Virus record (IMG/VR): IMGVR_UViG_3300020583_000010
Coordinates: 62,001 to 126,000 of that record
Reading direction: 5' to 3' (one strand)
Length of the DNA: 64,000 nucleotides
From: a virus
Shown here: piece by piece, positions 1 to 64,000 of the stretch
How positions within the stretch are numbered: the stretch's first letter is position 1
Layout of the letters: each line of letters starts with the position of its first letter
Notes under the pieces: generated by a model
Databases searched by the model: none
Seen by the model: the letters and a program-made list of their open reading frames with translations, nothing else
Told to the model about the DNA's origin: nothing
Program-made: the position numbers and the translations under genes

Positions 1-1105
1 AGAGTACAGAGATATTGCCTGCAAACTGCGGTATGACGGCATATATACGTTTCTCCTCATCCTTCAACAACAGAAGTGACTTTCTTGACTTGGTGTCATC
101 TCCTAGATAGAAATGGCACTCAGTAGACTCAACTGCCCTTACTAAGGAAGTCAGATACTTGTGGTTAATTACTAGTTGTCTATCTTTTCCTGTCCATGTG
201 GACGGAATAGTATCTGAACACGTGTTGCCGAAGTTGTCTCTAGAGGTAACAGTTACAGACTTAGAAGACAAGTATAAACCTATGGCGTCAGTCTTGGTAT
301 CTGCATTTATACGGACTCTATCAACTGCTTTTAGTATCTCAGCATGACTAACTATAAACTCTTGCTTATTTTCAAGAGCTGGCCGTAGAAGAATCTGTTC
401 TACATTTGGAAAACTAGATGCCAATTTCTTAGTTAGCACACAAGTGTTTCCTGCCATGTAGATACAGTGATTAGGAGAATCTGCTAATCCCACAGTAGTT
501 ATATTGTCATCTTTAACCAATTCCCACACTAGATTTACTGACGAATGTGGGATAGAAGCACTGAAGTCTCTTGGAAATGAATCTCCGAGGGAAGCCTGCG
601 ACAACCTCGATCCGTCACAAGCAGTCATAGACCCTTTCCGTATGCTCAGCATCCGCAGTGTAGGACGTAGAGGACTGTCAGCTATAGACTTTCGTGTTGC
701 TCTTATAGCTGACCTGAAACTATCAGCCGACATTTCTACTTGTGGCTTTACTAGCTTTGGAATTTTCGGGAACTCTACTGTGGGTACCTTTATAGTCCAA
801 GAAGTCATGTCGGCAACTATGGTGACAACAGTACTCTCTAGTGTAAGTTGCAGAAGTCCCTGTGGCGCTAATCTCACAATATCTCTAAGTTTTCCCGCAG
901 GCACTAGAAAATGGAAAGCCTCCTCAAATTTACCTGGCAGACTAGTTATAACCGTATTTGCCTGGTCAGATGCTGTTACTGTTATCTTATCTTTTTGGAC
1001 TACTACTTTAAAGCACTCAAGGGCCGGGTGACCTTGAGATACAGCACCATAGGCCACATCAATAAGTTGTTTAAAATCTGTTTTAGATATATAAAGATCA
1101 GACAT
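1..1105 (-). CDS. dnaN: DNA polymerase III beta subunit (sliding clamp), C-terminus cut by window edge
   Basis: At least 368 codons run leftward and leave the window without a stop. The protein starts MSDLYISKTDFKQLID and reads like a bacterial beta clamp: it has repeated clamp-type beta-alpha segments (for example FHFLVPAGKLRDIVRL near residue 65, then SADSFRSAIRATRKSI near 130) and a second-domain stretch around DGSRLSQASL. The clamp would encircle DNA and tether the polymerase encoded at 10021. The start is the ATG inside an ATGTCTGA overlap with the upstream gene's stop, a coupling arrangement repeated in this operon. Partial only because of the window edge. Family assignment is from recalled motifs and is fairly sure. 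Confidence 0.85.
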   Translation of the reverse strand, partial: MSDLYISKTDFKQLIDVAYGAVSQGHPALECFKVVVQKDKITVTASDQANTVITSLPGKFEEAFHFLVPAGKLRDIVRLAPQGLLQLTLESTVVTIVADMTSWTIKVPTVEFPKIPKLVKPQVEMSADSFRSAIRATRKSIADSPLRPTLRMLSIRKGSMTACDGSRLSQASLGDSFPRDFSASIPHSSVNLVWELVKDDNITTVGLADSPNHCIYMAGNTCVLTKKLASSFPNVEQILLRPALENKQEFIVSHAEILKAVDRVRINADTKTDAIGLYLSSKSVTVTSRDNFGNTCSDTIPSTWTGKDRQLVINHKYLTSLVRAVESTECHFYLGDDTKSRKSLLLLKDEEKRIYAVIPQFAGNISVL

Positions 1106-1346
1106 CTGCTAATTTCTCTTCAGCTTCGGTCAATAGTGTCTCTACCATATTTTCTTTTTCTTTTAAAAGTTCAGTCAACTCAGTTATTGTAGATATGCCA
1201 TACTTTTCTTTAAGTTGTTTTGTTATTGAGTCTAACTGATCTGTAGCAGTATCTCTGGCTGCCTCTGCCTTCAATCTTGCCAGCTTATGCCTGTCTGCTC
1301 TCTTCTTAAGATCTTCTATACGCTTCTCAGCATCTACTATGTCCAA
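1098..1346 (-). CDS. small coiled-coil protein
   Basis: 82 residues, almost entirely charged heptad-like helix (KRIEDLKKRADRHKLARLKA, then EKENMVETLLTEAEEKL). It sits between the Cas4-like nuclease and the clamp gene and overlaps both by a few bases, so it is translated as part of the replication operon. It resembles a detached coiled-coil arm. A structural partner role with a nearby SbcC-like protein is possible but is only inference. Function unknown. Confidence 0.7.
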   Translation of the reverse strand: MDIVDAEKRIEDLKKRADRHKLARLKAEAARDTATDQLDSITKQLKEKYGISTITELTELLKEKENMVETLLTEAEEKLADV

Positions 1347-2161
1347 CTTACTCTCCCGTCGCTCTGGCGCTTAAACTTCTCACACGCATGTGAGACATCA
1401 CAATAGTTTAAGCAGCCAGAGTCACTTTCTTTTGGGGAGACATCGTTTCTCCAAATACTGTGAGCATAATCTATTATCTTATGCATTAAGTTAAGCTCAT
1501 GCTGCTCAGTTATCTCTAGTGGCTTTATCTTCTCTTGGCACATTGGCTGTATTAGAGCCGTCTTACTAGGAGCTCTTCTGTACTTGCCTTTTACCATGAC
1601 ATGGTAAAATACCAGCTGAGCTATAGTTGTCTTGTAATAATTTTCATTCTCTGTCGCCTTTAAATCATAGATCGCCAGCAGTTCTGGCGCATCTATGAAT
1701 ATGTCCAGAATGCCAATCATCTGAATTTTACGCGGTGTACCGTCTAATCCTGGAATAATTATATCTGTCTTTAGATGCTTATCAGCTTCCACATCAGGCA
1801 GATACGGTACGACCAAAGAGTTTAATAAAGGAACTGAATTATCTAGAAGGGTTTTACACCACTCAATAGACTCTTGTTTGTCCGTTCCACTCTTCCATCT
1901 TACTATACCTGACCCACTTTCCAACTGTTCTTGCTGACAGAGGCTTACAAACTCCTCAACACGATCTGCCATACTCCAGGAGTCACGGTTATCATCCTGT
2001 AACCACTCACGTAATATTCTGTCAGTTACTGTGCCCCGAAAGAAGACTCTGACATCACCAGAGGGGTTTCTATGGCCAGTTGACTGAAGCCATGCTTTCT
2101 GCTTACAGTGTTCCCATGTCTTTAGTCTAGACCATGAAACTTTCAGGATATCATCAGACAT
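1337..2161 (-). CDS. Cas4/RecB-like PD-(D/E)XK nuclease with probable Fe-S cysteines
   Basis: A 274-residue nuclease-like protein. Near residue 165 it has IYDLKAT, the D-x-K end of a PD-(D/E)XK active site, followed by an alpha segment with QLVFYHVMV typical of the RecB/Cas4 motif. One cysteine lies near the N-terminus (WEHCKQKAW) and three near the C-terminus (CLNYCDVSHAC). That is the split four-cysteine pattern that holds an iron-sulfur cluster in Cas4 and AddB. Such proteins process DNA ends in recombination. The chosen start is the ATG overlapping the upstream stop (ATGTCTGA); an in-frame ATG nine bases earlier is possible. Confidence 0.8.
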   Translation of the reverse strand: MSDDILKVSWSRLKTWEHCKQKAWLQSTGHRNPSGDVRVFFRGTVTDRILREWLQDDNRDSWSMADRVEEFVSLCQQEQLESGSGIVRWKSGTDKQESIEWCKTLLDNSVPLLNSLVVPYLPDVEADKHLKTDIIIPGLDGTPRKIQMIGILDIFIDAPELLAIYDLKATENENYYKTTIAQLVFYHVMVKGKYRRAPSKTALIQPMCQEKIKPLEITEQHELNLMHKIIDYAHSIWRNDVSPKESDSGCLNYCDVSHACEKFKRQSDGRVSWT

Positions 2162-2663
2162 TATAATCACTCAAATCCAGGACTACTACACCAGAAAAAG
2201 TATTTCCGCCGTCAGGTTCTAGTCTTCCCATGTTTCCCACCCTGAGTGCTGGAACTCCTACAGACTCTGCAGCTCTACATGTGTCTGGCCAGTCGTCTAA
2301 GAGCAGTATTGGTTCTTTTCCCTCTGCTCTTAGTTTTAATATATAATTAACCTTTATATCTGCATTTGAATCTTCATTTCCCGCTGGACGCAGTGTAAGA
2401 AAGTGGTATGGAAGATTATTTTTACGCAGCCACATTTCGGTCTCTAGAAGAGCCGAACCATCACGACCAGATATATAATGAATCTCGCATTTTGATATTA
2501 AAATTCTTGTTAGAACAGCAACAGACTCTATCACAGTGTCTCTAATGCATGCCTTAGCATAAACACTCCAAGTACTGAATTGATCTACTGTAGGTGCAAG
2601 ATTATAACGATGACTAGTATCAGCTATAGTTCCATCAAGATCAACTAGAACTACCTTTTTCAT
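2154..2663 (-). CDS. HAD-superfamily phosphatase, polynucleotide 3'-phosphatase-like
   Basis: 169 residues with HAD motif I (VLVDLDGTIAD), motif II in HYISGRD, and motif IV in LLLDDWPDTC. The stretch FLTLRPAGNEDSNADIKVNY resembles the phosphatase half of T4 Pnk-type enzymes, so removal of 3' phosphates from nucleic-acid ends is a reasonable guess; a nucleotidase is the alternative. It stands alone without a kinase domain, unlike the full Pnk-like gene at 25375. The ATG is chosen because AAGGAG lies five bases upstream. An in-frame GTG two codons earlier overlaps that ribosome site. Its own promoter is proposed just upstream. Confidence 0.8.
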   Translation of the reverse strand: MKKVVLVDLDGTIADTSHRYNLAPTVDQFSTWSVYAKACIRDTVIESVAVLTRILISKCEIHYISGRDGSALLETEMWLRKNNLPYHFLTLRPAGNEDSNADIKVNYILKLRAEGKEPILLLDDWPDTCRAAESVGVPALRVGNMGRLEPDGGNTFSGVVVLDLSDYNV

Positions 2664-2685
2664 ATTCACTCCTTAGTTGGAGCTA

Positions 2686-2714
2686 ATTATAGCACACTAC
2701 GCTTCATCAATCAA
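2686..2714 (-). promoter_or_regulatory. promoter upstream of HAD phosphatase gene
   Basis: On the minus strand TTGATT is followed after 17 bp by TATAAT with TGC directly before it (extended -10). It overlaps the 3' end of the SbcD-like gene and points at the phosphatase and downstream genes. Read by eye. Confidence 0.6.
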
Positions 2715-3632
2715 GTCCTGAATTACTGTTTCCAACTCTGTCCCTAGTTCTAAGGATCTTATATACTCCATTACTGAAGAAATCGTAGTGATGTCTATAG
2801 AGACCTGACCTATCGAGGCTAGGAAGTCATCTAGTTTCACTTGAGCCTCTCGTTTAGTCTTTTCTTCCATACGAAATATGTCTTCGGCCTTCTGAGTCTT
2901 AAGCGGAATTTTTCTAAACTCCCCATTTAAACTATTCCACAAAGTCACAGCAACTGACCTCTTGAGATTTGACTCGTCGAGACTGCCCCGGCTGAGAGCT
3001 CCATTATTGCAGAACTGAACTCCATCCACCTTATACATTCCGTGAGGATTGTGGACGTGACCGTAAAAAACCGATCCCCTGTTACCCATGGCGGAAGCCC
3101 ACTTGCCTGTATCATAGTATTCATAAGGTAATTCTTTTCCTGGAGGATACAGAGGAGCATGAGTTACTACTAATGTTTCATATTCTCCAAATGAGTCCGA
3201 TGCTCTGTAATCACTAAGAGAACTAGAAACAGTATCATCATTAAAACGTTGTAACCAGGGAACTCCATATACATTATTATCGAGCCATCCCTGAAGTCTC
3301 TCTGCTCCGGCCTTAAACAACGTGCCTAATGGTTGCGAAGATATAGAATCCAAGCGATCATGTGAAAGGTCATGATTACCGGGTACTATACTCAATCCAT
3401 CAGGATAGGCCTGAACTACCTCTATAGCACTCTGTACCAGAGCATGGCTATTGCGACCTGGTGTCTTGAGATGAAATATATCTCCGGCCCATATCATATG
3501 AGCTTCATACTCTTTAGCTAACTCTACAGTTTGCCAAAGTAACTCTAGAACCTCATCAAGATAACCTTCTTTTCTTGATGCCGGACTATTATCTGCCAGA
3601 TGAAGGTCTGCGCAGAGTAAGATGTTGCTCAA
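2697..3632 (-). CDS. SbcD/Mre11-like metallophosphoesterase
   Basis: 311 residues with the five calcineurin-like metal-binding motifs in order: DLHLAD (D-x-H, residue 8), WAGDIFH (GD, about 48), VPGNHDLSHD (GNHD, about 85), VTHAP and YGHVHNP (GHxH). This is the order in SbcD/Mre11 nucleases, which cut DNA ends and hairpins with an SbcC/Rad50 ATPase. The partner candidate is the half-length SbcC-like protein at 4305 in the same operon. The start overlaps the end of the DUF1876 gene by four bases. Nuclease role is family knowledge, not shown here. Confidence 0.88.
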   Translation of the reverse strand: MSNILLCADLHLADNSPASRKEGYLDEVLELLWQTVELAKEYEAHMIWAGDIFHLKTPGRNSHALVQSAIEVVQAYPDGLSIVPGNHDLSHDRLDSISSQPLGTLFKAGAERLQGWLDNNVYGVPWLQRFNDDTVSSSLSDYRASDSFGEYETLVVTHAPLYPPGKELPYEYYDTGKWASAMGNRGSVFYGHVHNPHGMYKVDGVQFCNNGALSRGSLDESNLKRSVAVTLWNSLNGEFRKIPLKTQKAEDIFRMEEKTKREAQVKLDDFLASIGQVSIDITTISSVMEYIRSLELGTELETVIQDLIDEA

Positions 3633-3868
3633 TCGTCTGTATTTCCGGTTACTAGGTTCAACGCTAACTCAGTAAATGCCCTACTAAGAGCCAGATTATG
3701 AGCATATTCAGGATCATGTGCATCAGTAGGATGCCTCTTAGCATCGCCTACACCCTTGTAATCTTTACCGTCATAGTCCAGGCTTACCACAGCTATTGTA
3801 GCTTCCTCTGTTTGAACTACTAGGTGAGCTAGGTCGCTGTACTGAATGCCATTAAGATTATATGTCAT
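3629..3868 (-). CDS. DUF1876 (dsRBD-like) protein
   Basis: 79 residues. The pattern YKGVGDAKRHPTDA followed by an alpha helix with ALSRAFTELALNLV matches my memory of the small actinobacterial DUF1876 family, whose fold is described as double-stranded-RNA-binding-like. Its role in a phage is unknown. Overlaps both neighbours by four bases, so it is translationally coupled between the SbcD-like and pyrophosphohydrolase-like genes. Confidence 0.7.
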   Translation of the reverse strand: MTYNLNGIQYSDLAHLVVQTEEATIAVVSLDYDGKDYKGVGDAKRHPTDAHDPEYAHNLALSRAFTELALNLVTGNTDD

Positions 3869-4329
3869 TTGTTTTCCTTCTCTTGTCTAACTACGTCTCC
3901 TCGGTCATCTGTTCCTAGGCCGAGTCTTTCAAACTCCATCAGAGTATTAAGATGAAAAGCTGCATGCGCTAAGTGGTGCAGGCCTGACTCTTTATCCCAC
4001 GTTTCTCCTGAGCGCCATAGATTTATATGCCCCAATAAGGAACTAATACTGTATGACCAAGCATATCCTTTACGCCAGTTTTCAGCATCGTATTTTGCCG
4101 CTCCCTGGCCATAAGTTCTAGCAATTTCTGACTGTGGCCACACAGGCACCAATGAGTAGTGTTCAGGCTTAGTGCCCTTCTGACCTCCAGTAGACGGATC
4201 AGTGACTCTTACTTCAGCAGCTGCCCCAGATCGTGCTTCTCTGTTAAAGCCATCTTTCTTCTTTATTTGCTCTATACCATCTATCTTAAGAGAACTCAGT
4301 TGAGCTAGTACTCTATCTGACTCCCGCAT
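3865..4329 (-). CDS. dATP/dGTP pyrophosphohydrolase-like protein (DUF5664, MazG-type fold)
   Basis: 154 residues. The segments YGQGAAKYDAENWRKGY and DKESGLHHLAHAAFHLNTLM match the phage family annotated as dATP/dGTP diphosphohydrolase (all-alpha NTP pyrophosphatase). Such enzymes cleave deoxypurine triphosphates to monophosphates and may reshape the nucleotide pool. No purZ-like or other base-modification gene is visible in this window, so no modified base is implied. The ATG is chosen over an in-frame GTG three codons earlier; both overlap the end of the upstream gene. Confidence 0.72.
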   Translation of the reverse strand: MRESDRVLAQLSSLKIDGIEQIKKKDGFNREARSGAAAEVRVTDPSTGGQKGTKPEHYSLVPVWPQSEIARTYGQGAAKYDAENWRKGYAWSYSISSLLGHINLWRSGETWDKESGLHHLAHAAFHLNTLMEFERLGLGTDDRGDVVRQEKENK

Positions 4330-5228
4330 GTCGGGCACTCACCTAACTCTTCTAAAACCTGCTGTAAGTCTATTCCGGCTGAAGTTTCTGCACTTAAATA
4401 CTCATTGCACTCATTGCTATACTTATGACGTCTAGCGTATGCTGATTTTATACTAAGTGCTATAGCTTTAAAAGTCTTTAAATCATCATATGCGATAAGT
4501 AGACTATCAATTGAAACTTCTGGTAATATACCTTTAATATTACCTAATTCTTCTAGTCTATCTTTAAGTACTTTAAGATCTTCTACCTCTGTTTCTAGCA
4601 ACTGTACTTTCTTTAAGAGAGCATTTGCTTCCTTTAATGCTGCTGTTCTTATTTTTAAAGTTTCAATGCTAGTTAACTTGTCTGAAATCTCATCTAAGTC
4701 CTTATTTCTAAGCCTTAAGTCACTATTAGCCACTGTTCTACGTCTATTTGCTTTACGCACAGCCTCAAATATAGTTATTACACTAGTCAGTTCACCTAAT
4801 GTACGGGCTACTTGGGCTCCAGGTGTAGTCAGTAAGAAAGGAGAGTCATGTTGACCTGCAAAGTTTATTGAACTTCCATCCCTGACTGGTGATATTCCTA
4901 TTATAGATGTTACTTCTTCAGGAACATCACCAGCTAATTTAGTGAACTCTCTATCTGTCTGGCCTGATTGAGTTATTCTATAACTAGATGAAGTGTCTGA
5001 TTTCTCTAGGGTCACCTTATAAGTATCAGCTACAGCTGATACTGAAGCAGTCTTAAATCCCATAGTAATACAGGAAGAACCTCGTATGTTACTAGCCAGA
5101 GCCTGTATAGCTCTGACAGTCGCCGATTTTCCACAATTAGAATTTCCTACTATTACTGTTAAAAGTCCTAAGTCTAGATGCACATCTTTTAAAGACTGAA
5201 AGTTATGAATATCTATACTAGATAGCAT
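4305..5228 (-). CDS. SbcC/Rad50-like ATPase half: N-terminal P-loop plus zinc-hook cysteines
   Basis: 307 residues starting MLSSIDIHNFQSLKDV with Walker A GNSNCGKSA (about residue 29), the Q-loop-type segment with FAGQHDSPF, and a long coiled coil. It ends at CPTCGSQIEY, the C-x-x-C of a zinc hook. In SbcC/Rad50 the hook is in the middle and a second coiled coil with signature motif and Walker B follows. Here translation stops at the hook, so the ATPase C-terminal half is missing from this gene. It could pair with a separately encoded half outside the window or act as a degenerate subunit. An in-frame GTG five codons upstream also exists. Confidence 0.8.
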   Translation of the reverse strand: MLSSIDIHNFQSLKDVHLDLGLLTVIVGNSNCGKSATVRAIQALASNIRGSSCITMGFKTASVSAVADTYKVTLEKSDTSSSYRITQSGQTDREFTKLAGDVPEEVTSIIGISPVRDGSSINFAGQHDSPFLLTTPGAQVARTLGELTSVITIFEAVRKANRRRTVANSDLRLRNKDLDEISDKLTSIETLKIRTAALKEANALLKKVQLLETEVEDLKVLKDRLEELGNIKGILPEVSIDSLLIAYDDLKTFKAIALSIKSAYARRHKYSNECNEYLSAETSAGIDLQQVLEELGECPTCGSQIEY

Positions 5229-5451
5229 CTGTCTCACGATCACACGTATAGTCTATTATCCACTCTACTATGTATCCCTCATCTAGTAATCTTTCGTAAT
5301 CTGTAGCAAGATCATTATAGTCTATGACTGGTCCGTACACCCAAAAGTCACAGTTAGGAGACTCGAATCCTGTTCCTCTGGAAAATTCTCGTGTTGGAGA
5401 ATCCTCAACTTCTTCTACCGGAAGCATCTCTGCTACAAGGTACCAGGCCAT
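5218..5451 (-). CDS. hypothetical acidic protein
   Basis: 77 residues, acidic, with aromatic-rich segments (CDFWVYGPVIDYNDLATDY). No family recognised. It starts after GGAGGG, has its own predicted promoter directly upstream, and overlaps the SbcC-like start by 11 bases, so it may lead that sub-operon. Confidence 0.65.
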   Translation of the reverse strand: MAWYLVAEMLPVEEVEDSPTREFSRGTGFESPNCDFWVYGPVIDYNDLATDYERLLDEGYIVEWIIDYTCDRETDAI

Positions 5452-5481
5452 ACTACCCTCCTAGCTGTGACTATTGGATTG

Positions 5482-5510
5482 ATCATACCACTTTTTTAAT
5501 CCGATGGCAA
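5482..5510 (-). promoter_or_regulatory. extended -10 promoter inside the end of the DUF932 gene
   Basis: Minus strand TTGCCA, 17 bp, TATGAT, with GTGG immediately before the -10. The same GTGG-TATGAT-C block recurs in the promoter at 16613. The -10 includes the stop codon of the upstream gene. Confidence 0.65.
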
Positions 5511-6571
5511 GAGCCGCAGCGGGCAGAGGCCACATGGGGCAAGTCGCCGCCCACACTCATTAACTTTGCTTGTTCTAAGGGGTCCATGCTGGTATCATTA
5601 GCAACTGCTGTTATAGCCTGCATGAGAGAGTACATAGTGAGACTATCATCTTCTACCATATTCTCAATTATTCTCTTTTGGTCTCTTGCAGGAAGTGTAT
5701 AGTCCTCAAAGAGATCAGTCAATATTTGATTAATGTCTCCTTCTATAGACTGATGTGCCATGTCTTGAAGCATATGTTGAGAATTTTCTAATGGCTCAAG
5801 TATACTATTTACCGTCTCTCTAGCCCAGTCATATACATCTAGCCCATCGCCTCCAGCATTTCTAGTCCATGTTCCAGATGAGGCCTTGGTGTCTATAGCA
5901 CCGTTAGTACACCACCAGCGGAATAGATAACCATTCACACTAGTCTTACCCTTCCCTGTTAAAGAGTTGAATAAGCTGAGACCAATTAGCCACTCGTCAT
6001 CCTCAACTCCTGTATCCTCAACAGTGAATCGGCGTGAAGGAATTATCAGCCTGAGATGTGTGCCTGCTAGAGCATGGTGAAATTTCGTATCTACTAATAT
6101 CTCTTCCTCACCATAGCGGTCTTCAATTCCTTCTAAAACATTATCTAGTATTCTCAAATTGGAGAAAGGTTTAATTGACTGACGAGTCACTGCTGCTGCT
6201 TTTCCTTTTGTAACAAGTAGTTTCGCGGGACGATTGCCCAATCCCTGCTCATTGTACCAATAATTTAAGTCAGGCTCTATAAGCCTAGCAGGAGCCCGCT
6301 TCACATAGGCAGCAGGTAGCCCACATAGGGAGGTTGCTTGTAAAATGGCATCCTTTGACATAGGAAGTTCCACGCCGCCCATTGAAACTTGGACCTGTAC
6401 CTCTGCTGTTCCTTCTATAGTGTCTAATCCATGGTTCCAGCCATCCTCAAGAATAAAATGTACATTTCCTTCATCTAAATTATACTCTCTGAGAGGCTCT
6501 GATTCGGCTAATGTATCTTTTACCTGACTTAGCGGTATTAACTTATCACGCATTGTATCCAAGGTTATCAT
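5483..6571 (-). CDS. DUF932-like protein
   Basis: 362 residues. Segments such as GLSLFNSLTGKGKTSVNGY, RWWCTNGAID and a C-terminal helical part fit the DUF932 family found in phages and plasmids (function unknown, often near replication genes). The very end carries a C-x-x-C (CGSCHRIKK), like a small zinc knuckle. It lies directly downstream of recA with a four-base overlap. A second, more G+C-rich DUF932 gene lies at 35604, so two distinct lineages coexist. Family call is moderate. Confidence 0.65.
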   Translation of the reverse strand: MITLDTMRDKLIPLSQVKDTLAESEPLREYNLDEGNVHFILEDGWNHGLDTIEGTAEVQVQVSMGGVELPMSKDAILQATSLCGLPAAYVKRAPARLIEPDLNYWYNEQGLGNRPAKLLVTKGKAAAVTRQSIKPFSNLRILDNVLEGIEDRYGEEEILVDTKFHHALAGTHLRLIIPSRRFTVEDTGVEDDEWLIGLSLFNSLTGKGKTSVNGYLFRWWCTNGAIDTKASSGTWTRNAGGDGLDVYDWARETVNSILEPLENSQHMLQDMAHQSIEGDINQILTDLFEDYTLPARDQKRIIENMVEDDSLTMYSLMQAITAVANDTSMDPLEQAKLMSVGGDLPHVASARCGSCHRIKKVV

Positions 6572-7740
6572 CTGAAGTCTACCTTTCCAAGGTTGAATGG
6601 ATCATCATCATCTTCATCAGTTTCTACTACACTTGGGGCATTCTCTGATGATATTTTTATCAAGTCTACAGCATAGTCAATTACAAGTTGGCGCCACTCA
6701 TTATGGCCATCTGCATACTGTAGCAATTTATCTTCCCCCTGAAAAGCTCCTGGCTTACCTGCCGACTCTGGCAGTCCTGGGAGAAGAAGTTCTGGAGTTT
6801 TACTGAAGTAATACCAAGCACCTGTCTTAGTTACTTTATTATGACTAAGCAGCACCTGCAATGCTGACCAAAAGTTATCAAACCCTTTGCCATATCTTAC
6901 TTTAACTACGCAACTCTTTTTAGGTGTGCCTACTTTATTCTTAACCATAGTTACTTTAGTCTCTGTAGCTACACTAACCTCTTCCATTTCATTAGTTAGA
7001 GCATTGTATCTCTTACCTTTACTAGTTGAAATGGGAGCAAACTCAATACGAACGCTAGAGTAGAACTTGGGAGCAAAGCCTCCATTAGTTGTCTTAGTAG
7101 TCACTCTCACATAACCTGTTGGTATGCTTTCCTTCATATGATTAATTAAGATTAGAGTACAGTCATTTACAAACAGGGAATCTACTATTTGGCCTAGGAA
7201 CTGTCCCATTACCCTAGCTTGGGCTGCTACTTGTACCTGGCCAGTGTCAATCTCTAGAGTAGACTCCGGCTGAGCCTCTGCGACGGAGTCCCATATTACC
7301 AGTCTAATATGCCCAGTGCCTACTAGTTCTCTGGCTAAGTTCGCGCCTTTTTCTAAACTTCTAGGCTGTGTTACTATAACACTGTCATGAAGCAGGTCTA
7401 GGCCTAAAGAAGCACAGTAGTCCACATCTAGGGTGTGCTCATAGTCTATATATAGAATTCTATCTGTTGAGTCTTCTAAAATAATTTTCTGTTGTAAGGC
7501 AGCAGCAGTCTGAAGGGCCAGTGTCGTTTTACCACTAGAGGTTGGCCCATAGGCTTCTATTATACGACCCACTGGTAGGCCATCTACACCTACACTATGG
7601 TCAATTGACATGTTGCCTGTAGTAAGACCTTTTACCTCATCTACCACGTCATCAAAGGTTCCCGCCTTTAGGCCTGCCTTTGAATACTTCTTAAGGATAT
7701 CTGATATCTCAGAACGGCCTTCATTCTTTTTAACTGCCAC
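6568..7740 (-). CDS. recA: RecA-family recombinase
   Basis: 390 residues. Walker A is GPTSSGKTTLA (near residue 65), Walker B LVIWDSVAEA (near 145), and NHMKE near 210 matches the RecA loop region preceding L2. It would form filaments on single-stranded DNA and drive strand exchange, together with the neighbouring SSB and RuvC-like resolvase. The C-terminus is acidic (DEDDDDPF), as in regulated RecA proteins. It overlaps both neighbours. Confidence 0.92.
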   Translation of the reverse strand: MAVKKNEGRSEISDILKKYSKAGLKAGTFDDVVDEVKGLTTGNMSIDHSVGVDGLPVGRIIEAYGPTSSGKTTLALQTAAALQQKIILEDSTDRILYIDYEHTLDVDYCASLGLDLLHDSVIVTQPRSLEKGANLARELVGTGHIRLVIWDSVAEAQPESTLEIDTGQVQVAAQARVMGQFLGQIVDSLFVNDCTLILINHMKESIPTGYVRVTTKTTNGGFAPKFYSSVRIEFAPISTSKGKRYNALTNEMEEVSVATETKVTMVKNKVGTPKKSCVVKVRYGKGFDNFWSALQVLLSHNKVTKTGAWYYFSKTPELLLPGLPESAGKPGAFQGEDKLLQYADGHNEWRQLVIDYAVDLIKISSENAPSVVETDEDDDDPFNLGKVDFR

Positions 7741-8314
7741 TAGAGTATCTTTCTAAGCGTGGAATATTTTCAATGGCCGCAGTTATAGATCCATACTCTT
7801 CTCCTACGGACAATATGTAACGACTTATCATAAAAGCATCCACGTAATCTTCCATTGTCTTTCTAGCATCTACTCTATCTTTACCGTGTAGATCTTTATG
7901 CACTAACTCTGGAGGAAGATAACTGTACTTCTGATCAGCTACTAACTTTATTGCCTTTTTATCCCCTTTTTTAACACCTTCTGGCTTAAGCCAGTGCTGC
8001 CACAGCATAGGAGGAATAAATACAATCCTATCTTCCATCCCATATTGCGTCACCAGGTATATTATAATTCCCTGAAGTCTGTAAACATCCCTTACTGTCT
8101 TAGTCTGTCCTATGGCAAAAGGAAGATCTTCTATTACAAGTAAGGAATCATCTGACTTCTTTAGTCCGCTAAACTCCAGGGCTACTTTTTCGGCAAACTT
8201 AAATGCAGAAGACTGCCAACTATGCCACTGGTTTACTACTTCTCCATCACTCCCGATCTCGCAGCCAGCACTAAACTTAGCAGCGAGATCTAGAGCAATG
8301 AATGGAGTACTCAC
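7730..8314 (-). CDS. RuvC-like Holliday junction resolvase
   Basis: 194 residues with the RNase H-fold acidic set expected for RuvC: FIALDLAAK (first D), LLVIEDLPF (E), and KTMEDYVDAFMISRY (final acidic helix). The basic segment GVKKGDKKAIK resembles the DNA-contact loop before the last helix. It would resolve four-way junctions made by the adjacent RecA. Overlaps recA by 11 bases and the SSB gene by four. Divergent from bacterial RuvC, so the assignment rests on motif spacing. Confidence 0.8.
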   Translation of the reverse strand: MSTPFIALDLAAKFSAGCEIGSDGEVVNQWHSWQSSAFKFAEKVALEFSGLKKSDDSLLVIEDLPFAIGQTKTVRDVYRLQGIIIYLVTQYGMEDRIVFIPPMLWQHWLKPEGVKKGDKKAIKLVADQKYSYLPPELVHKDLHGKDRVDARKTMEDYVDAFMISRYILSVGEEYGSITAAIENIPRLERYSSGS

Positions 8315-9216
8315 AGGTCTGTGAGATCCCCAATTAAGTCCTCAAAACTCAAGGACTCTCCGGCAGCATCATCAAGTGATGGAGTAGGTGCAGGAGTAGA
8401 GTTGTCTAGAGTAGGAGTTTCATTACTTGATCCAGCCTGAGCTAGAATCTGATCAGTGTTAGAAATTGCCACACCATTAACTATATCCCAGTTTCTCTTA
8501 ACACGGTTAACTAGAGACTCTACTTGAGCTCTATCCTTGACTTGAGCTATTGCCTTAGATAGGTCATTATCCTCGATACGATTTTCTTTGAATGTCTCCA
8601 TAGTCTGTGACTTTCTAGCGTCATCAGCTAACCATTCAGCAGTTTGAGAAATCATAATATTAAACTTCTGGTAAGTCTCATGCTCACAAGGACCTAGAAT
8701 CAAATCATGCTTCTTAAGGTCATAATTTCCTTCTTTGACCAAAGCGCGAAGTTCTGCATACTTAGCTGCTCCAAATACCCACACTTCTGCGGATACCCCG
8801 AACGGCTTCTGTACTTCTGAAGAACCTGCTTTAGTATTATACTTAATTATGTTCAAGGCATACTTAGGTTGGGGACCACGAAACCGGTCAAACTGCGTAG
8901 AAGCCTCGCAAGCAGGGCAATTCTTAACATCCACACCTTGTTGGAATAGTGTCTCTTCATCTCCCAGGCACTGGAATGAGGCTACAAACTTATCTTTCCA
9001 GTCTTCGTAGGTGCTCTGATCCTTACGCTTTCTTACTTCCATAACACCTTTGCCATCTAGAATCACTGGCTCTACCAACTGATGTACAAAAGCCTCATAA
9101 GGTGTCTCAAGAACACAAACACGAGCCTTGTCGCCCGTCTTCAGCTTAAGTTTGGGAAAGGAATCTCCACGGTTGAAAGCTGGTGAAACTTCATCTGTAA
9201 AACTAATTCTACCCAT
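8311..9216 (-). CDS. single-stranded DNA-binding protein, phage gp32-like
   Basis: 301 residues. A core with a cysteine pair motif (CLGDEETLF ... NCPACEAS) resembles the zinc-containing core of phage gp32-type SSBs. After it comes a Pro/Ser/Thr-rich linker and a short acidic tail (ESLSFEDLIGDLTDL), the classical SSB protein-protein hook. It lies between the resolvase/recA genes and the polymerase, as expected for a replication-recombination SSB. Confidence 0.82.
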   Translation of the reverse strand: MGRISFTDEVSPAFNRGDSFPKLKLKTGDKARVCVLETPYEAFVHQLVEPVILDGKGVMEVRKRKDQSTYEDWKDKFVASFQCLGDEETLFQQGVDVKNCPACEASTQFDRFRGPQPKYALNIIKYNTKAGSSEVQKPFGVSAEVWVFGAAKYAELRALVKEGNYDLKKHDLILGPCEHETYQKFNIMISQTAEWLADDARKSQTMETFKENRIEDNDLSKAIAQVKDRAQVESLVNRVKRNWDIVNGVAISNTDQILAQAGSSNETPTLDNSTPAPTPSLDDAAGESLSFEDLIGDLTDL

Positions 9217-9226
9217 TTAATTTATC

Positions 9227-9724
9227 TCACTTATCATTATAAGGTTGGATCTGAAATGTTCTAAGCCATGTTCTATGATCTTGTAATATGTCATTTATGC
9301 CTCTAAAGGCTACCTTTATAACATCGGAGGCCTCATCTAGCAGGGCTAAAACTTCTTCTGCCTGACGTAGTTTTCTACGGCTGTCTAGCACTGCTAAATC
9401 TGCTTCCGCATACCTCTCACGAGGCCCTTCGTACTGATCTCTATTGCGGGCAGAAGACTTTTTCATGTCTACTATAGCAGTAGACCATTTATCATCTACT
9501 GATGCTTTTAATACGGCCACATATCTAAGTACCTTAGATCTTCTTCGTAAGATCTTTATACTTATCTCTTCTACACGATCTGACTTTGCCCTAGCATCTA
9601 GTAAAGAGTCTAGTACTATCTGTGGGATAGCTTGTGATGACGGAAGACTAACTTCTAACCTTAACTGTAGAACCTCATCTAACAGATCAGCTATGCCAGA
9701 AGTTAATTCATCCAAATAAGTCAT
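9227..9724 (-). CDS. hypothetical helical protein
   Basis: 165 residues, predicted almost all alpha-helix, with basic patches (LRRRSKVLRYVAVLK, ARNRDQYEGPRERYAE). No family recognised. Placed between the SSB and polymerase genes with no gap to the next gene, so a replication accessory role is plausible but unproven. Confidence 0.7.
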   Translation of the reverse strand: MTYLDELTSGIADLLDEVLQLRLEVSLPSSQAIPQIVLDSLLDARAKSDRVEEISIKILRRRSKVLRYVAVLKASVDDKWSTAIVDMKKSSARNRDQYEGPRERYAEADLAVLDSRRKLRQAEEVLALLDEASDVIKVAFRGINDILQDHRTWLRTFQIQPYNDK

Positions 9725-10024
9725 CTATGCCTTAGTTGCTAGCGCAATCTTACTTTTAACAAGACCTGTTAAATCTTGTAACCTGATTGCTAGAGCTCTT
9801 GGAACATCTAAGTCTCTAGCCTTCAAAGCTAACACATACTCTACTGTCAGTAGTCTTTCAGCTTCTGCTGAAAGTATAGCATAGGCAGTACTTAATGTCA
9901 AACTTTCTGGTGACCTATCATTCTCAAGAAGGAGTCTTAATAAGTCATCTTCATCTAGTTCAACATCAACTTTAGCCCAGCTACAAGACTTTAACTCCTC
10001 AGAAAATCCTTTTGTTACCTTCAT
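9725..10024 (-). CDS. hypothetical helical protein
   Basis: 99 residues from the ATG that overlaps the polymerase stop (GCATGA). Mostly helical with alternating acidic and basic patches (ELDEDDLLRLLLENDRS; LAIRLQDLTGLVKSKIALAT). No family recognised. Start chosen for the ATGA overlap; five extra in-frame codons upstream would lie inside the polymerase gene. Confidence 0.7.
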   Translation of the reverse strand: MKVTKGFSEELKSCSWAKVDVELDEDDLLRLLLENDRSPESLTLSTAYAILSAEAERLLTVEYVLALKARDLDVPRALAIRLQDLTGLVKSKIALATKA

Positions 10025-12039
10025 GCTACCAACTCCCACTTACCAGTTTCTGTCTTATGAATATCTTTACAAGATCCCCAGCGTTCCCAGGTATGCCAGT
10101 CTGCCACCATATCTGGCCATCCCTGAACTGGGAAGACCACCGCTGGTTCTAGGAGTGAACACACTGTATCTAGATCTACACTCTTGTGCACATAGAATTC
10201 TAGAGCATCATGTATATTCATTACTAGATGAATTTTATCCGCCAGACCTGCTGCTTTTATAGCTTTAGTGGCCCGGACCATGGCAATCTTAGGTACATCT
10301 CCCGTAGCTGATCCTTGAATCACAGTATTGAAGGCCATTCTATCAGCCTTACCCTGGGCATAATGACTCTTATCCTGATAATCCCAAATAGTCATCTTGC
10401 GCCCGAATTTTGTTATGGAATATCCATTCTTACGGCCTAGTTGCATACACTTATCAATATATCTCTTGATATTTGGATAGGCCGCATACCATCTATCTTG
10501 AAGATCCTGCGCTTCTTCTTCAGAAGTTCCCATACTCTCAGCGAGTGCCTTAATTCCCTGCTGATATACTGTTGCAAAGTTTAGAGTCTTACCTCTTTGC
10601 CTTTTAACAGGATCTACCTGATCTGCTGGTATCTGGAACATAAGCATGGCACTTTTAACATGGACATCCTCACCGTTAGCAAATGCCTCCAAAAGAGCAG
10701 TCTCATTAGCCTCGCCAGCAATCGCTCTCAACTCTGCTTGCCCGTAGTCAAACCCGACAGCGTAGTAATCCTCAGGACATACTACGGCATCACGAAAACA
10801 GAACTCTAGAAAGGCGTTGCCAGACTCATACCGTGTCATTTTCTTACCGGCTAAAGGTCCTTCTTTATATGAGATATTGCCCCCTGGTAATTGCTGATAA
10901 CCAGGTTTAGATACTGAGAATCTTCCAGAGATTACAAATACTTGATGATGACTAGGATGTGTTAGACCCTCATGCTCAATATCATAACTGAAGTCTCTCT
11001 CATACTTATCGAGATATGATCCTATTAGTTTATTAACTTCTCGCCACTCTAGCAAACTTCGTATTACTGGGTGTTTCTGAGCTAGGCCTTCTAGAGCAAC
11101 CGTGTCTGTTGACATTTTGGGCTCAGTAGAGTCTCTAGTACCCTTAGTGTACCTAGTAGTAGAAAATCCCAGTCTGTTATATAAAAGATTTTGTACTTGA
11201 GCAGGTGAGTTAAGGTTTACAGTGACTGGTTCTCCTAGCATCTCTGAGAAAGTATCCTGAATATTGGATAGTTGTATATCTTTGAATACTTTAGCATGCT
11301 CACTTACATCTCTCATGAACTTCCAGTCGAAGTAAACTCCAAATCTTTCCATTTCATACACTACATAGAGGACTTGCATCTCTAACTTGTATATGAAATG
11401 ATCTTTCACAATAGGGTAGTGTTTATTATGAAGCGCAAGAGCCCACAGAGCATCTTCACAAGCGTAGTCTATTACTTTAGAATTCAACTCAAGCACGTTG
11501 AACCGTATAATACTCTTCTTACTGTCAGGAAGATCTGGAAAGAGTTCATGAATCTCGGTCATTTGATGTCCGAATATTTCAAATACTAATTTCTTAAGTG
11601 CATTACTCTTATAGGCAGAGACTATAGCAGCTTCTATCAGAGTACATGAAAATATTGGGAAAGGTTCTTTTCCTACTATTTCTATACCAAGATACTCTAT
11701 AAGCCAGGGAACTAGGAAACTTAACTCGAACTTTGCATTGTGAGCTATTACTAAACCTGACTTAAGAAGTGGCCATATAATCTCAGCTACTTCTTTATTG
11801 TCTAAGTTCTCTTCAGCATAGTCATGCCGTAACGGTATATATCTAGCCCAATCAGTTGAATTAGCTACACTTATTCCTACTACAAAGCCTTCTTGCGGAT
11901 GAGTGGCCGCGTCTTTCCTGTCAGGACCATCATACCCAGTCTCAATGTCAAGGCCCACAGGTGTTCCTTCAGCTAGGAACTTGTCCACTATGGACTTTAG
12001 CTCTTCTAGTGTGTGCACTAAGCCGTAATTACGAAGCAC
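10021..12039 (-). CDS. family A DNA polymerase with 3'-5' exonuclease domain
   Basis: 672 residues without a 5'-nuclease domain. Exonuclease motifs are VGLDIETGYDG (Exo I), IAHNAKFELSFL (Exo II) and DYACEDALWAL (Exo III). Polymerase motif A is VGFDYGQAELRAIAGE and motif B is RQRGKTLNFATVYQQG, with Arg, Lys, Phe and Tyr at the expected spacing. Motif C is NIHDALEFYV: the usual H-D-E triad reads H-D-A. This is the likely replicative polymerase, working with the phage clamp and clamp-loader-like proteins in the same block. Start ATG overlaps the upstream gene by 11 bases. Confidence 0.92.
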   Translation of the reverse strand: MLRNYGLVHTLEELKSIVDKFLAEGTPVGLDIETGYDGPDRKDAATHPQEGFVVGISVANSTDWARYIPLRHDYAEENLDNKEVAEIIWPLLKSGLVIAHNAKFELSFLVPWLIEYLGIEIVGKEPFPIFSCTLIEAAIVSAYKSNALKKLVFEIFGHQMTEIHELFPDLPDSKKSIIRFNVLELNSKVIDYACEDALWALALHNKHYPIVKDHFIYKLEMQVLYVVYEMERFGVYFDWKFMRDVSEHAKVFKDIQLSNIQDTFSEMLGEPVTVNLNSPAQVQNLLYNRLGFSTTRYTKGTRDSTEPKMSTDTVALEGLAQKHPVIRSLLEWREVNKLIGSYLDKYERDFSYDIEHEGLTHPSHHQVFVISGRFSVSKPGYQQLPGGNISYKEGPLAGKKMTRYESGNAFLEFCFRDAVVCPEDYYAVGFDYGQAELRAIAGEANETALLEAFANGEDVHVKSAMLMFQIPADQVDPVKRQRGKTLNFATVYQQGIKALAESMGTSEEEAQDLQDRWYAAYPNIKRYIDKCMQLGRKNGYSITKFGRKMTIWDYQDKSHYAQGKADRMAFNTVIQGSATGDVPKIAMVRATKAIKAAGLADKIHLVMNIHDALEFYVHKSVDLDTVCSLLEPAVVFPVQGWPDMVADWHTWERWGSCKDIHKTETGKWELVA

Positions 12040-12454
12040 TACCAGATTCCTTTAGTTTTCTCAAGTCAAAATGTAAATTAATAAGTTCTGTTTGTAGCTC
12101 ATGTACTTTTTCTTCTGTTTCTTTTTTCTCAGTTGTATGTTCTACTATTAATCTCTCATTTTCATTTATTAAACTACTTATTTTATCTTCTAACAAAGTT
12201 TTTACTTCTCTAAACTCTGAGGCTTGTCTCTTCTTTGATTCCTCAACCTCGTCTAGGCCATGTTGTAGTAACTCATTAACTCTAGCTACATTACCCAATT
12301 CTAGACTTTGAAGAATGTATGGTTCCCGTCTTTCATTACGCCTATCAGCATTCTTAGCCGTCTTCTCAAGTCTTTTTGAGGTCCAAAAGTTATAGAGTAG
12401 TACAGTCGCGCCAGAACTACCGACAGCGCTAGCTATACCCACTAAGTCAATCAT
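12029..12454 (-). CDS. membrane-anchored coiled-coil protein
   Basis: 141 residues. One N-terminal hydrophobic segment (LVGIASAVGSSGATVLLYNF, about residues 4-23) is followed by a long charged coiled coil (ENERLIVEHTTEKKETEEKV). It looks like a single-pass membrane protein with a cytoplasmic rod. A spanin or membrane-tether role cannot be decided. A GGAAGG ribosome site precedes the ATG; two tRNA genes lie upstream. Confidence 0.7.
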   Translation of the reverse strand: MIDLVGIASAVGSSGATVLLYNFWTSKRLEKTAKNADRRNERREPYILQSLELGNVARVNELLQHGLDEVEESKKRQASEFREVKTLLEDKISSLINENERLIVEHTTEKKETEEKVHELQTELINLHFDLRKLKESGSAS

Positions 12455-12484
12455 CGCACTTTGGACCTTCCAGCATTATTCAAG

Positions 12485-12557
12485 CTCAGGGTATAAGATT
12501 CGAACTTATGACCTTGGGATTAACAATCCCCTGCTCTGCCGACTGAGCTAACCCTGA
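12485..12557 (-). tRNA. tRNA-Asn (GTT)
   Basis: Folds by eye with acceptor TCAGGGT/ACCCTGA, D-arm AGCTC..GAGC, anticodon loop TTGTTAA (anticodon GTT), T-arm with GTTCGAATC and discriminator G. CCA is not encoded. One G-A mismatch at the outer end of the anticodon stem. Confidence 0.9.
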
Positions 12558-12579
12558 TAGATATTATATTTTAGACCAG

Positions 12580-12630
12580 GTATGGTGTCCTCGTATCATA
12601 TGTCCTGCTGTTGATCTAGCAACACCATAC
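12580..12630 (-). repeat. tRNA-like hairpin remnant between two tRNA genes
   Basis: A perfect 9-bp inverted repeat (GTATGGTGT/ACACCATAC) encloses 33 nt that contain a smaller TGCT..AGCA stem. Read on the minus strand it resembles an acceptor stem and D-arm without a T-arm. Could be a decayed tRNA or just a processing hairpin. Confidence 0.4.
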
Positions 12631-12653
12631 TAATTCCCCTAAATCTTCTTGAG

Positions 12654-12724
12654 CTTTCGGCCAGAGATTCGAACTCCAATTGTCGGTACCAGAAACCGGT
12701 GTCCTGCCATTAGACGAGCCGAAA
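12654..12724 (-). tRNA. tRNA-Gln (CTG)
   Basis: Acceptor TTTCGGC/GCCGAAA (7 of 7 pairs), anticodon loop TTCTGGT (anticodon CTG), T-arm with AGTTCGAATCT, discriminator G. CCA not encoded. One C-A mismatch at the outer anticodon-stem pair. Confidence 0.88.
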
Positions 12725-12727
12725 CCG

Positions 12728-12749
12728 AAGGATGCTGTACAGCATCCTT
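12728..12749. repeat. 22-bp perfect palindrome
   Basis: AAGGATGCTGT directly followed by its reverse complement, four bases from the 5' end of tRNA-Gln. With no loop or T-run it is a poor terminator. More likely an RNA-processing hairpin or a protein-binding palindrome. Confidence 0.5.
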
Positions 12750-12917
12750 TGGAGATAAGGATCACGCTCCTAAGCCGAAGGACTAATTTCAAAGGCAATC
12801 GACATAGGGCCATCCCCCTCTCTGTTAATCTGAGTGGAGGACAAACGTCCCTTGTTATATACTACCATGAAGCCTCCAAGGTGTCTAGATCCTAGGCTTA
12901 CTTTTCTAACATCGACT

Positions 12918-13838
12918 CTACCACATGAGCACTAGTACCTCCAGAATGCCTTCTGATATGCCTTGACGGTAGTAAGACTCAAGGTAAGCCAGTACCTGGT
13001 GATTTCTTACTAAGTCAGTATAAGAGTATCTTTTAAAGACTGGCAGCAATGAGCTAATTCTATACATAGGAATATTTGTACCTGCGTCTAGTTTAGAATT
13101 TGCAGGTATTTCTTTTAGTTTTTCTATTAACCCTAAACTGTAATCTAAATATGACAACACAGCGCCCACAGAAGAAGCCTGTATTGTTGAAATGGCTTTT
13201 ATTGCTGAGTTTTTATCTCTTTCCAGCAGCGCTTGACTAAACTCTACTGGTGTTTCTTCATCTAGACTCTGAATAGTGTCTATATTTAGTTCTATATCAG
13301 TCATTTCAGGCAGTAATGTTTTTATCTTTTTACAGACATCATAGGTGGCTAAAAGATTTCCATTTTTGTATTCTAATAGTCTTTTTGCTGTACTGTCTGA
13401 AAGATTTCCTATACTAGACACCCAACTTAACTTATGCTCTAGCTTAGCCATCACACATTTTATAACTACAGCCCTAGGAGTTTTCATAGCCTTATTATCA
13501 GATTCTTCATTAGCTACTAATAGAAGAACTGTTTCTGGACTATATTTTGAGTACTTAGCAAGCCAGTCAGTTAGCCTAGGAGCGTCACTGAGTTTCTCTG
13601 CATTTATAATTTCTATAAATCTAAAAGAACCATCAGTCAAGGACCGACTATACACAGTATCCCATATCTCAGTCTCTGGATCACAAGCAGCATCAAATGC
13701 ATAAGTGTCTAAAGGCAGTGCGGCAGTTTCTTTTTTAATAAACTGTCTCACCTCTTTAATAAGAGCCTCCTCAGGTCCGTATACCCAATTTACTCTTCCT
13801 ATCTTAGCACTCCTAGCCCATTGTGTATAAGTACCCAT
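12918..13838 (-). CDS. DNA polymerase III delta-like clamp-loader subunit
   Basis: 306 residues. The start of the ATPase-like fold reads VNWVYGPEEALIKEVRQF, the HolA pattern (degenerate P-loop region, E-x-x-L/I). Later segments TDWLAKYSKYSPETVLLLVA and the all-helical C-terminus with SVGAVLSYLDYSLGLIEKL also fit delta. Delta opens the sliding clamp; the clamp gene is at the left end of this block. It sits one gene from a delta-prime-like gene, so the pair probably acts together. No gamma/tau ATPase gene is in the window. Confidence 0.78.
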   Translation of the reverse strand: MGTYTQWARSAKIGRVNWVYGPEEALIKEVRQFIKKETAALPLDTYAFDAACDPETEIWDTVYSRSLTDGSFRFIEIINAEKLSDAPRLTDWLAKYSKYSPETVLLLVANEESDNKAMKTPRAVVIKCVMAKLEHKLSWVSSIGNLSDSTAKRLLEYKNGNLLATYDVCKKIKTLLPEMTDIELNIDTIQSLDEETPVEFSQALLERDKNSAIKAISTIQASSVGAVLSYLDYSLGLIEKLKEIPANSKLDAGTNIPMYRISSLLPVFKRYSYTDLVRNHQVLAYLESYYRQGISEGILEVLVLMW

Positions 13839-13846
13839 TGTGTGAT

Positions 13847-14218
13847 TTAGATTATGCCTCTGAGAGCTTCCTGAGGTATTCTGGAAGGGGAAATACCCTC
13901 AAGTAGCGTCTGTCGTCTCTGCTGAGTTTCTGCCTCTTCTACTTGAGCTTGTGCTGTATTCAGAGCCATGTCTAGAATGTTAGACACCATAGTCTGAGTC
14001 ACTATCTCTAACTTCAACTGATGCTCTTCATCTAGTAGCACTGATACTAAAGCACTAAGTCTGGCATGAAAGAAGTTTAATGGATTAACACTAGCGTTAA
14101 ACTTTGCAGCTAGCATCTCTTCCCTAGATGAGTTATTACTTATAAGCTCCTCGACCTGTTCCTTTAACTCATCAATAGTTCCGTCTATAGCCTGACTGCC
14201 CACTGCCTCTTCTGTCAT
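13847..14218 (-). CDS. hypothetical helical protein between clamp-loader genes
   Basis: 123 residues, helical, with an acidic N-terminus and the basic end PSRIPQEALRGII. No family recognised. It overlaps the delta-prime-like gene by four bases and lies eight bases from the delta-like gene, suggesting stoichiometric co-expression with them. Confidence 0.68.
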   Translation of the reverse strand: MTEEAVGSQAIDGTIDELKEQVEELISNNSSREEMLAAKFNASVNPLNFFHARLSALVSVLLDEEHQLKLEIVTQTMVSNILDMALNTAQAQVEEAETQQRRQTLLEGISPSRIPQEALRGII

Positions 14219-14916
14219 TTTATGCCTTTCTGAGATACTATGTATGCCATTAATAGTGATGTTACTACTCTTTTTTCATCTGCGAACTTTAATGTCTCTA
14301 AAGCCTCTAATAATGACCAGGCAAAGGTATTTCCTAACCCCAAACCTTCTACATCTATACTAGAGAATATTTGAAATCTTTTTGATATACTTTCGTAGCA
14401 CCATATCTTTAGTAATTTTGTGTCTGATGCAGCCCATGAGACCATCGAGTCTCTAAGCAGCTTCTTCTCGCTAAGAGCGGTAGATGCTAATACTTTTAGT
14501 ACTTTTGTTTTACTCTCCACCGTACTATCTGTATTGTCAAAGACTCTCAGTACTTGACATCTAGAGATACATGTATTAATTACCCATGATTCACTAAATA
14601 TTACTATTTTTGCATAGCCTGGAGGATTGTCAAGCACAGACAATAATGAACTCTGAGCACTAGATGATACTCCCGTTAAATTTATTACAACTAACTTGGT
14701 TTTCCCATATGGGGTTAACTGTATAAAGTCTTTAATATTTTGCAGTGTCTGTGTATCTATGTCAGGCACTACTAGTGTGTCTTCATTTAATAAAGCAAGA
14801 TCAAAGTACAGAGTATCTAGAATATTACTCAGAGTCTCTTCTGAGAGTATGCCTTTTATGAGACAGGGTTGCTGTGAACTAGTTATAAAGTTAGAGATAT
14901 TATCTATATCAGGCAT
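14215..14916 (-). CDS. DNA polymerase III delta-prime-like clamp-loader subunit
   Basis: 233 residues. VVINLTGVSSSAQSSLLSVL followed by DNPPGYAKIVIF and CISRCQVLRV reproduces the conserved delta-prime/gamma block (sensor-1 helix, E-x-P-P-like turn, S-R-C-Q). There is no Walker A lysine motif, as expected for delta-prime, and no zinc module. Shorter than bacterial HolB (about 330 residues), lacking much of the N-terminal region. It would need an ATP-hydrolysing gamma/tau partner, possibly from the host. Confidence 0.75.
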   Translation of the reverse strand: MPDIDNISNFITSSQQPCLIKGILSEETLSNILDTLYFDLALLNEDTLVVPDIDTQTLQNIKDFIQLTPYGKTKLVVINLTGVSSSAQSSLLSVLDNPPGYAKIVIFSESWVINTCISRCQVLRVFDNTDSTVESKTKVLKVLASTALSEKKLLRDSMVSWAASDTKLLKIWCYESISKRFQIFSSIDVEGLGLGNTFAWSLLEALETLKFADEKRVVTSLLMAYIVSQKGIK

Positions 14917-15493
14917 TCAATTTCTCTTCTTCCATAACTTTATGTATATATTGTTTTGCCACTTCTAACCACTTAAGAGCTTCTTTATCTGATGTTGCCT
15001 TGTCTAAGATCTCATATAATTTAGTAATCACTCTAGTTATTGTATTATTATACTGCACAATACCCCAGTTCCGGGGGTTAATGGAGTAACAGTACTCCAT
15101 TAATGAGTCTCTATAGACTGTTCTATCTAAAATTATAGGAGGATCTATAGCTTCTTGCCACTTTTCCTCAAATGTCTTTGGTTTATGGCCTATTTGTTCT
15201 AGCAGATCAAAAGCAGCAAGCCTATATGATATCTCTCTGAGTTTAGCATACACAGATACAGGAGTCATAGTACCACACCCCATAAAACAATTTCCTGTGT
15301 TTGTTTCCGAGTATACCCTCATACTCTTTGATGCATCTCCATCTAAATGGTACATATCTGCATAGGGACATCGGGCTTTAACAGATTTACTATGAGTAAA
15401 CTCTGGAACATATATATTAAACTTACTTAGTACATATCTTAGAGGAACTAGTCTGTTTGCTGTCTGTACTAAAGATTCAACTCTCTGAGTCAA
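14909..15493 (-). CDS. primase zinc-binding-domain protein (DnaG N-terminal-like)
   Basis: 194 residues. ARCPYADMYHLDGD, then NTGNCFMGCGTMTPVSVYA, match the C..H..C-x-x-C zinc ribbon that starts DnaG-type primases. The catalytic TOPRIM domain is absent: the remaining 110 residues are helical without acidic TOPRIM motifs. It may recognise priming sites for another catalytic subunit or recruit host primase. Overlaps both neighbours. Confidence 0.72.
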   Translation of the reverse strand: MTQRVESLVQTANRLVPLRYVLSKFNIYVPEFTHSKSVKARCPYADMYHLDGDASKSMRVYSETNTGNCFMGCGTMTPVSVYAKLREISYRLAAFDLLEQIGHKPKTFEEKWQEAIDPPIILDRTVYRDSLMEYCYSINPRNWGIVQYNNTITRVITKLYEILDKATSDKEALKWLEVAKQYIHKVMEEEKLNA

Positions 15494-15701
15494 GAAGATC
15501 CATCACAGATGTCACGGCAGTATCTAATCTTATAGCTGCATCTTCTAGCTGCCCATACTTCTGCCAAGCTTCGTTGCTGCTCTCAAAGTTTCCTACACGC
15601 TTAGCTGTTCTGTATGCCTGATAAGCCTCTTCGGCTTTCATTTGCAGCTCTGAACGGAGCTCCGCAGGTGTTGCGGACTTTAGTCTAGTTGAGACGCTCA
15701 T
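15477..15701 (-). CDS. hypothetical small helical protein
   Basis: 74 residues, one long amphipathic helix set (AEEAYQAYRTAKRVGNFESS). Overlaps the genes on both sides by about 17 bases. No family recognised. Confidence 0.65.
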   Translation of the reverse strand: MSVSTRLKSATPAELRSELQMKAEEAYQAYRTAKRVGNFESSNEAWQKYGQLEDAAIRLDTAVTSVMDLLDSES

Positions 15702-15936
15702 TGTCTATTTCCTGACTATTAGAAGCTAGAAGTTCTACACCCCTACATTTATAACATAGCCGGAGTGGTTTATCTTCTTGTATCCATTCCCAGTCTCTGC
15801 GCAGCGGAGCTCCACATATAGGTCCAAACCCTACTGGATCTATATAATGTGCTACTTTGCCGCCAGGTGCCTTGCGCTTATAGTACCAGATATCACTAAG
15901 AGAGGTACCAGCGAAAGGATTATAAGGAACATCCAT
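15685..15936 (-). CDS. hypothetical zinc-ribbon-like protein, first gene of a sub-operon
   Basis: 83 residues with cysteines at GPICGAP and RLCYKCRG, a likely small zinc site. Preceded by a consensus-like promoter at 15943 and a 14-bp inverted repeat whose loop contains the start codon, so it is the regulated first gene of the primase/clamp-loader segment. Function unknown. Confidence 0.65.
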   Translation of the reverse strand: MDVPYNPFAGTSLSDIWYYKRKAPGGKVAHYIDPVGFGPICGAPLRRDWEWIQEDKPLRLCYKCRGVELLASNSQEIDNERLN

Positions 15937-15958
15937 AAGTCTATGGTACCTCTCTTAG
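15896..15958. repeat. 14-bp perfect inverted repeat around a start codon and -10 box
   Basis: CTAAGAGAGGTACC at 15896-15909 and its exact reverse complement at 15945-15958. The right arm covers the -10 box of the promoter below; the left arm lies inside the first codons of the gene. Looks like a paired operator. Confidence 0.7.
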
Positions 15959-15971
15959 TGCATTCTGTCAA
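15943..15971 (-). promoter_or_regulatory. promoter for primase/clamp-loader segment
   Basis: Minus strand TTGACA, 17 bp, TACCAT, just upstream of the gene starting at 15936. Consensus -35; weaker -10. Confidence 0.65.
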
Positions 15972-15980
15972 GGGGTAATA

Positions 15981-16532
15981 CTAATTACCATAAGTTCCGC
16001 ATACAGGCCATGCTCCTATACCCTGACTGGCCAGAACTGCGTTAGCCACAGTCTCTTGGTCGCCTTGACTAGCCTGGTTCGGGAACTGCGCGTAAAACCC
16101 CCCGCCATAAGCTAGCCATGTGCTCTCAGTAAACTGAAGGCCACCATAGAAGCCATTACCAGTATCAGCTGACCAGTCACCTGATGACTCGCAAGAAGCT
16201 ATGGCATCCCAATTAACAGTACTGGAGCTAGCAGTCTGGGAAGAGTTCTCAATGTTAACAATCGGTTGGTAAACAGTAGGTGAGCTAGGAGTGCTAGTCA
16301 CACCACCTAGTTTAATCACTTCTCCTGGATAGATCAAGTTTGGGTTATTCAAACTATTGATATCTCTAAGATACTGCCATGAAGTGCCATGGCTAGCAGC
16401 AATGATGGATAAAGTCTGCCCTTGTCTCACTGTCACAGAAGTATCTGCGAGAGACACTGAGGCAGTACCTACAACAACTGCCATGGCAACTACAGGGATA
16501 GAAATAAACTTAACAGCTCGGGACTTCAACAC
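15981..16532 (-). CDS. secreted LysM plus Rpf-type transglycosylase protein
   Basis: 183 residues. The signal peptide has a hydrophobic core [17 protein letters not shown] LysM domain follows ([16 protein letters not shown] ... [12 protein letters not shown], about residues 33-77), then a linker, then a resuscitation-promoting-factor/lysozyme-like domain starting [19 protein letters not shown]. In that domain the Glu of CESSGDW is the expected catalytic acid. Such proteins bind and cleave peptidoglycan outside the cell. The start is GTG (TTG next). It has its own promoter and interrupts replication genes, so it may be a host-wall remodelling or lysis-aid enzyme rather than part of DNA metabolism. 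Confidence 0.9.
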
Positions 16533-16612
16533 TAGTTGATTACCTTTGCTCCGTGTTCGCCATACGTCTAACGCGCAAGTCCTAGTGACTCCCGGGCGAA
16601 TCTCGTTAGAGG

Positions 16613-16641
16613 ATCATACCACAATCAACCCACGGCTGCAA
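16613..16641 (-). promoter_or_regulatory. promoter for LysM/Rpf gene
   Basis: Minus strand TTGCAG, 17 bp, TATGAT, with GTGG before the -10, identical there to the promoter at 5482. About 80 bp of 5' leader precede the GTG start. The rest of the 16533-16726 gap shows nothing else. Confidence 0.65.
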
Positions 16642-16726
16642 CCACTTCGAGTGTTACATCATAGTAAGGAAGCACTTCTAGCACTATACAGTCCATACTC
16701 TCGAATGGGTTCATTATCTGGCTCTC

Positions 16727-17032
16727 TTAAGGTTTAAGAATGAAACTTGAGTATTCCCAAGCAGAATAAGGACTCTCTGAAAGCACACCCTGATAGTGCC
16801 ACTTGCCCCCAGTCCAGCCGGTAGTAGTAATGACTCCTGTGTACTTATTCTGGTCGGGGTCGAAAGTTCCCGTACATGTATAGTCTACTACTCTGTCAGA
16901 TGGGTTGTACTCTGGATCTTTTGGCGGAGCATAGAAGTTAAATACGCAGGTAGGATTAGATATTGGCAGTTTTGTTACTCTATCGAAGGCTTGAGCTGTG
17001 ACTGTTATAGTCATCCCTGAGTATAAACTCAT
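16727..17032 (-). CDS. hypothetical beta-sandwich-like protein
   Basis: 101 residues with alternating beta-type sequence (MTITVTAQAFDRVTK ... GVITTTGWTGGKWHYQG), reminiscent of an immunoglobulin-like or carbohydrate-contact domain. Overlaps the histone-like gene by four bases. No family recognised. Confidence 0.65.
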   Translation of the reverse strand: MSLYSGMTITVTAQAFDRVTKLPISNPTCVFNFYAPPKDPEYNPSDRVVDYTCTGTFDPDQNKYTGVITTTGWTGGKWHYQGVLSESPYSAWEYSSFILKP

Positions 17033-18276
17033 TTAGACATCCTAGCTCTGGCTATCATTAGCATATTTTCTGGATCTTTTGAGAATCCCACTTTAGCAAC
17101 TCTTTGAGCCTCTGAAGCTAGTCTATCTACTCCATGCCGTGTTTTAAGTAATTCATGGAATCCTGCTGGGGTATGATGAATGCCTGTTATATGAGCATGA
17201 CGTAAACGAGCTGCATCTTCTAGAGCTCTGTGCTCTTCTGACAGATGATCAGAGGGAGATTTCACAGGAGACGTGGTTTTACTATCTCTGTCTTGTGTAG
17301 GTTTAGCACTGCTAGACCTTGGAACTACACTACTGCCTCTACGAGTCAAAGAGGAGCGCACCAAAGTTCGCAGAATCGGATGACTCCTACCTAACATTCT
17401 AAACCCGCCACCGCGTGGACGTACAGACCTCAAAAGGCTGGCCGCGCGTAGAGCTCCTAGAGCTTTTGATGCAGTACTAGTGGGGGACTTAGCCGCTGCC
17501 GGTGCTTTTGGAGCAGCTGCCTTAGGTGTTGTAGCAGCTTTGGGTGTTGTAGCAGCTTTGGGTGCGGCAGTTTTAGGTGTAGTTGTTGCTGTACTCTTAG
17601 GGGTCGTTGTAGTCGATTTAGTTGTTGATGTACTCTTAGGAGTTGTTGTAGTAGCTTTAGTTGCAGTAGTCTTAGAAGTAGCAGACTTTGTAGTTCCTGT
17701 ACTTTTAGTTGAAGTAGAGGTTGTCTTTGACTTGGTGGCAGCCTTTGAGGCAGCTGTCTGAGCTTTAGCCTGAGCTGTTTTAGCGGCGGCCTGAGCTTTT
17801 GCCACTGCTGCTGCGGCTGAAACGGCCTTAGCTTGGTTAGCTGCGGCAGCTGCCTGTGCTGCCTTTTCAGCTGCTATAGCTTTATTCTGTTCTGTTACCC
17901 CGGCCGCCGCTGCTTTAGTACCGGCATTCAAAGCTGAGTTAGAAATAGCTGGAGAAGACTGAGGAGCAGCCGTATAAGGCGTAAAAGGAGTTCTACCTAT
18001 AGTGGAAGAACCGACAGTGACTGTATTCTTTGATCCCATAGCTTGAGCTACTGATTTGTTGGCCTGATTAGCCTGCCGAGCTCCTGACAACCCTTGTCTT
18101 AAGGTACCACCAGGATTTGTAACACCATATTTTGGTCCTGGTGCCCCACGAGTAGCTGGCCGTACTGTTACTGCTTTACCTGTAGGTGATGATTTAGTGT
18201 ACTGGCGTACATTAACCTGACCGGACTGAACAGCGAGCTCTATAACCTTTTCTAGGTCACTTTTTTCTTTAGGCAT
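17029..18276 (-). CDS. histone H1-like Lys/Ala/Thr-rich protein
   Basis: 415 residues. The middle (about 140-280) is low-complexity Ala/Lys/Thr sequence with repeated TTPKS, AAPKAA and SKTT units, like the tails of bacterial histone-H1-like proteins. The flanks are basic (SLLRSVRPRGGGFRM; RSSLTRRGS) and the C-terminus ends in a helical segment with His and Arg. It would bind DNA non-specifically. Whether it compacts phage DNA, masks it, or is packaged is unknown. Next to the DnaB-like helicase gene. Confidence 0.7.
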   Translation of the reverse strand: MPKEKSDLEKVIELAVQSGQVNVRQYTKSSPTGKAVTVRPATRGAPGPKYGVTNPGGTLRQGLSGARQANQANKSVAQAMGSKNTVTVGSSTIGRTPFTPYTAAPQSSPAISNSALNAGTKAAAAGVTEQNKAIAAEKAAQAAAAANQAKAVSAAAAVAKAQAAAKTAQAKAQTAASKAATKSKTTSTSTKSTGTTKSATSKTTATKATTTTPKSTSTTKSTTTTPKSTATTTPKTAAPKAATTPKAATTPKAAAPKAPAAAKSPTSTASKALGALRAASLLRSVRPRGGGFRMLGRSHPILRTLVRSSLTRRGSSVVPRSSSAKPTQDRDSKTTSPVKSPSDHLSEEHRALEDAARLRHAHITGIHHTPAGFHELLKTRHGVDRLASEAQRVAKVGFSKDPENMLMIARARMSK

Positions 18277-18317
18277 AGGATATCTCCCTGTAGGTATAGC
18301 TACAAAGAAAATATCGG

Positions 18318-19760
18318 TTACAGTCCCAATCCTAGATTTAGTAATGCTGTATTAGCAGCATGTTGTGTTCTGCCTGAGTCAGTGTAAAAGCAAGTGGCAT
18401 AATCTACATCAATATCAAAAGGAGGTGCTTGCTCTCCATCACGCCATTTAACTACTGACATTGATAGTTTATTACGTTGTTGAGACTCTAGTATTCCTAT
18501 AACACCATCAGCATAGCGCTCAGCATATGAAGTCTCAGCCAGAGCTGACATTCCATAGTAACCTTCTCTGTCTGCGTCTTCCTTTGCCTTACGGCTAGCC
18601 TGCCAAGGAGACACCACAGCCAGTCCATTGCCGTTGTCAAATGTTTTTGCTAAGATCATAGCCTGTTCGATGCGCTCATTTAGTTGCTCGCGATCAGAAG
18701 CTCGTCTAGTTTCTGGTTTAAGAATGTATAAAGCGTCTACTATCAGCAAGTCTATAGGAAATTCTCGCTGTATTGCCTGAAGTCTTACTTTCATACCATT
18801 GACAGTCATAGACTCTGACGCCTGCATGACTCTTAGTTTGCCATAATCTTCACTATGAGAGAAGTCATGTACTACTTCACGTAATTTTTCTTCAAGCTCT
18901 GCGTCTAGATTACCTCTTTTTAGATCTAGAGAGTTCAATCCTTCTGCTAGTCCGAATTTCTTTAATCTGGAATGTCTTGATACTAGTTTTCTTCGTATCT
19001 GTGACCTCAAAGTCTCTGTGGTCACATAAACTACATTCTTTTTCTGCCTTACAGCGGCCTGCCATGCTAGTTGACAGCACAATGAACTTTTTCCAGCACT
19101 TGCATAGCCTAAAATAAAGTCCAATTCTCCAGGCTGTAGACCTCCAGTAATAGAGTCTAACTTAGGAATGCCGAATTCAATACCTGAGAACTCTCCTGAT
19201 AGAAAACTTTCCTTCTTACTCTCATACTCAGACAGCATGTCGTCTTCTTCTTCACGGATATCACCGTCTGGAGCCTCTTGTACTGTGAGTCTTTGGTCAA
19301 TAACCCCTAACTGAGCCATAACATACTCTCTAGCGGCTTCATGCCCTTTAACTTCATTACCCTTGGAGTCTTCTATACCTCTTGTTAGTATATCCATGCC
19401 CTGCTTAAAGGTACGTTTTACACTAGACTGGGCATATAACTCATTTAACTGGTGCAGTGACCACTTAAAGTCAGACTCTGAGGACTTCTGGCTCATTAAA
19501 GAGTCATATGTAGTCTGATATAATATTACCTTATTAGTCTCAGCAGACGGCAACTTTGCCAGTATTGCCTCAATGGCATTCTTAGTAAGAACATCTCCTG
19601 CATAGTCATAGTACCACTTAAACATTTTAAAGAAATGGCGCCATCTATCCTCTGGAAAATGATCCTCTGTAAGTTTTGTCAGCACTGTTTCTAGAAGATC
19701 CCTGCGGTCAGGAACTACCGCAGAAAAAAGTGCCCTAGCGTGGTCAGAAGAATCTACCAC
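18318..19760 (-). CDS. DnaB-like replicative helicase
   Basis: 480 residues. The N-terminal half is helical as in DnaB. The RecA-like motor has Walker A LGYASAGKSSLCCQ (near 217), a motif with TTETLRSQIRRK (H1a-like Glu), Walker B IDLLIVDALYIL (near 330), and VVSPWQASRK (motif H3-like Gln). It would unwind the fork for the family A polymerase. Phage-type variant; the assignment to DnaB rather than another RecA-like helicase is moderate to good. Confidence 0.82.
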   Translation of the reverse strand: MVDSSDHARALFSAVVPDRRDLLETVLTKLTEDHFPEDRWRHFFKMFKWYYDYAGDVLTKNAIEAILAKLPSAETNKVILYQTTYDSLMSQKSSESDFKWSLHQLNELYAQSSVKRTFKQGMDILTRGIEDSKGNEVKGHEAAREYVMAQLGVIDQRLTVQEAPDGDIREEEDDMLSEYESKKESFLSGEFSGIEFGIPKLDSITGGLQPGELDFILGYASAGKSSLCCQLAWQAAVRQKKNVVYVTTETLRSQIRRKLVSRHSRLKKFGLAEGLNSLDLKRGNLDAELEEKLREVVHDFSHSEDYGKLRVMQASESMTVNGMKVRLQAIQREFPIDLLIVDALYILKPETRRASDREQLNERIEQAMILAKTFDNGNGLAVVSPWQASRKAKEDADREGYYGMSALAETSYAERYADGVIGILESQQRNKLSMSVVKWRDGEQAPPFDIDVDYATCFYTDSGRTQHAANTALLNLGLGL

Positions 19761-20300
19761 TTATACTACTTTCAATAGGTAATTAATTAGATTTTCCAAG
19801 ACTTGTATGTTATCCCCCACCATACCAAGAGCACTGTTACAATTTATACACAGAATTCCTCTTATGCACTGTCCACAAGATTTCTTTCCCGAGCAACAGG
19901 AATGATCATGATCTACACTTAGAAAATTCCCGCTGTCTTCTATATATCTACCACACCCGCCAGCGCAACCTCCCTGGCTCTCAAGAATTTCTGTGTACCT
20001 TTTAAAAGAAAGTCTGTATACGCTTAGTAATTCACTGCATTGATTACATATTTTTCTAGTTCTTATGAAATTAGTACCTGGCCTAAATCTTTCACAGTCT
20101 CTATACCATTTTTCACCTTTTTCATTTATAGGTTGAAATGATCTAGTAATTTCATGTTTTAACCTGCCATTAATGGGTGTTAATGGTTTTCCTGCCCTAT
20201 ACTGCTGATAATGAGTGCCACATAAGTCTTTAGCCCAGAAGATATTAGTACATCCACTAAAGCTACACGGTCTTTCTACTCGTGCATTCTTTCTGACCAC
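19761..20300 (-). CDS. HNH endonuclease, recombination endonuclease VII-like
   Basis: 179 residues. Cysteine pairs (CSFSGCTN, CGTHYQ, KICNQC) precede the core SVDHDHSCCSGK followed by CIRGILCINCNSALGMVGDN, the zinc-supported endonuclease VII fold with catalytic His. The family cuts branched DNA in T4. In actinophages similar free-standing genes are often mobile. It lies tightly between the helicase and phosphoesterase genes with no overlap, unlike its coupled neighbours, which suits insertion. Confidence 0.8.
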   Translation of the reverse strand: MVRKNARVERPCSFSGCTNIFWAKDLCGTHYQQYRAGKPLTPINGRLKHEITRSFQPINEKGEKWYRDCERFRPGTNFIRTRKICNQCSELLSVYRLSFKRYTEILESQGGCAGGCGRYIEDSGNFLSVDHDHSCCSGKKSCGQCIRGILCINCNSALGMVGDNIQVLENLINYLLKVV

Positions 20301-20309
20301 TTACTAACC

Positions 20310-21524
20310 TCAGTATATCATATGTAGATTTCCCCAGCCGTCTGGGTGATCTTCTCCTACTGTCAGTGTAACTATGGCTGATTTACTATCTTGCCCAGAA
20401 CCATCTACATACCATTGAGACCCGCCGTCTTCGGCAGGAAGCTGAATAAAAGATTTCTCACCTTCTGTTTTAGACATCCAATGATGCTTATGCCCCGCTA
20501 TTAGAATTTTAGTTTGCCCAATTTCCTGACAGCCATGAGCCTGATTTGCCCACCAAGTGCGCCATCCCTCTGCACCGCTCTTGAACTGGTGGCCGTGAGC
20601 TAACCCTACTGGAACCCCGGCTATATTCAAACTGATTGTAAGGTCTTGATTCTTGGGTACAACAATAGACACATGCCCATAGACATCAGGATTTTCAGCT
20701 AGTATCTCTGCTACTTGCGCGGCTACCTCTATAGACCAGCTATCTGAATTTTTTGTAGACTGCTTTCCATTTACTCTAGAAGCCTCATCATGATTTCCTG
20801 GTACTGATGTCACGATTAAGTTATCTGTAAGAGGAGCGTATGCCTTAATCTGCGCAAGCATGAACCGTCGGAACAACCTAACTTGCTCAGTTATAGTCAA
20901 TGACACATTAAATGTCTGAGACGGGTAGTGTCCTGCCGTGGCTTCTATACAGTCGCCATTCCAGGGAAGGTATACATCTCCTACAGGACGACCAATTTTT
21001 CTAAGTTCCTGAAGTCTTGCTGTACCCTCATCTATTCCTCTAGAAAACCGTTCCCAAGCCCAGCGCGGGTCATCTTTTCCTATTTGTGTATCTGAAGTAC
21101 AGTGCAGGTATGCTAGGTCCCCTGTATACGACTTCTTAGTTTTTCTAGGTTTATGTTTTTTAATCTCATCAAATAGAACTTCTAGATCTAAATCTCCTCT
21201 AAAAGATCTTCGTCTAATATGGGCTCTATAAGAACTAAGTTCCTGTATACCATCTGGAGTCTGTGCTTCCCAGCTAGAGCGTCTTACATCCCCAACAATC
21301 TCTACTTCTTCTGGGTCTAGACCCCATTTCTCAAGTAGCCCAGACCAGTCTGAAGGAGCACCTGAAGTAGGACCTGTGCGCAGCTCACCTTCATTACCGT
21401 CCCACTCTATTCCGGCTTCTTTACCGGTAGGTAGTTTACGAGTTTCACGCTGTCTTAATTTAGCATCATTATCTACTATAGGCTTAAGAAACTTCTCAGT
21501 AAACTCATCATCATAGGTAGTCAT
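20310..21524 (-). CDS. calcineurin-like metallophosphoesterase
   Basis: 404 residues. Motifs: CTSDTQIGKDD (first metal motif, with Gln where His is usual), LPWNGDCIEA (GD), SVPGNHDEASR (GNHD/E), LAHGHQFKSG and IAGHKHHWM (GHxH). It probably cleaves phosphodiester bonds in nucleic acid or nucleotides. The N-terminal 140 residues are an unrecognised extension. Second phosphoesterase in the block; not an SbcD homologue in layout. Confidence 0.8.
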   Translation of the reverse strand: MTTYDDEFTEKFLKPIVDNDAKLRQRETRKLPTGKEAGIEWDGNEGELRTGPTSGAPSDWSGLLEKWGLDPEEVEIVGDVRRSSWEAQTPDGIQELSSYRAHIRRRSFRGDLDLEVLFDEIKKHKPRKTKKSYTGDLAYLHCTSDTQIGKDDPRWAWERFSRGIDEGTARLQELRKIGRPVGDVYLPWNGDCIEATAGHYPSQTFNVSLTITEQVRLFRRFMLAQIKAYAPLTDNLIVTSVPGNHDEASRVNGKQSTKNSDSWSIEVAAQVAEILAENPDVYGHVSIVVPKNQDLTISLNIAGVPVGLAHGHQFKSGAEGWRTWWANQAHGCQEIGQTKILIAGHKHHWMSKTEGEKSFIQLPAEDGGSQWYVDGSGQDSKSAIVTLTVGEDHPDGWGNLHMIY

Positions 21525-21797
21525 TTAGTCACTTTCCCTGTAACAAGGGCAACTTCGTCTGCGGTGTTCTTGCATAGTGTATCGCCCTCCCGGATAAGCT
21601 ATTTGATACAAAGCCTGTAAAAGTGTACGACCTGAAACTGACTTATCATCTATGACAGACATTACTAGCTCTCTACGGTCTGGAGTTAAAGTATCTAAGA
21701 ACTCGCCTAACTTACATTTATCCTTAGTCCAAGGATTAGATTTTCCATACGCTACTTTGGAAAATGCTTCCCAGTCTACTATAGAAGGTTCGGTCAT
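21525..21797 (-). CDS. hypothetical small protein
   Basis: 90 residues, ending in the cysteine-basic motif EHRRRSCPCYRESD. No family recognised. The ATG at 21797 is preferred because an in-frame GTG at 21806 would lie inside the -10 box of the promoter below. Confidence 0.7.
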   Translation of the reverse strand: MTEPSIVDWEAFSKVAYGKSNPWTKDKCKLGEFLDTLTPDRRELVMSVIDDKSVSGRTLLQALYQIAYPGGRYTMQEHRRRSCPCYRESD

Positions 21798-21804
21798 GAT
21801 CAAC

Positions 21805-21833
21805 ACTGTACTCTACTTAGGATCATCTGTCAA
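21805..21833 (-). promoter_or_regulatory. promoter for phosphoesterase/helicase segment
   Basis: Minus strand TTGACA, 17 bp, TACAGT, overlapping the 3' end of the gene at 21813. The -10 ends only a few bases upstream of the downstream start, implying a very short leader. Confidence 0.65.
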
Positions 21834-22067
21834 GGGTCTAGCGAAGGCAGTTACTTCCGATATAAAATTATATAGGTGTCTCTCGCGACTCCAAAACTCT
21901 ACTTCCACACTGTCATTATCTTCTCTAAGATATACTTCTTCTACTAACCCTCTACCTTGGACTACGTCGCCTGGAAGAAGACTTACTACCTTAACCTGGC
22001 GCCATTGTCGGCCGTGATGATCCATGTCTATAGAGTTTCGCTTGAATGGCGGAGGAATTTTTCCCAC
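21813..22067 (-). CDS. hypothetical small beta protein
   Basis: 84 residues with an SH3-like feel (VKVVSLLPGDVVQGRGLVEE ... VEVEFWSRE). No family recognised. Starts directly after the sigma factor stop. Confidence 0.65.
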   Translation of the reverse strand: MGKIPPPFKRNSIDMDHHGRQWRQVKVVSLLPGDVVQGRGLVEEVYLREDNDSVEVEFWSRERHLYNFISEVTAFARPLTDDPK

Positions 22068-22628
22068 TCAACTTACCATACTTTCCAAGTGTCTCAGGTT
22101 CTCGCGTAATTTGACTCTCACTTTATTACTCATCAAATTATGAGGATCGTACCCAAATGCTGTCTTTAAATCTGAAATAGAACATCCTTGTAAATACTTC
22201 ATCGACAAGTATTCGCGCTGTCTGTCTGTTAATGTTGAAATAGCCCGTTCAATATCTTTGCGGTAAATTGAGTATTCTATGTCTGACAATGCTATAGAAC
22301 CAGGTATAGAAACATGTTCCATATTTTCTGGAGAAACACTAACAACTGAGTACTTTTTGTTGTACCTAGACATCTTCTTGCTACCGGTGGTCCATGGCGA
22401 GTCTTTAGTTACTATGTCTGCCATTTTCCATGCTGCTCTGTTTCTAACTATAGTATCTACAGAGATTTCATTATCTGTATTAAACTTCTTTAGTTCTTTC
22501 CAGACAGCTATAAGAGCTTCTTGAACTAGGTCATCTTCTGGGTATCCTGGATATCTTCTAGCCAGCGACTGCAAAAGTCCTGTACTTCGGCTAAGTATTT
22601 GATTTATATCAAAATCAGAAAGCTGCAC
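22068..22628 (-). CDS. sigma-70-family RNA polymerase sigma factor
   Basis: 186 residues. Region 2-like helix ARRYPGYPEDDLVQEALIAV with WKELKKF; region 4-like helix-turn-helix TLTDRQREYLSMKYLQGCSI followed by SDLKTAFGYDP. Regions 1 and 3 are absent, as in ECF-type or phage sigma factors. It would redirect host RNA polymerase to a promoter subset. It is the first gene of the leftward block, behind a consensus -35 promoter, fitting an early switch. Confidence 0.85.
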   Translation of the reverse strand: MQLSDFDINQILSRSTGLLQSLARRYPGYPEDDLVQEALIAVWKELKKFNTDNEISVDTIVRNRAAWKMADIVTKDSPWTTGSKKMSRYNKKYSVVSVSPENMEHVSIPGSIALSDIEYSIYRKDIERAISTLTDRQREYLSMKYLQGCSISDLKTAFGYDPHNLMSNKVRVKLRENLRHLESMVS

Positions 22629-22661
22629 TACAGTTCCTTTAGATCAGTTAGTCACTAAGAT

Positions 22662-22690
22662 AGTGTACCATAACTCTAATAGACTGTCAA
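22662..22690 (-). promoter_or_regulatory. promoter for sigma factor gene / leftward block
   Basis: Minus strand TTGACA, 17 bp, TACACT with TGG just before the -10 (extended -10). About 30 bp upstream of the sigma factor start. Confidence 0.7.
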
Positions 22691-22692
22691 GA

Positions 22693-22935
22693 CTACTCTT
22701 CATGCATAGTTAAAATTAAAGACTCTTCTGGTACCAAATTTAATATTGTACTATATAGGTCAAGACAATGAGCATGCCATGTCTCTTCTGCTTCTTCCTC
22801 AATCACATCATTTAAAGTAGATTTATACCCTCTAGTGACTGAGTAGTAACTTTCACCTGATGAGATACGAAGAAAACAGCCGAAGCACCTCAAAGTGAAG
22901 TAACCACTCAAGTTGTGAGCTTTATGTCTTGACAC
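22693..22935 (-). CDS. hypothetical protein
   Basis: 80 residues with two cysteines near the N-terminus (LRCFGCFLRIS) and WHAHCLDLY near the middle, a possible small zinc site. No family recognised. Its 5' end overlaps the rightward promoter at 22929, so the two transcription units are divergent and interlocked. Confidence 0.6.
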   Translation of the reverse strand: MSRHKAHNLSGYFTLRCFGCFLRISSGESYYSVTRGYKSTLNDVIEEEAEETWHAHCLDLYSTILNLVPEESLILTMHEE

Positions 22936-22957
22936 TAGGATAACCTCGTGCTATGTT
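22929..22957 (+). promoter_or_regulatory. rightward promoter
   Basis: TTGACA, 17 bp, TATGTT with TGC before the -10. Twenty bases upstream of the start at 22978, with AAGGAG between. Confidence 0.7.
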
Positions 22958-22977
22958 CGAGCCAAGGAGTGAATAAT

Positions 22978-23262
22978 ATGATCATTATTTTTGGTGGATT
23001 TATAAGTTTTATCATAGTCATCGGCTACGTCATGTGGTGGATGCTAAAAGGTAGCGTCTACATGCTGTTTTACCTTCTAGTAGCTATAATGTTCACAGCT
23101 ATGGGACTTACTGGAACTGCTGTAGGACTAGGCAGAGGCATCCGTGCGGCTTACAAAACACACAGCTGGTATGACTTCTTCAGAGAATTCTGGCTAGGCT
23201 TCGTGTCTGTAGTCACATGGAGGCAGAACTCTAGACTGCCCGATAATGCTAAGGAGAGCTAG
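22978..23262 (+). CDS. small membrane protein
   Basis: 94 residues with two or three hydrophobic segments (IIIFGGFISFIIVIGYVMWW; VYMLFYLLVAIMFTAMGLTG) and a soluble basic C-terminus. First gene of the rightward unit; ATG chosen for AAGGAG seven bases upstream. Function unknown. Confidence 0.78.
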   Translation: MIIIFGGFISFIIVIGYVMWWMLKGSVYMLFYLLVAIMFTAMGLTGTAVGLGRGIRAAYKTHSWYDFFREFWLGFVSVVTWRQNSRLPDNAKES

Positions 23263-23271
23263 GCTCTCCTT
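23251..23271 (+). terminator. stem-loop at end of membrane-protein gene
   Basis: AAGGAGAGC and GCTCTCCTT form a 9-bp stem around a 3-nt loop over the stop codon. Only a short T-run follows, so it may attenuate rather than stop transcription. Confidence 0.5.
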
Positions 23272-23287
23272 CTGAAAGCGAAATACT

Positions 23288-23476
23288 ATGTTCGTAGCCG
23301 TTATCGAGATATTGAGAAGGCCTGAATGCCTGATCACTGCGCATAGCTATGACTCCCTGCTGGCTAAGTTTCGCAGTCTTCAGCGCATCGCCAGGCGTGA
23401 TGGCTTCGAGCCTGATATGATACTTCTTCAAATAATTCCCGCAAAAGACTTGACAGCTGACCCTCCCTTGTGTTAG
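23288..23476 (+). CDS. hypothetical basic protein
   Basis: 62 residues (AKFRSLQRIARRDGFEPDMI in the middle). Weak GAAAG ribosome site. The opposite-strand ORF over the same bases is less likely because the flanking genes run rightward. Its end overlaps the strong promoter at 23450. Confidence 0.5.
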   Translation: MFVAVIEILRRPECLITAHSYDSLLAKFRSLQRIARRDGFEPDMILLQIIPAKDLTADPPLC

Positions 23477-23479
23477 TGT
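23450..23479 (+). promoter_or_regulatory. promoter of the RNA-repair operon
   Basis: TTGACA, 18 bp, TAGTGT, close to the Streptomyces housekeeping consensus (TTGACN / TAGRRT). The leader to the ligase start is about 250 nt. Confidence 0.72.
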
Positions 23480-23500
23480 TAAGTCACACATTGGTCTACT

Positions 23501-23524
23501 TAAATACGTGACCTATTCGTGACT
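23501..23524 (+). promoter_or_regulatory. leader motif shared with 37001-37024
   Basis: TAAATACGTGACC followed by CTATTCGTGACT. The same two blocks occur in swapped order at 37001-37024. It lies about 20 nt downstream of the predicted start of the RNA-repair transcript, a likely regulator site. Confidence 0.5.
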
Positions 23525-23687
23525 GGACAGCATAGCCAGACTCTAGACATAGAGTAAAAGATATCCGGAAGCTAGGGGCAGCCGGAATCGGAATACCAGA
23601 GCCACTCCATCTCAAGCTCAGGATTGCGACCAGCGTCTTACTTTTAAGCTCTCAACTGGGAAGTTGACCTTGGAGGTAAGGAGGCGC

Positions 23688-23720
23688 ATGTCGTTTTCCA
23701 AAACATCCTCTCAACAATAA
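23688..23720 (+). CDS. possible 10-residue leader peptide
   Basis: ATG preceded by AAGGAGG encodes MSFSKTSSQQ and stops 17 bases before the RNA ligase start. The ribosome site is the strongest in the leader. Could couple or attenuate ligase translation, or be chance. Confidence 0.35.
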   Translation: MSFSKTSSQQ

Positions 23721-23737
23721 TCACGCGCGAGGGACTA

Positions 23738-24937
23738 ATGCACTTATCAGAATACCTTGACCTGGCCGAACTAGGCAGTGAGATTGAGAATGGCTTTATT
23801 CGTGAGGCTAAGCATGAGACTCTTCCTCTGACTCTGTATACTTATACGGAAAAAGCTCAGTATGCCGGACTATGGCCTGATGCAACGCGTAAGTGTCGTG
23901 GGTTGGTTGTCGAGGACACCGGACAGATCATAGCTAGGTGCCTCCCGAAGTTCTTCAATTACTCTGAGCATGTGAACGGCAAAAGTTATGCACCTCCGTT
24001 AGAGCTTGAAACCGGATTGGAGTCTGCTTTCGAGATATATTCTAAAATGGATGGTTCATATGGGTCGTGCTTTTTCTATGATGACAATTGGCATGTTGCC
24101 AGTAAGGGGTCATTCCATTCAGAGCAGGCAGAATGGGCTACAAAGTATCTTCGCAGAGCTATATTTGATTCATGGGAAGATAGTCCTTTTGCAGAGAAGC
24201 GGAATGGCACATTTGATCCACTTAACAGGCAGAAGACATACGTATGTGAGATAATCTATCCTTCCAATCGTATCGTGGTGGACTATGGAAGTCTTGAAGA
24301 TCTGGTTCTTCTTACAGTGTATGATACTGAGACAGGCCAGGAAGAGTTCACTGAAGATCGTAGATTAGAATGGGGTTGGGTAGGTTCTATAGTCCCCTCG
24401 TATAATCCTTGGGGTATTAATCTAGACGAGCTACAGTTGCTAGCGGAGGAGAATGTTCTTCTAGATGAGGACAATGGTGACCGTGAGGTGTCTGGAACTG
24501 CTATGGAAGGTTATGTCGTAAGACTAAGTGATGGCACCCGCGTGAAGATAAAGTTGAGTGACTACTTACGTCTGCATAAGGTGTTGACCAACTGTACAGA
24601 GAGATCTATCTGGGAAATTCTTTCTACAGGTGGAAGTCTTGATGACTTTATGGAGAACACACCTGATGAGTTCCGTGACTGGGTGAACTCTACAGTATTG
24701 TGCCTGAAAAATGACTTCGAGATGCTTAAGAATAATGTCTACCACACTTATTTCAATATTTTTCCAAAGGCGATGTCAGACGGCGGAACAAGAGCAAAGT
24801 TCGCTGCTCTCGCTAAGGACACAGAGTTTCCTTCTGCCATGTTCATGATGCTCGATGCTAGCGAGGCTAAATTAAATGAGTGGTTATGGAAGCAGATTAA
24901 GCCAGAGGCTACAAAGCCATTCACCAAGGCGGAATAG
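23738..24937 (+). CDS. T4 Rnl1-like RNA ligase
   Basis: 399 residues. Nucleotidyltransferase motif I is IYSKMDGSYGSCF (K-x-D-G, near residue 103). Upstream is the Rnl1-type block ATRKCRGLVVEDTGQIIARC and PKFFNYSEH. Motif IV is MEGYVVRLSD and motif V RVKIKLSDYLRLHK (near 265). It seals 3'-OH and 5'-phosphate RNA ends with ATP. With the Pnk-like gene two places downstream it reconstitutes the T4 tRNA-repair pair that reverses anticodon-nuclease cuts. First gene of the RNA-repair operon; a GAGGG site precedes the ATG. Confidence 0.9.
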   Translation: MHLSEYLDLAELGSEIENGFIREAKHETLPLTLYTYTEKAQYAGLWPDATRKCRGLVVEDTGQIIARCLPKFFNYSEHVNGKSYAPPLELETGLESAFEIYSKMDGSYGSCFFYDDNWHVASKGSFHSEQAEWATKYLRRAIFDSWEDSPFAEKRNGTFDPLNRQKTYVCEIIYPSNRIVVDYGSLEDLVLLTVYDTETGQEEFTEDRRLEWGWVGSIVPSYNPWGINLDELQLLAEENVLLDEDNGDREVSGTAMEGYVVRLSDGTRVKIKLSDYLRLHKVLTNCTERSIWEILSTGGSLDDFMENTPDEFRDWVNSTVLCLKNDFEMLKNNVYHTYFNIFPKAMSDGGTRAKFAALAKDTEFPSAMFMMLDASEAKLNEWLWKQIKPEATKPFTKAE

Positions 24938-25362
24938 TGTTTACCTTAATTGTCACAGGGTCACGCTGGTCTCTGTCTGTGCCTACTCAGCTGCGTGTAC
25001 GAAGTACTTTAGGCCTGGTGGCTTATAGGATGTGCCCTACTGGAGGTCTTCTGAAGCACGGGGAGGCCACAGGAGTTGATTCTTATGCTTCAGTATACTG
25101 GAATCGCCTTGGTCCTGAGTTCGCTGTTCAAGGCTTTCCCTATATCTCCTCACTAGGCAGACGAGGAGGACCTGTTCGCAATCAACAGATGGTTGATAGC
25201 GGAGCTGACTTGTGCTTGGCTTATCCGTCAGCAGGCTCTAAGGGTACCTATGACTGTGCTAATAAGGCTAAGAAAGCAGGAATACCCACTTTTATTTTAG
25301 TTAACAGCTCAGATGACGCAGAACTTGAACACTGGTTAGTTGCCAATCAACGTCTTACGTGA
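24937..25362 (+). CDS. SLOG-fold (YspA/cpYpsA-related) protein
   Basis: 141 residues, GTG start sharing a base with the ligase stop. LIVTGSRWS at the N-terminus, GLLKHGEATGVDSYASVYW near residue 45, and a GGPVRNQQM plus SAGSKGTYDCANKAKKAG block near 80-115 form the Rossmann-like SLOG pattern. SLOG domains bind nucleotides or nucleotide-derived ligands and are predicted sensors or processors in phage-conflict systems. Its position between ligase and kinase-phosphatase suggests a role in RNA repair or in sensing a defence signal. The substrate is unknown. Confidence 0.78.
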   Translation: MFTLIVTGSRWSLSVPTQLRVRSTLGLVAYRMCPTGGLLKHGEATGVDSYASVYWNRLGPEFAVQGFPYISSLGRRGGPVRNQQMVDSGADLCLAYPSAGSKGTYDCANKAKKAGIPTFILVNSSDDAELEHWLVANQRLT

Positions 25363-25374
25363 TAGGATAGCGGG

Positions 25375-26328
25375 ATGGACAAGGAAAATAAGCCAGTAGT
25401 ACGTATAATGACAGGGCTACCTGGGTCAGGCAAGAGCACAGTAGCTAAAGAACTGCCTGGCCTGAGAGTGTGTCTTGATGACATCCGTTTAATGATGGGA
25501 TGGACAAGTCAGGCTTCTTGGGATAAGGGCAAGGAAGCTGTGGCTATTGAGACCATGATGAGTGCCATAGAAGGCGCTATAGAGGAAGGTCATGACGTGA
25601 TAGCTGATAATACGCACCTCACGGCTAGACTTCCCGGAATCATGCGTAGACGTGTAGGCGGAAGAGCTACTTTCCAGGTGTGCTCTCTGCTAGATGTACC
25701 TATTGATGAGTGTATCAAGAGAGATGCTAGCCGTGAGCGCTCAGTAGGTGAGCAGGTTATTCGCAAGATGGCTAAAACTGCCTCAAAGTGGAAACTAACT
25801 GAGGAGTATATGAATGTCTGGCCAGACATAGAGCCGGTGGGTCCCTACCTCATGGGAAAGCCTGAGTGTATAATTGTAGACCTTGATGGTACTGCGGCTA
25901 TCCATAATGGAAGAGGACCTTTTGAGACTACTAGGTGCGATGAAGACTTAGTAGACAACTCTGTGTCCTGTATTGTATTTTCTTATGACCTTATGATGGA
26001 TGAGTTCCGTAAGTCCTTAGGGGATGAACTTCAGCATAAGATAATATTTCTGTCGGGTAGAGAAGGTACTGAAGAAGTTCGTGGTAAGACACTGAAATGG
26101 CTTCTTGATGATTTTGGAGTAGCTGATCTTACCGAAGGTTGTTGGGAATTATTCATGCGAGCCGAAGGCGACAGTCGACCTGACTTCATAGTTAAGTATG
26201 AACTGTACAATAAGCATATAAGAGGACAGTTGAATCCAATATTCTCGCTAGATGATCGTAATCAGGTTGTACGACTGTGGCGTGAACTTGGTCTTAAGTG
26301 CTTGCAGACAAACTGGGGTAACTTCTAG
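25375..26328 (+). CDS. T4 Pnk-like polynucleotide 5'-kinase / 3'-phosphatase
   Basis: 317 residues. Kinase domain first: P-loop TGLPGSGKSTVAKEL (near residue 14) and VIADNTHLTARLPG. HAD phosphatase follows: IIVDLDGTAAIHNGRGPFET (near 165), IIFLSGREGTEE (near 225) and FSLDDRNQVVRLWRELGLKC (near 290). Same domain order as T4 Pnk, including the N-G-R-G-P block. It heals RNA ends (removes 2',3'-cyclic or 3' phosphate, adds 5' phosphate) for the ligase at 23738. Ribosome site GATAGCGGG is weak; likely coupled to upstream translation. Confidence 0.92.
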   Translation: MDKENKPVVRIMTGLPGSGKSTVAKELPGLRVCLDDIRLMMGWTSQASWDKGKEAVAIETMMSAIEGAIEEGHDVIADNTHLTARLPGIMRRRVGGRATFQVCSLLDVPIDECIKRDASRERSVGEQVIRKMAKTASKWKLTEEYMNVWPDIEPVGPYLMGKPECIIVDLDGTAAIHNGRGPFETTRCDEDLVDNSVSCIVFSYDLMMDEFRKSLGDELQHKIIFLSGREGTEEVRGKTLKWLLDDFGVADLTEGCWELFMRAEGDSRPDFIVKYELYNKHIRGQLNPIFSLDDRNQVVRLWRELGLKCLQTNWGNF

Positions 26329-26339
26329 AATGGAATCTA

Positions 26340-26618
26340 ATGGCTGATGAAATTGATGACCTAGACAAGACTGAGCCAGCAATCACTTATGTTCTGTTCG
26401 AGATATCAGTAGATGATTTCTCGGGGGAAAATCCTACAGAGGAATACCTGGCCGATTATGCAGCAGACTTCGCAGCCAGCATGACTAATTGGGTTATGAC
26501 AGACAGAGCTCTGATAACTTTTAAGGGAATTCCTCTGAAGAACTTCGTATATTATGATACTGAAGAAGAACTGAATGAGGCAAAAGGCGATCATGGATAC
26601 TCAGCTGAGATAGGTTAG
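26340..26618 (+). CDS. hypothetical acidic protein
   Basis: 92 residues, strongly acidic (DDLDKTEPA, NPTEEYLADYAADF). Last gene of the RNA-repair transcript, 11 bases after the kinase-phosphatase. Acidity could mean a DNA-mimic or inhibitor-type small protein, but nothing specific is recognised. Confidence 0.65.
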   Translation: MADEIDDLDKTEPAITYVLFEISVDDFSGENPTEEYLADYAADFAASMTNWVMTDRALITFKGIPLKNFVYYDTEEELNEAKGDHGYSAEIG

Positions 26619-26667
26619 ATTATTTCGATTTCCAAAAACCGTTATATTGATTTAAAACAACTTGAGG

Positions 26668-26997
26668 TCATATACGGTATCGCTCATGATTGTTAGTAAG
26701 CATTACCACGAATGTATCTGATGTCATAAATCTATTACCAGGTCCCAAGATTTCTAAAACTGAGTATCCCGGACCATTCCATCCTTCAGAAAACCTGAAT
26801 TCAGTATATCCTTTATGTCTCCAGATATGCTTAGCTTCCTCCTCTGCGGCGTCCGCCGACAACCAGGTGGATATTAGTTGAGTACCTTTCCAGACCTGCC
26901 ACTGTCTTCCGCTGAGTAACCTTGAGTGGAATTCAGACACCGCTCTCTGCTCATCCGGTGTTCGGAAATCCCCATAGGAATCGACAACTTCATCCAT
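26668..26997 (-). CDS. hypothetical protein
   Basis: 109 residues, aromatic- and charge-rich (FRFSEGWNGPGYSVLEILGP). Convergent with the RNA-repair operon; no clear terminator between them. No family recognised. Confidence 0.65.
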   Translation of the reverse strand: MDEVVDSYGDFRTPDEQRAVSEFHSRLLSGRQWQVWKGTQLISTWLSADAAEEEAKHIWRHKGYTEFRFSEGWNGPGYSVLEILGPGNRFMTSDTFVVMLTNNHERYRI

Positions 26998-27223
26998 TGT
27001 CTGTCATTTCCTCACTAGAGGTATTCGGAACTACAGTAGGCTTTGTGAAAACACTTTCTGGTATAACTCCCAAGGCTATAAGAAAGCCTTGAAGAGAGTT
27101 ATGAGCAGCGGACAGCTGATGATAACCGCTAATCAACACTTGTAACAGCTCTTTAATAGCAGTTATTTCTTTTTCTAACTCTATGACTGTCTTGTTGTTC
27201 TTTCGATTCTGACTTGATGACAT
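26990..27223 (-). CDS. hypothetical coiled-coil protein
   Basis: 77 residues: a basic start, a helix VIELEKEITAIKELLQVLIS, then an acidic Ser/Thr-rich end. Start lies 36 bases downstream of the promoter-containing palindrome at 27246. Confidence 0.62.
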   Translation of the reverse strand: MSSSQNRKNNKTVIELEKEITAIKELLQVLISGYHQLSAAHNSLQGFLIALGVIPESVFTKPTVVPNTSSEEMTDNG

Positions 27224-27245
27224 TTTATCTCCGAAGATAGAAAGA

Positions 27246-27287
27246 TCCCGCTATACTGAGTATAGCGGGAATCTGTCTTTAAGTCAA
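27246..27287 (-). promoter_or_regulatory. promoter with -10 inside a palindrome
   Basis: Minus strand TTGACT, 17 bp, TATACT. The -10 is one arm of the 25-nt palindrome TCCCGCTATACT-CAG-TATAGCGGGA-like stem at 27246-27270. The same stem could end the upstream transcript or serve as a repressor site on this promoter. Confidence 0.6.
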
Positions 27288-27291
27288 GTTA

Positions 27292-27528
27292 TCAGACGAC
27301 TGGAGGCTTTCCCTCTACTGCGTCTGTGCCGTCTTTTACAGCTGTCTCCACGGCTGTAACGGTGTCCTTGGCAGCTGTTGACTCTGCCTTACCTTCTAGA
27401 GCCTTGAGGCGTGTCTCTACATCGCCTGCTAGCTTCTTAACCTCAGCCAGTGCCTCTTCAGCCTTGGCCTTACCTTCGGAGGCTAGTTTCTTAGCCTCAG
27501 CGGCTACCTTGCTTACAAATCCGAACAT
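27292..27528 (-). CDS. Ala/Lys/Glu-rich amphipathic helical protein
   Basis: 78 residues. After a short hydrophobic start (MFGFVSKVAAEAKKLA), 11-residue-type repeats of A, K, E (EGKAKAEEALAEVKKLAGDV) resemble LEA- or apolipoprotein-like helices. Second ATG chosen because AAGAGG lies seven bases upstream. Function unknown. Confidence 0.65.
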   Translation of the reverse strand: MFGFVSKVAAEAKKLASEGKAKAEEALAEVKKLAGDVETRLKALEGKAESTAAKDTVTAVETAVKDGTDAVEGKPPVV

Positions 27529-27544
27529 GTTCATCCTCTTCTCA

Positions 27545-27570
27545 TAGGGAGACCTCGTCAGGTCTCCTAT
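27545..27570 (-). terminator. stem-loop between genes
   Basis: ATAGGAGACC and GGTCTCCCTAT pair around TGACGA. Located between the stop at 27570 and the next start. No T-run of note; terminator or processing site. Confidence 0.45.
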
Positions 27571-27770
27571 TATTTATCGGTGCTATACACCTTATCAAGA
27601 GCTTCGTCAAGAACTCCCAAGTTATCTAACACTGACAATCCCCACATTCCTTGGGGTTGCCATTTCCAGTATCCCTTGTCCGGGATACCGTCAGTTCTCA
27701 TAGGATATATCCTACCATATCTAGGAATATAATCCAACTTGAGTACAGTTTTATATAGATATTTCTTCAT
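27570..27770 (-). CDS. hypothetical protein
   Basis: 66 residues, basic and Tyr/Trp-rich (KKYLYKTVLKLDYIPRYGR; KGYWKWQPQGMWG). Start is the ATG just after the upstream stop; a longer reading would overlap the zinc protein gene fully. No family recognised. Confidence 0.62.
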   Translation of the reverse strand: MKKYLYKTVLKLDYIPRYGRIYPMRTDGIPDKGYWKWQPQGMWGLSVLDNLGVLDEALDKVYSTDK

Positions 27771-27771
27771 G

Positions 27772-28017
27772 CTACTTATCCCACCACCTAACCATATCAG
27801 GGTCAGGTGGGCAAGCCCATACATAGCCCCAAGGCTTTTCTTTCTTTACAAGGCCTTTACTAGTAGGATGACCACAAAGAATTTTAGCATCATTTCCTAT
27901 TTGATGAATATCAAAAGCCGTAATGCCAGAGAACGTCTCGTGACATCTTCCGCAGTGGGATGTGTTTTTTCCTTCCCACGCATTATTACACTTACCACAT
28001 GAGATCGACTCAGCCAT
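27772..28017 (-). CDS. phage FDXHR-type zinc-binding protein
   Basis: 81 residues with CGKCNNAW, HCGRCHETFSG and AFDIHQIG followed by CGHP. This C-x-x-C ... C-x-x-C-H-x-T-F-S ... F-D-x-H layout matches the small phage zinc family named after FDXHR. Likely nucleic-acid or protein binding; role unknown. Its ATGGCTGA start overlaps the upstream stop. Confidence 0.72.
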   Translation of the reverse strand: MAESISCGKCNNAWEGKNTSHCGRCHETFSGITAFDIHQIGNDAKILCGHPTSKGLVKKEKPWGYVWACPPDPDMVRWWDK

Positions 28018-28174
28018 TAAGTTCCTTTTTCAGGTATTCAATATGAGATTTCATAGTACTGAGCGCCACCATTTCCCACACATAGAGTCTCACGAGCGGA
28101 GACTTCACTGATAAGACCAACCAAGACCCAGCAGTGAAGAACACCACCCAGAAAATAATAGCCAGTATAACCAT
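28010..28174 (-). CDS. small membrane protein
   Basis: 54 residues: hydrophobic MVILAIIFWVVFFTAGSWLV at the N-terminus, then a charged tail ending KSHIEYLKKELNG. Starts and stops overlap both neighbours by a few bases, supporting it as real. Function unknown. Confidence 0.68.
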   Translation of the reverse strand: MVILAIIFWVVFFTAGSWLVLSVKSPLVRLYVWEMVALSTMKSHIEYLKKELNG

Positions 28175-28404
28175 TAGAACTCCATGGGAGTATCTACAGC
28201 AGCGGCTTTAAAGGACATAACCAGTGTGACATTATCATCGAAGTTCTTAAGTCGTGCAACTTCATCCTCTACAAGCTGCTCTTTGGTATAAATACCCTTT
28301 ATTTTGAGTTCTTCCAGGTCAACTATGATATAGTAGTTCTCTATGGCCTCAACCTGTAGATCTTCAAGGTTGAAACCGTCATTCTTATATGTGTACTCAG
28401 TCAT
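28174..28404 (-). CDS. hypothetical protein
   Basis: 76 residues, acidic (FNLEDLQVEAIENYYIIVDL). One-base to eight-base overlaps with its neighbours. No family recognised. Confidence 0.63.
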   Translation of the reverse strand: MTEYTYKNDGFNLEDLQVEAIENYYIIVDLEELKIKGIYTKEQLVEDEVARLKNFDDNVTLVMSFKAAAVDTPMEF

Positions 28405-28726
28405 TTTCTGCCTCTATTACTGCGAACAGTTCGCCATCGTAAGGATCAAAGTAGTTACCACCATAGGTATCGCTCCATGTCACGGATACTGGTATCGAAG
28501 TTTCAGTATAGATAGCTCCACCACTTTCCAGGTAATTATGGAGGTCTACATATACCCCGCATTCATTGCAGGTAAGTGAGATATCAGGAGACTCTTCAAG
28601 GCATACCCATTCTAACTCTAGTCTATACTTCAACTTGCCAGTTTTAGGACACTTACACCCGAAGTATTCTTCTATGTCGGGAAGATCTCGGGCTTCTACT
28701 AGCTTAGTAAACTCAAGTTTTCCCAC
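28397..28726 (-). CDS. hypothetical zinc-ribbon protein
   Basis: 109 residues with CKCPKTGK near residue 24 and LTCNECGVY near 50, two C-x(1-2)-C knuckles of a zinc ribbon. Resembles the treble-clef-like phage proteins of the rightward accessory block only loosely. Confidence 0.63.
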   Translation of the reverse strand: MGKLEFTKLVEARDLPDIEEYFGCKCPKTGKLKYRLELEWVCLEESPDISLTCNECGVYVDLHNYLESGGAIYTETSIPVSVTWSDTYGGNYFDPYDGELFAVIEAEND

Positions 28727-28928
28727 TAAATCTCCTGAGCAGAGTAGCGCTGACAGTTTTCACACAACCACATTCAGTGTAGTCTTCATGTATATCAGCA
28801 GCACAAGGATCTGGACCATACTCTATCATGCCTCCATGCGGTTCACCATACCCTCCGCCCTCACACTTCGAATAATCCACATCAGGCAAGGTAGCGTAAG
28901 GAAAAGCACTGAGATAACTATACACCAT
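28713..28928 (-). CDS. hypothetical Cys/Gly-rich protein
   Basis: 71 residues with cysteines in DYSKCEGGGYGEPHGG, DPCAAD and ECGCVKT, possibly metal-binding. Overlaps both neighbours by about 11-14 bases. Confidence 0.58.
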   Translation of the reverse strand: MVYSYLSAFPYATLPDVDYSKCEGGGYGEPHGGMIEYGPDPCAADIHEDYTECGCVKTVSATLLRRFSGKT

Positions 28929-29286
28929 ATGTCTCTTTTATCTTAGAAAGAACTGACTCCACTATTGGTTGACCTACAACCCAAGCTGCCTGTAAGTAGT
29001 TAAAAAGCTCGTCAGAGTTGCGCTTAGTGGAAGTGTCTTCCTTACTTTCCTGCACAGGTTCTCCTACTTCCTTGAATCGCAGTTCTACTGCTCTGCTTTC
29101 TTGATTACCAGCATACACAGCCAGCTTTAAAACATCAGTGCTGTTGACTTCAATCCAGTGACTCCAAGGATAAATTGTGTTATCCCATTCCTTATTCCAA
29201 TTCCTGCCACAAAAGTAATTCTCGTCATATGGAACTGTGCGCCATGACACATAGTTACCCGGCTTCAGTTGCTCTTCCTCAGTCAT
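28918..29286 (-). CDS. hypothetical protein
   Basis: 122 residues, beginning MTEEEQLKPGNYVSW with a Trp/Tyr-rich core (RNWNKEWDNTIYPWSHW). The second of two adjacent ATGs is preferred from GGAG six bases upstream. No family recognised. Confidence 0.63.
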   Translation of the reverse strand: MTEEEQLKPGNYVSWRTVPYDENYFCGRNWNKEWDNTIYPWSHWIEVNSTDVLKLAVYAGNQESRAVELRFKEVGEPVQESKEDTSTKRNSDELFNYLQAAWVVGQPIVESVLSKIKETYGV

Positions 29287-29566
29287 CATATGCTCCACGA
29301 TCGAATGCACGCTGTCTGGCTAGCCGCAGTTCGCTTTCAGGAATGTCTAGGCGACTGCTGCTAGCTCTCTTGTAGTCGTCATAATCACGGTACGTCTGCT
29401 CAAGAACCTGGAAGGCCTCAGACAGGCATTCAAGCTGCTTATAGGTGAGTTTTGTCTCGACAGTCATTCCACCTACGGTCTTTGTCATCACCACCTGACT
29501 CCAAGGCACGTTATCCGCATCATACTCAACCTTGAAATCAGGTTCCATCCACTCATGCGCGCTCAA
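29279..29566 (-). CDS. hypothetical protein
   Basis: 95 residues; a beta-type first half (VVMTKTVGGMTVETKLTYKQ) and a helical, charged second half. No family recognised. Confidence 0.6.
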   Translation of the reverse strand: MSAHEWMEPDFKVEYDADNVPWSQVVMTKTVGGMTVETKLTYKQLECLSEAFQVLEQTYRDYDDYKRASSSRLDIPESELRLARQRAFDRGAYDD

Positions 29567-29757
29567 CGCGGACCTCCCATGACAGTCTTACCGGAGCCGT
29601 CCATATACATCACGCGAGAGCCGTACACATAGTTCTTCTTACCGGTTTTATTGCGCTTCTTCTTGCCGTTCTTGTCAAAATTCTCGCCACCGTGATAACG
29701 ACCCATCGTCTTCTGTTGGCGGTACTTCAGCTTAAGGGGAATCAATGTGGTCTCCAT
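29563..29757 (-). CDS. small highly basic protein
   Basis: 64 residues rich in Lys, Arg, Gly and Tyr (NFDKNGKKKRNKTGKKNYVY). Strong AAGGAG site before the ATG. Likely binds nucleic acid, by charge alone. Confidence 0.65.
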   Translation of the reverse strand: METTLIPLKLKYRQQKTMGRYHGGENFDKNGKKKRNKTGKKNYVYGSRVMYMDGSGKTVMGGPR

Positions 29758-29761
29758 GGTA

Positions 29762-29953
29762 TTACTCCTTGTCGTCCGTATACGCGGTGCTGTAGGCGGC
29801 AATACCGTTGAGCTGTACCAGAGCCGCTAGGAAGTGCGCCTGAGCTCTTGCCACCATCAGCGCCTTTCTATCGTCCGTGCGTATACTGTCTTTATCCTCA
29901 GCTTCTTCCAAACACTTGGAACCCTTGATGAAATGCTCATGAGGTTGCATCAT
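29762..29953 (-). CDS. hypothetical helical protein
   Basis: 63 residues, HEHFIKGSKCLEEAEDK then DDRKALMVARAQAHFLAALV; resembles a short TPR-like helix pair. No family recognised. Confidence 0.62.
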   Translation of the reverse strand: MMQPHEHFIKGSKCLEEAEDKDSIRTDDRKALMVARAQAHFLAALVQLNGIAAYSTAYTDDKE

Positions 29954-29954
29954 A

Positions 29955-30407
29955 CTACATGTTCCTTGCTCTGTCTATATGGTCTTGAACGTCTTTGAGG
30001 TCCTGCACTCCGGTCTCTTTGACCTTGTCTATTCTACTCTGAGTCGCTGCCATGACCTCTTCACCGTGCTTTAGAGCCCTTGCTATCATCTTACGGGTCT
30101 TATAGACCTCCCAACCCCTGTACAGGTGCAGGAAGGCTATGAAACCGCACAGCCACACCAGCTTGGACTCCGCTGAGAACGACGCCGCCACTGTCAGGAC
30201 AGCCCACACGAGCCCCGCGACCACCCATAGCCAGTAACTGTGATTATACCACCAATCCCCCAGTCTTTCAAGCCGCTCGCGCTTCTTCTCAGCGAACTTG
30301 AAGCCGTCCATCCACGACGACTCGGACCGCAGTTCCACCAAAGGCAACGGCGTCTCAGGCACCTGCGCCTCTTCATACTCCTTGAAAAGCTTCTTTTTAC
30401 GAGGCAT
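29955..30407 (-). CDS. two-pass membrane protein
   Basis: 150 residues. A basic N-terminus (MPRKKKLFKEYEEAQ) is followed by two hydrophobic stretches (HSYWLWVVAGLVWAVLTVAA and SKLVWLCGFIAFLHLYRG), then a helical tail. Function unknown. Promoter proposed at 30473 and a second, internal one at 30243. Confidence 0.7.
   Translation of the reverse strand: MPRKKKLFKEYEEAQVPETPLPLVELRSESSWMDGFKFAEKKRERLERLGDWWYNHSYWLWVVAGLVWAVLTVAASFSAESKLVWLCGFIAFLHLYRGWEVYKTRKMIARALKHGEEVMAATQSRIDKVKETGVQDLKDVQDHIDRARNM
30243..30271 (-). promoter_or_regulatory. internal promoter within membrane-protein gene
   Basis: Minus strand TTGAAA, 17 bp, TATAAT with GTGG before the -10, the same extension as the promoters at 5482 and 16613. 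It would serve the downstream small genes. Confidence 0.5.
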
Positions 30408-30472
30408 CCGGAATTCTCCTTAAACAGCCTCAATCTACTCTAAGATCTCTTAATATATTCAACTCTCGACTC

Positions 30473-30501
30473 ATACTACCATGTTTTTCGCATAAAAACA
30501 A
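30473..30501 (-). promoter_or_regulatory. promoter for the 30.4-26.7 kb leftward operon
   Basis: Minus strand TTGTTT, 17 bp, TAGTAT with TGG before the -10, in a visibly A+T-rich 245-bp gap (30408-30652) that holds no gene. Confidence 0.6.
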
Positions 30502-30652
30502 GCCCTAATACCTAAAAATCATCATAAAATACCCCAAAAATGACTAATATGGAGTATTTCTAGAAACATCAGTTCGGCTATTATAGAACAAATTCCTATT
30601 TAAATTCGGAGTGGAAGACAAAGTAATAGTCTTAGTGTCCTATAATCGAACA

Positions 30653-31194
30653 TTAAAGGTTATTATATTCAACATCTGTGATATGCACTAGCCTATCCGA
30701 TCCGTACGCCCCGGTCTGCCCGCTTTCAAATCTGACATGATACTTATTCGAACTGCTATTCCACGCCAGAACGGAACAAACAACTCCCGGCAGTCCCGCA
30801 TTTTCATCATAGGCAAAAGCATGCTTGACTCTTACAACGTCTCCTACCTTAAACTTGTCTTCTGCCTGCGGGTTCACCAGATCTTTCGGCATAATCGAGA
30901 CCGGCTTGACCTCTTGGTCCTTGCTCAGTGCCTCTTTGCTGTGCCTTTTAAGCTCATCCGCTGAGTCCATCCATACAACCCAGTCCAACTTATCGTTATT
31001 GCTCCTGTCGAACACACCATACCAGCCAGCCTCGAACGGCTCCGGGAATTCCTCAACCTCGGCTCCGAGCGGCAGGGTAACCCATGTTCCGGAGTAGTCG
31101 TACCATCCTTTGCACCCCCCGGCAACCGCACGTGTATAACACCATCAACCCCTTGTGTAAGATCAACTTCAAAGCTCACTCTATATCTAGTCAT
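30653..31194 (-). CDS. SH3/KOW-like protein split by a frameshift at a C6/G6 run
   Basis: Read in two frames. The first (from 31194) gives MTRYRVSFEVDLTQGVDGV with IHVRLPGG. After the G6 run (plus-strand C run 31115-31120) a -1 shift continues as CKGWYDYSGTWVTLPLG ... EAGWYGVFDRSNNDKLDW and runs to 30653, giving about 179 residues. The C-terminal part has a KOW/SH3-like stretch FKVGDVVRVKHAFAYDENAG. Either a programmed -1 slip, an indel or a sequencing error. Without the shift only the 120-residue ORF from 31015 has its own start. Function unknown. Confidence 0.6.
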
Positions 31195-31385
31195 ACTGCC
31201 AACCTACCATACACACCTCTATCTGTCAACCCACAATAAGTGCAGGTCAGCGGCCTTGTTTCAAGGGAATCGAAGATCAATTTGAAAATCACTCCGGCGG
31301 CTAAAACCGCCCCATATCAGCACCCTGCGTCACGCGACTAGCCCCGCCCCCGCCATGCGACGCAGCACACGCATCTACGCACACG

Positions 31386-31487
31386 CATATCAGTCATCGA
31401 ATCTCAAAGCAATGCACTGATAGGCATCCCAAGAGCCGGCAGAGTATTGACATCCACATATCAGTCATCGATCACATAGCCGGCAGA
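31386..31487. repeat. two copies of a composite direct repeat
   Basis: CATATCAGTCATCGA occurs at 31386-31400 and 31457-31471. GCCGGCAGA occurs at 31435-31443 and 31479-31487, each following a copy of the first. Iteron-like arrangement. Confidence 0.6.
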
Positions 31488-31666
31488 CCTTTTACATATG
31501 AAATCTGAGAGCCTAGCAGACCCTCAGGTAGTATCCTTATACCAGAGCCCTGTGTTAGGCTCTCTACGATCAACACAGAAGAACAGGAACAGGCATCTCA
31601 GCACAGTGCGTTGATGTCAGTGATGTGTATTGATGTATGTACACTGTTGTGGTTAGGAGACTTGAC

Positions 31667-31722
31667 TACTGTGTGTAGTGTTGAACTGGTTACTGTGTGT
31701 AGTGTTGAACTGGCTACTGTGT
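31667..31722. repeat. 24-bp tandem repeat, 2.3 copies
   Basis: Unit TACTGTGTGTAGTGTTGAAC plus TGGT/TGGC at 31667-31690 and 31691-31714, then an 8-bp partial third copy. Confidence 0.75.
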
Positions 31723-32509
31723 AGGCTGCCGTGTTTCATCCGGCCTGTGGTATGCCGTGTGCCGTACAGGTCTGCTCATCCCCTGTGTGTGTGGTGAACG
31801 ACTGTATACCCTGGTACAGCCAGAGGTACATGCTGTGTGTAGTATGGATCAGTGTGCTGTGGCAGTGCTCTGTGTGACAGCGTGTCGGTCTGGTACGGTG
31901 TGCCCTGTATAGGATCTGTCTGCGTGTCAGCCGTGTGCCGTATCCTGATATCAGTGTGGCTGTATGCCGGTACTGCCGGCGCATGGCTGCTCATCCGGTT
32001 CGGATATTCGCGTGTCTTGATACAGGATGGATACTGCTGTGCGGGGTCGCTTATACCACGTCTGGGCATGCTTGGAGTACCTTGGTACCTGAGTATGCCG
32101 CATGGCGGGGATGTATGCATGAGGTCTCGGGTATAGTCGCAGGCGGAGCTCATCCGTGTTTCTCGAAATGGATTTATATTCATAGTGCCCGGGGGTTGCG
32201 CCGCCGTGGGGCAGTAGTAACGTAGTGAGTGAAGCAAGAGGCATTCGAACCGACAGGGAACCACCGGCTCAGCCGGACAGGCCAAGGATCGAATCCCCCG
32301 CTTAGGTCACCGGAAGCCTTGTCAACCGGGAAGCATCATCCTAAAGGGGTGATGGAACCGCGCGGGTCAGCATCGAACGAAGCGCCGCACGGCACGCAGT
32401 GAAGGCAGGGATCAGCAGGGTTCCGGGGTGAAACTCCCTGGTGCGTTAGGAGCGACCGGCTTAGACGCCAACGGCTCTGGGGACGTGAGACGGTCTGCCT
32501 TGTATTACA

Positions 32510-32552
32510 GCCACGAACGGGAACGTTGATCGGTCCGACTCCGATCCGTGGC
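32510..32552 (+). ncRNA. candidate compact three-way-junction RNA
   Basis: Forty-three bases pair completely by eye. Outer stem GCCACG/CGTGGC; hairpin AACG-GGAA-CGTT with a GNRA-type loop; hairpin GATCGG-TCCGACT-CCGATC whose 7-nt loop resembles a tRNA T-loop. No unpaired linkers. Two non-random hairpins closed by a third stem in 43 nt is unlikely by chance. It looks like an acceptor stem plus T-arm with a tiny third arm. Transcription not shown. Confidence 0.5.
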
Positions 32553-32705
32553 GCGGGGCGATCGCAGTGAAGGACGCGGGTAAGAAAAGTGATGCCGCCG
32601 GGAGGCCTTGAAGCATCAGCCCAGCGGCCTTCAATGCGAAGCTCAAGGGACGCTGTGAAGGCGAGGCGGTTGGGTCCGTCCGCCGAAGCGGCGTCCCGCA
32701 TCAAA

Positions 32706-32778
32706 GTCCCTATGGTGCAGCGGCCTAGCACGCAAGACTTTCAATCTTGTGACGTCGGTTCGAATCCGACTAGGGGTG
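32706..32778 (+). tRNA. tRNA-Glu (TTC)
   Basis: Acceptor GTCCCTA/TAGGGGT (two G-T pairs), anticodon stem CAAGA/TCTTG with loop CTTTCAA (anticodon TTC), T-arm GTCGG-TTCGAAT-CCGAC, discriminator G. CCA not encoded. Confidence 0.88.
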
Positions 32779-32856
32779 CGGGACTGGCAACACGACCATC
32801 GATGCGCGGACCGTGAGAACGGATTTTGCGAACTTCACAGGCGTTCAGTCCTTTTT

Positions 32857-32927
32857 GCGGCTGTAACTCAATGGCAGAGTATCTGACTTCCAATCAGACT
32901 ATGCGGGTTCGATTCCCGTCAGCCACT
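32857..32927 (+). tRNA. tRNA-Gly (TCC)
   Basis: Acceptor GCGGCTG/CAGCCAC with one C-A mismatch, anticodon stem TCTGA/TCAGA with loop CTTCCAA (anticodon TCC), T-arm GCGGG-TTCGATT-CCCGT. CCA not encoded. Confidence 0.85.
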
Positions 32928-32968
32928 CGTAGGAAGTGCCGCACAACTCACCTAGGGAGTCAGAAACT

Positions 32969-33181
32969 ATGAGCGAGTTCTACATGTCCGGCCGTTCCAA
33001 CCGTGAAGAGTACGGCATGCGCGGAACAGATTGGGTGGAAGAGTACACGCGGATGATCAACGGGACCGAGTACGAGTTCTCGCGTGTCACGTGGGGAGAC
33101 GGCGCTGTCACCGTTCGCGCGTGGATCGTGGGCGGTTCGGCCTACTACCCGATCCATCAGTGGGGACGTCAGGTCTCCTAG
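32969..33181 (+). CDS. hypothetical G+C-rich small protein
   Basis: 70 residues (EFYMSGRSNREEYGMRG ... VTWGDGAVTVRAWIVGG). AGGGAG precedes the ATG. Codons are G/C-ending, unlike the leftward block. First of six tiny genes behind tRNA-Gly. Confidence 0.7.
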   Translation: MSEFYMSGRSNREEYGMRGTDWVEEYTRMINGTEYEFSRVTWGDGAVTVRAWIVGGSAYYPIHQWGRQVS

Positions 33182-33187
33182 CAGCAA

Positions 33188-33255
33188 GCCTCTAGGGTCA
33201 AGCTTCACAGCAGCGCCTAGAGGCACTTCAAAGGCTCCAATCAGGTGCCTTGAAA
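33188..33255 (+). repeat. two tandem stem-loops in an intergenic leader
   Basis: GCCTCTAGG/CCTAGAGGC (33188-33224), then TTCAAAGGC/GCCTTGAA (33228-33255, one bulged A), just before the ribosome site of the next gene. Terminator-antiterminator or regulatory leader are options. Confidence 0.5.
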
Positions 33256-33270
33256 CAGAAAGGCAATACC

Positions 33271-33399
33271 ATGCGGCGTTATCAGGGCGAGTCGGTTCAG
33301 GTGGTCAACGAGACCACCTATCGCGGCGTCCGCGTTCTCTGCGTCATGTTCAGCGACGGCATGGCCGAGTGGGTTCCCGCCAGCGAGGTGACCAAGTGA
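33271..33399 (+). CDS. hypothetical 42-residue protein
   Basis: MRRYQGESVQVVNETTYRGV followed by a beta-type stretch ending EWVPASEVTK. GAAAGG site; its stop overlaps the next gene's GTG (GTGA). SH3-like feel, function unknown. Confidence 0.65.
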   Translation: MRRYQGESVQVVNETTYRGVRVLCVMFSDGMAEWVPASEVTK

Positions 33400-33584
33400 C
33401 CGGCCTTACCGTAGCCGATCGCTGCGACGCCTGTAGCGCGCAAGCGCTGGTCGCTTTCAGCCGTAGCGCCGGACAGGGCCGTCTCGACCTCTGCGGCCAT
33501 CACGCGCGTCGGTTCGGCGCCAAAATGGCCGAACAGGGATTCACCATCGCCGAGGATCACAGAGAGAGCGTGGTGGCGCGATGA
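33396..33584 (+). CDS. DUF7455-like zinc protein
   Basis: 62 residues, GTG start. RCDACSAQALVAF and LCGHHARRFGAKM give a C-x-x-C ... C-x-H-H zinc layout seen in a small actinobacterial family (DUF7455). A relative, more acidic, is encoded at 48157. Function unknown. Confidence 0.68.
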   Translation: MTGLTVADRCDACSAQALVAFSRSAGQGRLDLCGHHARRFGAKMAEQGFTIAEDHRESVVAR

Positions 33585-33736
33585 CGCGCGTCATCGCCAT
33601 AGGCGTGGCGTGCGCCGTATTCGCCTCTCTCGCCATCGCTGGCATCCTGGCCCTGTCCGTGAGTCAGGCTGACCGGCCTTCCAATCCGTGTGCAGTCATC
33701 GGCATGAGTCACTGCGGCTCTGTCGGCAACAAGTAG
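33581..33736 (+). CDS. small membrane or exported protein
   Basis: 51 residues: hydrophobic segment VIAIGVACAVFASLAIAGIL near the N-terminus, then a short tail with two cysteines (NPCAVIGMSHCGSVG). ATGA overlap with the upstream stop. Confidence 0.65.
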   Translation: MTRVIAIGVACAVFASLAIAGILALSVSQADRPSNPCAVIGMSHCGSVGNK

Positions 33737-33748
33737 GGAGTCTGTTTC

Positions 33749-33916
33749 ATGAACCGTTTCCAGAAAGTCCGCATGGGCGCGGGTTGGGCCGTGTGGGACC
33801 GTGATACCAACCATTTCGTCGCTGATGCGTCCTACGGCAACGAGTACATGGCCGACGCCAAGGTAGAAGTCCTGAACCGCAAGCACGAAGAGCAGAGCAT
33901 GAACAGCCATGCATAA
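33749..33916 (+). CDS. hypothetical 55-residue protein
   Basis: Charged sequence with VRMGAGWAVWDRDTNHFVAD, then a helical tail. GGGAG site upstream. Overlaps the next start by eight bases. Confidence 0.62.
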   Translation: MNRFQKVRMGAGWAVWDRDTNHFVADASYGNEYMADAKVEVLNRKHEEQSMNSHA

Positions 33917-34061
33917 GGCTCATAACCTCTACCACACCGTCAAGGACGCACGTACGTACCGTTCCCGCGTCCGCGCCTACAGAGGTGATGACACGAGCGT
34001 TCTTCGGCCACTCAGCGTCCCCGATCGCATTATGTGGTTCCTGGTCGACTTGGTGTCCTAG
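33909..34061 (+). CDS. hypothetical 50-residue basic protein
   Basis: MHKAHNLYHTVKDARTYRSR with an Arg-rich middle and a hydrophobic end. Last gene before a strong terminator. Confidence 0.6.
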   Translation: MHKAHNLYHTVKDARTYRSRVRAYRGDDTSVLRPLSVPDRIMWFLVDLVS

Positions 34062-34073
34062 GCGTCACAACCG

Positions 34074-34114
34074 AGCCCCGCATCTTGGCCTCGCGGTCAG
34101 GATGCGGGGCTTTT
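34074..34114 (+). terminator. rho-independent terminator
   Basis: AGCCCCGCATC and GATGCGGGGCT form an 11-bp stem followed by TTTT. Ends the 32.9-34.06 kb rightward unit. Confidence 0.85.
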
Positions 34115-34220
34115 CCATGCCCTGACCTATATCAGGGCACTGAGCCGGCAGACAGGGCACTCTAAGGCTCTCGACCGTCGCCCGGGTATGGTCATACGCG
34201 GAGATGCCCGGGAACGTGAG

Positions 34221-34255
34221 AGAGCCGCCCATCGTGCCGAGTGATGGGCGGCTCT
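34221..34255 (-). terminator. stem-loop terminator for the DUF3631-like gene
   Basis: AGAGCCGCCCATC/GATGGGCGGCTCT, a 13-bp perfect stem with a 9-nt loop, downstream of the leftward ATPase gene. No marked T-run. Confidence 0.65.
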
Positions 34256-34340
34256 GTCTCTAGGCTCGCTGTGTAACATGACCGGGGGTGTAACACGGAC
34301 TGGCGTGTAACACGCTTCCAACGTGCGATGCCCGATTTGC

Positions 34341-35498
34341 CTACTGACCAGTGCTTTCGACATCGTCACTTGCCGTAACCGACCAGTGACTCTCGAAATC
34401 GTCCCGCTTGAAGCCTCGCGAGACCTTGTCGCCCACGCGGACCGGAGTCGCTGCGAGCCTGTAAGGAGCGGTAGAGAGCAGCGTGGTCAGTTCCCTCGGC
34501 GCCACACCAGCGTTCGGCCAGATGGTCTCCCATCCCGCGTTGAGCGCATAAAGTCCTTCCACCATGGCGACGGTGGTCATTTTCTCCCTACCGGAGAATA
34601 CGGTCTCAAGATCAGCGACCAGACGCATGGTGAGGGACTCGGGGGATTCCGTACTCTGACCGGTGGACAGTTCCCTGCAAGCCTTTGCGCAGCGCTCAGG
34701 CCACGATCCGCCAGCGACGTTTGCGATTTGAAACAGTGGTTCCCAGACTTCGGCGAGACGGTCCTCTATACCGGCGGGAAGTTCCGGCCAGTTCTCAGTG
34801 ATCGAACCGAGATTGAACCCGACCCACTTGCCGAGGTCCGCATTGATCGCTCGCGCCATGCCGTCATGCAGCCGACTGCGGTACTTCTCACCCTTACCCT
34901 TGGCTTGCTTCATACGGCTAATGATGCACCGCGAGCGAACAGCCGCGAGCGCTTCGGCGGACTGGAATACACGGCCTAGGCCAGCCATGGCCATGGGACC
35001 GAAGATGTCTTGTTCAATCTGCTTTGCGCGCATGACGGTCGCACCCTTGCGGTAGCCTGAGTTGATGACCGACCGCACAATGGATTTGGCCTCGCCCTTG
35101 CCGAACAGGATGTCTACCTCGTCAATCAGGATGACTTTGCGCATTTCGGAGATTCCGGCGACCAGAGCGGCGGGAGTGGGATCGGTGGTGACCTGTCCGT
35201 TGCGCCCGATCAGACGCAACATGTCCAGAGCGAGAGTCTTGCCGCTGGCAGGTTCGTCCGAGATGAAAGCCAGGCGCGGGGAAGAGTCAAACAGCAACTT
35301 TCCCTCCCCATCCACCGCATGCGTGTGCGCAGCCCAGAGTGTCATCACGTCGCGGATTGCGTCCCCGGCAATGAGAAAGCGCGACATGAACTCATGCGCC
35401 GTGTCTAGAGCCTGTCCGTTGTAGGGAACCTGAGCTGTCACCTCTACCGTCTCGGCTTTGAACGTACCCTGTGACGTTCGAGCCTTCACACCTGCCAT
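34341..35498 (-). CDS. DUF3631-like AAA ATPase
   Basis: 385 residues. LAFISDEPASGKTLALDMLR is a variant Walker A (near residue 82); KVILIDEVDILFG is a Walker B with D-E (near 122). A sensor-like Arg region follows (SRCIISRMKQAKG). The layout fits the DUF3631 ATPases of actinobacterial phages and plasmids, related to plasmid replication helicases. G+C-rich codon use differs from the phage replication genes. It may belong to a captured plasmid- or satellite-like module with the DUF932 gene beside it. AAAGGG precedes the ATG. Confidence 0.72.
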   Translation of the reverse strand: MAGVKARTSQGTFKAETVEVTAQVPYNGQALDTAHEFMSRFLIAGDAIRDVMTLWAAHTHAVDGEGKLLFDSSPRLAFISDEPASGKTLALDMLRLIGRNGQVTTDPTPAALVAGISEMRKVILIDEVDILFGKGEAKSIVRSVINSGYRKGATVMRAKQIEQDIFGPMAMAGLGRVFQSAEALAAVRSRCIISRMKQAKGKGEKYRSRLHDGMARAINADLGKWVGFNLGSITENWPELPAGIEDRLAEVWEPLFQIANVAGGSWPERCAKACRELSTGQSTESPESLTMRLVADLETVFSGREKMTTVAMVEGLYALNAGWETIWPNAGVAPRELTTLLSTAPYRLAATPVRVGDKVSRGFKRDDFESHWSVTASDDVESTGQ

Positions 35499-35557
35499 AT
35501 CAATACCCTTTCTCGTGTCCTGACACTCGGCATGCCAGGTACCCCGATCTTCTCACA

Positions 35558-35589
35558 GAAAAACCCCGCCTGTCAAGACAGGCGGGGTT
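35558..35589 (-). terminator. rho-independent terminator of DUF932 gene
   Basis: AACCCCGCCTGTC/GACAGGCGGGGTT, 13-bp stem with a 2-nt centre, followed on the minus strand by a TTTTT run. Separates the DUF932 and DUF3631-like genes into two transcripts. Confidence 0.85.
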
Positions 35590-35603
35590 AATCATAGTCG
35601 CTG

Positions 35604-36728
35604 CTACGCGTTCGCGAGCACGGCGCCCAGCGTGGTGAGCGCGTTGCGGTCGTTCTCACCCATCTTGCCCGAAATCACGTTCTGCATTACGCGATCCTGG
35701 CGCGCCGTCTTGCGGATCGTGGCAACGTGCGTGTTGTACGTGTTGACCGCCTGAAGCACTCCGAGAGCGGTGTTCTTCCACGGCGACACGCGGTCGTCAT
35801 GGAGCCACAGCTCGGACAGGCTCTCACGGTGCTTCTCAGCGACCGTCTTGCCCCGTCCCTCTTCAGTCGGAACCGGGGCGTGAGCGTCGAGGAACTGGGC
35901 CCACTGGGCATCGGTCACGGTCTGCTCAGTCAGAGCCTTGACTTCCGCAGCGAAGTCATCCGCCGCAGCATAGATGATGGCCAGCGCGTCACGCGCCTCA
36001 TCCAACTTCAAGCCGCTGTTCTTCGTGTGCCTCAGCTTGAAGGACTGGTCGCGCTCGGACTGCGCCATTTCCAGGGTATTATCGCAAACCACTGCTTGGA
36101 TCTTACGGCCGTACTGCGTTGCGACAGTGCCGTCGAAAGAGGTGGTCGCGAGCAAGAATGGCCGGAAGTCGAATCCCTCGACGGTCTTGACCGTGTCTTC
36201 CATCTCAACCTGAACCCATGCCACAGCGCCGCCCTTCAGGAGGCCAGCGCTGCCGATCGCGAGTTCACCGGCTCCGGTGTCGAGGATGGAACCGACGTTG
36301 TTGATCAGCCACTCCTGATAGCCGTGACCCTGATAGCCGTCGCTGAAGATGCCCATGACGTGACCGGTGTCGCTGCGCTTCCACGCGGTCTTGTTGGGCA
36401 CGGGCACGAAGTCCGCATCGACGTACACGGGCGAGGGAACCGCGTCCCAAGCGAACAGACGCCCTCGCACGGTCTCTACGGGAAGATGATACCACGCTTC
36501 CCCCCGCTTGTTGGGCACGGGCACGAGGTCCTCACCGTTGTACGCATCGACGTACACGCGCGAGGGAACCGCGTCCCAATCGAACAGACGCTCTCGCACG
36601 GTCTCTACGGGGATGGCGCCCGGAAAGTGGTTGTCGGTGCCCTCGCGGTGGTGCCACGCATTACCGCGCTTGTCGGTGTAGCCCACAAGCGTGTTCTCAT
36701 TGAGCCAAGTGAGGCTTTCCTTGGACAT
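35604..36728 (-). CDS. DUF932 (TIGR03299-type phage/plasmid) protein with internal duplication
   Basis: 374 residues. The C-terminal two-thirds (LATTSFDGTVATQYGRKIQA; VVCDNTLEMAQ; FKLRHTKNSGLKLDEAR) matches the phage/plasmid-like DUF932 family. The N-terminal region carries two nearly identical blocks of about 35 residues: PVETVRERLFDWDAVPSRVY and PVETVRGRLFAWDAVPSPVY, each followed by a VPVPNK segment. This is a recent in-frame tandem duplication at 36400-36620. Function unknown. AGGGAG site; own promoter and terminator. Confidence 0.8.
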   Translation of the reverse strand: MSKESLTWLNENTLVGYTDKRGNAWHHREGTDNHFPGAIPVETVRERLFDWDAVPSRVYVDAYNGEDLVPVPNKRGEAWYHLPVETVRGRLFAWDAVPSPVYVDADFVPVPNKTAWKRSDTGHVMGIFSDGYQGHGYQEWLINNVGSILDTGAGELAIGSAGLLKGGAVAWVQVEMEDTVKTVEGFDFRPFLLATTSFDGTVATQYGRKIQAVVCDNTLEMAQSERDQSFKLRHTKNSGLKLDEARDALAIIYAAADDFAAEVKALTEQTVTDAQWAQFLDAHAPVPTEEGRGKTVAEKHRESLSELWLHDDRVSPWKNTALGVLQAVNTYNTHVATIRKTARQDRVMQNVISGKMGENDRNALTTLGAVLANA

Positions 36729-36771
36729 GCTGTCTCCCTAGGTCTGAGGCCCACAGCTGGGCACGAGCACC

Positions 36772-36801
36772 ATTAGATCATATGGACTACAGATGCGTCA
36801 A
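36772..36801 (-). promoter_or_regulatory. promoter for the DUF932 gene
   Basis: Minus strand TTGACG, 18 bp, TCTAAT, about 45 bp upstream of the ATG at 36728. Confidence 0.5.
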
Positions 36802-37120
36802 GAAACTACTTGACCTGTATCAGTTCATTGATAATGTGCTGGCACTCACTATCTGTAGCCAAAACAGTGAGTCTTACTCACATGATGCTTCCAAGCATCT
36901 TTCTTTCAAAGTAGTGAAATATTGTGACTACTGCATAGAACTGCAAACCTATGAATAAGTATTCAATGAGATTATGTGACTACTTTGCGTGATCTGATGG
37001 CTATTCATGACTAAATACGTGACCAGGGCCGTTCTAAGAGCCTCCCAGGACTAGGGATAGGCAACCACCCTAGGGTTGTACTCAAAGGCCGTTAGGATGG
37101 ATATGCCCAGGTCAGAGGGC
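36802..37120. other. intergenic region with shared motif
   Basis: No credible gene. A+T-rich first half, then at 37001-37024 CTATTCATGACT plus TAAATACGTGACC, the two blocks also present in the RNA-repair leader at 23501. No clear -35/-10 pair was found around it. Confidence 0.5.
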
Positions 37121-37807
37121 CTAGTTAAGATCCCTCACGATACTTTCCGCGATGAACTGAGAGTATGCAGGCGGGATGGCTTCCGCGATCGCTTTTCGAT
37201 CATCAGTCCAGTCGATCCCCATTGCCTGCTGCCACTCGCTGACAGAACCCTTACCTCCACCGCGTCCGTAGACCGCCAAGTAAGGACCCTCATAGTAGAC
37301 ACCGTGTCGCCATCCTCTGGTTCTACCTCTATGAGGCTTGTGCACGATCTGCGGAATAGACAGTCTGCTGAGCCAAAAGTTCCGATGCCGAGTAACTCCC
37401 AAACCGAACGTCTCGCCGCACAGCTTCAAGTCAGGTGGCCTTGGCATCCGTTTGGTTGCCTTACCCGGTGGCTGCTCCAAGATCCACGGCAGGCCTATAT
37501 GATCGAGTGCTGCGACCGTGGGCAATAGTAAATCAGGGTGCTGTGCCGGCCTGTCGGCGTTGGTACCAGCCGTGAGCGGAGAATCGTGCTGGCATGGCGG
37601 CGAAGCGTGGATCACCTGGAATGTCTTCCGAATCCAGTCTGCCCGCTCGTAGAGGAAGCTGACCACGTCAGCTTGTATAAACTGATCCCCGATATACCTG
37701 GGCTGCTCAACGATGTCAACACCCGTGACCTCGAAACCGCCAAGCTGATAGCCTCTGGTCGCTCCCCCTTGACAACAGTACAAATCCAGTAAGGCCAGTC
37801 TGCTCAC
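37121..37807 (-). CDS. C5-cytosine DNA methyltransferase-like protein
   Basis: 228 residues. Motif I ALLDLYCCQGGATRGYQL, motif IV IHASPPCQHDSP with the catalytic Pro-Cys, a motif VI position reading WILEQPPG (E-Q-P instead of E-N-V), motif VIII-like RHRNFWLS, and motif X-like AIPPAYSQFI. Short for the family: the target-recognition domain is minimal. It probably methylates cytosine to protect phage DNA, or is a reduced variant. No partner restriction gene is seen. A second small gene follows its start with a four-base overlap. Confidence 0.82.
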   Translation of the reverse strand: MSRLALLDLYCCQGGATRGYQLGGFEVTGVDIVEQPRYIGDQFIQADVVSFLYERADWIRKTFQVIHASPPCQHDSPLTAGTNADRPAQHPDLLLPTVAALDHIGLPWILEQPPGKATKRMPRPPDLKLCGETFGLGVTRHRNFWLSRLSIPQIVHKPHRGRTRGWRHGVYYEGPYLAVYGRGGGKGSVSEWQQAMGIDWTDDRKAIAEAIPPAYSQFIAESIVRDLN

Positions 37808-38019
37808 TCGTCTTTCAATGCCTCTCTAAGCCGCAGTACCGCAAGCTCAGCCATACCCATAGCCTCTACAGTGGACAACCCGTCAGTAGCTCTAGCCTGA
37901 TAGGTGACACCGTCCTCAACAAGGCACTTCACCACTACCAAGGCTGCTAGAGGAAACTCATTAAGCTCTCCCTCGATAGGAAGACCACAGACATATCTCA
38001 GCTCTTCAGAATTAGGCAT
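37804..38019 (-). CDS. hypothetical protein
   Basis: 71 residues; central stretch LAALVVVKCLVEDGVTYQAR looks like a small alpha-beta fold. Translationally coupled to the methyltransferase. No family recognised. Confidence 0.62.
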   Translation of the reverse strand: MPNSEELRYVCGLPIEGELNEFPLAALVVVKCLVEDGVTYQARATDGLSTVEAMGMAELAVLRLREALKDE

Positions 38020-38545
38020 AGCATTCCCATGAAAGATTGATGTTGACTTTGATTTTATTGTTGATTAGATGTTTTCGGGTACACTCGCCCTATAGTCCCA
38101 AAGCCCAGGTCAGCGGTATATGTGCTGGTCAAAGCTTCAAACTATAGGAACGAGATAGTACCCGCCATACTTGATTTAGAGTGGCTTCCGGGTCCCACTG
38201 AGATGCCCAACCTCAGACATTCGATCAGCTTAAGAGCGCTGTCCGGGAGGCTCCCCTCCCGCGAGGAAATGAAAAAAGGATCAAAGCCTCGACTCTGTAC
38301 GCGACCGTCAGGACCTAACCGAAGTTAGCTAATCGCACAAGAGCCGGGCCCTGATCCGTCTACGTACTTAGATATCATCGACAGATAGATTTCTTTAGCA
38401 GAATTTCGAACGAGATCAATGTCACACGTGGCGGCTCTTGACTTATCTGCTGATCTGTGCTTGCCAGATCAGGACTTGACAGCGCTGCTCAGGTTGCCCT
38501 AGCTTGGAGTCACAGCAGCACGAGTCACAAAACTGATGAGGGTTG
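38020..38545. other. leader/regulatory region of the rightward accessory block
   Basis: No credible gene (a 68-codon ORF at 38122 lacks a ribosome site). Contains TTGACT-17 bp-TAGATG at 38043-38071, an inverted pair CTGATCT/AGATCAG at 38450-38472, and the consensus-like promoter at 38476. Confidence 0.55.
38476..38505 (+). promoter_or_regulatory. promoter of the rightward accessory block
   Basis: TTGACA, 18 bp, TAGCTT (Streptomyces-like TAGnnT -10). The CTGATCT/AGATCAG inverted repeat ends four bases upstream of the -35, a possible operator. Confidence 0.65.
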
Positions 38546-38695
38546 GTGGGTCACGCGGTGGCTACGGTCCCCATTAGGTCTGACACTGCCGCTCGCGCTG
38601 CTCAAATGGTGGCCAAGTATCAGGTAAAACTCCTGAGGCAAGATCCGTCTGTGAGCGGATGGCAGATGCCGTTGGCTAGGGAGTGCCACCCATAA
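38546..38695 (+). CDS. hypothetical 49-residue protein
   Basis: GTG start after GAGGG. The sequence SDTAARAAQMVAKYQVKLLR looks like a real amphipathic helix. No family; start uncertain. Confidence 0.45.
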   Translation: MGHAVATVPIRSDTAARAAQMVAKYQVKLLRQDPSVSGWQMPLARECHP

Positions 38696-38717
38696 TCAAT
38701 CTATCTGAGGAGACACG

Positions 38718-38816
38718 ATGTTCGGAAGCAGGATCGTCACCCGTCAGGTTCGCCGGACCGTCCGTAGGCAGCGCCGCAAGGTTACCCGCGCGGCTGTCCG
38801 GCAGCTCAAGAAGTAG
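38718..38816 (+). CDS. 32-residue Arg/Lys-rich peptide
   Basis: MFGSRIVTRQVRRTVRRQRR continues to KKVTR-like basic sequence; about 40 percent of residues are Arg or Lys. Strong GAGGAG site. Probably nucleic-acid binding, or targets RNA polymerase or ribosome by charge; unproven. Confidence 0.6.
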   Translation: MFGSRIVTRQVRRTVRRQRRKVTRAAVRQLKK

Positions 38817-38822
38817 GTACTC

Positions 38823-39152
38823 ATGCTTAAAATGAACCGCTCTAAGCGCTACAGTCCCGGCTACGAAGCACTCATGGAAGAGGTAAGGCTAACTTGGGAC
38901 CCGCACGATCCGTTCGCCTCAGGCTGCGAATGGCGGTTTGCACTCACGGAAGTCCTCCACTTCGATCACGGAGAGCACGTCCCAGATTACAGCCCCGGCG
39001 CTGTCACTGAGCCGGAGGCGCACAGCTACGCGGTAGAAGCTGTACGTGACCTTCTCAAGTATCATGAAACGACCACGGAGGATCTTCGCGCAGTGCTCGG
39101 CGTGCTCAACCGTCACCGTGAATGGCTTCGGATACTCGGAAGGGACTACTAG
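38823..39152 (+). CDS. hypothetical protein
   Basis: 109 residues; EVRLTWDPHDPFASGCEWRF then a helical C-terminus (LRAVLGVLNRHREWLRILGR). No family recognised. Confidence 0.65.
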   Translation: MLKMNRSKRYSPGYEALMEEVRLTWDPHDPFASGCEWRFALTEVLHFDHGEHVPDYSPGAVTEPEAHSYAVEAVRDLLKYHETTTEDLRAVLGVLNRHREWLRILGRDY

Positions 39153-39153
39153 G

Positions 39154-39285
39154 ATGACATCATTCGTCCGTTGCCTGAAGTGCCGCAAGCGTGTTATTCT
39201 CGGTAGAGAGAACTTCGTAGGCACATCGAACGGTTACTATCACTCGGCTTGTATGCCGTGGCCGCCCAAGACTGAGGAGAGCTGA
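39154..39285 (+). CDS. 43-residue zinc-binding protein
   Basis: VRCLKCRKRVILGRENFVG then YYHSACMPW: a C-x-x-C ... H-x3-C knuckle. Starts right after the upstream stop with GGAAGGG upstream. Confidence 0.62.
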   Translation: MTSFVRCLKCRKRVILGRENFVGTSNGYYHSACMPWPPKTEES

Positions 39286-39287
39286 TT

Positions 39288-39521
39288 ATGGAGCTTAAGG
39301 AAAACCACCGACGCGCTCTGCGCTACGTCGCTAAGAACCACGTTCATGTATCCAATAATGGCACCAGCGACTCGCGAGCCGTCTCCGGTCCCGCAGTGAA
39401 GGAGCTCACCCGCGCAGGTCTCCTAGCCAAGAATGGAGCCGCTTGGCGGTTCGTCGGTGGAAGGCGCTACCGGCGTCTGGTTGTCACTCAAGCCGGGTTC
39501 GACCTGCTCACCTCGAAGTAA
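39288..39521 (+). CDS. small winged-helix-like protein
   Basis: 77 residues; ALRYVAKNHVHVSNNG, VKELTRAGLLAKNGAAWRF and a basic RRYRRLVVTQAGFDLL end fit a minimal winged helix, so a DNA-binding regulator is possible. Assignment tentative. Confidence 0.55.
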   Translation: MELKENHRRALRYVAKNHVHVSNNGTSDSRAVSGPAVKELTRAGLLAKNGAAWRFVGGRRYRRLVVTQAGFDLLTSK

Positions 39522-39560
39522 GAAAGGACTACTTATCAACCTGCTCAAGAAACACGACAA

Positions 39561-39710
39561 GTGGATGAGCAGAGTGAGCAGAAAGAAGAACTGTTGCAAC
39601 TACTGATAGATGTACTTTGTGTTGTCATCCCTGTAGGCATCATAGGGCCTTTCATGTGGTTTAATGGAAGCACTAGGAAAGCCAACATTAAGAAAAGGAA
39701 TTCATCATGA
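39561..39710 (+). CDS. small membrane protein, start uncertain
   Basis: 49 residues from a GTG: acidic N-terminus EQSEQKEELLQLL, hydrophobic DVLCVVIPVGIIGPFMWFN, basic tail. No clear ribosome site, but the hydrophobic segment and tail are gene-like. Confidence 0.45.
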   Translation: MDEQSEQKEELLQLLIDVLCVVIPVGIIGPFMWFNGSTRKANIKKRNSS

Positions 39711-39740
39711 TGCTTCGAGTCACCTATGAGAGGCTCCATA

Positions 39741-40145
39741 ATGACTGACATCGTAGAAGTCGGAACCCTGGTCCTGTACCACGGACCCAATAAACTCTAC
39801 CATGGCCTAGCTTTCGTCTCTCGTAAGATCAGTGGTTACGATTCTGATTCCTACGTGCTCGTTCCCTTCGTGTTCGATGAGGGTGAAGTGGTAGGGGTTA
39901 ACAGTGGTAGCATCGACACTGATCGCCAGAACTTCACGACGGTACAGCTGCCGGAGGTCCCTGTGGAAGAGAAGCCCGGTTACTACTGCTCTTCTAGCCA
40001 CTACTTCTACCGACACGACCCCAGCGCGGATGACGAGTGGATTTACTGGAGTAATCTGAGGGCAGAGTGGTCTAGGCCTGATCACATCACCAAGCTCACT
40101 CCTGCTGAACGCCAGAAAGAGCTCACCTATCTTGGAGGTCTGTAA
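39741..40145 (+). CDS. PGYY-family phage protein
   Basis: 134 residues: a beta-rich first half (VEVGTLVLYHGPNKLYHGLA), then EVPVEEKPGYYCSSSHYFYR and WIYWSNLRAEW. Shares the order charged linker, P-G-Y-[YF], Trp-containing end with the genes at 47168, 54029, 54584 and 55462. ATG chosen for AGAGG nine bases upstream. Function unknown. Confidence 0.65.
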   Translation: MTDIVEVGTLVLYHGPNKLYHGLAFVSRKISGYDSDSYVLVPFVFDEGEVVGVNSGSIDTDRQNFTTVQLPEVPVEEKPGYYCSSSHYFYRHDPSADDEWIYWSNLRAEWSRPDHITKLTPAERQKELTYLGGL

Positions 40146-40148
40146 GCT

Positions 40149-40382
40149 ATGCCTCTCACTTCTGCTCAAGCTCGCAAAGTTCAGGCTTTGAGCTACGGTC
40201 AAGGCCGAATCGATCAGTCGCTCAGTGCTATTCCCTACACAGTTGAGGTTCCGCAATACATAAAGGATCTACCCCGCTATTTCGCTGAGTGGGTAGAGAA
40301 GTCTGCTCCTTGGGCAATGATCGACTCCTTCATGTGGGACGCATTCATAGAGAACTACGAACCGCCCAACACGAGAGGGTGA
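40149..40382 (+). CDS. hypothetical protein
   Basis: 77 residues, aromatic-rich C-terminus (LPRYFAEWVEKSAPWAMIDS). GGAGG site. No family recognised. Confidence 0.62.
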   Translation: MPLTSAQARKVQALSYGQGRIDQSLSAIPYTVEVPQYIKDLPRYFAEWVEKSAPWAMIDSFMWDAFIENYEPPNTRG

Positions 40383-40389
40383 GGTAATC

Positions 40390-40560
40390 ATGACTGAGAT
40401 GTACCTACCGTGTGGCTGCTACCACGCTGGTCATTCTATTCCTTGCCAAACTCGTTCCATCAACAGCGAGTTTGCTGGCAAGTTCCCAGGTGACACGGAG
40501 AAGTCTCTCGCTGTCAAGGCTGCTAAGCTCGCTGTACTCCGGCTTAAGGAAAGGGTTTAG
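40390..40560 (+). CDS. hypothetical 56-residue protein
   Basis: MYLPCGCYHAGHSIPCQTRS places three cysteines and two histidines near the start, likely a zinc site; helical basic tail. GAGG upstream of the ATG. Confidence 0.6.
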   Translation: MTEMYLPCGCYHAGHSIPCQTRSINSEFAGKFPGDTEKSLAVKAAKLAVLRLKERV

Positions 40561-40562
40561 TC

Positions 40563-40808
40563 ATGACCGAATCTGTCACCACTCCCATGCTGGATAAGCT
40601 CAGCGCCGAGAAGTACAAGACCGAGATCATACATGAGTTTCTTGAGTTCTGTGAGGAACATAGTGTGTATCTTGCAACCTTCCATACAGGCACGAGCAAC
40701 GGCTTCTACCATCCTGCTACGCAACGAGCAACGGATCTGTTGATGGCTAAGTTCATCGGAGTCGACATGAACATTGTTGAGCAGGAAGGAAGCGAATGCC
40801 TAAGCTGA
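40563..40808 (+). CDS. hypothetical protein
   Basis: 81 residues, helical and acidic, with YLATFHTGTSNGFYHPATQR in the middle. No family recognised. Ribosome site GGAAAGGG. Confidence 0.62.
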   Translation: MTESVTTPMLDKLSAEKYKTEIIHEFLEFCEEHSVYLATFHTGTSNGFYHPATQRATDLLMAKFIGVDMNIVEQEGSECLS

Positions 40809-41098
40809 TCATCGAGTCTCAGCCGGACTATGGTTTCTCTCGCATCGAACGTGAAGTCGACAGTCTGGATGATGCCTGGAAGACGATTCTAGCTGATCTG
40901 GAATTGTCCAGGGTCACTCCTGACTTCGCTGCCGAGGTGGGTTACGAATTCGGGCGCCACACCCTAGCTTGGAAAGAGTACGGTCGGAGCCTTGGCGAGC
41001 AAGACATGCCAGGAGCAAACCACAACGGCTTCACTTTCACTATAGAGGACGGTCCTGAAATGTTCATTGTCTTCACCTACGAGGAAGACAATGCTTGA
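40796..41098 (+). CDS. hypothetical protein
   Basis: 100 residues, acidic alpha-beta (PDYGFSRIEREVDSLDDAW; FTIEDGPEMFIVFTYEE). Overlaps the previous gene by 13 bases. GGAAG site. Confidence 0.62.
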   Translation: MPKLIIESQPDYGFSRIEREVDSLDDAWKTILADLELSRVTPDFAAEVGYEFGRHTLAWKEYGRSLGEQDMPGANHNGFTFTIEDGPEMFIVFTYEEDNA

Positions 41099-41144
41099 GG
41101 TAGACGAGGGTAAGCAGAAAGACTTAGCCCTAGGAGAGATTAGC

Positions 41145-41360
41145 ATGGTACGTTCAAGCCGCAAGATAGATTTGTCTAGACGGCAGGATAAGATGTGTGG
41201 CAATAAACGGCCGTACGCCACTCGTGAGGCTGCTCTCAGTGCCGTGGAAGACCTGGAAAGCCGAACAGGCGACGTGAATAGAATGGTAGTATACAAGTGC
41301 CATTATTGCGATCAATTTCATTTCGGCCACCTGCCGGGTAGCAAGCGTCTAAAGAAGTAG
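41145..41360 (+). CDS. small zinc-ribbon protein
   Basis: 71 residues with MCGNKRPYATREAALSAVED and YKCHYCDQFHFGHLPG: C ... C-x-x-C ... H-x-x-H. The ATG at 41145 has AGGAGA seven bases upstream. A longer in-frame start at 41091 overlaps the previous stop. Confidence 0.62.
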   Translation: MVRSSRKIDLSRRQDKMCGNKRPYATREAALSAVEDLESRTGDVNRMVVYKCHYCDQFHFGHLPGSKRLKK

Positions 41361-41367
41361 GGATTAA

Positions 41368-41598
41368 ATGTCTGAGAACACAGCAGTACTGCTCGTTCAA
41401 GACTGGACTACAGTCTGCTCACGGTGCCTCTACCAGGTCTTGCCAGAGGCCAAGACACATGTTAGGATTGCAGGCTACGGACCTCCAGCTAACGGGTGCG
41501 GAGCACTCTTCACTGGAATCGCGTCAGCGGAACCAGGAAAGTTCAACGATGCCAGGCTGCATGAGATGCGCCCCGATCTGAAAGTGGTTAGACTGTAA
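41368..41598 (+). CDS. hypothetical Cys-containing protein
   Basis: 76 residues; TVCSRCLYQVLPEAKTHVRI and GCGALFTGI hint at a single zinc knuckle. No family recognised. Confidence 0.6.
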   Translation: MSENTAVLLVQDWTTVCSRCLYQVLPEAKTHVRIAGYGPPANGCGALFTGIASAEPGKFNDARLHEMRPDLKVVRL

Positions 41599-41792
41599 TG
41601 GACCCTAATGAAGTTCTCAGACTCATGCGCAGCTCTGCAAAGCGCATTCACGCCATGCTGCTGCTAGATGACAATGAGGCAGTTACTCTAGCCGACGCTG
41701 TTGAGGCTATGGATGACTGGCTTCGCAAAGGCGGATTTCTTCCCGACGACTGGGACCCGGAGATTAATCAGGCGTTCGGGGATTGTAAATGA
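41598..41792 (+). CDS. hypothetical acidic helical protein
   Basis: 64 residues (LRLMRSSAKRIHAMLLLDDN; AVEAMDDWLRKGGFLPDDWD). TAATG overlap with the previous stop. No family recognised. Confidence 0.62.
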   Translation: MDPNEVLRLMRSSAKRIHAMLLLDDNEAVTLADAVEAMDDWLRKGGFLPDDWDPEINQAFGDCK

Positions 41793-41932
41793 ACAGTTAC
41801 AGACTTACAGGATTGTTCCGGTGTGCTGATTGCTCCAAGGTTCACCAGTACAGCAGGGTCACGGTAGCTTCTCGCTGCTCATGCGGCGCTGACCTTCACA
41901 AGCGTGCACAGCAGCTCATGGATAGGAAGTAA
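41789..41932 (+). CDS. 47-residue zinc-ribbon protein
   Basis: LFRCADCSKVHQYSR and ASRCSCGADLHKR give two cysteine knuckles of a classical zinc ribbon. AATGA overlap with the previous stop. Confidence 0.65.
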   Translation: MNSYRLTGLFRCADCSKVHQYSRVTVASRCSCGADLHKRAQQLMDRK

Positions 41933-41937
41933 CAAGA

Positions 41938-42210
41938 ATGCAGTGGCGTGCTCTTGTGAGAGCCGACAGCGGCTATCTTATGGGCTTCGCAGATCAGGAT
42001 GGGAATTCCATGATAGTGTGGAGTGACTGCCGTAGTACTGTGTCACGGCAGCCGGTGTTCTACTCGTCTGAGTCAGATGCCTATGAAGCCCTGATCAACT
42101 GGGCTGAGCAAATGCTAGTTGAATTAGAAGCTAATGAGTTCTGGGGTAAGAATTTCCATATTCAGTACACAGATCTAGGTTCAACTGTTAGAGAGAAAGA
42201 GAACAAATAG
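41938..42210 (+). CDS. hypothetical protein
   Basis: 90 residues (MQWRALVRADSGYLMGFADQ; AEQMLVELEANEFWGKNF). AGGAAG site. No family recognised. Confidence 0.62.
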   Translation: MQWRALVRADSGYLMGFADQDGNSMIVWSDCRSTVSRQPVFYSSESDAYEALINWAEQMLVELEANEFWGKNFHIQYTDLGSTVREKENK

Positions 42211-42211
42211 A

Positions 42212-42518
42212 ATGACTTACTATGCGCAAGAGCTCAGATGGATCACCGGTGACTGGCTCACGATCGGTGCTGAGTATGCTACGCTGGAGGAAGCAGCTGG
42301 ATACATATACCAACGGCGACACTTACCACATCGCTGGACAAGACCTCAGGAACCTTGGTAGGCTGATCACAAAGATCCTAGCGGAAGAGGACAAAGTGAC
42401 AAGGTACGAAGCTCTAGACGGCTTCACCAACACCTACACTACGGGAGTTAACCTACTCGGAGCAACAGACATGACTCACTACTCGGTTACCTTCATTCAA
42501 CTGCTGCCGAGTCCGTGA
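42212..42518 (+). pseudogene. gene apparently split by a +1 frameshift
   Basis: The frame from 42212 reads MTYYAQELRWITGDWLTIGA then EYATLEEAAGYIY and stops at 42362. The +1 frame carries the plausible continuation TNGDTYHIAGQDLRNLGRLI to 42518. Joined near 42306 they give one ordinary protein of about 100 residues. The second frame has no ribosome site of its own. Indel, sequencing error or programmed shift cannot be told apart. Confidence 0.5.
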
Positions 42519-42533
42519 GGTTTTCTAGGGCAT

Positions 42534-42704
42534 ATGACAGATCAGACGTGCGTATGGTGCGGCCATGAGGCCAAAGATCATACCCGCGAAGGTTGTCGAG
42601 GTGTGAGTCGCAAATATGTGCAGACTGGTGGTATCATAGACGTACAGTGCAGATGCACTCGCAGATTCGTTGAACGCGCAGAGATAAAAGGAGATGTATT
42701 GTGA
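42534..42704 (+). CDS. 56-residue Cys-rich zinc protein
   Basis: TCVWCGHEAKDHTREGCRG then VQCRCTRRF: at least five cysteines and two histidines, likely zinc-binding. Overlaps the start of the secreted protein at 42701 by four bases. Confidence 0.62.
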   Translation: MTDQTCVWCGHEAKDHTREGCRGVSRKYVQTGGIIDVQCRCTRRFVERAEIKGDVL

Positions 42705-43285
42705 AGATCAAACTGATCGTCCCGGCCATCCTGGCTGCTCTTGCCGTGCCTGTTCTCATGGCCTCTACCGCCTCTGCTCATGCCGGTCGCCACCACTACC
42801 ATGTGGTAGTCTCAGGAGCGCCGTACGCTGGGCACACTGACTGGAATGAGCTTACTCCGAATGGTGTCGAGGGACAACAGAACTTCAAGTACCTTGACCG
42901 CGAAGAGAGGCTTAATGCTCTCAAAACAGTGCAGGCTGCTCAGTCTATGAATCTTCCTACTTACGCGGCTGTCATCGCGATTGCCACTGCTTTACAAGAG
43001 AGCGGACTGCATAATTATACAGAGTCCGTCGATCATGACTCACTGGGCACCTTCCAGCAGCGCCCATCCATGGGCTGGGGGACTGTTTCTGAAATCGAGG
43101 ACCCGGCATACGCCGCGAAAGCTTTTCTTCGAGGGCTGGAGCAGGTAGACTACCAGAGTATGAGTGTCACGGACGCTGCACAGTCTGTGCAGCGGTCAGC
43201 CGATCCATATGCTTATGCTCAGTGGACTGCAGAGGCAGCCCACGTTGTCCAGCAAATCTCGAATGGAGTAAACTATGTCAGCTGA
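42701..43285 (+). CDS. secreted lysozyme-like muralytic protein
   Basis: 194 residues, GTG start after AAAGGAG. Signal peptide KIKLIVPAILAALAVPVLMA with an A-S-A type cleavage site, then a His-rich spacer. The domain has YAAVIAIATALQESGLHNYT and SLGTFQQRPSMGWGT, the pattern of an actinobacterial exported lysozyme-fold (transglycosylase-like) family. The Glu of LQESGL is the likely catalytic acid. Second exported cell-wall-type protein in the window, with the LysM/Rpf protein at 15981. Confidence 0.75.
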   Translation: MKIKLIVPAILAALAVPVLMASTASAHAGRHHYHVVVSGAPYAGHTDWNELTPNGVEGQQNFKYLDREERLNALKTVQAAQSMNLPTYAAVIAIATALQESGLHNYTESVDHDSLGTFQQRPSMGWGTVSEIEDPAYAAKAFLRGLEQVDYQSMSVTDAAQSVQRSADPYAYAQWTAEAAHVVQQISNGVNYVS

Positions 43286-43589
43286 ATACACGAACCCATA
43301 CATTCATCAGTTTCATCCTGAGGGTAGTCCTCTCATCACTCAAATCGATAGAAAGAACTACTCTGCCGACGAGTATGATATATTTGTAGTTGTCTCTGAA
43401 AAGAGCGACGCGGATAAAGCGGCTATTGCTGAAGCACGTGAAGCAAAGCGTCAGGGTTACAGGGCACGAGCAGATCGAGCTGATGCTTGGCGAGAAAACT
43501 ATATAGCAGACTATGAGAAGCATCATGGGCACAAGCCCTCAGGGTACGTACCGGTGATGACTCTAGATGGACAGATTACAGGACTGTGA
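43275..43589 (+). CDS. hypothetical charged protein
   Basis: 104 residues with a helical basic-acidic middle (AEAREAKRQGYRARADRADA). Overlaps the secreted protein by 11 bases. No family recognised. Confidence 0.62.
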   Translation: MSAEYTNPYIHQFHPEGSPLITQIDRKNYSADEYDIFVVVSEKSDADKAAIAEAREAKRQGYRARADRADAWRENYIADYEKHHGHKPSGYVPVMTLDGQITGL

Positions 43590-43608
43590 AAGACTGTGGA
43601 GCGTGCAA

Positions 43609-43740
43609 ATGATCTGGTATTACCGCTACAAGCCACTGAAGCCAAACCGTGAAGATGAGCAGTGGACTATGTGGTTCCCGTTAGTTGAATTCCGTTTTGT
43701 CTGCTACAATGTCGCTGCTATTGAATTTAAAGAGCTCTGA
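43609..43740 (+). CDS. 43-residue aromatic-rich protein
   Basis: MIWYYRYKPLKPNREDEQWT then MWFPLVEFRFVCYNV. Overlaps the next start (TGATGG). No family recognised. Confidence 0.55.
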   Translation: MIWYYRYKPLKPNREDEQWTMWFPLVEFRFVCYNVAAIEFKEL

Positions 43741-43961
43741 TGGCTAATCATAAGGACGCCGCAGTCGCACGAGTTCCTGCTAGGCTTCTTCTTGAAGCCC
43801 TTACGGTCGCTCTAGAGCACGGACTCCAGATTGTCCCTAATATAACTGGAGAAGGATTCAGGTACTATGATGTGTCTGCCGCTGGAGAAGTTTACTACCA
43901 AGTAGTCTTTAGTCCAGAAACTGCTAAGTGGGAACTGATTTATGTTGGAGACGAAGATTAA
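43740..43961 (+). CDS. hypothetical protein
   Basis: 73 residues, alpha then beta (PARLLLEALTVALEHGLQIV; EVYYQVVFSPETAKWELIYV). No family recognised. Confidence 0.62.
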   Translation: MANHKDAAVARVPARLLLEALTVALEHGLQIVPNITGEGFRYYDVSAAGEVYYQVVFSPETAKWELIYVGDED

Positions 43962-44330
43962 ATGACTTATGATATTGATCAACTCGTAGAGCGGTTCCTG
44001 TCTTGGCCGCTCCCTCGCACCGTCTGTGCGGACACATGCACCGTAACACCGGATCATAACAATGTGTGGCACCGTTCGGGTACCAATCTGCTTACTCAAG
44101 CCGAAGCTAAGCAAATGCTTGAATATCTTCTTGAGCAGCCTGAGAGTACTTCGTGGTACGTGCTTGAGATCTGGACTGACAAGGAAGGATGGGCCTATTT
44201 GGACGACTACCCTGGCACGTGTGAGGGATTTGAACAGGCAAATAGCCTTCTTATGAAACTTCTTGCACAGAATGACACACGGTATGACTATCGTATACGC
44301 GCTGTAGCCTCTCAAGAAGAGGCTCAGTGA
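43962..44330 (+). CDS. hypothetical protein
   Basis: 122 residues (VERFLSWPLPRTVCADTCTV; LEQPESTSWYVLEIWTDKEG). No gap to the previous gene. No family recognised. Confidence 0.62.
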   Translation: MTYDIDQLVERFLSWPLPRTVCADTCTVTPDHNNVWHRSGTNLLTQAEAKQMLEYLLEQPESTSWYVLEIWTDKEGWAYLDDYPGTCEGFEQANSLLMKLLAQNDTRYDYRIRAVASQEEAQ

Positions 44331-44527
44331 GCCGGATACAGGCACTGATGCTAAATAGATTTATCAGGTGGCCGATCGGCGAGCGCTACCTCATCGTTGA
44401 CACTGAAACCAATAAGCACGCCAAGCACTCGGAAGGGCATGAGGTCTTGTTTCATACCACAAGTGTGGTAGACTGGCTACTAAGGCACCTCAACGAGGGC
44501 AAAAGCTACCGTGGACTGGAGTTCTGA
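44327..44527 (+). CDS. hypothetical protein
   Basis: 66 residues, GTG start in a GTGA overlap with the previous stop. RFIRWPIGERYLIVDTETNK then a helix. No family recognised. Confidence 0.58.
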   Translation: MSRIQALMLNRFIRWPIGERYLIVDTETNKHAKHSEGHEVLFHTTSVVDWLLRHLNEGKSYRGLEF

Positions 44528-45153
44528 TGACTAACCAACGTAAGTGGAAGTTCCTGAGGGACGTGGATGGAAAGATCAAATCTAACTCAGGAGAGCATGA
44601 GTGGGCAGTAGGCCAGTGGTATCACGAGAGTGATGTGTCTCTTTGCAATTCGGGCTTTCACTCTTCTGATGAGATCCGTCAAGCCTTCGGTTACGTTCAG
44701 GGCGAGTACCTCGCACGTGTAGAGGTCAAGGGACATCCTGTTTCCAGCAATGACAAGCATGCGCATCCTTCAATGAAGCTGGTCGAGGTATATCGCTGGA
44801 CTAAGGCTGACAGCGTTGCTCTTGCTGCTTATGCGGCTGAGCTTGTCCTCTCGAACTACGAGGCTGTGTATCCTAACGATTTGCGACCTCGTAAGGCTAT
44901 TGAAGCTGCTCAAACTTACATCGCTGACCCATCAGAAGAAAACCGGAGCTCGGCGTACTCGGCGGCGGACTCGGCGCGCTCGGCGTACTCGGCGGCGTAC
45001 TCGGCGTACTCGGCGGCGTACTCGGCGGCGGACTCGGCGCGCTCGGCGTACTCGGCGCGCTCGGCGTACTCGGCGCGCTCGGCGGCGTACTTGCTCAACA
45101 AGATAGAACTGTGGTTTAAAAATCGTATTAGCTCTCTGGAGAAGGTGAGCTGA
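44527..45153 (+). CDS. DUF7666-like protein with Ser-Ala-Tyr/Arg/Asp repeat region
   Basis: 208 residues. The N-terminal half has LCNSGFHSSDEIRQAFGY and YLARVEVKGHPVSS, like the DUF7666 domain of phage and bacterial proteins. Residues about 140-192 are five-residue repeats of the type A-Y-S-A-A / A-D-S-A-R, encoded by G+C-rich DNA at 44950-45090 unlike its surroundings. This repeat is prone to slippage. A helical tail (LLNKIELWFKNRISSLEKVS) ends the protein. Function unknown. Confidence 0.68.
   Translation: MTNQRKWKFLRDVDGKIKSNSGEHEWAVGQWYHESDVSLCNSGFHSSDEIRQAFGYVQGEYLARVEVKGHPVSSNDKHAHPSMKLVEVYRWTKADSVALAAYAAELVLSNYEAVYPNDLRPRKAIEAAQTYIADPSEENRSSAYSAADSARSAYSAAYSAYSAAYSAADSARSAYSARSAYSARSAAYLLNKIELWFKNRISSLEKVS
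44950..45088. repeat. in-gene G+C-rich short tandem repeats
   Basis: Units of TCGGCGTAC, TCGGCGGCG, GACTCGGCGCGC and TACTCGGCG alternate for about 140 bp. Length may vary between isolates. Confidence 0.75.
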
Positions 45154-45245
45154 TGCTAAAAGCGGCTGCCGCTGGAATGCTTACCGGGAAAAGAATCCGG
45201 GAAGAACTGTTCAAGTCTGTCAGAGTAAACTATAGGAAGTACTGA
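45153..45245 (+). CDS. 30-residue basic peptide
   Basis: MLKAAAAGMLTGKRIREELF then a short basic end. Overlaps the stop before and the start after (TGATG), which supports translation. Confidence 0.5.
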   Translation: MLKAAAAGMLTGKRIREELFKSVRVNYRKY

Positions 45246-45562
45246 TGCTTGAGACGACAACCTATACCGGAGTTATGGAAAGCGTGGCTGCTCTTGAAGA
45301 CCTTGAGTTCAGTCCTCCCTGCGACGGGCGTTATCACAGTCTCGAAGGAGTCGGAGATCCCGTATGGGTAGTCCGCTATCCTACTATGCCCTGTACACCG
45401 CGTCATAGAGGTCCTTTTCTGTTCTGCGCTGGGTGCATTGGCAGGCTGCAACGAGAAGTCAGGAAAGCAGAAGAACTGGAACTCCCTGGAAACTGCGGGC
45501 GCTGCGCGGATGATGGTATACGTACACCATGGGATGGAACCTACACATTGGAGGCTTTGTAA
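45245..45562 (+). CDS. zinc protein of the L-x-F-x-P-P-C family
   Basis: 105 residues: ALEDLEFSPPCDGRYH near the start, then FLFCAGCIGRLQREV and GNCGRCADD. Shares its layout with the genes at 52950 and 56133 (short acidic lead, conserved L-x-F-x-P, Cys/His pairs, terminal C-x-x-C). Probably a treble-clef or double zinc-ribbon adaptor. Confidence 0.62.
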   Translation: MLETTTYTGVMESVAALEDLEFSPPCDGRYHSLEGVGDPVWVVRYPTMPCTPRHRGPFLFCAGCIGRLQREVRKAEELELPGNCGRCADDGIRTPWDGTYTLEAL

Positions 45563-45768
45563 TGACTAATCCCTATGGGCTAGAAGGCGCTGGTGCATAC
45601 TGCCAGAACACTGAACCTGCTGTATACGAACTGCGAGCCAGCAGACACGGCGAGTACTGGTCTACGCTCGGCAGCTCTGCCAATATAAACAGACTTGAAT
45701 CAGTCCAAGCTTTTCTAGAAGAAAACGGCTGGACTGTGGAAATACGGCCGGAAGAGGACTATTACTGA
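45562..45768 (+). CDS. hypothetical protein
   Basis: 68 residues (ELRASRHGEYWSTLGSSANI; FLEENGWTVEIRPEEDYY). TAATG overlap with the previous stop. No family recognised. Confidence 0.6.
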   Translation: MTNPYGLEGAGAYCQNTEPAVYELRASRHGEYWSTLGSSANINRLESVQAFLEENGWTVEIRPEEDYY

Positions 45769-45860
45769 TGCTTATTCCTTTCAAGTACTACCTGCATGAC
45801 TCGTCGTACCTGGACGAGGACACTGAAACCGGTGATGTTACAATTCTTTCGGCCAAATAA
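45768..45860 (+). CDS. 30-residue acidic peptide
   Basis: MLIPFKYYLHDSSYLDEDTE then a short end. TGATG overlap with the gene before. Function unknown. Confidence 0.45.
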   Translation: MLIPFKYYLHDSSYLDEDTETGDVTILSAK

Positions 45861-45869
45861 GGAACTAAA

Positions 45870-46142
45870 ATGAAAGTACTATTCAGTGAGTGGCGCCCGC
45901 TAAAGGATGAGGACATGGCAGTCAGGGATGTCTCTATTCAGACGAAGGGTGAGTGGGTAGACATCAAGTCATGGAAACTCAAGCAGAGTAACCCTGATCT
46001 ATATGAGGATCTTGAAGACACCAGTATCTATGTCCTCTACCAGAATGATCTGGCGGCTACCTTCGAACGGCATGCGTCTGTACTTGAAGAGATCGCTGCC
46101 TTCATCGCAAGCTACCCGGAGTACACCAATGTCATCGAATAA
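45870..46142 (+). CDS. hypothetical protein
   Basis: 90 residues (VRDVSIQTKGEWVDIKSWKL; ATFERHASVLEEIAAFIASY). AAGGAA site. No family recognised. Confidence 0.62.
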   Translation: MKVLFSEWRPLKDEDMAVRDVSIQTKGEWVDIKSWKLKQSNPDLYEDLEDTSIYVLYQNDLAATFERHASVLEEIAAFIASYPEYTNVIE

Positions 46143-46275
46143 GGAGAAGCAGTTTAAGAAAGCCAGTCGGGCCCATATGCTGAGCGAGGTATGGGAGTCC
46201 TTCAAACACGCGTATGTAGGCCTCACAGTCATTATCTGTGTAGTGGTAGGCCTTCTGCTGCTCATGGTGCGATGA
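46129..46275 (+). CDS. small membrane protein
   Basis: 48 residues: charged N-terminus with KEKQFKKASRAHML, then YVGLTVIICVVVGLLLLMV. Overlaps both neighbours. Function unknown. Confidence 0.6.
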   Translation: MSSNKEKQFKKASRAHMLSEVWESFKHAYVGLTVIICVVVGLLLLMVR

Positions 46276-46373
46276 TGGCTATCGGCTACTTCATCTTCGT
46301 GGGACTAAGTGCGCTGGTGGCTCTCATAGGTATTGTGAGAATAGGATGGGGTAAGCGACACGATGCAGATTAA
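46272..46373 (+). CDS. 33-residue membrane peptide
   Basis: MAIGYFIFVGLSALVALIGI then a basic tail GWGKRHDAD. ATGA overlap with the previous gene. A holin-like pair with the gene before is conceivable but not shown. Confidence 0.55.
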   Translation: MMAIGYFIFVGLSALVALIGIVRIGWGKRHDAD

Positions 46374-46560
46374 TTGGGCTGCTGTATCTGATGAGTATAT
46401 TGTTTCAGGATTTATGGGCCGCCCGGCAGAGCAGCACACCCGGATATTGACAAAACGCGCTGAGGCTGTCATGCTGTATGAAGAGTGGAAGACTAACCCG
46501 GCATGGTCCAGTGTAACTATCACGCATGTCACCAGGCAGAAAGGAACAAGCAATGGCTAA
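46363..46560 (+). CDS. hypothetical protein
   Basis: 65 residues (AVSDEYIVSGFMGRPAEQHT; AVMLYEEWKTNPAWSSVTIT). Overlaps both neighbours. No family recognised. Confidence 0.58.
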   Translation: MQINWAAVSDEYIVSGFMGRPAEQHTRILTKRAEAVMLYEEWKTNPAWSSVTITHVTRQKGTSNG

Positions 46561-46984
46561 CATTGTCAAACTTGAAGACACGATGGCTTTTATCGAGGCC
46601 AATCCTGAGAAGCACAATCAAAAGTACTGGGCTCAGCAGACACCTTGTAGCACTTCGTATTGCTATGCAGGCCTGGCTATTGCCCAAGAATACCCCAAAG
46701 CCAAGTTCCTTTTTTATGATAATTGGGACACTTCGGACCCTGAGCTGCTTGCTTCGACTGTAGAAATCAACGGTGAAATGTATGATGTTGAAACACTGGC
46801 CTCTAAGATTCTAGAGCTCGATAAAAAAGACTCAGACATCCTGTTCGATTCAGACAACTCTGTGAGTCTGCTTCGAGAAATGGTTGATGCTCTCAAGAAC
46901 GGTGAGAGCCTTGAGGTCCATGGCCCGACCTATGAACAGGATGAAGACTGGTACTGGACAGCAGACGAGAACTACTATGACTGA
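46553..46984 (+). CDS. hypothetical protein with C-x4-C-Y-A-G motif
   Basis: 143 residues. MAFIEANPEKHNQKYWAQQT then CSTSYCYAGLAIA resembles a recurrent actinophage/actinobacterial unknown family whose hallmark is a Cys-containing segment ending A-G-x-A. An acidic C-terminus follows (DEDWYWTADENYYD). AAAGGAA site. Confidence 0.62.
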   Translation: MANIVKLEDTMAFIEANPEKHNQKYWAQQTPCSTSYCYAGLAIAQEYPKAKFLFYDNWDTSDPELLASTVEINGEMYDVETLASKILELDKKDSDILFDSDNSVSLLREMVDALKNGESLEVHGPTYEQDEDWYWTADENYYD

Positions 46985-47168
46985 TCGTTATGTCGTTGAA
47001 CGTACCACTGCCAGTAATTCTGGACTCAGATACTTCATTCGAGACCTTGAAACTTCTGAACCGGTTCGCGATGACGATGAGACCAACTATATCGTCAGAT
47101 TCAAATCAACTGAACACGCGCAGTTCGCAGCTGACCAGCTTAATGCTAAACACCGAGGAAGCGTGTGA
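46977..47168 (+). CDS. hypothetical protein
   Basis: 63 residues: RYVVERTTASNSGLRYFIRD then IVRFKSTEHAQFAADQLNAK. The second segment resembles the end of the gene at 52756 (YRHIGSAQYHADKLNEKEEG). A small paralog pair. Confidence 0.62.
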   Translation: MTDRYVVERTTASNSGLRYFIRDLETSEPVRDDDETNYIVRFKSTEHAQFAADQLNAKHRGSV

Positions 47169-47551
47169 TGACAGATAAGCAGGAAGTCACTGAAGGTAGT
47201 ACAGTCTACTACCATGGCGCTGACCATGAACAGGGTTTCTACACTGTTTCCCATATCAGTAGGCATCGTTATTATGTAGATCTGGTTCGTATTTTGAAGG
47301 ACCGTCTCGACAAGTTTGGAGGTATTTCTATTGGAGATGTGACAGTCGTCCCGGTCCCTGATCTCCCAGAACTGCGGCCGGGATACTATGTGCAGTCGAC
47401 TATCCACACTAAGAATGTAGACCGTTATATCCTAAACTCTGCGGAAGAGTGGCTATGGATCGATCCCATAACCTTTGAAGTGGTTCCTCTCAGTAAGGGT
47501 GTTCTGCCGACACATCCTCTTCGTGATCTCAAGCGGGTGGATGGCTGGTGA
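47168..47551 (+). CDS. PGYY-family phage protein
   Basis: 127 residues: VTEGSTVYYHGADHEQGFYT, then VPDLPELRPGYYVQSTIHTK and EEWLWIDPITFEV. Same layout as 39741, including the N-terminal Y-H-G. Function unknown. Confidence 0.65.
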   Translation: MTDKQEVTEGSTVYYHGADHEQGFYTVSHISRHRYYVDLVRILKDRLDKFGGISIGDVTVVPVPDLPELRPGYYVQSTIHTKNVDRYILNSAEEWLWIDPITFEVVPLSKGVLPTHPLRDLKRVDGW

Positions 47552-47787
47552 GCCAGTACTGCGCGGATTTGGACTGGGCTCCGGACTGGATAAGCGACTT
47601 CAAGGCCTGGGGTAAGGGATGGGAGTGCGCGTATTGCAGGGAAGTGCACGAAGAGGACTCTAAATATCCTATATTCATATTCTCTGTCACCGAGGGCACT
47701 AGTCTGGTTAGTTTTCTCAAGGTGCTTGATGAACACGTAGAGAATGTGCATTACGGCCCTGATGCCTACGAGGGAGAGCTGTCTTAA
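47548..47787 (+). CDS. hypothetical zinc-knuckle protein
   Basis: 79 residues, GTG start in a GTGA overlap. KGWECAYCREVHEEDSK then DEHVENVHYG: C-x-x-C ... H-x4-H, a C2H2-like finger. Confidence 0.6.
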   Translation: MSQYCADLDWAPDWISDFKAWGKGWECAYCREVHEEDSKYPIFIFSVTEGTSLVSFLKVLDEHVENVHYGPDAYEGELS

Positions 47788-47955
47788 TGACCAGAGCTGG
47801 CCAGTGCTGTTGAGGTAGCTCTAGCAGACCATCGGGAGTATTGTGACCTCTGCGAATACAAAGCCTGGAAGCCTAAGAAATACGGGGACTCACGACAGTG
47901 GGTTCATTGCGAAGCTATTCAACCTCTAGTGGACTTCTGGTGTTTGATAGGATGA
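47787..47955 (+). pseudogene. zinc-type gene with a frameshift just after the start codon
   Basis: ATG-ACC-AGA leads to a stop after eight codons. Removing one A gives MTELASAVEVALADHREYCD followed by LCEYKAWKPKKYGDSRQ and WVHCEAIQPLVDF, an evidently coding frame open to 47955. A CTG start at 47797 could also rescue it. Likely a recent indel or sequencing error. Confidence 0.55.
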
Positions 47956-48116
47956 TTAAAACCACAGGAGCTTGGATCTACACTCCTATTCTACTCCTTA
48001 TAGTAGGAGCCAAGATAAGCTACCATCTGTTGCAGATTGCCGCTCGCGCACTCATAGACATTGAGAAACAAGTGGAAGACCGCAGACGGCAGTACTTGCG
48101 CAAAGCTTCCGAGTAG
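47952..48116 (+). CDS. small membrane protein
   Basis: 54 residues: MIKTTGAWIYTPILLLIVGA then a charged helix IDIEKQVEDRRRQYLRK. Overlaps the upstream frame's stop. Confidence 0.58.
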   Translation: MIKTTGAWIYTPILLLIVGAKISYHLLQIAARALIDIEKQVEDRRRQYLRKASE

Positions 48117-48156
48117 GGTAGTGTGAGTTCTAACGATAGTACTGGAGAATATATAT

Positions 48157-48450
48157 ATGGCCGCAAAGACCACTAAGCCGAAGTCCCTTCCACCCATGCT
48201 TCCTGCGGAACGCTGCGACCATTGTAAGGTTGCACAGTCACTCGTGCGGTGGGAAAATCAGATAGGCCACACTCTTCAATTCTGCAAGCACCACAGCGAC
48301 CTTCATGAGATCAACATGAAGGTCCAGGGGTTTAAGATCGAGACTGATATCAGCCACATTCTCACAAGCCCGAGCGCTGCTCCTGTCTTGGTGGAGGAAG
48401 CTGATGAAGAAGACGACTCAGATGATGACTGGGAAGAAGTAGAGTCATGA
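48157..48450 (+). CDS. DUF7455-like zinc protein with acidic tail
   Basis: 97 residues. RCDHCKVAQSLVRWENQ and QFCKHHSDLHEINM reproduce the C-D-x-C ... C-x-H-H pattern of the gene at 33396. The C-terminus is strongly acidic (EADEEDDSDDDWEEVES). GGAGA site. Its end is encoded by a 25-bp tandem duplication. Confidence 0.66.
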   Translation: MAAKTTKPKSLPPMLPAERCDHCKVAQSLVRWENQIGHTLQFCKHHSDLHEINMKVQGFKIETDISHILTSPSAAPVLVEEADEEDDSDDDWEEVES

Positions 48451-48482
48451 TGACTGGGAAGAAGTAGAGTCATGATGACTGG
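48422..48482. repeat. 25-bp tandem repeat across a stop codon
   Basis: ATGATGACTGGGAAGAAGTA plus GAGTC at 48422-48446 and again 48447-48471, with an 11-bp third start. The stop codon of the DUF7455-like gene lies in the second copy. Confidence 0.85.
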
Positions 48483-48493
48483 AGGAATGTATA

Positions 48494-48709
48494 ATGTCTA
48501 AAAAGGTGCGTGCTGGGGATGTGTGGCTCGTAGATCAACTCGTGGCTCCTTACCCGGTTCCCGCGTTCGTGAGTGCGGACAGAAAATTGATGCTTCTCGA
48601 TGAGCTGGGAGACTACTATCCTCTTAGTACTGCCTACTATAGTCGTCTGCGCACGCTCTTGGTTAAGGGATCAGGCAGCAAATTCAACTTACTGGAAGAG
48701 AGTACCTAA
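48494..48709 (+). CDS. RAGDxWLV-family small protein
   Basis: 71 residues starting MSKKVRAGDVWLVDQLVAPY, then a beta-type core. Paralog of 53812 (RAGDAWLV; also similar overall length and Arg/Leu-rich end). Function unknown. Confidence 0.62.
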   Translation: MSKKVRAGDVWLVDQLVAPYPVPAFVSADRKLMLLDELGDYYPLSTAYYSRLRTLLVKGSGSKFNLLEEST

Positions 48710-48885
48710 TGGCGCCTAGATTCGCTGGACGGCAGGGCCGAGGAGCCCTGCGTAAGTACCGTCAGGATAAGCAGATTGCCGCAGAACTGCGCAATGAGGA
48801 GTACCAGGCTCGTAGGAAGGCGGCAGATGAGCTGACACGGCTGGACCAGGAAATGGCAAAGGAGAGCGACCTTGAGCAAGCGTAG
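48709..48885 (+). CDS. 58-residue charged helical protein
   Basis: MAPRFAGRQGRGALRKYRQD then a coiled-coil-like tail (LTRLDQEMAKESDLEQ). TAATG overlap with the gene before, 14-base overlap with the next. Confidence 0.58.
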   Translation: MAPRFAGRQGRGALRKYRQDKQIAAELRNEEYQARRKAADELTRLDQEMAKESDLEQA

Positions 48886-49138
48886 AGCCAATAATCTAAA
48901 TGAACTCAGCAAGAAGTGGATCTATCGTACACAGGATGGACTCCTAGTCTGGCTCACTTCTGATCTTGATCGAGCAGAGGCCACACATGGTAATGACTGC
49001 GAACTGTGGCATATCGCCTACGACGGATCTGGGACCTGGAGGGTCTATTCCAAATCGGATATGTACCCCATGTACAAGGTGGCCAAGCTCGATGACCTGA
49101 GAGCTGTACAAGAGGGCGCATATGACTACGAAGTGTGA
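48872..49138 (+). CDS. hypothetical protein, TTG start
   Basis: 88 residues (LSKKWIYRTQDGLLVWLTSD; WHIAYDGSGTWRVYSKSD). AAAGGAG precedes the TTG by seven bases. No family recognised. Confidence 0.6.
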   Translation: MSKRRANNLNELSKKWIYRTQDGLLVWLTSDLDRAEATHGNDCELWHIAYDGSGTWRVYSKSDMYPMYKVAKLDDLRAVQEGAYDYEV

Positions 49139-49245
49139 ACTTGCGACGGTGTAACAATGTCAGGCAACAGTATCTCGAAGCTATCGATCACGACGATATA
49201 CCAGTAGAACACCAAGCTTGACAACCAATTGGTAAGGAAAAGATA

Positions 49246-51411
49246 TTGAATAGTAAGAAGATCGCAGCCATTGTAGGAGCCACGGCTCTCGCGGCTGGCG
49301 GACTAGGGGCCGTGGCTGCTACAGCCGCGAGCAGCCCTAGTCCATCCAATCTGGTCTATAATGCCCTGACGCCTACACGTCTTGTAGACACACGCACGAC
49401 ACACTCTGTTAGCTCTCATTCCAGCCTTGTCGTCAATCCTAACGAGTCGGGCGCAAGCGCTGTTGTTCTTAATGTGACAGCTACCGGCGCTACTAACTCA
49501 GGTAATCTGACGGTTGATCCTGATGGTGTTCCTGAGACAGGCACCAGTAATGTCAACTTCGCTTCCGGGCAGACTCAGGCAAACGAGGTGACAGCAGCTC
49601 TCGGTGCTGACGGAAATGTGGCTATCTGGAACAATTCTCCTGGATCAGTTCAGATTATAGTAGACCTGGAAGGCTACTATACAGGAAGCCCTAATCCTGG
49701 TCCGACGACTACGAGTCCGTCGCCGACGGCCACTACGCCCACGCCTACTCCAACCACACCGACGCCCACGCCTACTCCAACCACACCGACGCCCACGCCT
49801 ACTCCGACCCCTACTGGAACTTCTACAGGGTTCAATCCTACTCCGCTAGGAATGCCCGGCAACTTCACCTACACCGGTGGAGATGAGTTCAATGGAACAG
49901 CTCTTAACACCAACATGTGGACTCCCGGATGGTTCGGTACAGGACTTACCGGTCCGGTTAACAGCGGAGAACACCAGGGATACGACAGTGCCAACGTAAC
50001 AGAGCCCGGAGACGGAACTCTTCATCTGGCACTTACTGCCACTAAGGGATCTCTAGTATCTTCGAACACACATTTCAGTTTCACATCACCAGGGGCGTAT
50101 GAAGCTCGCGTGTATCTCCCCGGAAGCGGTGGAGATCTCTACAACTGGCCAGCTGCCTGGACTGATGGACAGAGTTGGCCTGCCAACGGCGAGATCGATG
50201 CCATGGAGGGTCTGGGAACTCCAGATACTCCCTGCTTCCACGTACACACGAGCGCGTCACCTAATGGTGTGGGTGGTTGTCCATCTGGTGACTATACCGG
50301 ATGGCACACATATGGATTCCAGTGGACTGGAACTACCATTACTTTCTACTATGACGGTGTGAATGTCGGGTCAGAGCCTTACAGCACCGGCAACGCGCCT
50401 CAATACCTAATCTTCGATAATACCTCTTCTGGCACTCCAGTTCCGGATGTAATGCAGGTAGACTACGTGCGCGTATGGTCAAGCAGCGGTTCTACACCGA
50501 CGCCCACACCTACTACCACAAGTCCGACACCAACACCGACGGTCACTACCACAACACCAACACCGACTCCAACAGTTACGACAACCAGTCCGACTCCTAC
50601 ACCAACACAGCCCACTACTCCACCGGCCGCCGGAAGTGCTCCAGCACACACAGTAGTGTTATTGGAAGAGAATCAGAGTCTCAACAATGTCGTAGGTGAT
50701 ACTACGGATGCCCCATACCTTAACAGTCTCGCGAGTCAGGGAACCCTGTATACAGATGATACCGGCAAATCCCATCCGTCACTCCCCAATTACCTAGATC
50801 TGTACTCGGGAAGCACTCAGGGCCAGGACGGCAGTGACAATTGCATCCTGTCTTCAGCTCCGAATATAGCTACCGAGCTAGGGTCTGGCAATGTGAAGGA
50901 GTTTGCTGAGAATCTGCCGTCAGATCCCACATCGAACTCAGGAAATTATGCCTGTCGACATAATCCCGCAGCGCAATTCACAGACAGCGCGTCTAAAGCG
51001 GCTGAGAATGATTTCTCTGCTTTCCCGACAACAGCAGCAGGATACGCAGCACTTCCTAAGCTGAGCTACGTCACACCTAATCTGATTGACGACGGCCACA
51101 CATACAATAACCCGCAGTCTTTGGCAAACACTGACGCGTGGGCTAAGGCAAACATCGATAGTTATGCTCAGTGGGCTAAAGCCAACCATTCCGTTCTGAT
51201 TGTGACATGGGATGAAAACCTGAGTAGCAATACAGACCTGACTACACCGCTTCCGATGTTCATTGTGGGCGCTGGAGTCCCAGCTACTACGCAGGCATCT
51301 CATGTAACCCACGACTCAGTGCTACGAACTATAGAGAACTGGTATGGAGCCAGTCCTCTGGCTGACACGGCCGCAGCGTCAAGTCTTCCTGGCCTTCCGA
51401 GCTCCTTCTAG
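49246..51411 (+). CDS. secreted GH16 glycosidase fused to a phosphoesterase-family domain
   Basis: 721 residues, TTG start after AAGGAAAAG. Signal peptide IAAIVGATALAAGGLGAVAA. Residues about 35-145 are an actinobacterial surface-type beta domain starting TPTRLVDTRTTHSV. A T/P/S linker follows (145-190). A GH16 domain runs about 200-410, with EFNGTALNTNMW and the catalytic block NGEIDAMEG (E-x-D-x-x-E). A second T/P linker follows, then about 465-721 a domain with VVLLEENQSLNNVVGD, HPSLPNYLDLYSG and VTWDEN, like the phosphoesterase/acid phosphatase-phospholipase C family. It would cut a glucan or similar polymer outside the cell; the second activity is unproven. Confidence 0.82.
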   Translation: MNSKKIAAIVGATALAAGGLGAVAATAASSPSPSNLVYNALTPTRLVDTRTTHSVSSHSSLVVNPNESGASAVVLNVTATGATNSGNLTVDPDGVPETGTSNVNFASGQTQANEVTAALGADGNVAIWNNSPGSVQIIVDLEGYYTGSPNPGPTTTSPSPTATTPTPTPTTPTPTPTPTTPTPTPTPTPTGTSTGFNPTPLGMPGNFTYTGGDEFNGTALNTNMWTPGWFGTGLTGPVNSGEHQGYDSANVTEPGDGTLHLALTATKGSLVSSNTHFSFTSPGAYEARVYLPGSGGDLYNWPAAWTDGQSWPANGEIDAMEGLGTPDTPCFHVHTSASPNGVGGCPSGDYTGWHTYGFQWTGTTITFYYDGVNVGSEPYSTGNAPQYLIFDNTSSGTPVPDVMQVDYVRVWSSSGSTPTPTPTTTSPTPTPTVTTTTPTPTPTVTTTSPTPTPTQPTTPPAAGSAPAHTVVLLEENQSLNNVVGDTTDAPYLNSLASQGTLYTDDTGKSHPSLPNYLDLYSGSTQGQDGSDNCILSSAPNIATELGSGNVKEFAENLPSDPTSNSGNYACRHNPAAQFTDSASKAAENDFSAFPTTAAGYAALPKLSYVTPNLIDDGHTYNNPQSLANTDAWAKANIDSYAQWAKANHSVLIVTWDENLSSNTDLTTPLPMFIVGAGVPATTQASHVTHDSVLRTIENWYGASPLADTAAASSLPGLPSSF

Positions 51412-51418
51412 GAGAGAT

Positions 51419-51643
51419 ATGAGCCTGACTATTACCTATAGTGCTCCAGATGTGCGTGGAGGAGAACCGTGGCGTGTTACTCTTCCCATCCATGGCGACT
51501 CTGTTCCTGATGTGCTCAGCTATGCTCAGCGCAGGCTGGCGGAAGCTCTAGAGCTCTTCCGTGATCCGGGTTGGCATGAAGACGGTGTCTATCCTGTGAA
51601 TGAAGATGCCATGAGCTACATCATTGAAGGTAACCTATACTAA
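51419..51643 (+). CDS. hypothetical protein
   Basis: 74 residues (APDVRGGEPWRVTLPIHGDS; LSYAQRRLAEALELFRDPGW). AGGAGA site, seven bases after the fusion gene. No family recognised. Confidence 0.62.
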   Translation: MSLTITYSAPDVRGGEPWRVTLPIHGDSVPDVLSYAQRRLAEALELFRDPGWHEDGVYPVNEDAMSYIIEGNLY

Positions 51644-51669
51644 CTCAATAAGTTTCAAGAATCACAGAC

Positions 51670-51693
51670 GGTCCGAGTTGACAAGCTCGGACC
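51670..51693 (+). promoter_or_regulatory. stem-loop carrying a TTGACA in its loop
   Basis: GGTCCGAG/CTCGGACC with loop TTGACAAG. TTGACA is followed 17 bp later by TATCCT. Could be a terminator for the secreted fusion gene and a weak promoter for the next genes. Confidence 0.45.
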
Positions 51694-51718
51694 TTATGTG
51701 TATCCTGGAGGCATGGTA

Positions 51719-52015
51719 GTGATTAGAGAACGAGGCACCTTTGAGGAAGTCATAGCAAAGTGGCTCAATGAAAACACAGAGCTTCACCGTATGGTGCAGA
51801 ACTACTTCAGTCAGGCTGACTGGTACGGTGCAGGCTCTCCTTATTACCTGACTCTATGCGAAGCTGATAAGGCAGAAGAGCTTTATATTCTTGTGCGCGA
51901 TGAGCTTCATAGATGTTCGGGATATCTTTTCTCTAAACTTATAGATCTTATACTAGAAGAGGTAGATTTCTCAGAAGTGTTTGACCTGGTATACGAGCGT
52001 AAGGAACTAGACTGA
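51719..52015 (+). CDS. hypothetical protein
   Basis: 98 residues, acidic helical (TFEEVIAKWLNENTELHRMV; LIDLILEEVDFSEVFDLVYE). GTG at 51719 chosen for GGAGG seven bases upstream; ATGs at 51698 and 51713 are alternatives. Confidence 0.58.
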   Translation: MIRERGTFEEVIAKWLNENTELHRMVQNYFSQADWYGAGSPYYLTLCEADKAEELYILVRDELHRCSGYLFSKLIDLILEEVDFSEVFDLVYERKELD

Positions 52016-52182
52016 TGTTCGATCTATTGGTGTTCGATCAGGCATTTCAGGCGTGGCTGACCGTAGACGGCTTCTACACGGAAGAGGAAGCTGAAGAACA
52101 GCTTACCCTGATGCTTGGAACCGTGGACGACAATGGACATGAGCTTACTATAGACGACTTCATTGTGGAGTATGTAGGCTGA
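52015..52182 (+). CDS. 55-residue acidic protein
   Basis: FDQAFQAWLTVDGFYTEEEA then HELTIDDFIVEYVG. TGATG overlaps on both sides. No family recognised. Confidence 0.58.
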   Translation: MFDLLVFDQAFQAWLTVDGFYTEEEAEEQLTLMLGTVDDNGHELTIDDFIVEYVG

Positions 52183-52514
52183 TGTCTAAGTACCGCGTGG
52201 CTCATAGCTCCAAGTTCAAGGGATGGCAGGTTCTAAGCCATCATGACAGCAAGAGAGACGCTGAAAAGGCACGCAGTGACTTCCTGCGAGTTGAGAAAGA
52301 CCTACTGAACTACCAAGTACAGGTAGAGCAGGCTGAGCGTAGGTATGAGGTAAGAGCCGGTGATCCGGCTCTAGAACTTGACGTTCTTGTCAGTACGTGG
52401 GACACTAGAGAAGATGCTGAAGTCGAATTGTCTTACGAGCAGAAGGTAAGCTCGACACGAGAACTGGTCTTTCGCATCGCCGAGACAGAAGAATGGGTTA
52501 AAGCCAAGACCTGA
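52182..52514 (+). CDS. hypothetical charged protein
   Basis: 110 residues with alternating helix and strand (SHHDSKRDAEKARSDFLRVE; VLVSTWDTREDAEVELSYEQ). Looks like an internal repeat of a strand followed by a [RK]-[ED]-[DA]-A-E helix. Function unknown. Confidence 0.6.
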   Translation: MSKYRVAHSSKFKGWQVLSHHDSKRDAEKARSDFLRVEKDLLNYQVQVEQAERRYEVRAGDPALELDVLVSTWDTREDAEVELSYEQKVSSTRELVFRIAETEEWVKAKT

Positions 52515-52528
52515 CAGGATTTAAAACA

Positions 52529-52759
52529 ATGAAAGTGGTCAATAACCTAGAAAATCCTAAGCCGGAATGGGAGACAGAGGATCATTCTGTTTCTCTACAT
52601 CTGGACGGCAACTACACACTCACTGTATGGGGAGCTGGCCACTATGCCCTCACCTACAAAGACAATATTGACCATTCTCACTCTAGGCTGCTGGCCTCTG
52701 GAACTGATATCACCAAAGAGCTCTACCTAGGTTATAAGACTAGAAAAGGATTACGATGA
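52529..52759 (+). CDS. hypothetical protein
   Basis: 76 residues, beta-type (HSVSLHLDGNYTLTVWGAGH). AGGATT site is weak. No family recognised. Confidence 0.58.
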   Translation: MKVVNNLENPKPEWETEDHSVSLHLDGNYTLTVWGAGHYALTYKDNIDHSHSRLLASGTDITKELYLGYKTRKGLR

Positions 52760-52953
52760 GTGTCCGTTATGTGGTAGTTACGAAACTCAGTTCTATCTAC
52801 TATAATATCTTAGACTGCAAGACGGACAGTCTTGTGACTGAACGCAGTAGAAATAAGTTCAATGTGCTTGAAGATGTAGAGCTATCCTATCGTCATATAG
52901 GGTCAGCTCAGTACCACGCAGACAAGTTAAACGAGAAAGAGGAGGGCCGATGA
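52756..52953 (+). CDS. hypothetical protein
   Basis: 65 residues (RYVVVTKLSSIYYNILDCKT; GSAQYHADKLNEKEE). ATGA overlap. Related to 46977 by its C-terminal A-x(2-3)-A-D-x-L-N segment. Confidence 0.6.
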   Translation: MSVRYVVVTKLSSIYYNILDCKTDSLVTERSRNKFNVLEDVELSYRHIGSAQYHADKLNEKEEGR

Positions 52954-53264
52954 ACGGCGCTTCAATCACTACAGAGCCTATTGTAGACGAGATGGCAGAG
53001 TGGAGTCTTCTGAAGGATTTAGACTTCAACCCTGGAACGCAGGAGCCTGAGACCTGTCAGATGACGTGGGTGCACAACAAGCAGCCATGCTGCTCCAGAA
53101 AAGCAGAATGGCGCACAATTGGACATTTCTTGTGCGAGCATGATGGCGCCTCTGCCGTGCTATGCGACCCGTGCAAGAGAGAAGACGAGGCGCAAGACTA
53201 TATCGGCTGGGTGTGTACCGGCTGCGGAGCGGCTCAAGTTAAAATAAGTTATGAGCGCCTATGA
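52950..53264 (+). CDS. zinc protein of the L-x-F-x-P family
   Basis: 104 residues: LLKDLDFNPGTQEPETC, then KQPCCSRKAEWR, FLCEHDGASAVLCDPCKR and WVCTGCGAAQ. Eight or more Cys/His ligands, enough for two zinc sites. Paralog of 45245 and 56133. Confidence 0.62.
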   Translation: MNGASITTEPIVDEMAEWSLLKDLDFNPGTQEPETCQMTWVHNKQPCCSRKAEWRTIGHFLCEHDGASAVLCDPCKREDEAQDYIGWVCTGCGAAQVKISYERL

Positions 53265-53476
53265 CTATAGATGCCAGGGCTTTAGAGCTCAAAGCCCACT
53301 ATGACTCACTACTGACTCTCTCAGAGATAGCCCTTGACGAGTACGACCTTGTGCTTTACACTAGAGGCAGTACAGGCGCCGAGATAGCAGAAGCCTACAC
53401 GGAATACGAGAGATTGCGGCGCAAAAGAGAAGAAGCACGACAAGATTATATAAACTACATTGAGAAGGGCGAGTAA
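53261..53476 (+). CDS. hypothetical helical protein
   Basis: 71 residues (LKAHYDSLLTLSEIALDEYD; EYERLRRKREEARQDYINYI). ATGA overlap. No family recognised. Confidence 0.6.
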   Translation: MTIDARALELKAHYDSLLTLSEIALDEYDLVLYTRGSTGAEIAEAYTEYERLRRKREEARQDYINYIEKGE

Positions 53477-53477
53477 T

Positions 53478-53819
53478 ATGTCTCTAGCTGTAGCCAAGAA
53501 TCCCACGGCTGCCCAATACTGCCTGGAAGTCTTTTTCCGCAGGAACCTTGATCTTCTCGGGTTGGACGAGTACGAGCAAGACTACGAGTCCTTGTATCTG
53601 CACGACTACCCTACTCAGAAGGATATCGATGCTCTCGTTCCGGACGGCTGGGAGTTGGTGAGCTCCGCGATTATCCCTCTAGCCCTTGACTTTGTAGAGG
53701 ATGAGCCATATGCTGTAGAAGACGACCCGATGAAGGACTCAGTTGACTGGGAACGCTACAGCGGCTATGATGCATATGACGAGATCGACGACACGGAAGA
53801 CTGGTATGGACATGGCTAA
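53478..53819 (+). CDS. hypothetical very acidic protein
   Basis: 113 residues; the second half is strongly acidic (VEDEPYAVEDDPMKDSVDW; YDEIDDTEDWYGHG). Possible DNA mimic by charge. AGAAGGG site. Confidence 0.6.
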   Translation: MSLAVAKNPTAAQYCLEVFFRRNLDLLGLDEYEQDYESLYLHDYPTQKDIDALVPDGWELVSSAIIPLALDFVEDEPYAVEDDPMKDSVDWERYSGYDAYDEIDDTEDWYGHG

Positions 53820-54036
53820 GCTAAGAGCCGGAGATGCGTGGCTTGTTCTAGGGTCCTATGACGAGTGTGGTAGGCCTTTCATTGGGCTGGTCACTAATGA
53901 GGGCATCCTGACAGGCACACTCCTAGACGGGCAGCCTTTTCAGGCATCCACTGAGAGCTACTCGGGCCGCTTCCTTACGCGTCTTACTAGGGGTACGGGC
54001 CGGGTTGTAGACTATGCGGAGAAGTTCTATGGCTGA
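53812..54036 (+). CDS. RAGDxWLV-family small protein
   Basis: 74 residues: MAKLRAGDAWLVLGSYDECG then a beta-type core and RLTRGTGRVVDYAEKFYG. Paralog of 48494. Confidence 0.62.
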   Translation: MAKLRAGDAWLVLGSYDECGRPFIGLVTNEGILTGTLLDGQPFQASTESYSGRFLTRLTRGTGRVVDYAEKFYG

Positions 54037-54376
54037 GATCTCGCCAGGCGATATGGTCTATTTCTATGGAAATGAAGACACTGAGGAAGATTTCGGCTTC
54101 GTAGACTTTATCTGGTCCTCAGGTAACGAATACACTCTGGAGATTGTGCATCATAATCCAGGTGGCCTCCCTTATATCTTCTATGCGGATGAAGTCACGC
54201 AAGATACCTTCACTGTGATTGAACCTCCGCAAAAGCCCTTCGAGCCCGGATACTTTCTGTGTAATGACTCTACTGGCAGCTATAGGACGGGCGACGTAGT
54301 AAAGTGGGCCGTCAGGCCACCAGAAGGTTACTGGAGCCGCATTAACCTGATTCTTGACGAGGAGGCTGTACAATGA
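54029..54376 (+). CDS. PGYY-family phage protein
   Basis: 115 residues: MAEISPGDMVYFYGNEDTEE, then PPQKPFEPGYFLCNDSTGSY and EGYWSRINLI. Same family layout as 39741 and 47168. Confidence 0.65.
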   Translation: MAEISPGDMVYFYGNEDTEEDFGFVDFIWSSGNEYTLEIVHHNPGGLPYIFYADEVTQDTFTVIEPPQKPFEPGYFLCNDSTGSYRTGDVVKWAVRPPEGYWSRINLILDEEAVQ

Positions 54377-54591
54377 CACTCAGGCGATTCAAGGACCATC
54401 CTGCCTACAGGCCACTTACTGTAGTCAGTGACTTCAAGAAGCACCGATGCTATGTGGCAATGGATGACGATACCAAGCAAGTGTACTGGAGTGGTGAGAC
54501 TATAGAAGAGGTTAACGGCTTCGCTGCCGTGATAGCTGATACCCTGGCAGTTAATGTCGCTGTATTCACCGTGGAAGTATTCTATGCCTGA
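54373..54591 (+). CDS. hypothetical protein
   Basis: 72 residues (LTVVSDFKKHRCYVAMDDDT; IEEVNGFAAVIADTLAVNVA). ATGA overlap. No family recognised. Confidence 0.6.
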   Translation: MTLRRFKDHPAYRPLTVVSDFKKHRCYVAMDDDTKQVYWSGETIEEVNGFAAVIADTLAVNVAVFTVEVFYA

Positions 54592-54862
54592 GTCTCGTAG
54601 TTTCAAGAATGCGGCTGTCATACACAGTCTGAATGATCCTATATCCTGGTGTGTCTATAAGAACCCTGGAGCTGAGGACAGAGAATACTTTCCTGAGGAC
54701 GAGTATGATGTCGAGATCACTATCACGAAGAAGTTCAAGCCTGGGTACTTCAGGATGCTGAAAAATAATCTAGGGCAGCCTCAACTTACCGGCCCTATCA
54801 GCTGGTGGGGTACTGATCCCGGTGATCGGTTTGAGCGAGTCAAGGTAACTCCAGACAGATGA
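54584..54862 (+). CDS. PGYY-family phage protein (short)
   Basis: 92 residues: an N-terminal part (NAAVIHSLNDPISWCVYKNP), then TKKFKPGYFRMLKNNLGQP and ISWWGTDPGDRFERV. Confidence 0.62.
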   Translation: MPESRSFKNAAVIHSLNDPISWCVYKNPGAEDREYFPEDEYDVEITITKKFKPGYFRMLKNNLGQPQLTGPISWWGTDPGDRFERVKVTPDR

Positions 54863-55134
54863 GTAGCAGTAAGCTCGCTTTCGAGAATTTCCATGTTCGT
54901 TGCTCTCCGAGAATGAGCGAACCTGAAGACTCCGTGGTCTGGGAAGTAGTTAATACTGAAGGCGTGGTAATATTTCGCCATGAGGATTCTCTTAAAGCCC
55001 GTCTTATGGCTGCCACTTTTGAGTATCTATACCTGAAGATAGACACCTTCGACAGAGACATGATAAAAGACCTACTTACGGAAACAATGGCTGAATTAGA
55101 TGAGGAAATAGCCAAAAGTGCACGAATCCAATGA
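54859..55134 (+). CDS. hypothetical protein
   Basis: 91 residues, alpha-beta (VVWEVVNTEGVVIFRHEDSL) with a helical acidic end. ATGA overlap. No family recognised. Confidence 0.6.
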   Translation: MSSSKLAFENFHVRCSPRMSEPEDSVVWEVVNTEGVVIFRHEDSLKARLMAATFEYLYLKIDTFDRDMIKDLLTETMAELDEEIAKSARIQ

Positions 55135-55462
55135 GGAGTACGAAGAGATGATGGGTTGTATACCTCCGGATGACATGGCCGCCGTTAGCGCGGCCTACGG
55201 GGCAATGTACTCCAAACTCGCTTATCCTCAGCCATATAAGCCTAAGAAACTCATCAAGCGCGAGCGTATGGGTGTTGAAGAGGTACTGTGGGAGAAGGGA
55301 ACTACTCGTGAGACCGTGTATCATGAGTATGATGATGGAACTCTCTACAGTATTGCGAGATACAAGACTGAGAAGTATACTAGAATTACAGTCTACAAGT
55401 TGGCCGCAGACGGTTCCTATGCGGAACTGAAGCACCTGTTCATGAGTGAGGTTAAAGACTGA
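55118..55462 (+). CDS. hypothetical protein, start uncertain
   Basis: 114 residues from GTG, or 104 from the ATG at 55148 that follows GAGGAG. The core AVSAAYGAMYSKLAYPQPYK is followed by a beta-rich half (RITVYKLAADGSYAELKHLF). No family recognised. Confidence 0.58.
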   Translation: MHESNEEYEEMMGCIPPDDMAAVSAAYGAMYSKLAYPQPYKPKKLIKRERMGVEEVLWEKGTTRETVYHEYDDGTLYSIARYKTEKYTRITVYKLAADGSYAELKHLFMSEVKD

Positions 55463-55740
55463 TGTATGAGATGCGCGTGCGTGAATACGGTGAGTGGATG
55501 GAGTGGGAACCCATTTCAGATCTAGATAGTCTCGTGGCCATTTCAGGAATTGAATTCAGAGAGATGCCCGAGTTCGAGCCGGGTTATTACCTGCTGGTTA
55601 AAAGCATTGACGGTAAGAGTGCCCTAACAGGCGACAAAGAGCATTTCGTTATATGGAGAGATGAACCGTGTAGCGGGATGCGTAACGGGGCTGAGTATGT
55701 CAAAGTAAGAGTATTCGCTAGAGACGGTGGCGAGATCTGA
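55462..55740 (+). CDS. PGYY-family phage protein
   Basis: 92 residues: VREYGEWMEWEPISDLDSLV, then PEFEPGYYLLVKSIDGKSAL and a W-R-D region. Fifth visible member of the family. Confidence 0.63.
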   Translation: MYEMRVREYGEWMEWEPISDLDSLVAISGIEFREMPEFEPGYYLLVKSIDGKSALTGDKEHFVIWRDEPCSGMRNGAEYVKVRVFARDGGEI

Positions 55741-55934
55741 TGCCTAACCGCTCTCGGGCTAAATGGTACTATACTACTGTGCGTAAGGATTATGCAGGCA
55801 ACTATGATTTCTACTATTACGACGAGTACGATACAGTAGAAGAAGCCACAGATGCCAGAGACAACCAGATAGGCTATGGCTCTGAAGATGACTGGGTAGT
55901 TCTAAAAGTCACTACTACTTATGAGGAACTGTGA
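55740..55934 (+). CDS. hypothetical Tyr-rich protein
   Basis: 64 residues (WYYTTVRKDYAGNYDFYYYD). TGATG overlap. No family recognised. Confidence 0.58.
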   Translation: MPNRSRAKWYYTTVRKDYAGNYDFYYYDEYDTVEEATDARDNQIGYGSEDDWVVLKVTTTYEEL

Positions 55935-56140
55935 TGAGTCTTTATGACTCCAGACCCTTCGATGTCTGTGAGCACTATGGAGTAGACGACTTCATTGGAG
56001 TGCTTGACAGTTTTATTACTCAAGGAGAATATCTAGTCTGTGACCGGCCGAGCTGTGCCTGGTCAATATCCGTAGACGATAATTCGCTATCAGACACTGT
56101 CTCTGAAGCTATGGAGCACTGGAATAGGAAGCATGCCTGA
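55934..56140 (+). CDS. hypothetical C-x4-C-x-W / HW-x-x-KH protein
   Basis: 68 residues: GEYLVCDRPSCAWSISVDDN then AMEHWNRKHA. The order C-x4-C-x-W ... H-W-x3-H recurs at 61713 on the other strand, so the two are paralogs; likely one zinc site. Confidence 0.62.
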   Translation: MSLYDSRPFDVCEHYGVDDFIGVLDSFITQGEYLVCDRPSCAWSISVDDNSLSDTVSEAMEHWNRKHA

Positions 56141-56441
56141 CGCAGAAACTCTCGTAGAGACTGAGTCTATCTCTGCTCTGGCCTTCTCTCCGCCGTGCGA
56201 GGCCCTGGACTGGGATGCTAGTGTCTGCGGCGCCAAAGCAAGCTGGATCATGTGGTATGATGCCTCTTGTGAGCACAAAGGTCCTTACTTCTTCTGTCCA
56301 GAGCATAAAGAGTTTATGCTGGAACAGCTGGCCAAGTGCTGGGATGACACATACCAGTATAGGAATGGTATAATGTTCTGTGTCCGGTGTGGAGCCTGGA
56401 CTACTATCTTCAATATTCGAGTAGAACCTTTGAAAGGTTGA
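56133..56441 (+). CDS. zinc protein of the L-x-F-x-P-P-C family
   Basis: 102 residues: ISALAFSPPCEALDWDASVC, then SCEHKGPYFFCPEHKEFM and MFCVRCGAWT. Paralog of 45245 and 52950. Confidence 0.64.
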   Translation: MPDAETLVETESISALAFSPPCEALDWDASVCGAKASWIMWYDASCEHKGPYFFCPEHKEFMLEQLAKCWDDTYQYRNGIMFCVRCGAWTTIFNIRVEPLKG

Positions 56442-56446
56442 ATTTA

Positions 56447-56920
56447 ATGAGTAACTCAGCAGATGCCAGACTTTATTTCGGGTACTTTCTCGGAAACCCT
56501 GAGTACACTAGTTGGCTCATCAAAAATGAAGACGAAGAGGATGACCAGGCAGAAGGCCTTGTCTCTAAGGCCTTCGACAACATTCCTGAGGACTGCAAGC
56601 CTAAGATGAAGTACCCGGATCGCGATGACTACTATGATTTCGAGAAAGAGAGAGCCGTTAAAGACTATTATGGTGTAGAGATCAGACACGCTGGATATGT
56701 GTACTCATCCTGCTACCTGACAGTAGCAACCACCACAGCTCTCGAAGCTAGTGATTATGGGTATATAGTCCTAGATCTTGATGATCTCCTGTGCCGTTCG
56801 AGCCAAGAGCACTGGGAGGATCGTCTGGACAGGTTCATCACAGCATCTGGCTTGGAATGGGCTGAAGATGTAGAAGATGAGCCCCAAGCTTCGTGGCTTC
56901 TGGTCGCAAGTTATGGATGA
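56447..56920 (+). CDS. hypothetical acidic protein
   Basis: 157 residues (WLIKNEDEEDDQAEGLVSKA; DYGYIVLDLDDLLCRSSQEH). No family recognised. Start from a weak AAAGG site; alternatives downstream are less likely. Confidence 0.6.
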   Translation: MSNSADARLYFGYFLGNPEYTSWLIKNEDEEDDQAEGLVSKAFDNIPEDCKPKMKYPDRDDYYDFEKERAVKDYYGVEIRHAGYVYSSCYLTVATTTALEASDYGYIVLDLDDLLCRSSQEHWEDRLDRFITASGLEWAEDVEDEPQASWLLVASYG

Positions 56921-57095
56921 TATCCCTGATGGTCTTCACCGTGACTGGCTCATAGACAATGAGTTCGTGGATCTCCTAGAACTCTGGAGTAACCAGCCGG
57001 ACTGGTCCTATGAAGATGTCAGACAGTGGTACTTCACCCATGATTGTCAAGTCTGCCGACTCAAAGGACCCAATGAGTCGTGCCTAGATTGCTAG
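56913..57095 (+). CDS. hypothetical protein with Cys pairs
   Basis: 60 residues: MDDIPDGLHRDWLIDNEFVD, then HDCQVCRLKGP and SCLDC at the end, a likely zinc site. ATGGATGA overlap with the previous stop decides the start. Confidence 0.6.
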   Translation: MDDIPDGLHRDWLIDNEFVDLLELWSNQPDWSYEDVRQWYFTHDCQVCRLKGPNESCLDC

Positions 57096-57104
57096 GAGAC
57101 TATT

Positions 57105-57374
57105 ATGATTTCATTCGGCCTTATAATTGACGAGGCTGGCGTCCCTGGCCTCTATAAGTCTGTCGAGAGAGCCAAGAAGCAGGTAGAGGAAGAGATTAAA
57201 AGTTGTTACGGGGTAGATGTGTGGGAGGAAGTTGGATACAAGTGTGTGTGGATGACTCCGGTAGATGCCTGGTGGGAGACTGTGAGTGTCTACAGTCTTA
57301 ATGACGACTGGGTAGAAGATTATGATTATCAGGTAGGTCCCATAATATTATCAGACGCTTGGCAACTGTATTAA
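57105..57374 (+). CDS. hypothetical protein, last of the rightward block
   Basis: 89 residues (AGVPGLYKSVERAKKQVEEE; VWMTPVDAWWETVSVYSLND). GGAGA site. No family recognised. Followed by the bidirectional terminator. Confidence 0.6.
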   Translation: MISFGLIIDEAGVPGLYKSVERAKKQVEEEIKSCYGVDVWEEVGYKCVWMTPVDAWWETVSVYSLNDDWVEDYDYQVGPIILSDAWQLY

Positions 57375-57408
57375 GTAAGTAGTAACTTTGGACTAGGTCA
57401 CAATAGTA

Positions 57409-57438
57409 AGAAAGCCCCTCAACCTTGAGGGGCTTTCT
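57409..57438. terminator. bidirectional rho-independent terminator
   Basis: AGAAAGCCCCTCAA/TTGAGGGGCTTTCT, a 14-bp perfect stem with a 2-nt loop, and A/T runs at both ends, between convergent transcription units. Confidence 0.92.
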
Positions 57439-57449
57439 CATGTCATCTG

Positions 57450-58295
57450 TTAGGCTGTGCTCTGAAAGGTGTTAGTACTGCCATCAGGAAGACTGAAGGT
57501 TGTCATTGCAGAGTTCTTTATAAGAGGCAACGCCTTGTCTATGGAATAGGCATTAAAGGTGTCAGTAGGTTCTTTCACATCTATTCTACTCTTTGATGTG
57601 CCGCTGCGGAACTCGAACAAGTAACTGAACCAAACACCGGACTTATCCGCAGGATCTGAAACCTCTAATCCTATGAATAACACATCACTGAAAGTTCTCA
57701 TCATGACTTGACTCTTACCCGTCTGCGTCTTACTCTGGCTCTTCAGCATAAGAGTATAAGGTCCCGAATCTGAAGATCTAATAAGAGAAGACCATTCACT
57801 CTGAAGACTAGACAGTCCTAAAGTATTCAATATCTCTACATCTAAGAATCCGGACTTTACTCTGATATTACTGCTAGTGATTTCCACTGCACGCGGTCCA
57901 TAGAGAGCTCCGAGACTCTTATTCTCCGAGTCGAAGATCTGTACTGAGGTGATAGAGAAGGCCTCATATTTGTCTTTCTCAGGAGACTCAGGAGCCACGG
58001 TATTCTTTTTGCCTAGCAGAGTGACCTGATCTACAGTACTCGTGCGAACTGACCAGACTTTGACGTTTCTACTAAAGCCAGAACCCTCAGGCGCGTTGGC
58101 GTGAAAGACAGTCCTGTCTTCCTGCTCATCATACCAGTCAGCCACCACATAGGTGGGAGCAGTCATTCCATTACGCAGTACCTTGAACTCGTAGGTACCC
58201 AGACCTTCAACCTCTAGCCGTTCTGGCTGAGGAAACTGCTTTACATCCCAACCCTCACCCAGGGATGCCAAGAATTCTTCTTTATCAGTAGCCAT
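57450..58295 (-). CDS. hypothetical beta-rich protein
   Basis: 281 residues, largely beta-type (YEFKVLRNGMTAPTYVVADW; SGVWFSYLFEFRSGTSKSRI). No cysteines near active-site-like motifs and no signal peptide. Could be a structural or abundant late protein. AAAGGAA site before the ATG. No family recognised. Confidence 0.7.
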   Translation of the reverse strand: MATDKEEFLASLGEGWDVKQFPQPERLEVEGLGTYEFKVLRNGMTAPTYVVADWYDEQEDRTVFHANAPEGSGFSRNVKVWSVRTSTVDQVTLLGKKNTVAPESPEKDKYEAFSITSVQIFDSENKSLGALYGPRAVEITSSNIRVKSGFLDVEILNTLGLSSLQSEWSSLIRSSDSGPYTLMLKSQSKTQTGKSQVMMRTFSDVLFIGLEVSDPADKSGVWFSYLFEFRSGTSKSRIDVKEPTDTFNAYSIDKALPLIKNSAMTTFSLPDGSTNTFQSTA

Positions 58296-58359
58296 TGTGT
58301 GTTCCTTTAGTGTAGTGTGTTATGGCTTGTATATTAAATTATTATGAAGTTATAAGCCT

Positions 58360-58476
58360 TTAGGAAATATCGGTCTTTTCCACGAAATGCTTCTTAAGCC
58401 GTCTGAAGAACATGTAGTAGCCTACCACAGTTCCTACTCCCTGAAGTACATTCAACACAGTGAGAAATACAAGCAT
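58360..58476 (-). CDS. 38-residue membrane protein
   Basis: MLVFLTVLNVLQGVGTVVGY then a basic tail FFRRLKKHFVEK. Starts in a TGATG overlap with the expected stop of the upstream gene. Supports the frameshift reading of that gene. Confidence 0.55.
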   Translation of the reverse strand: MLVFLTVLNVLQGVGTVVGYYMFFRRLKKHFVEKTDIS

Positions 58477-58687
58477 CAACTATCCTCGCAAGGGCACTCA
58501 AGCCTGTGTAACCAGGAGAACCTGTGTAACCAGGAGAACCTGTTTCCTTACAGCCGCAGCGGTCTGCACATTGAGTAGGAGCAATAAAGTAACCACTGGG
58601 AGAAAGTTTAACTAATACTTTATCATCCCCTAGTGTCTCTAAAATACGGAAGGTATTAGTCTTTTTACGCTTGAAAGGATTCCACAC
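58476..58687 (-). CDS. basic Cys-containing protein, C-terminus probably frameshifted
   Basis: GTG start; FKRKKTNTFRILETLGDDKV then CADRCGCKETGSPGYTGSPG. The open frame continues to 58394 as an unlikely read-through of the membrane gene. A +2 frame ends as LHRLECPCEDS with a stop at 58476 that overlaps the next start. An 18-bp tandem repeat (58503-58538) encodes the GSPGYT repeats and may have caused the shift. Confidence 0.5.
58503..58538. repeat. 18-bp tandem repeat, two copies
   Basis: TGTGTAACCAGGAGAACC repeated head-to-tail within the gene above. Confidence 0.8.
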
Positions 58688-58850
58688 ATGTTACTCTGCC
58701 AAGCCTGGTATAGTCTTCCTCATGATATAGACCTACAGATACTTTAAAATTAGGAGATGTAGCCGTAATCCCCACGGATGCTTCTATCTCGTGTCCTTTA
58801 AGCTCAGTGATGGTCCAGACTTTTATTTTTCTAGCATCATCTAGATTCAT
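58665..58850 (-). CDS. hypothetical small beta protein
   Basis: 61 residues (KIKVWTITELKGHEIEASVG). Four-base overlap with the gene before and 23 with the one after. No family recognised. Confidence 0.58.
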   Translation of the reverse strand: MNLDDARKIKVWTITELKGHEIEASVGITATSPNFKVSVGLYHEEDYTRLGRVTCVESFQA

Positions 58851-59506
58851 GAAAACTGGCTGAACCTTTCCACTTTTGCTGTGGTGGACCCAGGAGTACT
58901 CGCGCTGCCCTCAGTGTAGGCAGGCACCTCTGCAACAGGCAGAGGCGGTGTATATGAGGTGTCTGGAGCTGCTGGAGCAAACTCATCAGGAAGGTCGTCA
59001 TCCACAACTCCTAGCCCTTCCTTCAGGGCTGCCAGCACCTTGGTATCGTGATTGGCATAGGCTGACTCAATGTACTTTATAGCGGCTGCTACATCGTAAG
59101 AGTGATCAAGATCAGAACTAACCTGGTATTGCTCGAATGTGGGTTCGGGCATTATCTGTGCAAGACTCCGCGCTTCGGTCTTAGCTTCCTGAACCCACTG
59201 GGAGTGCACAGCATAGCTCTTCTCACGCTCTTCCTCTGTTCCGTACAGGTCTTCATCATCTTCTAGGTAATCGTCTTCATTCTCCAGTGGCTCTCCGAGA
59301 TCAGCAGCATAGAGAAACATGGCAGATGACGGCGCCACATAGTCGGCCGGATGAATATAGGAATCTAGCAACTCAACAGAGACAGAGTGCACTACATGCT
59401 CAGGGAGTGCGTGTTGTGCGGCTCTCACTTTGCTGGTAAATATTCCTACCAGGGCGGAATCACCGTCAATTACCACATAGAAGTTCTTAATACTATTTAG
59501 ACTCAC
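58847..59506 (-). CDS. hypothetical acidic protein with Pro/Thr tail
   Basis: 219 residues: an alpha-beta start (FYVVIDGDSALVGIFTSKVR), an acidic stretch (ENEDDYLEDDEDLYGTEEER), and a Pro/Thr/Ser-rich end (PDTSYTPPLPVAEVPAYTEG). No family recognised. Confidence 0.63.
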   Translation of the reverse strand: MSLNSIKNFYVVIDGDSALVGIFTSKVRAAQHALPEHVVHSVSVELLDSYIHPADYVAPSSAMFLYAADLGEPLENEDDYLEDDEDLYGTEEEREKSYAVHSQWVQEAKTEARSLAQIMPEPTFEQYQVSSDLDHSYDVAAAIKYIESAYANHDTKVLAALKEGLGVVDDDLPDEFAPAAPDTSYTPPLPVAEVPAYTEGSASTPGSTTAKVERFSQFS

Positions 59507-59795
59507 TGTTTTCCTCTTCTAGTATATAATCCACACAACAATTCTGTCCTTCATCATGAGCAGAGCATAAAAACCCATACTTCTCATGTGCCGATTTCAA
59601 CCATTGCTTCTGGACTGCAGTCAATGACTCACCGAACTCTCTAAAAGAAGTACCGTCCTCCTCCGTGTATTCGGCGTCCTCATATGGGGAATGGAACATA
59701 TACTCAGTATCCCAGTTTGTAGACCCACGATTGTCACAGTCACTCGGACAAGGACAGGTCTCTTCCTCGCAGTTACCCACAGTGATTCTCCTCAT
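59493..59795 (-). CDS. hypothetical Cys-rich acidic protein
   Basis: 100 residues with CEEETCPCPSDCDNRG at the start and CSAHDEGQNCCVDY at the end, likely metal-binding. No family recognised. Confidence 0.6.
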   Translation of the reverse strand: MRRITVGNCEEETCPCPSDCDNRGSTNWDTEYMFHSPYEDAEYTEEDGTSFREFGESLTAVQKQWLKSAHEKYGFLCSAHDEGQNCCVDYILEEENSESK

Positions 59796-59853
59796 AATGT
59801 GTAGAGAAGTTATCCAGATAAGACAACTGTGTCAAAGTCAGGTGTTCAGCCAT
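59773..59853 (-). CDS. 26-residue small ORF bridging two genes
   Basis: MAEHLTLTQLSYLDNFSTHY then EENHCG. Starts in an ATGGCTGA overlap with the HTH gene's stop and ends just inside the next gene, the usual coupling here. Confidence 0.45.
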   Translation of the reverse strand: MAEHLTLTQLSYLDNFSTHYEENHCG

Positions 59854-60418
59854 TAAGAGCCTCGCCCTCAAGTATCAAAACCCGTTCCAGGGTTGTGGCA
59901 AGGTGCACAGAGCCGTGCAGTCTCAACTCGATAGCCAGCTCTCTCGCCGCGTCTCTGTGGTCCGGCAATACCGTTCTCAGAGCTTTCACGAGAGCCTCGA
60001 AGTCAGCCACGATAGCCTCATCTACTCTGTCCCCCTCGGCTTTAGCCGTAAACTTCTCTATCAGAGCCAGAGAGTTTCTGACTTCCTTGATGGCATTCAA
60101 TGCGAGGAGGTCGTTTCCAAGAGCATGCGCTCGACTCTGAATCTCCCGCGCGGTGGCAACAGTCTCAGCAAGCATCTGATTGATGACCTTCTGATCAGTG
60201 GTGAGGCCTGCTGCTATAAGTTCTTCCGTATTACCTCGAACAACAAGAGCATTGTTTATAATCACAGACTCTGCCAGATGCGCCTGAGAATGACGATACA
60301 GGGCAGAGGCAGTTACCTCGTACTTCTCAGCAAGAATAGAATGAGGAACCTTAGCGGCAAGATCAATATCAATCTCTACATGTCGCTCATTGGTACATAT
60401 GGAACAGGCGCGGGGCAA
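59846..60418 (-). CDS. HTH protein with N-terminal zinc-like start, terminase-small-subunit-like
   Basis: 190 residues. CSICTNERHVEIDIDLAAKV followed by PHSILAEKYEVTASALYRHS is the Cys pair plus helix-turn-helix often seen in phage DNA-binding proteins and some small terminase subunits. The rest is helical. No large terminase gene is in the window, so a packaging role is only a possibility; a regulator is equally likely. Confidence 0.65.
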   Translation of the reverse strand: MPRACSICTNERHVEIDIDLAAKVPHSILAEKYEVTASALYRHSQAHLAESVIINNALVVRGNTEELIAAGLTTDQKVINQMLAETVATAREIQSRAHALGNDLLALNAIKEVRNSLALIEKFTAKAEGDRVDEAIVADFEALVKALRTVLPDHRDAARELAIELRLHGSVHLATTLERVLILEGEALNG

Positions 60419-60423
60419 AGTAG

Positions 60424-60624
60424 TTATCCCTCTTCTGCTAGCAGGTGTTCTTTAACCATCGGAGAGCTCTCTAGCGGGTATTCTAGCTCTGCTTTACGCT
60501 TGGCTACGAAAAACCAGTCTAAATAAGGATATTCTTCAAAGTGTTTTACCCCCATAAGAAAACCCTGAATGAAATGGTACCTTGTCGCGGCGACACTTGC
60601 ATCAGAGCAATCTTCACAGACCAT
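60424..60624 (-). CDS. hypothetical protein
   Basis: 66 residues: CEDCSDASVAATRYHFIQGF then a charged aromatic stretch (FEEYPYLDWFFVAKRKAELE). No family recognised. Confidence 0.58.
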   Translation of the reverse strand: MVCEDCSDASVAATRYHFIQGFLMGVKHFEEYPYLDWFFVAKRKAELEYPLESSPMVKEHLLAEEG

Positions 60625-60845
60625 TACATCCCCTGATACAGACTGGGAACAGGATTGTGCTCAATGTGGCTTTCCAGGAAGAACAATGCTGATTCTACTG
60701 CTTCTTCAACACCGGCATAGAGTTCTTGCAGGGGATGAAAAAGGTCCAGCATATAGAAAACTGTAGACCTCAGTGTCTCCTGAGGGAGAGCTGAGAGATC
60801 CATAGATCTTAGGTACCTGATACGCTGTTCTAGGTCATGTCTCAT
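60624..60845 (-). CDS. hypothetical helical protein
   Basis: 73 residues (HDLEQRIRYLRSMDLSALPQ; LQELYAGVEEAVESALFFLE). Overlaps the nucleotidyltransferase stop by four bases. No family recognised. Confidence 0.58.
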   Translation of the reverse strand: MRHDLEQRIRYLRSMDLSALPQETLRSTVFYMLDLFHPLQELYAGVEEAVESALFFLESHIEHNPVPSLYQGM

Positions 60846-61522
60846 ATGTCGCTCCAGTACGCTAGTCTTACTTGTCTAAGCCAATATGATACTGCTTCAT
60901 AGTCTGGATTCATTGGCAAAGGGGATTTCGCCTCATTGTACTCTCGCTTCCAGTGTTCCAGCCATGCCTTGACTTCATCAGGGTCATTAACGGCCATCTC
61001 TGCAAAGTCCCAGCAGTCTTGAGGCTTTTCCAATCTGACTGTTAGATTAGCCGTAGTATACAGCTGATAACCCTGTAGTACAAGCCTAAACAAATGCCTG
61101 GCGTGCTTGCTGGCACGCTTGTCGGAGATGTCAGAATTGAATTTCCCACGGTCTAGGTACCGGCGGAACTGCTGGTCAGCATAGCCTAGATACGAATCTC
61201 TAACCCTGTACTTGGACAGGAAAGCTCTGCGGATGAAAATTAGGCCTGCGCCAAGCTCCGTGCTGGTAATATACAAGTGTTGAGGTAACCAAAGAAGTTC
61301 ATTTAAAGTAGGATTTCCGCCAAGGCAAAGCCTAGCGAACTTAGCTGCCTCATGCATAACTTTGTCAGCTGGTTCATGTTCTTGAACAGTTTCAACTGGT
61401 TTATCCAGCCCTACCAGATCTATAGTATCGTGTGCAAAGACACCTAGAAAGTCTACGTCAGAGTTCTCTGTCTGGAGTCCATACGCTGTGCTACCAACTA
61501 TCCCTTTAATGAGGGTGTTCAT
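60842..61522 (-). CDS. RlaP-like polymerase-beta-fold nucleotidyltransferase
   Basis: 226 residues. IKGIVGSTAYGLQTENSDVD is the G-S-x-A-Y-G ... S-D-x-D signature of polymerase-beta-type nucleotidyltransferases. The following NELLWLPQHLYITST and FRRYLDRGKFNSDIS fit the RlaP branch, named for linkage to RNA-ligase repair systems. It may add nucleotides to RNA ends, complementing the ligase and Pnk-like proteins encoded 35 kb away and the tRNA array 2 kb upstream. Activity is inferred from family, not shown. Confidence 0.75.
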   Translation of the reverse strand: MNTLIKGIVGSTAYGLQTENSDVDFLGVFAHDTIDLVGLDKPVETVQEHEPADKVMHEAAKFARLCLGGNPTLNELLWLPQHLYITSTELGAGLIFIRRAFLSKYRVRDSYLGYADQQFRRYLDRGKFNSDISDKRASKHARHLFRLVLQGYQLYTTANLTVRLEKPQDCWDFAEMAVNDPDEVKAWLEHWKREYNEAKSPLPMNPDYEAVSYWLRQVRLAYWSDI

Positions 61523-61716
61523 CAGTCCTCCGGAAAGAACTTATCAAGAGCCTCTAGCGCATGCTCAAGAGCATGCTTTTTCTCCTTGGCTTTGCCCCAG
61601 GCTTCTCGCATCTCTTCCGGTACCTCTTCTGCACTGAACCAGTCCAGTCCGTCGTAAAGGCCACCTTCCCAATCTGCTTTAGCGAGAATGTCCTCGTAAG
61701 AGTAAACCTTAGTCAT
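61522..61716 (-). CDS. hypothetical small helical protein
   Basis: 64 residues from the ATG in a TTATGA overlap with the upstream stop. YSYEDILAKADWEGGLYDGL then a Lys-rich helix. No family recognised. Confidence 0.6.
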   Translation of the reverse strand: MTKVYSYEDILAKADWEGGLYDGLDWFSAEEVPEEMREAWGKAKEKKHALEHALEALDKFFPED

Positions 61717-61943
61717 AACCGTCCTTGATGCTTCTCTTCCCAATGTCTACTGCATAACTCTAACACATCATCTAGTGTATTGTCAATAGTGAGTTCCACT
61801 GTCCAAGGACATAATGGATCTAAACAGGTCACGAATGCGTACGATCCCCAAACTACCGGAGCGGCATCCTCATAGAGATCCCGGTATCTGATATCGCTGC
61901 CTATGAAGAACTTATCCCAAATCCAGTATGGAACGGGTACCAT
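61713..61943 (-). CDS. hypothetical C-x4-C-x-W / HW-x-x-KH protein
   Basis: 76 residues: YAFVTCLDPLCPWTVELTID then LCSRHWEEKHQGRL. Paralog of 55934 on the opposite strand. Confidence 0.62.
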   Translation of the reverse strand: MVPVPYWIWDKFFIGSDIRYRDLYEDAAPVVWGSYAFVTCLDPLCPWTVELTIDNTLDDVLELCSRHWEEKHQGRL

Positions 61944-61949
61944 ATCAGC

Positions 61950-62396
61950 CTACTTAGTGTCTTCGTCTCGGTCTTGCTGCTCTGCTACATGCTTAACCTC
62001 GGCACGAAGTCCTCTTATTTCTTCTAGAAGAACAAGTTGATTCTTATTTATAACCATTAGTTCATCTGTATTAGACTCAGTATGGACAGCTACTTCTCCA
62101 CTTATGCGGTCTCCCCTGTTAGCAGAAATCTGAAGAATGATGCCTTGGACGGCAGCGATCATACTAAGGCCGATGTTCAATAGCAACCACGGATAGGGAT
62201 CAAGGCCGTGATTCTTATCTACCACTGATTGTAAGAGAACCCAGATTAGAATACCAGCGGCCACAGAACCTAGAGCTACCCAGGTTCCAAACCAGTGCTT
62301 TAATACATCTGCTGCTCTCTCCCCGAATGATAACTGCTTGTCAGTTCTTACAGCAGGATGCTTACGCCATAAGTCTATGCCGTGCTTAACCATCAT
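61950..62396 (-). CDS. DUF1003-like membrane protein
   Basis: 148 residues. KQLSFGERAADVLKHWFGTW, then two hydrophobic segments (VALGSVAAGILIWVLLQSVV; YPWLLLNIGLSMIAAVQGII) followed by ILQISANRGDR match the DUF1003 family of inner-membrane proteins. A coiled-coil cytoplasmic tail ends it. Function unknown; not an obvious holin. Confidence 0.75.
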   Translation of the reverse strand: MMVKHGIDLWRKHPAVRTDKQLSFGERAADVLKHWFGTWVALGSVAAGILIWVLLQSVVDKNHGLDPYPWLLLNIGLSMIAAVQGIILQISANRGDRISGEVAVHTESNTDELMVINKNQLVLLEEIRGLRAEVKHVAEQQDRDEDTK

Positions 62397-62571
62397 CTCG
62401 CACCAGTTGTTTCTTCAGCTCATGGGTCTGCGCAGCGAGAGCTGCCTTATTCTCTTGATCAATCCGTGCTGTCTGCGCACGAAGCTTCACAACGACGCCT
62501 AGAAATGTTACACCAGCAGACAGAAGGACTGCTGCTGATGATATCAGTGAGGCTACTATTATCGGATTCAT
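62386..62571 (-). CDS. single-pass membrane protein
   Basis: 61 residues: IIVASLISSAAVLLSAGVTF then GVVVKLRAQTARIDQENK and a helical tail. Overlaps the DUF1003-like gene by 11 bases. Possible partner of it. Confidence 0.65.
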   Translation of the reverse strand: MNPIIVASLISSAAVLLSAGVTFLGVVVKLRAQTARIDQENKAALAAQTHELKKQLVRDDG

Positions 62572-63053
62572 TTGTTCTCGTACTCAGCACGTTTCCAGCT
62601 AAGGTGTTCTTCAGAGGATAGAGGAACAGTTAGTTTGGGGTCTAATCTTTGACCAGTTTTAACTATATCCCACTCCACAGGCTGATCACCCATGAATCTC
62701 GCAACCTGAGCAGGGTGAGTATCTTGATACTCTTCCTTGTACTCTTCGTCACGGAGTGAGTAGAGCCATGCTGATGCCATTGCGATTACCTGAAGCAATT
62801 CATCTTTAAGGTTCTGCGGATCAGCATTGTCATAGGTAAGCGATCTTGCTACTTCCCCGATCTCCTCTGAAAGCACAATGAACTTGACCTCGTTTGGCAT
62901 ACCCGAACTGGTGGGAACCTTATCAAGGCCATGCTTTTCTGCGGCTGAATAAAGTTCCTGGTCTACTTGGTAGGGAAGATATGTGTTAAGCCACTCCCAC
63001 AACTCGTCATACCAGATAGAAGGGACTGAATGCTTGTGCTCTGGTCTACTCAT
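62568..63053 (-). CDS. MazG-like nucleotide pyrophosphohydrolase
   Basis: 161 residues. FIVLSEEIGEVARSLTYDNA and NLKDELLQVIAMASAWLY hold the E-E-x-x-E ... D-E helix pair of MazG-type enzymes, which bind magnesium and split NTPs or (p)ppGpp-related nucleotides. Could lower host alarm nucleotides during infection. A second all-alpha NTP pyrophosphatase-like gene is at 3865. Confidence 0.75.
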   Translation of the reverse strand: MSRPEHKHSVPSIWYDELWEWLNTYLPYQVDQELYSAAEKHGLDKVPTSSGMPNEVKFIVLSEEIGEVARSLTYDNADPQNLKDELLQVIAMASAWLYSLRDEEYKEEYQDTHPAQVARFMGDQPVEWDIVKTGQRLDPKLTVPLSSEEHLSWKRAEYENK

Positions 63054-63295
63054 TCTATACTCTCTGTTGTGTGGTCCTGCGTTACATCGGCTTCGAGCTT
63101 CGTACCCTGTGGGAATAATCCCGGGACTATCACATTGTATTTCTTATGCAGCTTAATTCCCAGACGAGTATAGAAAACTTCTGAGCTCGCCAGGTCTAGA
63201 AAGATGTGCATGCAGGCAGCGACGACTACAGCAAGGACTACCACAGTAAGAGGAACCAATCCCAGTATCACTAGATAAGTTAACACTGCTTGCAT
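63050..63295 (-). CDS. membrane protein, first gene of the right leftward operon
   Basis: 81 residues with one long hydrophobic stretch (LTYLVILGLVPLTVVVLAVV then VAACMHIFLDLA) and a soluble acidic C-terminus. Behind the promoter at 63354. Confidence 0.68.
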   Translation of the reverse strand: MQAVLTYLVILGLVPLTVVVLAVVVAACMHIFLDLASSEVFYTRLGIKLHKKYNVIVPGLFPQGTKLEADVTQDHTTESIE

Positions 63296-63353
63296 ACTAC
63301 TCCTATATATGACTTGTGCAGGGTCTAGGTACAGTTATCTTGAATTCTCAAGC

Positions 63354-63383
63354 ACTATAGCATAGATATGCATCAAGTGTCAA
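63354..63383 (-). promoter_or_regulatory. promoter of the right leftward operon
   Basis: Minus strand TTGACA, 18 bp, TATAGT with TGC before the -10. Near-consensus. It sits between tRNA-Tyr and the operon, about 60 bp from the first start. Confidence 0.8.
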
Positions 63384-63384
63384 G

Positions 63385-63465
63385 TGACGCATCAAGGAAT
63401 CGAACCTCACCAGCCGAAGCGCGTGGGCTACAACCACGCGGGAACCCCAGTTCCCCATATACGCC
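63385..63465 (-). tRNA. tRNA-Tyr (GTA)
   Basis: Acceptor GGCGTAT/ATGCGTC (two G-T pairs), anticodon stem CGTGG/CCACG with loop TTGTAGC (anticodon GTA), long variable region, T-loop TTCGATT, discriminator A. Confidence 0.85.
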
Positions 63466-63584
63466 GTGTGCGTAATTAGATCAGTCTCGCCGGTCATAGT
63501 GTACCTTAGCGACCATTGAGCATCACTTTTCGCCTACACGCGCCGATCGGTCAGTGAGGCCGTAGACATTACGCGTGCCTACCG

Positions 63585-63659
63585 TGGAATACCTCGGATT
63601 TGAACCGAGAAACCTCCGCATTGCAAAAGCGGCGCTCTACCAATTGGAGCTAGTATCCC
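63585..63659 (-). tRNA. tRNA-Ala (TGC)
   Basis: Acceptor GGGATAC/GTATTCC, anticodon loop TTTGCAA (anticodon TGC) on a CCGC/GCGG stem with a T-T innermost mismatch, T-arm CTCGG-TTCAAAT-CCGAG, discriminator A. Confidence 0.86.
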
Positions 63660-63680
63660 TAGTAAATATTCAGTTATCAG

Positions 63681-63761
63681 CGGAAGAGACAGGAATCGGA
63701 CCCGCTACCGTGTTACCGGCGCTAGTTTTCAAGACTAGTTGTCCCCATGGACCACTCTTCC
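63681..63761 (-). tRNA. tRNA-Ser (TGA)
   Basis: Acceptor GGAAGAG/CTCTTCC, anticodon stem CTAGT/ACTAG with loop CTTGAAA (anticodon TGA), serine-type long variable arm CGCCGGTAACACGGTAGC, discriminator G. Confidence 0.87.
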
Positions 63762-63822
63762 ATGACTGGTCTTTTATGCACATTCCTCAGCATACGGCTG
63801 AGTTTAGTTCCAGTCCAGCACG

Positions 63823-63907
63823 CGGAAACTGCATGGATCGAACATGCGCAGGCTTTCGCCTGACTCCGGTTTAGCAAACCGGTGCCTTACCTCTCGGCCA
63901 AGCTTCC
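63823..63907 (-). tRNA. tRNA-Ser (GCT)
   Basis: Acceptor GGAAGCT/AGTTTCC, anticodon stem CCGGT/ACCGG with loop TTGCTAA (anticodon GCT), variable arm AGGC-GAAA-GCCT, T-arm with TGTTCGATC, discriminator G. Confidence 0.9.
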
Positions 63908-63969
63908 AGTGCAACTGTCAAGGCATCTTGCTTGCCAAGTACCGCGCTTGTGACCGTTGCCGCCACGCG

Positions 63970-64000
63970 TACAGGATGAGAGAATCGAACTCCCGCTTTC
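63970..64000 (-). tRNA. partial tRNA, 3' half only
   Basis: T-arm GGGAG-TTCGATT-CTCTC followed by a 3' acceptor strand ATCCTGT and discriminator A. The rest lies beyond the window, so the amino acid is unknown. Confidence 0.7.

What the first reader, a model, noticed from the sequence alone, without database searches (positions are those of the whole stretch)
23450..26328. RNA-repair operon with a SLOG-fold gene between RNA ligase and Pnk
Seen: a Rnl1-like ligase, a SLOG-pattern protein overlapping its stop, and a T4 Pnk-like kinase-phosphatase in one transcript with a strong promoter. Known: in T4 the ligase-Pnk pair repairs tRNAs cut by host anticodon nucleases, and SLOG domains bind nucleotide-derived ligands in conflict systems. 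Inference: the SLOG protein may sense or remove a defence-made nucleotide, or recognise a modified RNA end, making this a three-part tRNA-rescue system in a phage that also carries many tRNAs.
Basis: partly seen in the sequence, partly recalled or inferred. Interest (0 to 1): 0.82.

Follow-up and report, generated by a model that had tools for sequence, protein, structure and literature searches.

The report
Phage RNA-repair operon with inserted SLOG gene
A large phage carries the usual pair of enzymes that mend cut RNA, and a small nucleotide-binding gene has been slipped between them; that gene is a known, common phage accessory, and the nearest relative of this locus lacks it, so this looks like two counter-defence tools sharing one transcript and not a new three-part machine.

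Summary
23738-24937 encodes an Rnl1-type RNA ligase, 24937-25362 a 141-residue protein whose GTG start shares one base with the ligase stop, and 25375-26328 a T4-type kinase-phosphatase. The middle protein really is SLOG: 13 of 14 aligned family members match Pfam YAcAr (YspA-related SLOG), and a confident model (pLDDT 95.5) matches solved SLOG structures, including ThsA bound to 3'cADPR. The phage has 25 tRNA genes (8 in the window).

The conserved three-part system is not supported. The closest relative of the locus (L104: ligase 51%, Pnk 57-59% identical, same flanking genes) has ligase and Pnk but no SLOG in its 119-kb contig. Thirteen other contigs with ligase directly before Pnk have nothing between them. 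SLOG homologues occur in 684 phage records, mostly beside other genes (thymidylate synthase, PolA, deaminase). RNA ligases do sit next to SLOG in cluster L (another ligase family) and cluster M-like phages (RtcB), but overall proximity is only slightly above uniform placement and is not specific.

Most likely: an ordinary T4-like RNA-repair pair, with an independently acquired SLOG that handles a nucleotide-derived ligand, co-expressed as counter-defence cargo. The SLOG ligand remains unknown.

The parts
23450..23479 (+). promoter-like site: TTGACA (23450-23455), then TTAGTG/TAGTGT at 23473-23479
   Evidence: sequence; same kind of site upstream of the ligase in L104 at 5684 and a near copy at 61786 minus strand; not listed by the TATAAT-based scan
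23478..23737 (+). about 260-nt untranslated leader with a long hairpin (about 23621-23699)
   Evidence: RNA fold z=-3.4; leader of L104 also folds well, z=-2.4; no Rfam family; pair-level covariation between the two not shown
23738..24937 (+). Rnl1-type ATP-dependent RNA ligase, 399 aa, nucleotidyl-transferase motif K103-M-D-G-S
24937..25362 (+). free-standing SLOG protein (YspA/cpYpsA-related, YAcAr type), 141 aa, GTG start sharing one base with the ligase stop
25375..26328 (+). T4-type polynucleotide 5'-kinase/3'-phosphatase, 317 aa (P-loop GLPGSGKST; D169-x-D171-G-T)
26340..26618 (+). small gene of unknown function, 92 aa, probable fourth gene of the operon
   Evidence: homologue in the same place in L104; no significant Pfam or PHROG match

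Best explanation
This is a standard phage RNA-repair pair of the T4 kind, a ligase and a kinase-phosphatase, made from one transcript. It most likely reseals host or phage tRNAs cut by host anticodon nucleases: Pnk removes the 2',3'-cyclic or 3' phosphate and phosphorylates the 5' end, and the ligase adenylates and joins the ends (inferred from the families). Between the two, in this lineage, sits a free-standing SLOG protein acquired as an accessory gene. It most likely works on its own, binding or cleaving a small nucleotide-derived ligand, plausibly an ADP-ribose or cADPR-type defence signal, and shares the operon because all these genes act at the same stage of infection. Shown here: the three families, the SLOG fold, the overlap of the reading frames, the absence of SLOG from the same slot in relatives. 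Inferred: all activities, the tRNA substrate, the SLOG ligand and its independence from the repair enzymes.
For: Family assignments with catalytic motifs kept. SLOG fold and family. L104 has the same neighbours on both sides (minus-strand sigma factor, small minus ORF, ligase, Pnk, small ORF, minus ORF) but no SLOG, and none anywhere in its 119-kb contig. Its ligase-Pnk gap carries a short stretch resembling the start of this phage's Pnk (KPVVTVMAGL against KPVVRIMTGL, 0 of 500 shuffles), which fits past recombination at this junction. Ligase directly followed by Pnk without SLOG in 14 contigs counting L104 and Arthrobacter phage Bauer. The best viral-contig SLOG match by E-value (L025, 41%) is in a phage whose own ligase-Pnk pair lies about 76 kb away. 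In 52 SLOG lineages the neighbours are mixed, with thymidylate synthase and PolA at least as frequent as RNA ligase.
Against: SLOG lies closer to RNA-repair genes than uniform placement predicts (12 of 27 genomes within 7.5 kb, 5.3 expected; KS p=0.04), with three unrelated ligase families next to a SLOG in three phage groups. The phage has no Macro, NADAR or NUDIX protein, the partners with which viral SLOG domains tend to occur in the ADP-ribose scheme of PMC9503650. The one-base overlap would couple SLOG translation to the ligase, which hints at coordinated dosage.
Confidence: 0.62

Rival explanations
1. A three-part tRNA-rescue system: SLOG recognises or trims a modified RNA end, or senses a nucleotide made during tRNA attack, and regulates or assists the ligase and Pnk.
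For: Overlapping frames and one transcript. SLOG next to an unrelated RNA ligase in cluster L (Enceladus genes 82/83, L087, L096) and next to RtcB in L088 and L101. A ligase-Pnk-SpoU methylase-SLOG stretch in L239.
Against: No SLOG in the same slot in L104 or in 13 other contigs with ligase directly before Pnk. Only 2 of 40 ligase-anchored contigs hold a SLOG anywhere. SLOG neighbours are mixed and mostly not RNA-related. Proximity is only slightly above a uniform placement, which does not allow for both genes lying in the early region.
Confidence: 0.13
2. SLOG is a DprA-like single-strand DNA-binding or recombination helper, as annotators of actinobacteriophages name it, and is unrelated to RNA.
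For: Annotated 'DprA-like' in many records. Neighbours in relatives include PolA, SSB, RuvC-like, helicase and RecA genes.
Against: The family scores as YAcAr, with DprA (PF02481) matching only 3 of 14 members at best E=0.009. The protein is a single 141-residue domain without the extra domain of full-length DprA (general knowledge). No listed PDB fold match is annotated as a bacterial DprA.
Confidence: 0.15
3. SLOG is a nucleotide-metabolism enzyme of the LOG kind, cleaving nucleoside monophosphates to feed phage nucleotide pools.
For: Frequent neighbours of SLOG in relatives are Thy1/ThyA thymidylate synthase, dCMP deaminase, ribonucleotide reductase and nicotinate phosphoribosyltransferase. 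LOG and TM1055-type structures are among the fold matches.
Against: In this phage it sits with RNA-repair enzymes, not nucleotide enzymes. The motif is GSKGTYDC, without the PGGxGTxxE signature by which LOG enzymes are recognised (general knowledge).
Confidence: 0.1

Closest known systems
T4 Rnl1 plus Pnk tRNA-repair pair against PrrC
   Same: Same two enzyme families with catalytic motifs kept; Pnk aligns to T4 Pnk end to end, ligase to T4 Rnl1.
   Different: Genes adjacent in one transcript with a SLOG gene between them; the host nuclease and the tRNA substrate are unknown.
Ligase-Pnk operon of L104 (IMGVR_UViG_3300033545_000001) and of Arthrobacter phage Bauer genes 70-71
   Same: Same genes and order; L104 has the same flanking genes, the same type of promoter and a folded leader.
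   Different: No SLOG between ligase and Pnk; none in the L104 contig.
Phage YspA/cpYpsA-related SLOG proteins (YAcAr, often named 'DprA-like'), e.g. Mycobacterium phage Omega Q853Y9
   Same: Fold (Foldseek E=2.4e-11), conserved T7-G-S-R10, H41-G, G46-x-D48, R81-N-Q, G103-T residues.
   Different: The HPADW stretch of the consensus is FPYIS here; 25-41% identity to aligned members; unusual neighbours.
ThsA SLOG domain (Thoeris), bound to 3'cADPR (7uxs)
   Same: Same fold class.
   Different: ThsA is a SIR2-SLOG effector of bacteria; here the SLOG stands alone in a phage. Ligand not tested.
SLOG-RNA ligase gene pair of cluster L mycobacteriophages (Enceladus 82-83)
   Same: SLOG frame overlapping an RNA ligase frame.
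   Different: Reverse order and another ligase family (phrog_968, PF09414); Pnk about 3 kb away.

Membership tests
Rnl1-type RNA ligase (PF09511) | Match to the family profile over the catalytic domain | tested here: met
   67.6 bits, cut-off 28.3, profile positions 1-224 of 227
Rnl1-type RNA ligase (PF09511) | Lysine nucleophile in KxDGS and the other nucleotidyl-transferase motifs | tested here: met
   K103-M-D-G-S; EIIYPxNRIVVDYG, MEGYVVRL and VKIKL motifs conserved across six phage ligases; aligned to the T4 KEDGS
Rnl1-type RNA ligase (PF09511) | Seals tRNA anticodon-loop breaks | not testable with these tools
   needs enzyme assay
T4-type Pnk (kinase + HAD phosphatase) | Kinase P-loop and HAD DxDGT phosphatase in the T4 order | tested here: met
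   GLPGSGKST, D35, R38, D169-L-D171-G-T, S227-G-R229, D293-D294; aligned to 1ltq over its length
SLOG superfamily, YspA/cpYpsA-related (PF10686 YAcAr) | Profile match of the protein itself to PF10686 | tested here: not met
   No hit at E<=1 for the window protein alone; 13 of the 14 aligned family members match, best 8.7e-13. The model covers only 66 positions. So: SLOG superfamily member by homology and fold, divergent within the YAcAr family.
SLOG superfamily, YspA/cpYpsA-related (PF10686 YAcAr) | Sequence homology to accepted members | tested here: met
   32-40% identity to 13 members; tblastn hits in 684 phage records at E<=1e-5
SLOG superfamily, YspA/cpYpsA-related (PF10686 YAcAr) | Rossmannoid fold matching solved SLOG structures | tested here: met
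   pLDDT 95.5, pTM 0.90; TM1055, ShosA, Moco carrier, ThsA SLOG among the top PDB matches; named SLOG proteins among the top viral matches
SLOG superfamily, YspA/cpYpsA-related (PF10686 YAcAr) | Binds or cleaves a nucleotide-derived ligand | not testable with these tools
   family-conserved residues kept; ligand unknown
DprA | DNA_processg_A (PF02481) domain | tested here: not met
   only 3 of 14 members, best E=0.009; not the window protein; phrog_768 DprA-like E=0.03
Conserved three-gene ligase-SLOG-Pnk system | Same gene order in relatives | tested here: not met
   absent in L104 and in all 13 other contigs with adjacent ligase-Pnk

The most novel reading that the evidence does not exclude
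Phage SLOG proteins of this type have a direct part in RNA repair: they act on RNA ends or on a nucleotide by-product of tRNA attack, and have been recruited several times next to unrelated RNA ligases (Rnl1 here, a PF09414 ligase in cluster L, RtcB in cluster M-like phages).
Probability: 0.12. Interest if true: 0.72.

Novelty: new member of a known kind. Interest (0 to 1): 0.3.

Why it matters
If the SLOG took part in repair it would give a first function to a family found in 684 phage records here and named by guesswork. As it stands the locus is a further case of stacked counter-defence genes, and it supplies a clean natural comparison: two related phages with the same operon, one with and one without the SLOG gene.

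Tried and rejected
Single-protein scans of viral contigs gave three SLOG loci and nothing for ligase or Pnk; alignments were needed. PDB sequence search with the SLOG protein and its profile found nothing significant; the fold search did. Rfam found nothing in the leader. Covariation of the leader hairpin between the two phages could not be shown (3 compensatory, 11 broken pairs). The first neighbour survey used a gene caller that failed on GC-rich phages and was replaced. Considered and rejected: SLOG as a chance ORF (homology, ribosome site, fold), SLOG as DprA (profile), SLOG as part of a conserved three-gene unit (L104 and others). Macro, NADAR and NUDIX partners were sought in the same record and not found.

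Full report
What is there. The window is bases 62001-126000 of a 126,028-base virus record. On the plus strand, after a TTGACA site at 23450 and a leader of about 260 bases, come four ORFs: 23738-24937 (399 aa), 24937-25362 (141 aa, GTG), 25375-26328 (317 aa) and 26340-26618 (92 aa). A minus-strand ORF follows at 26668, so the transcript probably ends there. The ligase stop TAG and the SLOG start GTG share one base; AAGG- and AGGA-type ribosome sites precede SLOG and Pnk (sequence).

The outer genes. The first is an Rnl1-type RNA ligase (PF09511 1.8e-18; phrog_562 9e-58; T4 RNA ligase 1 structures) with K103-M-D-G-S and the other motifs conserved in five phage relatives. The third is a T4-type kinase-phosphatase (HAD_PNKP 1e-38, AAA_33 5.6e-13; T4 Pnk over residues 11-317) with P-loop, D35, R38, D169/D171, S227-G-R229 and D293-D294 in place. 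That these families mend anticodon-nuclease breaks in T4 is established knowledge; that they do so here is inference. The phage has 8 tRNA genes in the window and 17 in the rest of the record.

The middle gene. Alone it has no Pfam match. It matches phrog_289 (1.6e-16) and, by tblastn, 684 phage records, mostly of actinobacteriophages. Thirteen of the 14 aligned family members match YAcAr, the YspA/cpYpsA-related SLOG family. AlphaFold gives a confident model (mean pLDDT 95.5, pTM 0.90). The best PDB matches include TM1055, ShosA, the molybdenum cofactor carrier protein and the ThsA SLOG domain with 3'cADPR, and the best viral match is a named SLOG protein of phage Omega (E=2.4e-11, 1.5 A). 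Residues conserved in the family (T7, G8, R10, G42, D48, R81, N82, M85, G103, T104) are kept, while the HPADW stretch is lost. So SLOG is right, and 'DprA-like' is not the best name for this protein.

Is it a three-part system? The nearest relative of the ligase by sequence is in L104 (51%); its Pnk is 57-59% identical and the flanking genes correspond on both sides: a minus-strand sigma factor and small ORF upstream, a small plus ORF and a minus ORF downstream. L104 has no SLOG between ligase and Pnk and none in its 119-kb contig. Its 136-base gap instead holds an 18-codon remnant resembling the start of this phage's pnk (BLOSUM score 37; best of 500 shuffles 32), which suggests that genes have been exchanged at this junction. 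Counting L104 and Arthrobacter phage Bauer, 14 contigs have ligase and then Pnk within 150 bases without SLOG. One phage, G028 (L025/L207), has both a close SLOG match and a ligase-Pnk pair, about 76 kb apart.

Do SLOG genes favour RNA-repair genes in general? In 52 SLOG lineages, scanned two genes to each side, Pfam finds thymidylate synthases (4), PolA (3), dCMP deaminases (2), one PF09414 RNA ligase and one RtcB. The PF09414 case is cluster L mycobacteriophages, where SLOG overlaps the ligase; the RtcB case is L088 and L101. In 27 genomes with both kinds of gene, the nearest RNA-repair gene is within 2.5 kb in 5 (1.8 expected for uniform placement) and within 7.5 kb in 12 (5.3 expected); KS p=0.04. 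The positions were typed in, lineage independence is only approximate, and the null ignores that both genes lie among non-structural genes, so this is a hint and no more. Among 40 contigs found by their ligase only 2 have a SLOG; among 40 found by their Pnk, 13 do.

What is known. PMC9503650 surveyed viral SLOG domains and proposed that they sense or degrade ADP-ribose-type signals, as standalone proteins, with Macro, NADAR and Nudix proteins as frequent companions; its RNA-repair section names KptA and sirtuins, not SLOG. This phage has no Macro, NADAR or NUDIX match. PMC13148394 reports that the cluster L ligase and Pnk slow host growth when overexpressed. I found no paper in the library that describes a SLOG gene inside a ligase-Pnk operon; the library is partial.

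Conclusion. An ordinary RNA-repair pair with an accessory SLOG gene inserted in one lineage (loss in L104 instead of gain here cannot be excluded from two genomes, but the other ligase-Pnk pairs without SLOG favour gain). The SLOG most likely acts by itself on a nucleotide-derived ligand. The reading as a joint repair machine is not excluded, and the recurrence next to unrelated ligases in cluster L and M-like phages is the reason to keep it at about one in eight.

Noticed in passing
window 23478-23737; L104 5690-6000: The leader of the ligase transcript folds better than shuffles in both phages (z=-3.4 and -2.4) with a long hairpin at a similar place containing GGCGCAT; no Rfam family, and pairwise covariation not shown.
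   Followed up: partly
window 23688-23720: Possible 10-codon leader peptide (ATG TCG TTT TCC AAA ACA TCC TCT CAA CAA TAA) with AAGGAGG just before it, inside the 3' arm of the hairpin; the ATG is ATT in L104.
   Followed up: no
window 61786 (minus) and 23450 (plus): Two sites share TTGACA-N17-TTAG(A/T)GTTA, perhaps a phage promoter class; several other TTGACA sites are followed by TAC-type boxes.
   Followed up: no
window 49246-51411: 721-aa protein with signal-like start, a glycosyl hydrolase 16 domain and a phosphoesterase (PF04185) domain with Thr/Pro linkers, unusual for a phage and resembling secreted actinobacterial enzymes.
   Followed up: partly
L020 (record 1-20000) 8197-8270 minus: tRNA-like gene for which ARAGORN gives a two-base anticodon (ag), possibly an altered anticodon loop.
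   Followed up: no
L020 2601-5855 minus; L021 10938-18944 minus: The ribonucleotide reductase-like protein and the tape-measure-like protein each appear to contain an intein (CRPWEAL...KSHNT and CVPLDTM...LLTSN; reading).
   Followed up: no
L012 8469-8882 (Enceladus gene 82): The deposited start of the cluster L SLOG gene (8622) is probably about 150 bases too late; homology begins at 8469.
   Followed up: partly
L239 3918-8462: Ligase, Pnk, then a SpoU-type RNA methylase and a SLOG in one direction.
   Followed up: partly
L104 7231-7366: Short remnant resembling the start of the window's Pnk, ahead of the intact Pnk gene; a likely scar of gene exchange.
   Followed up: partly
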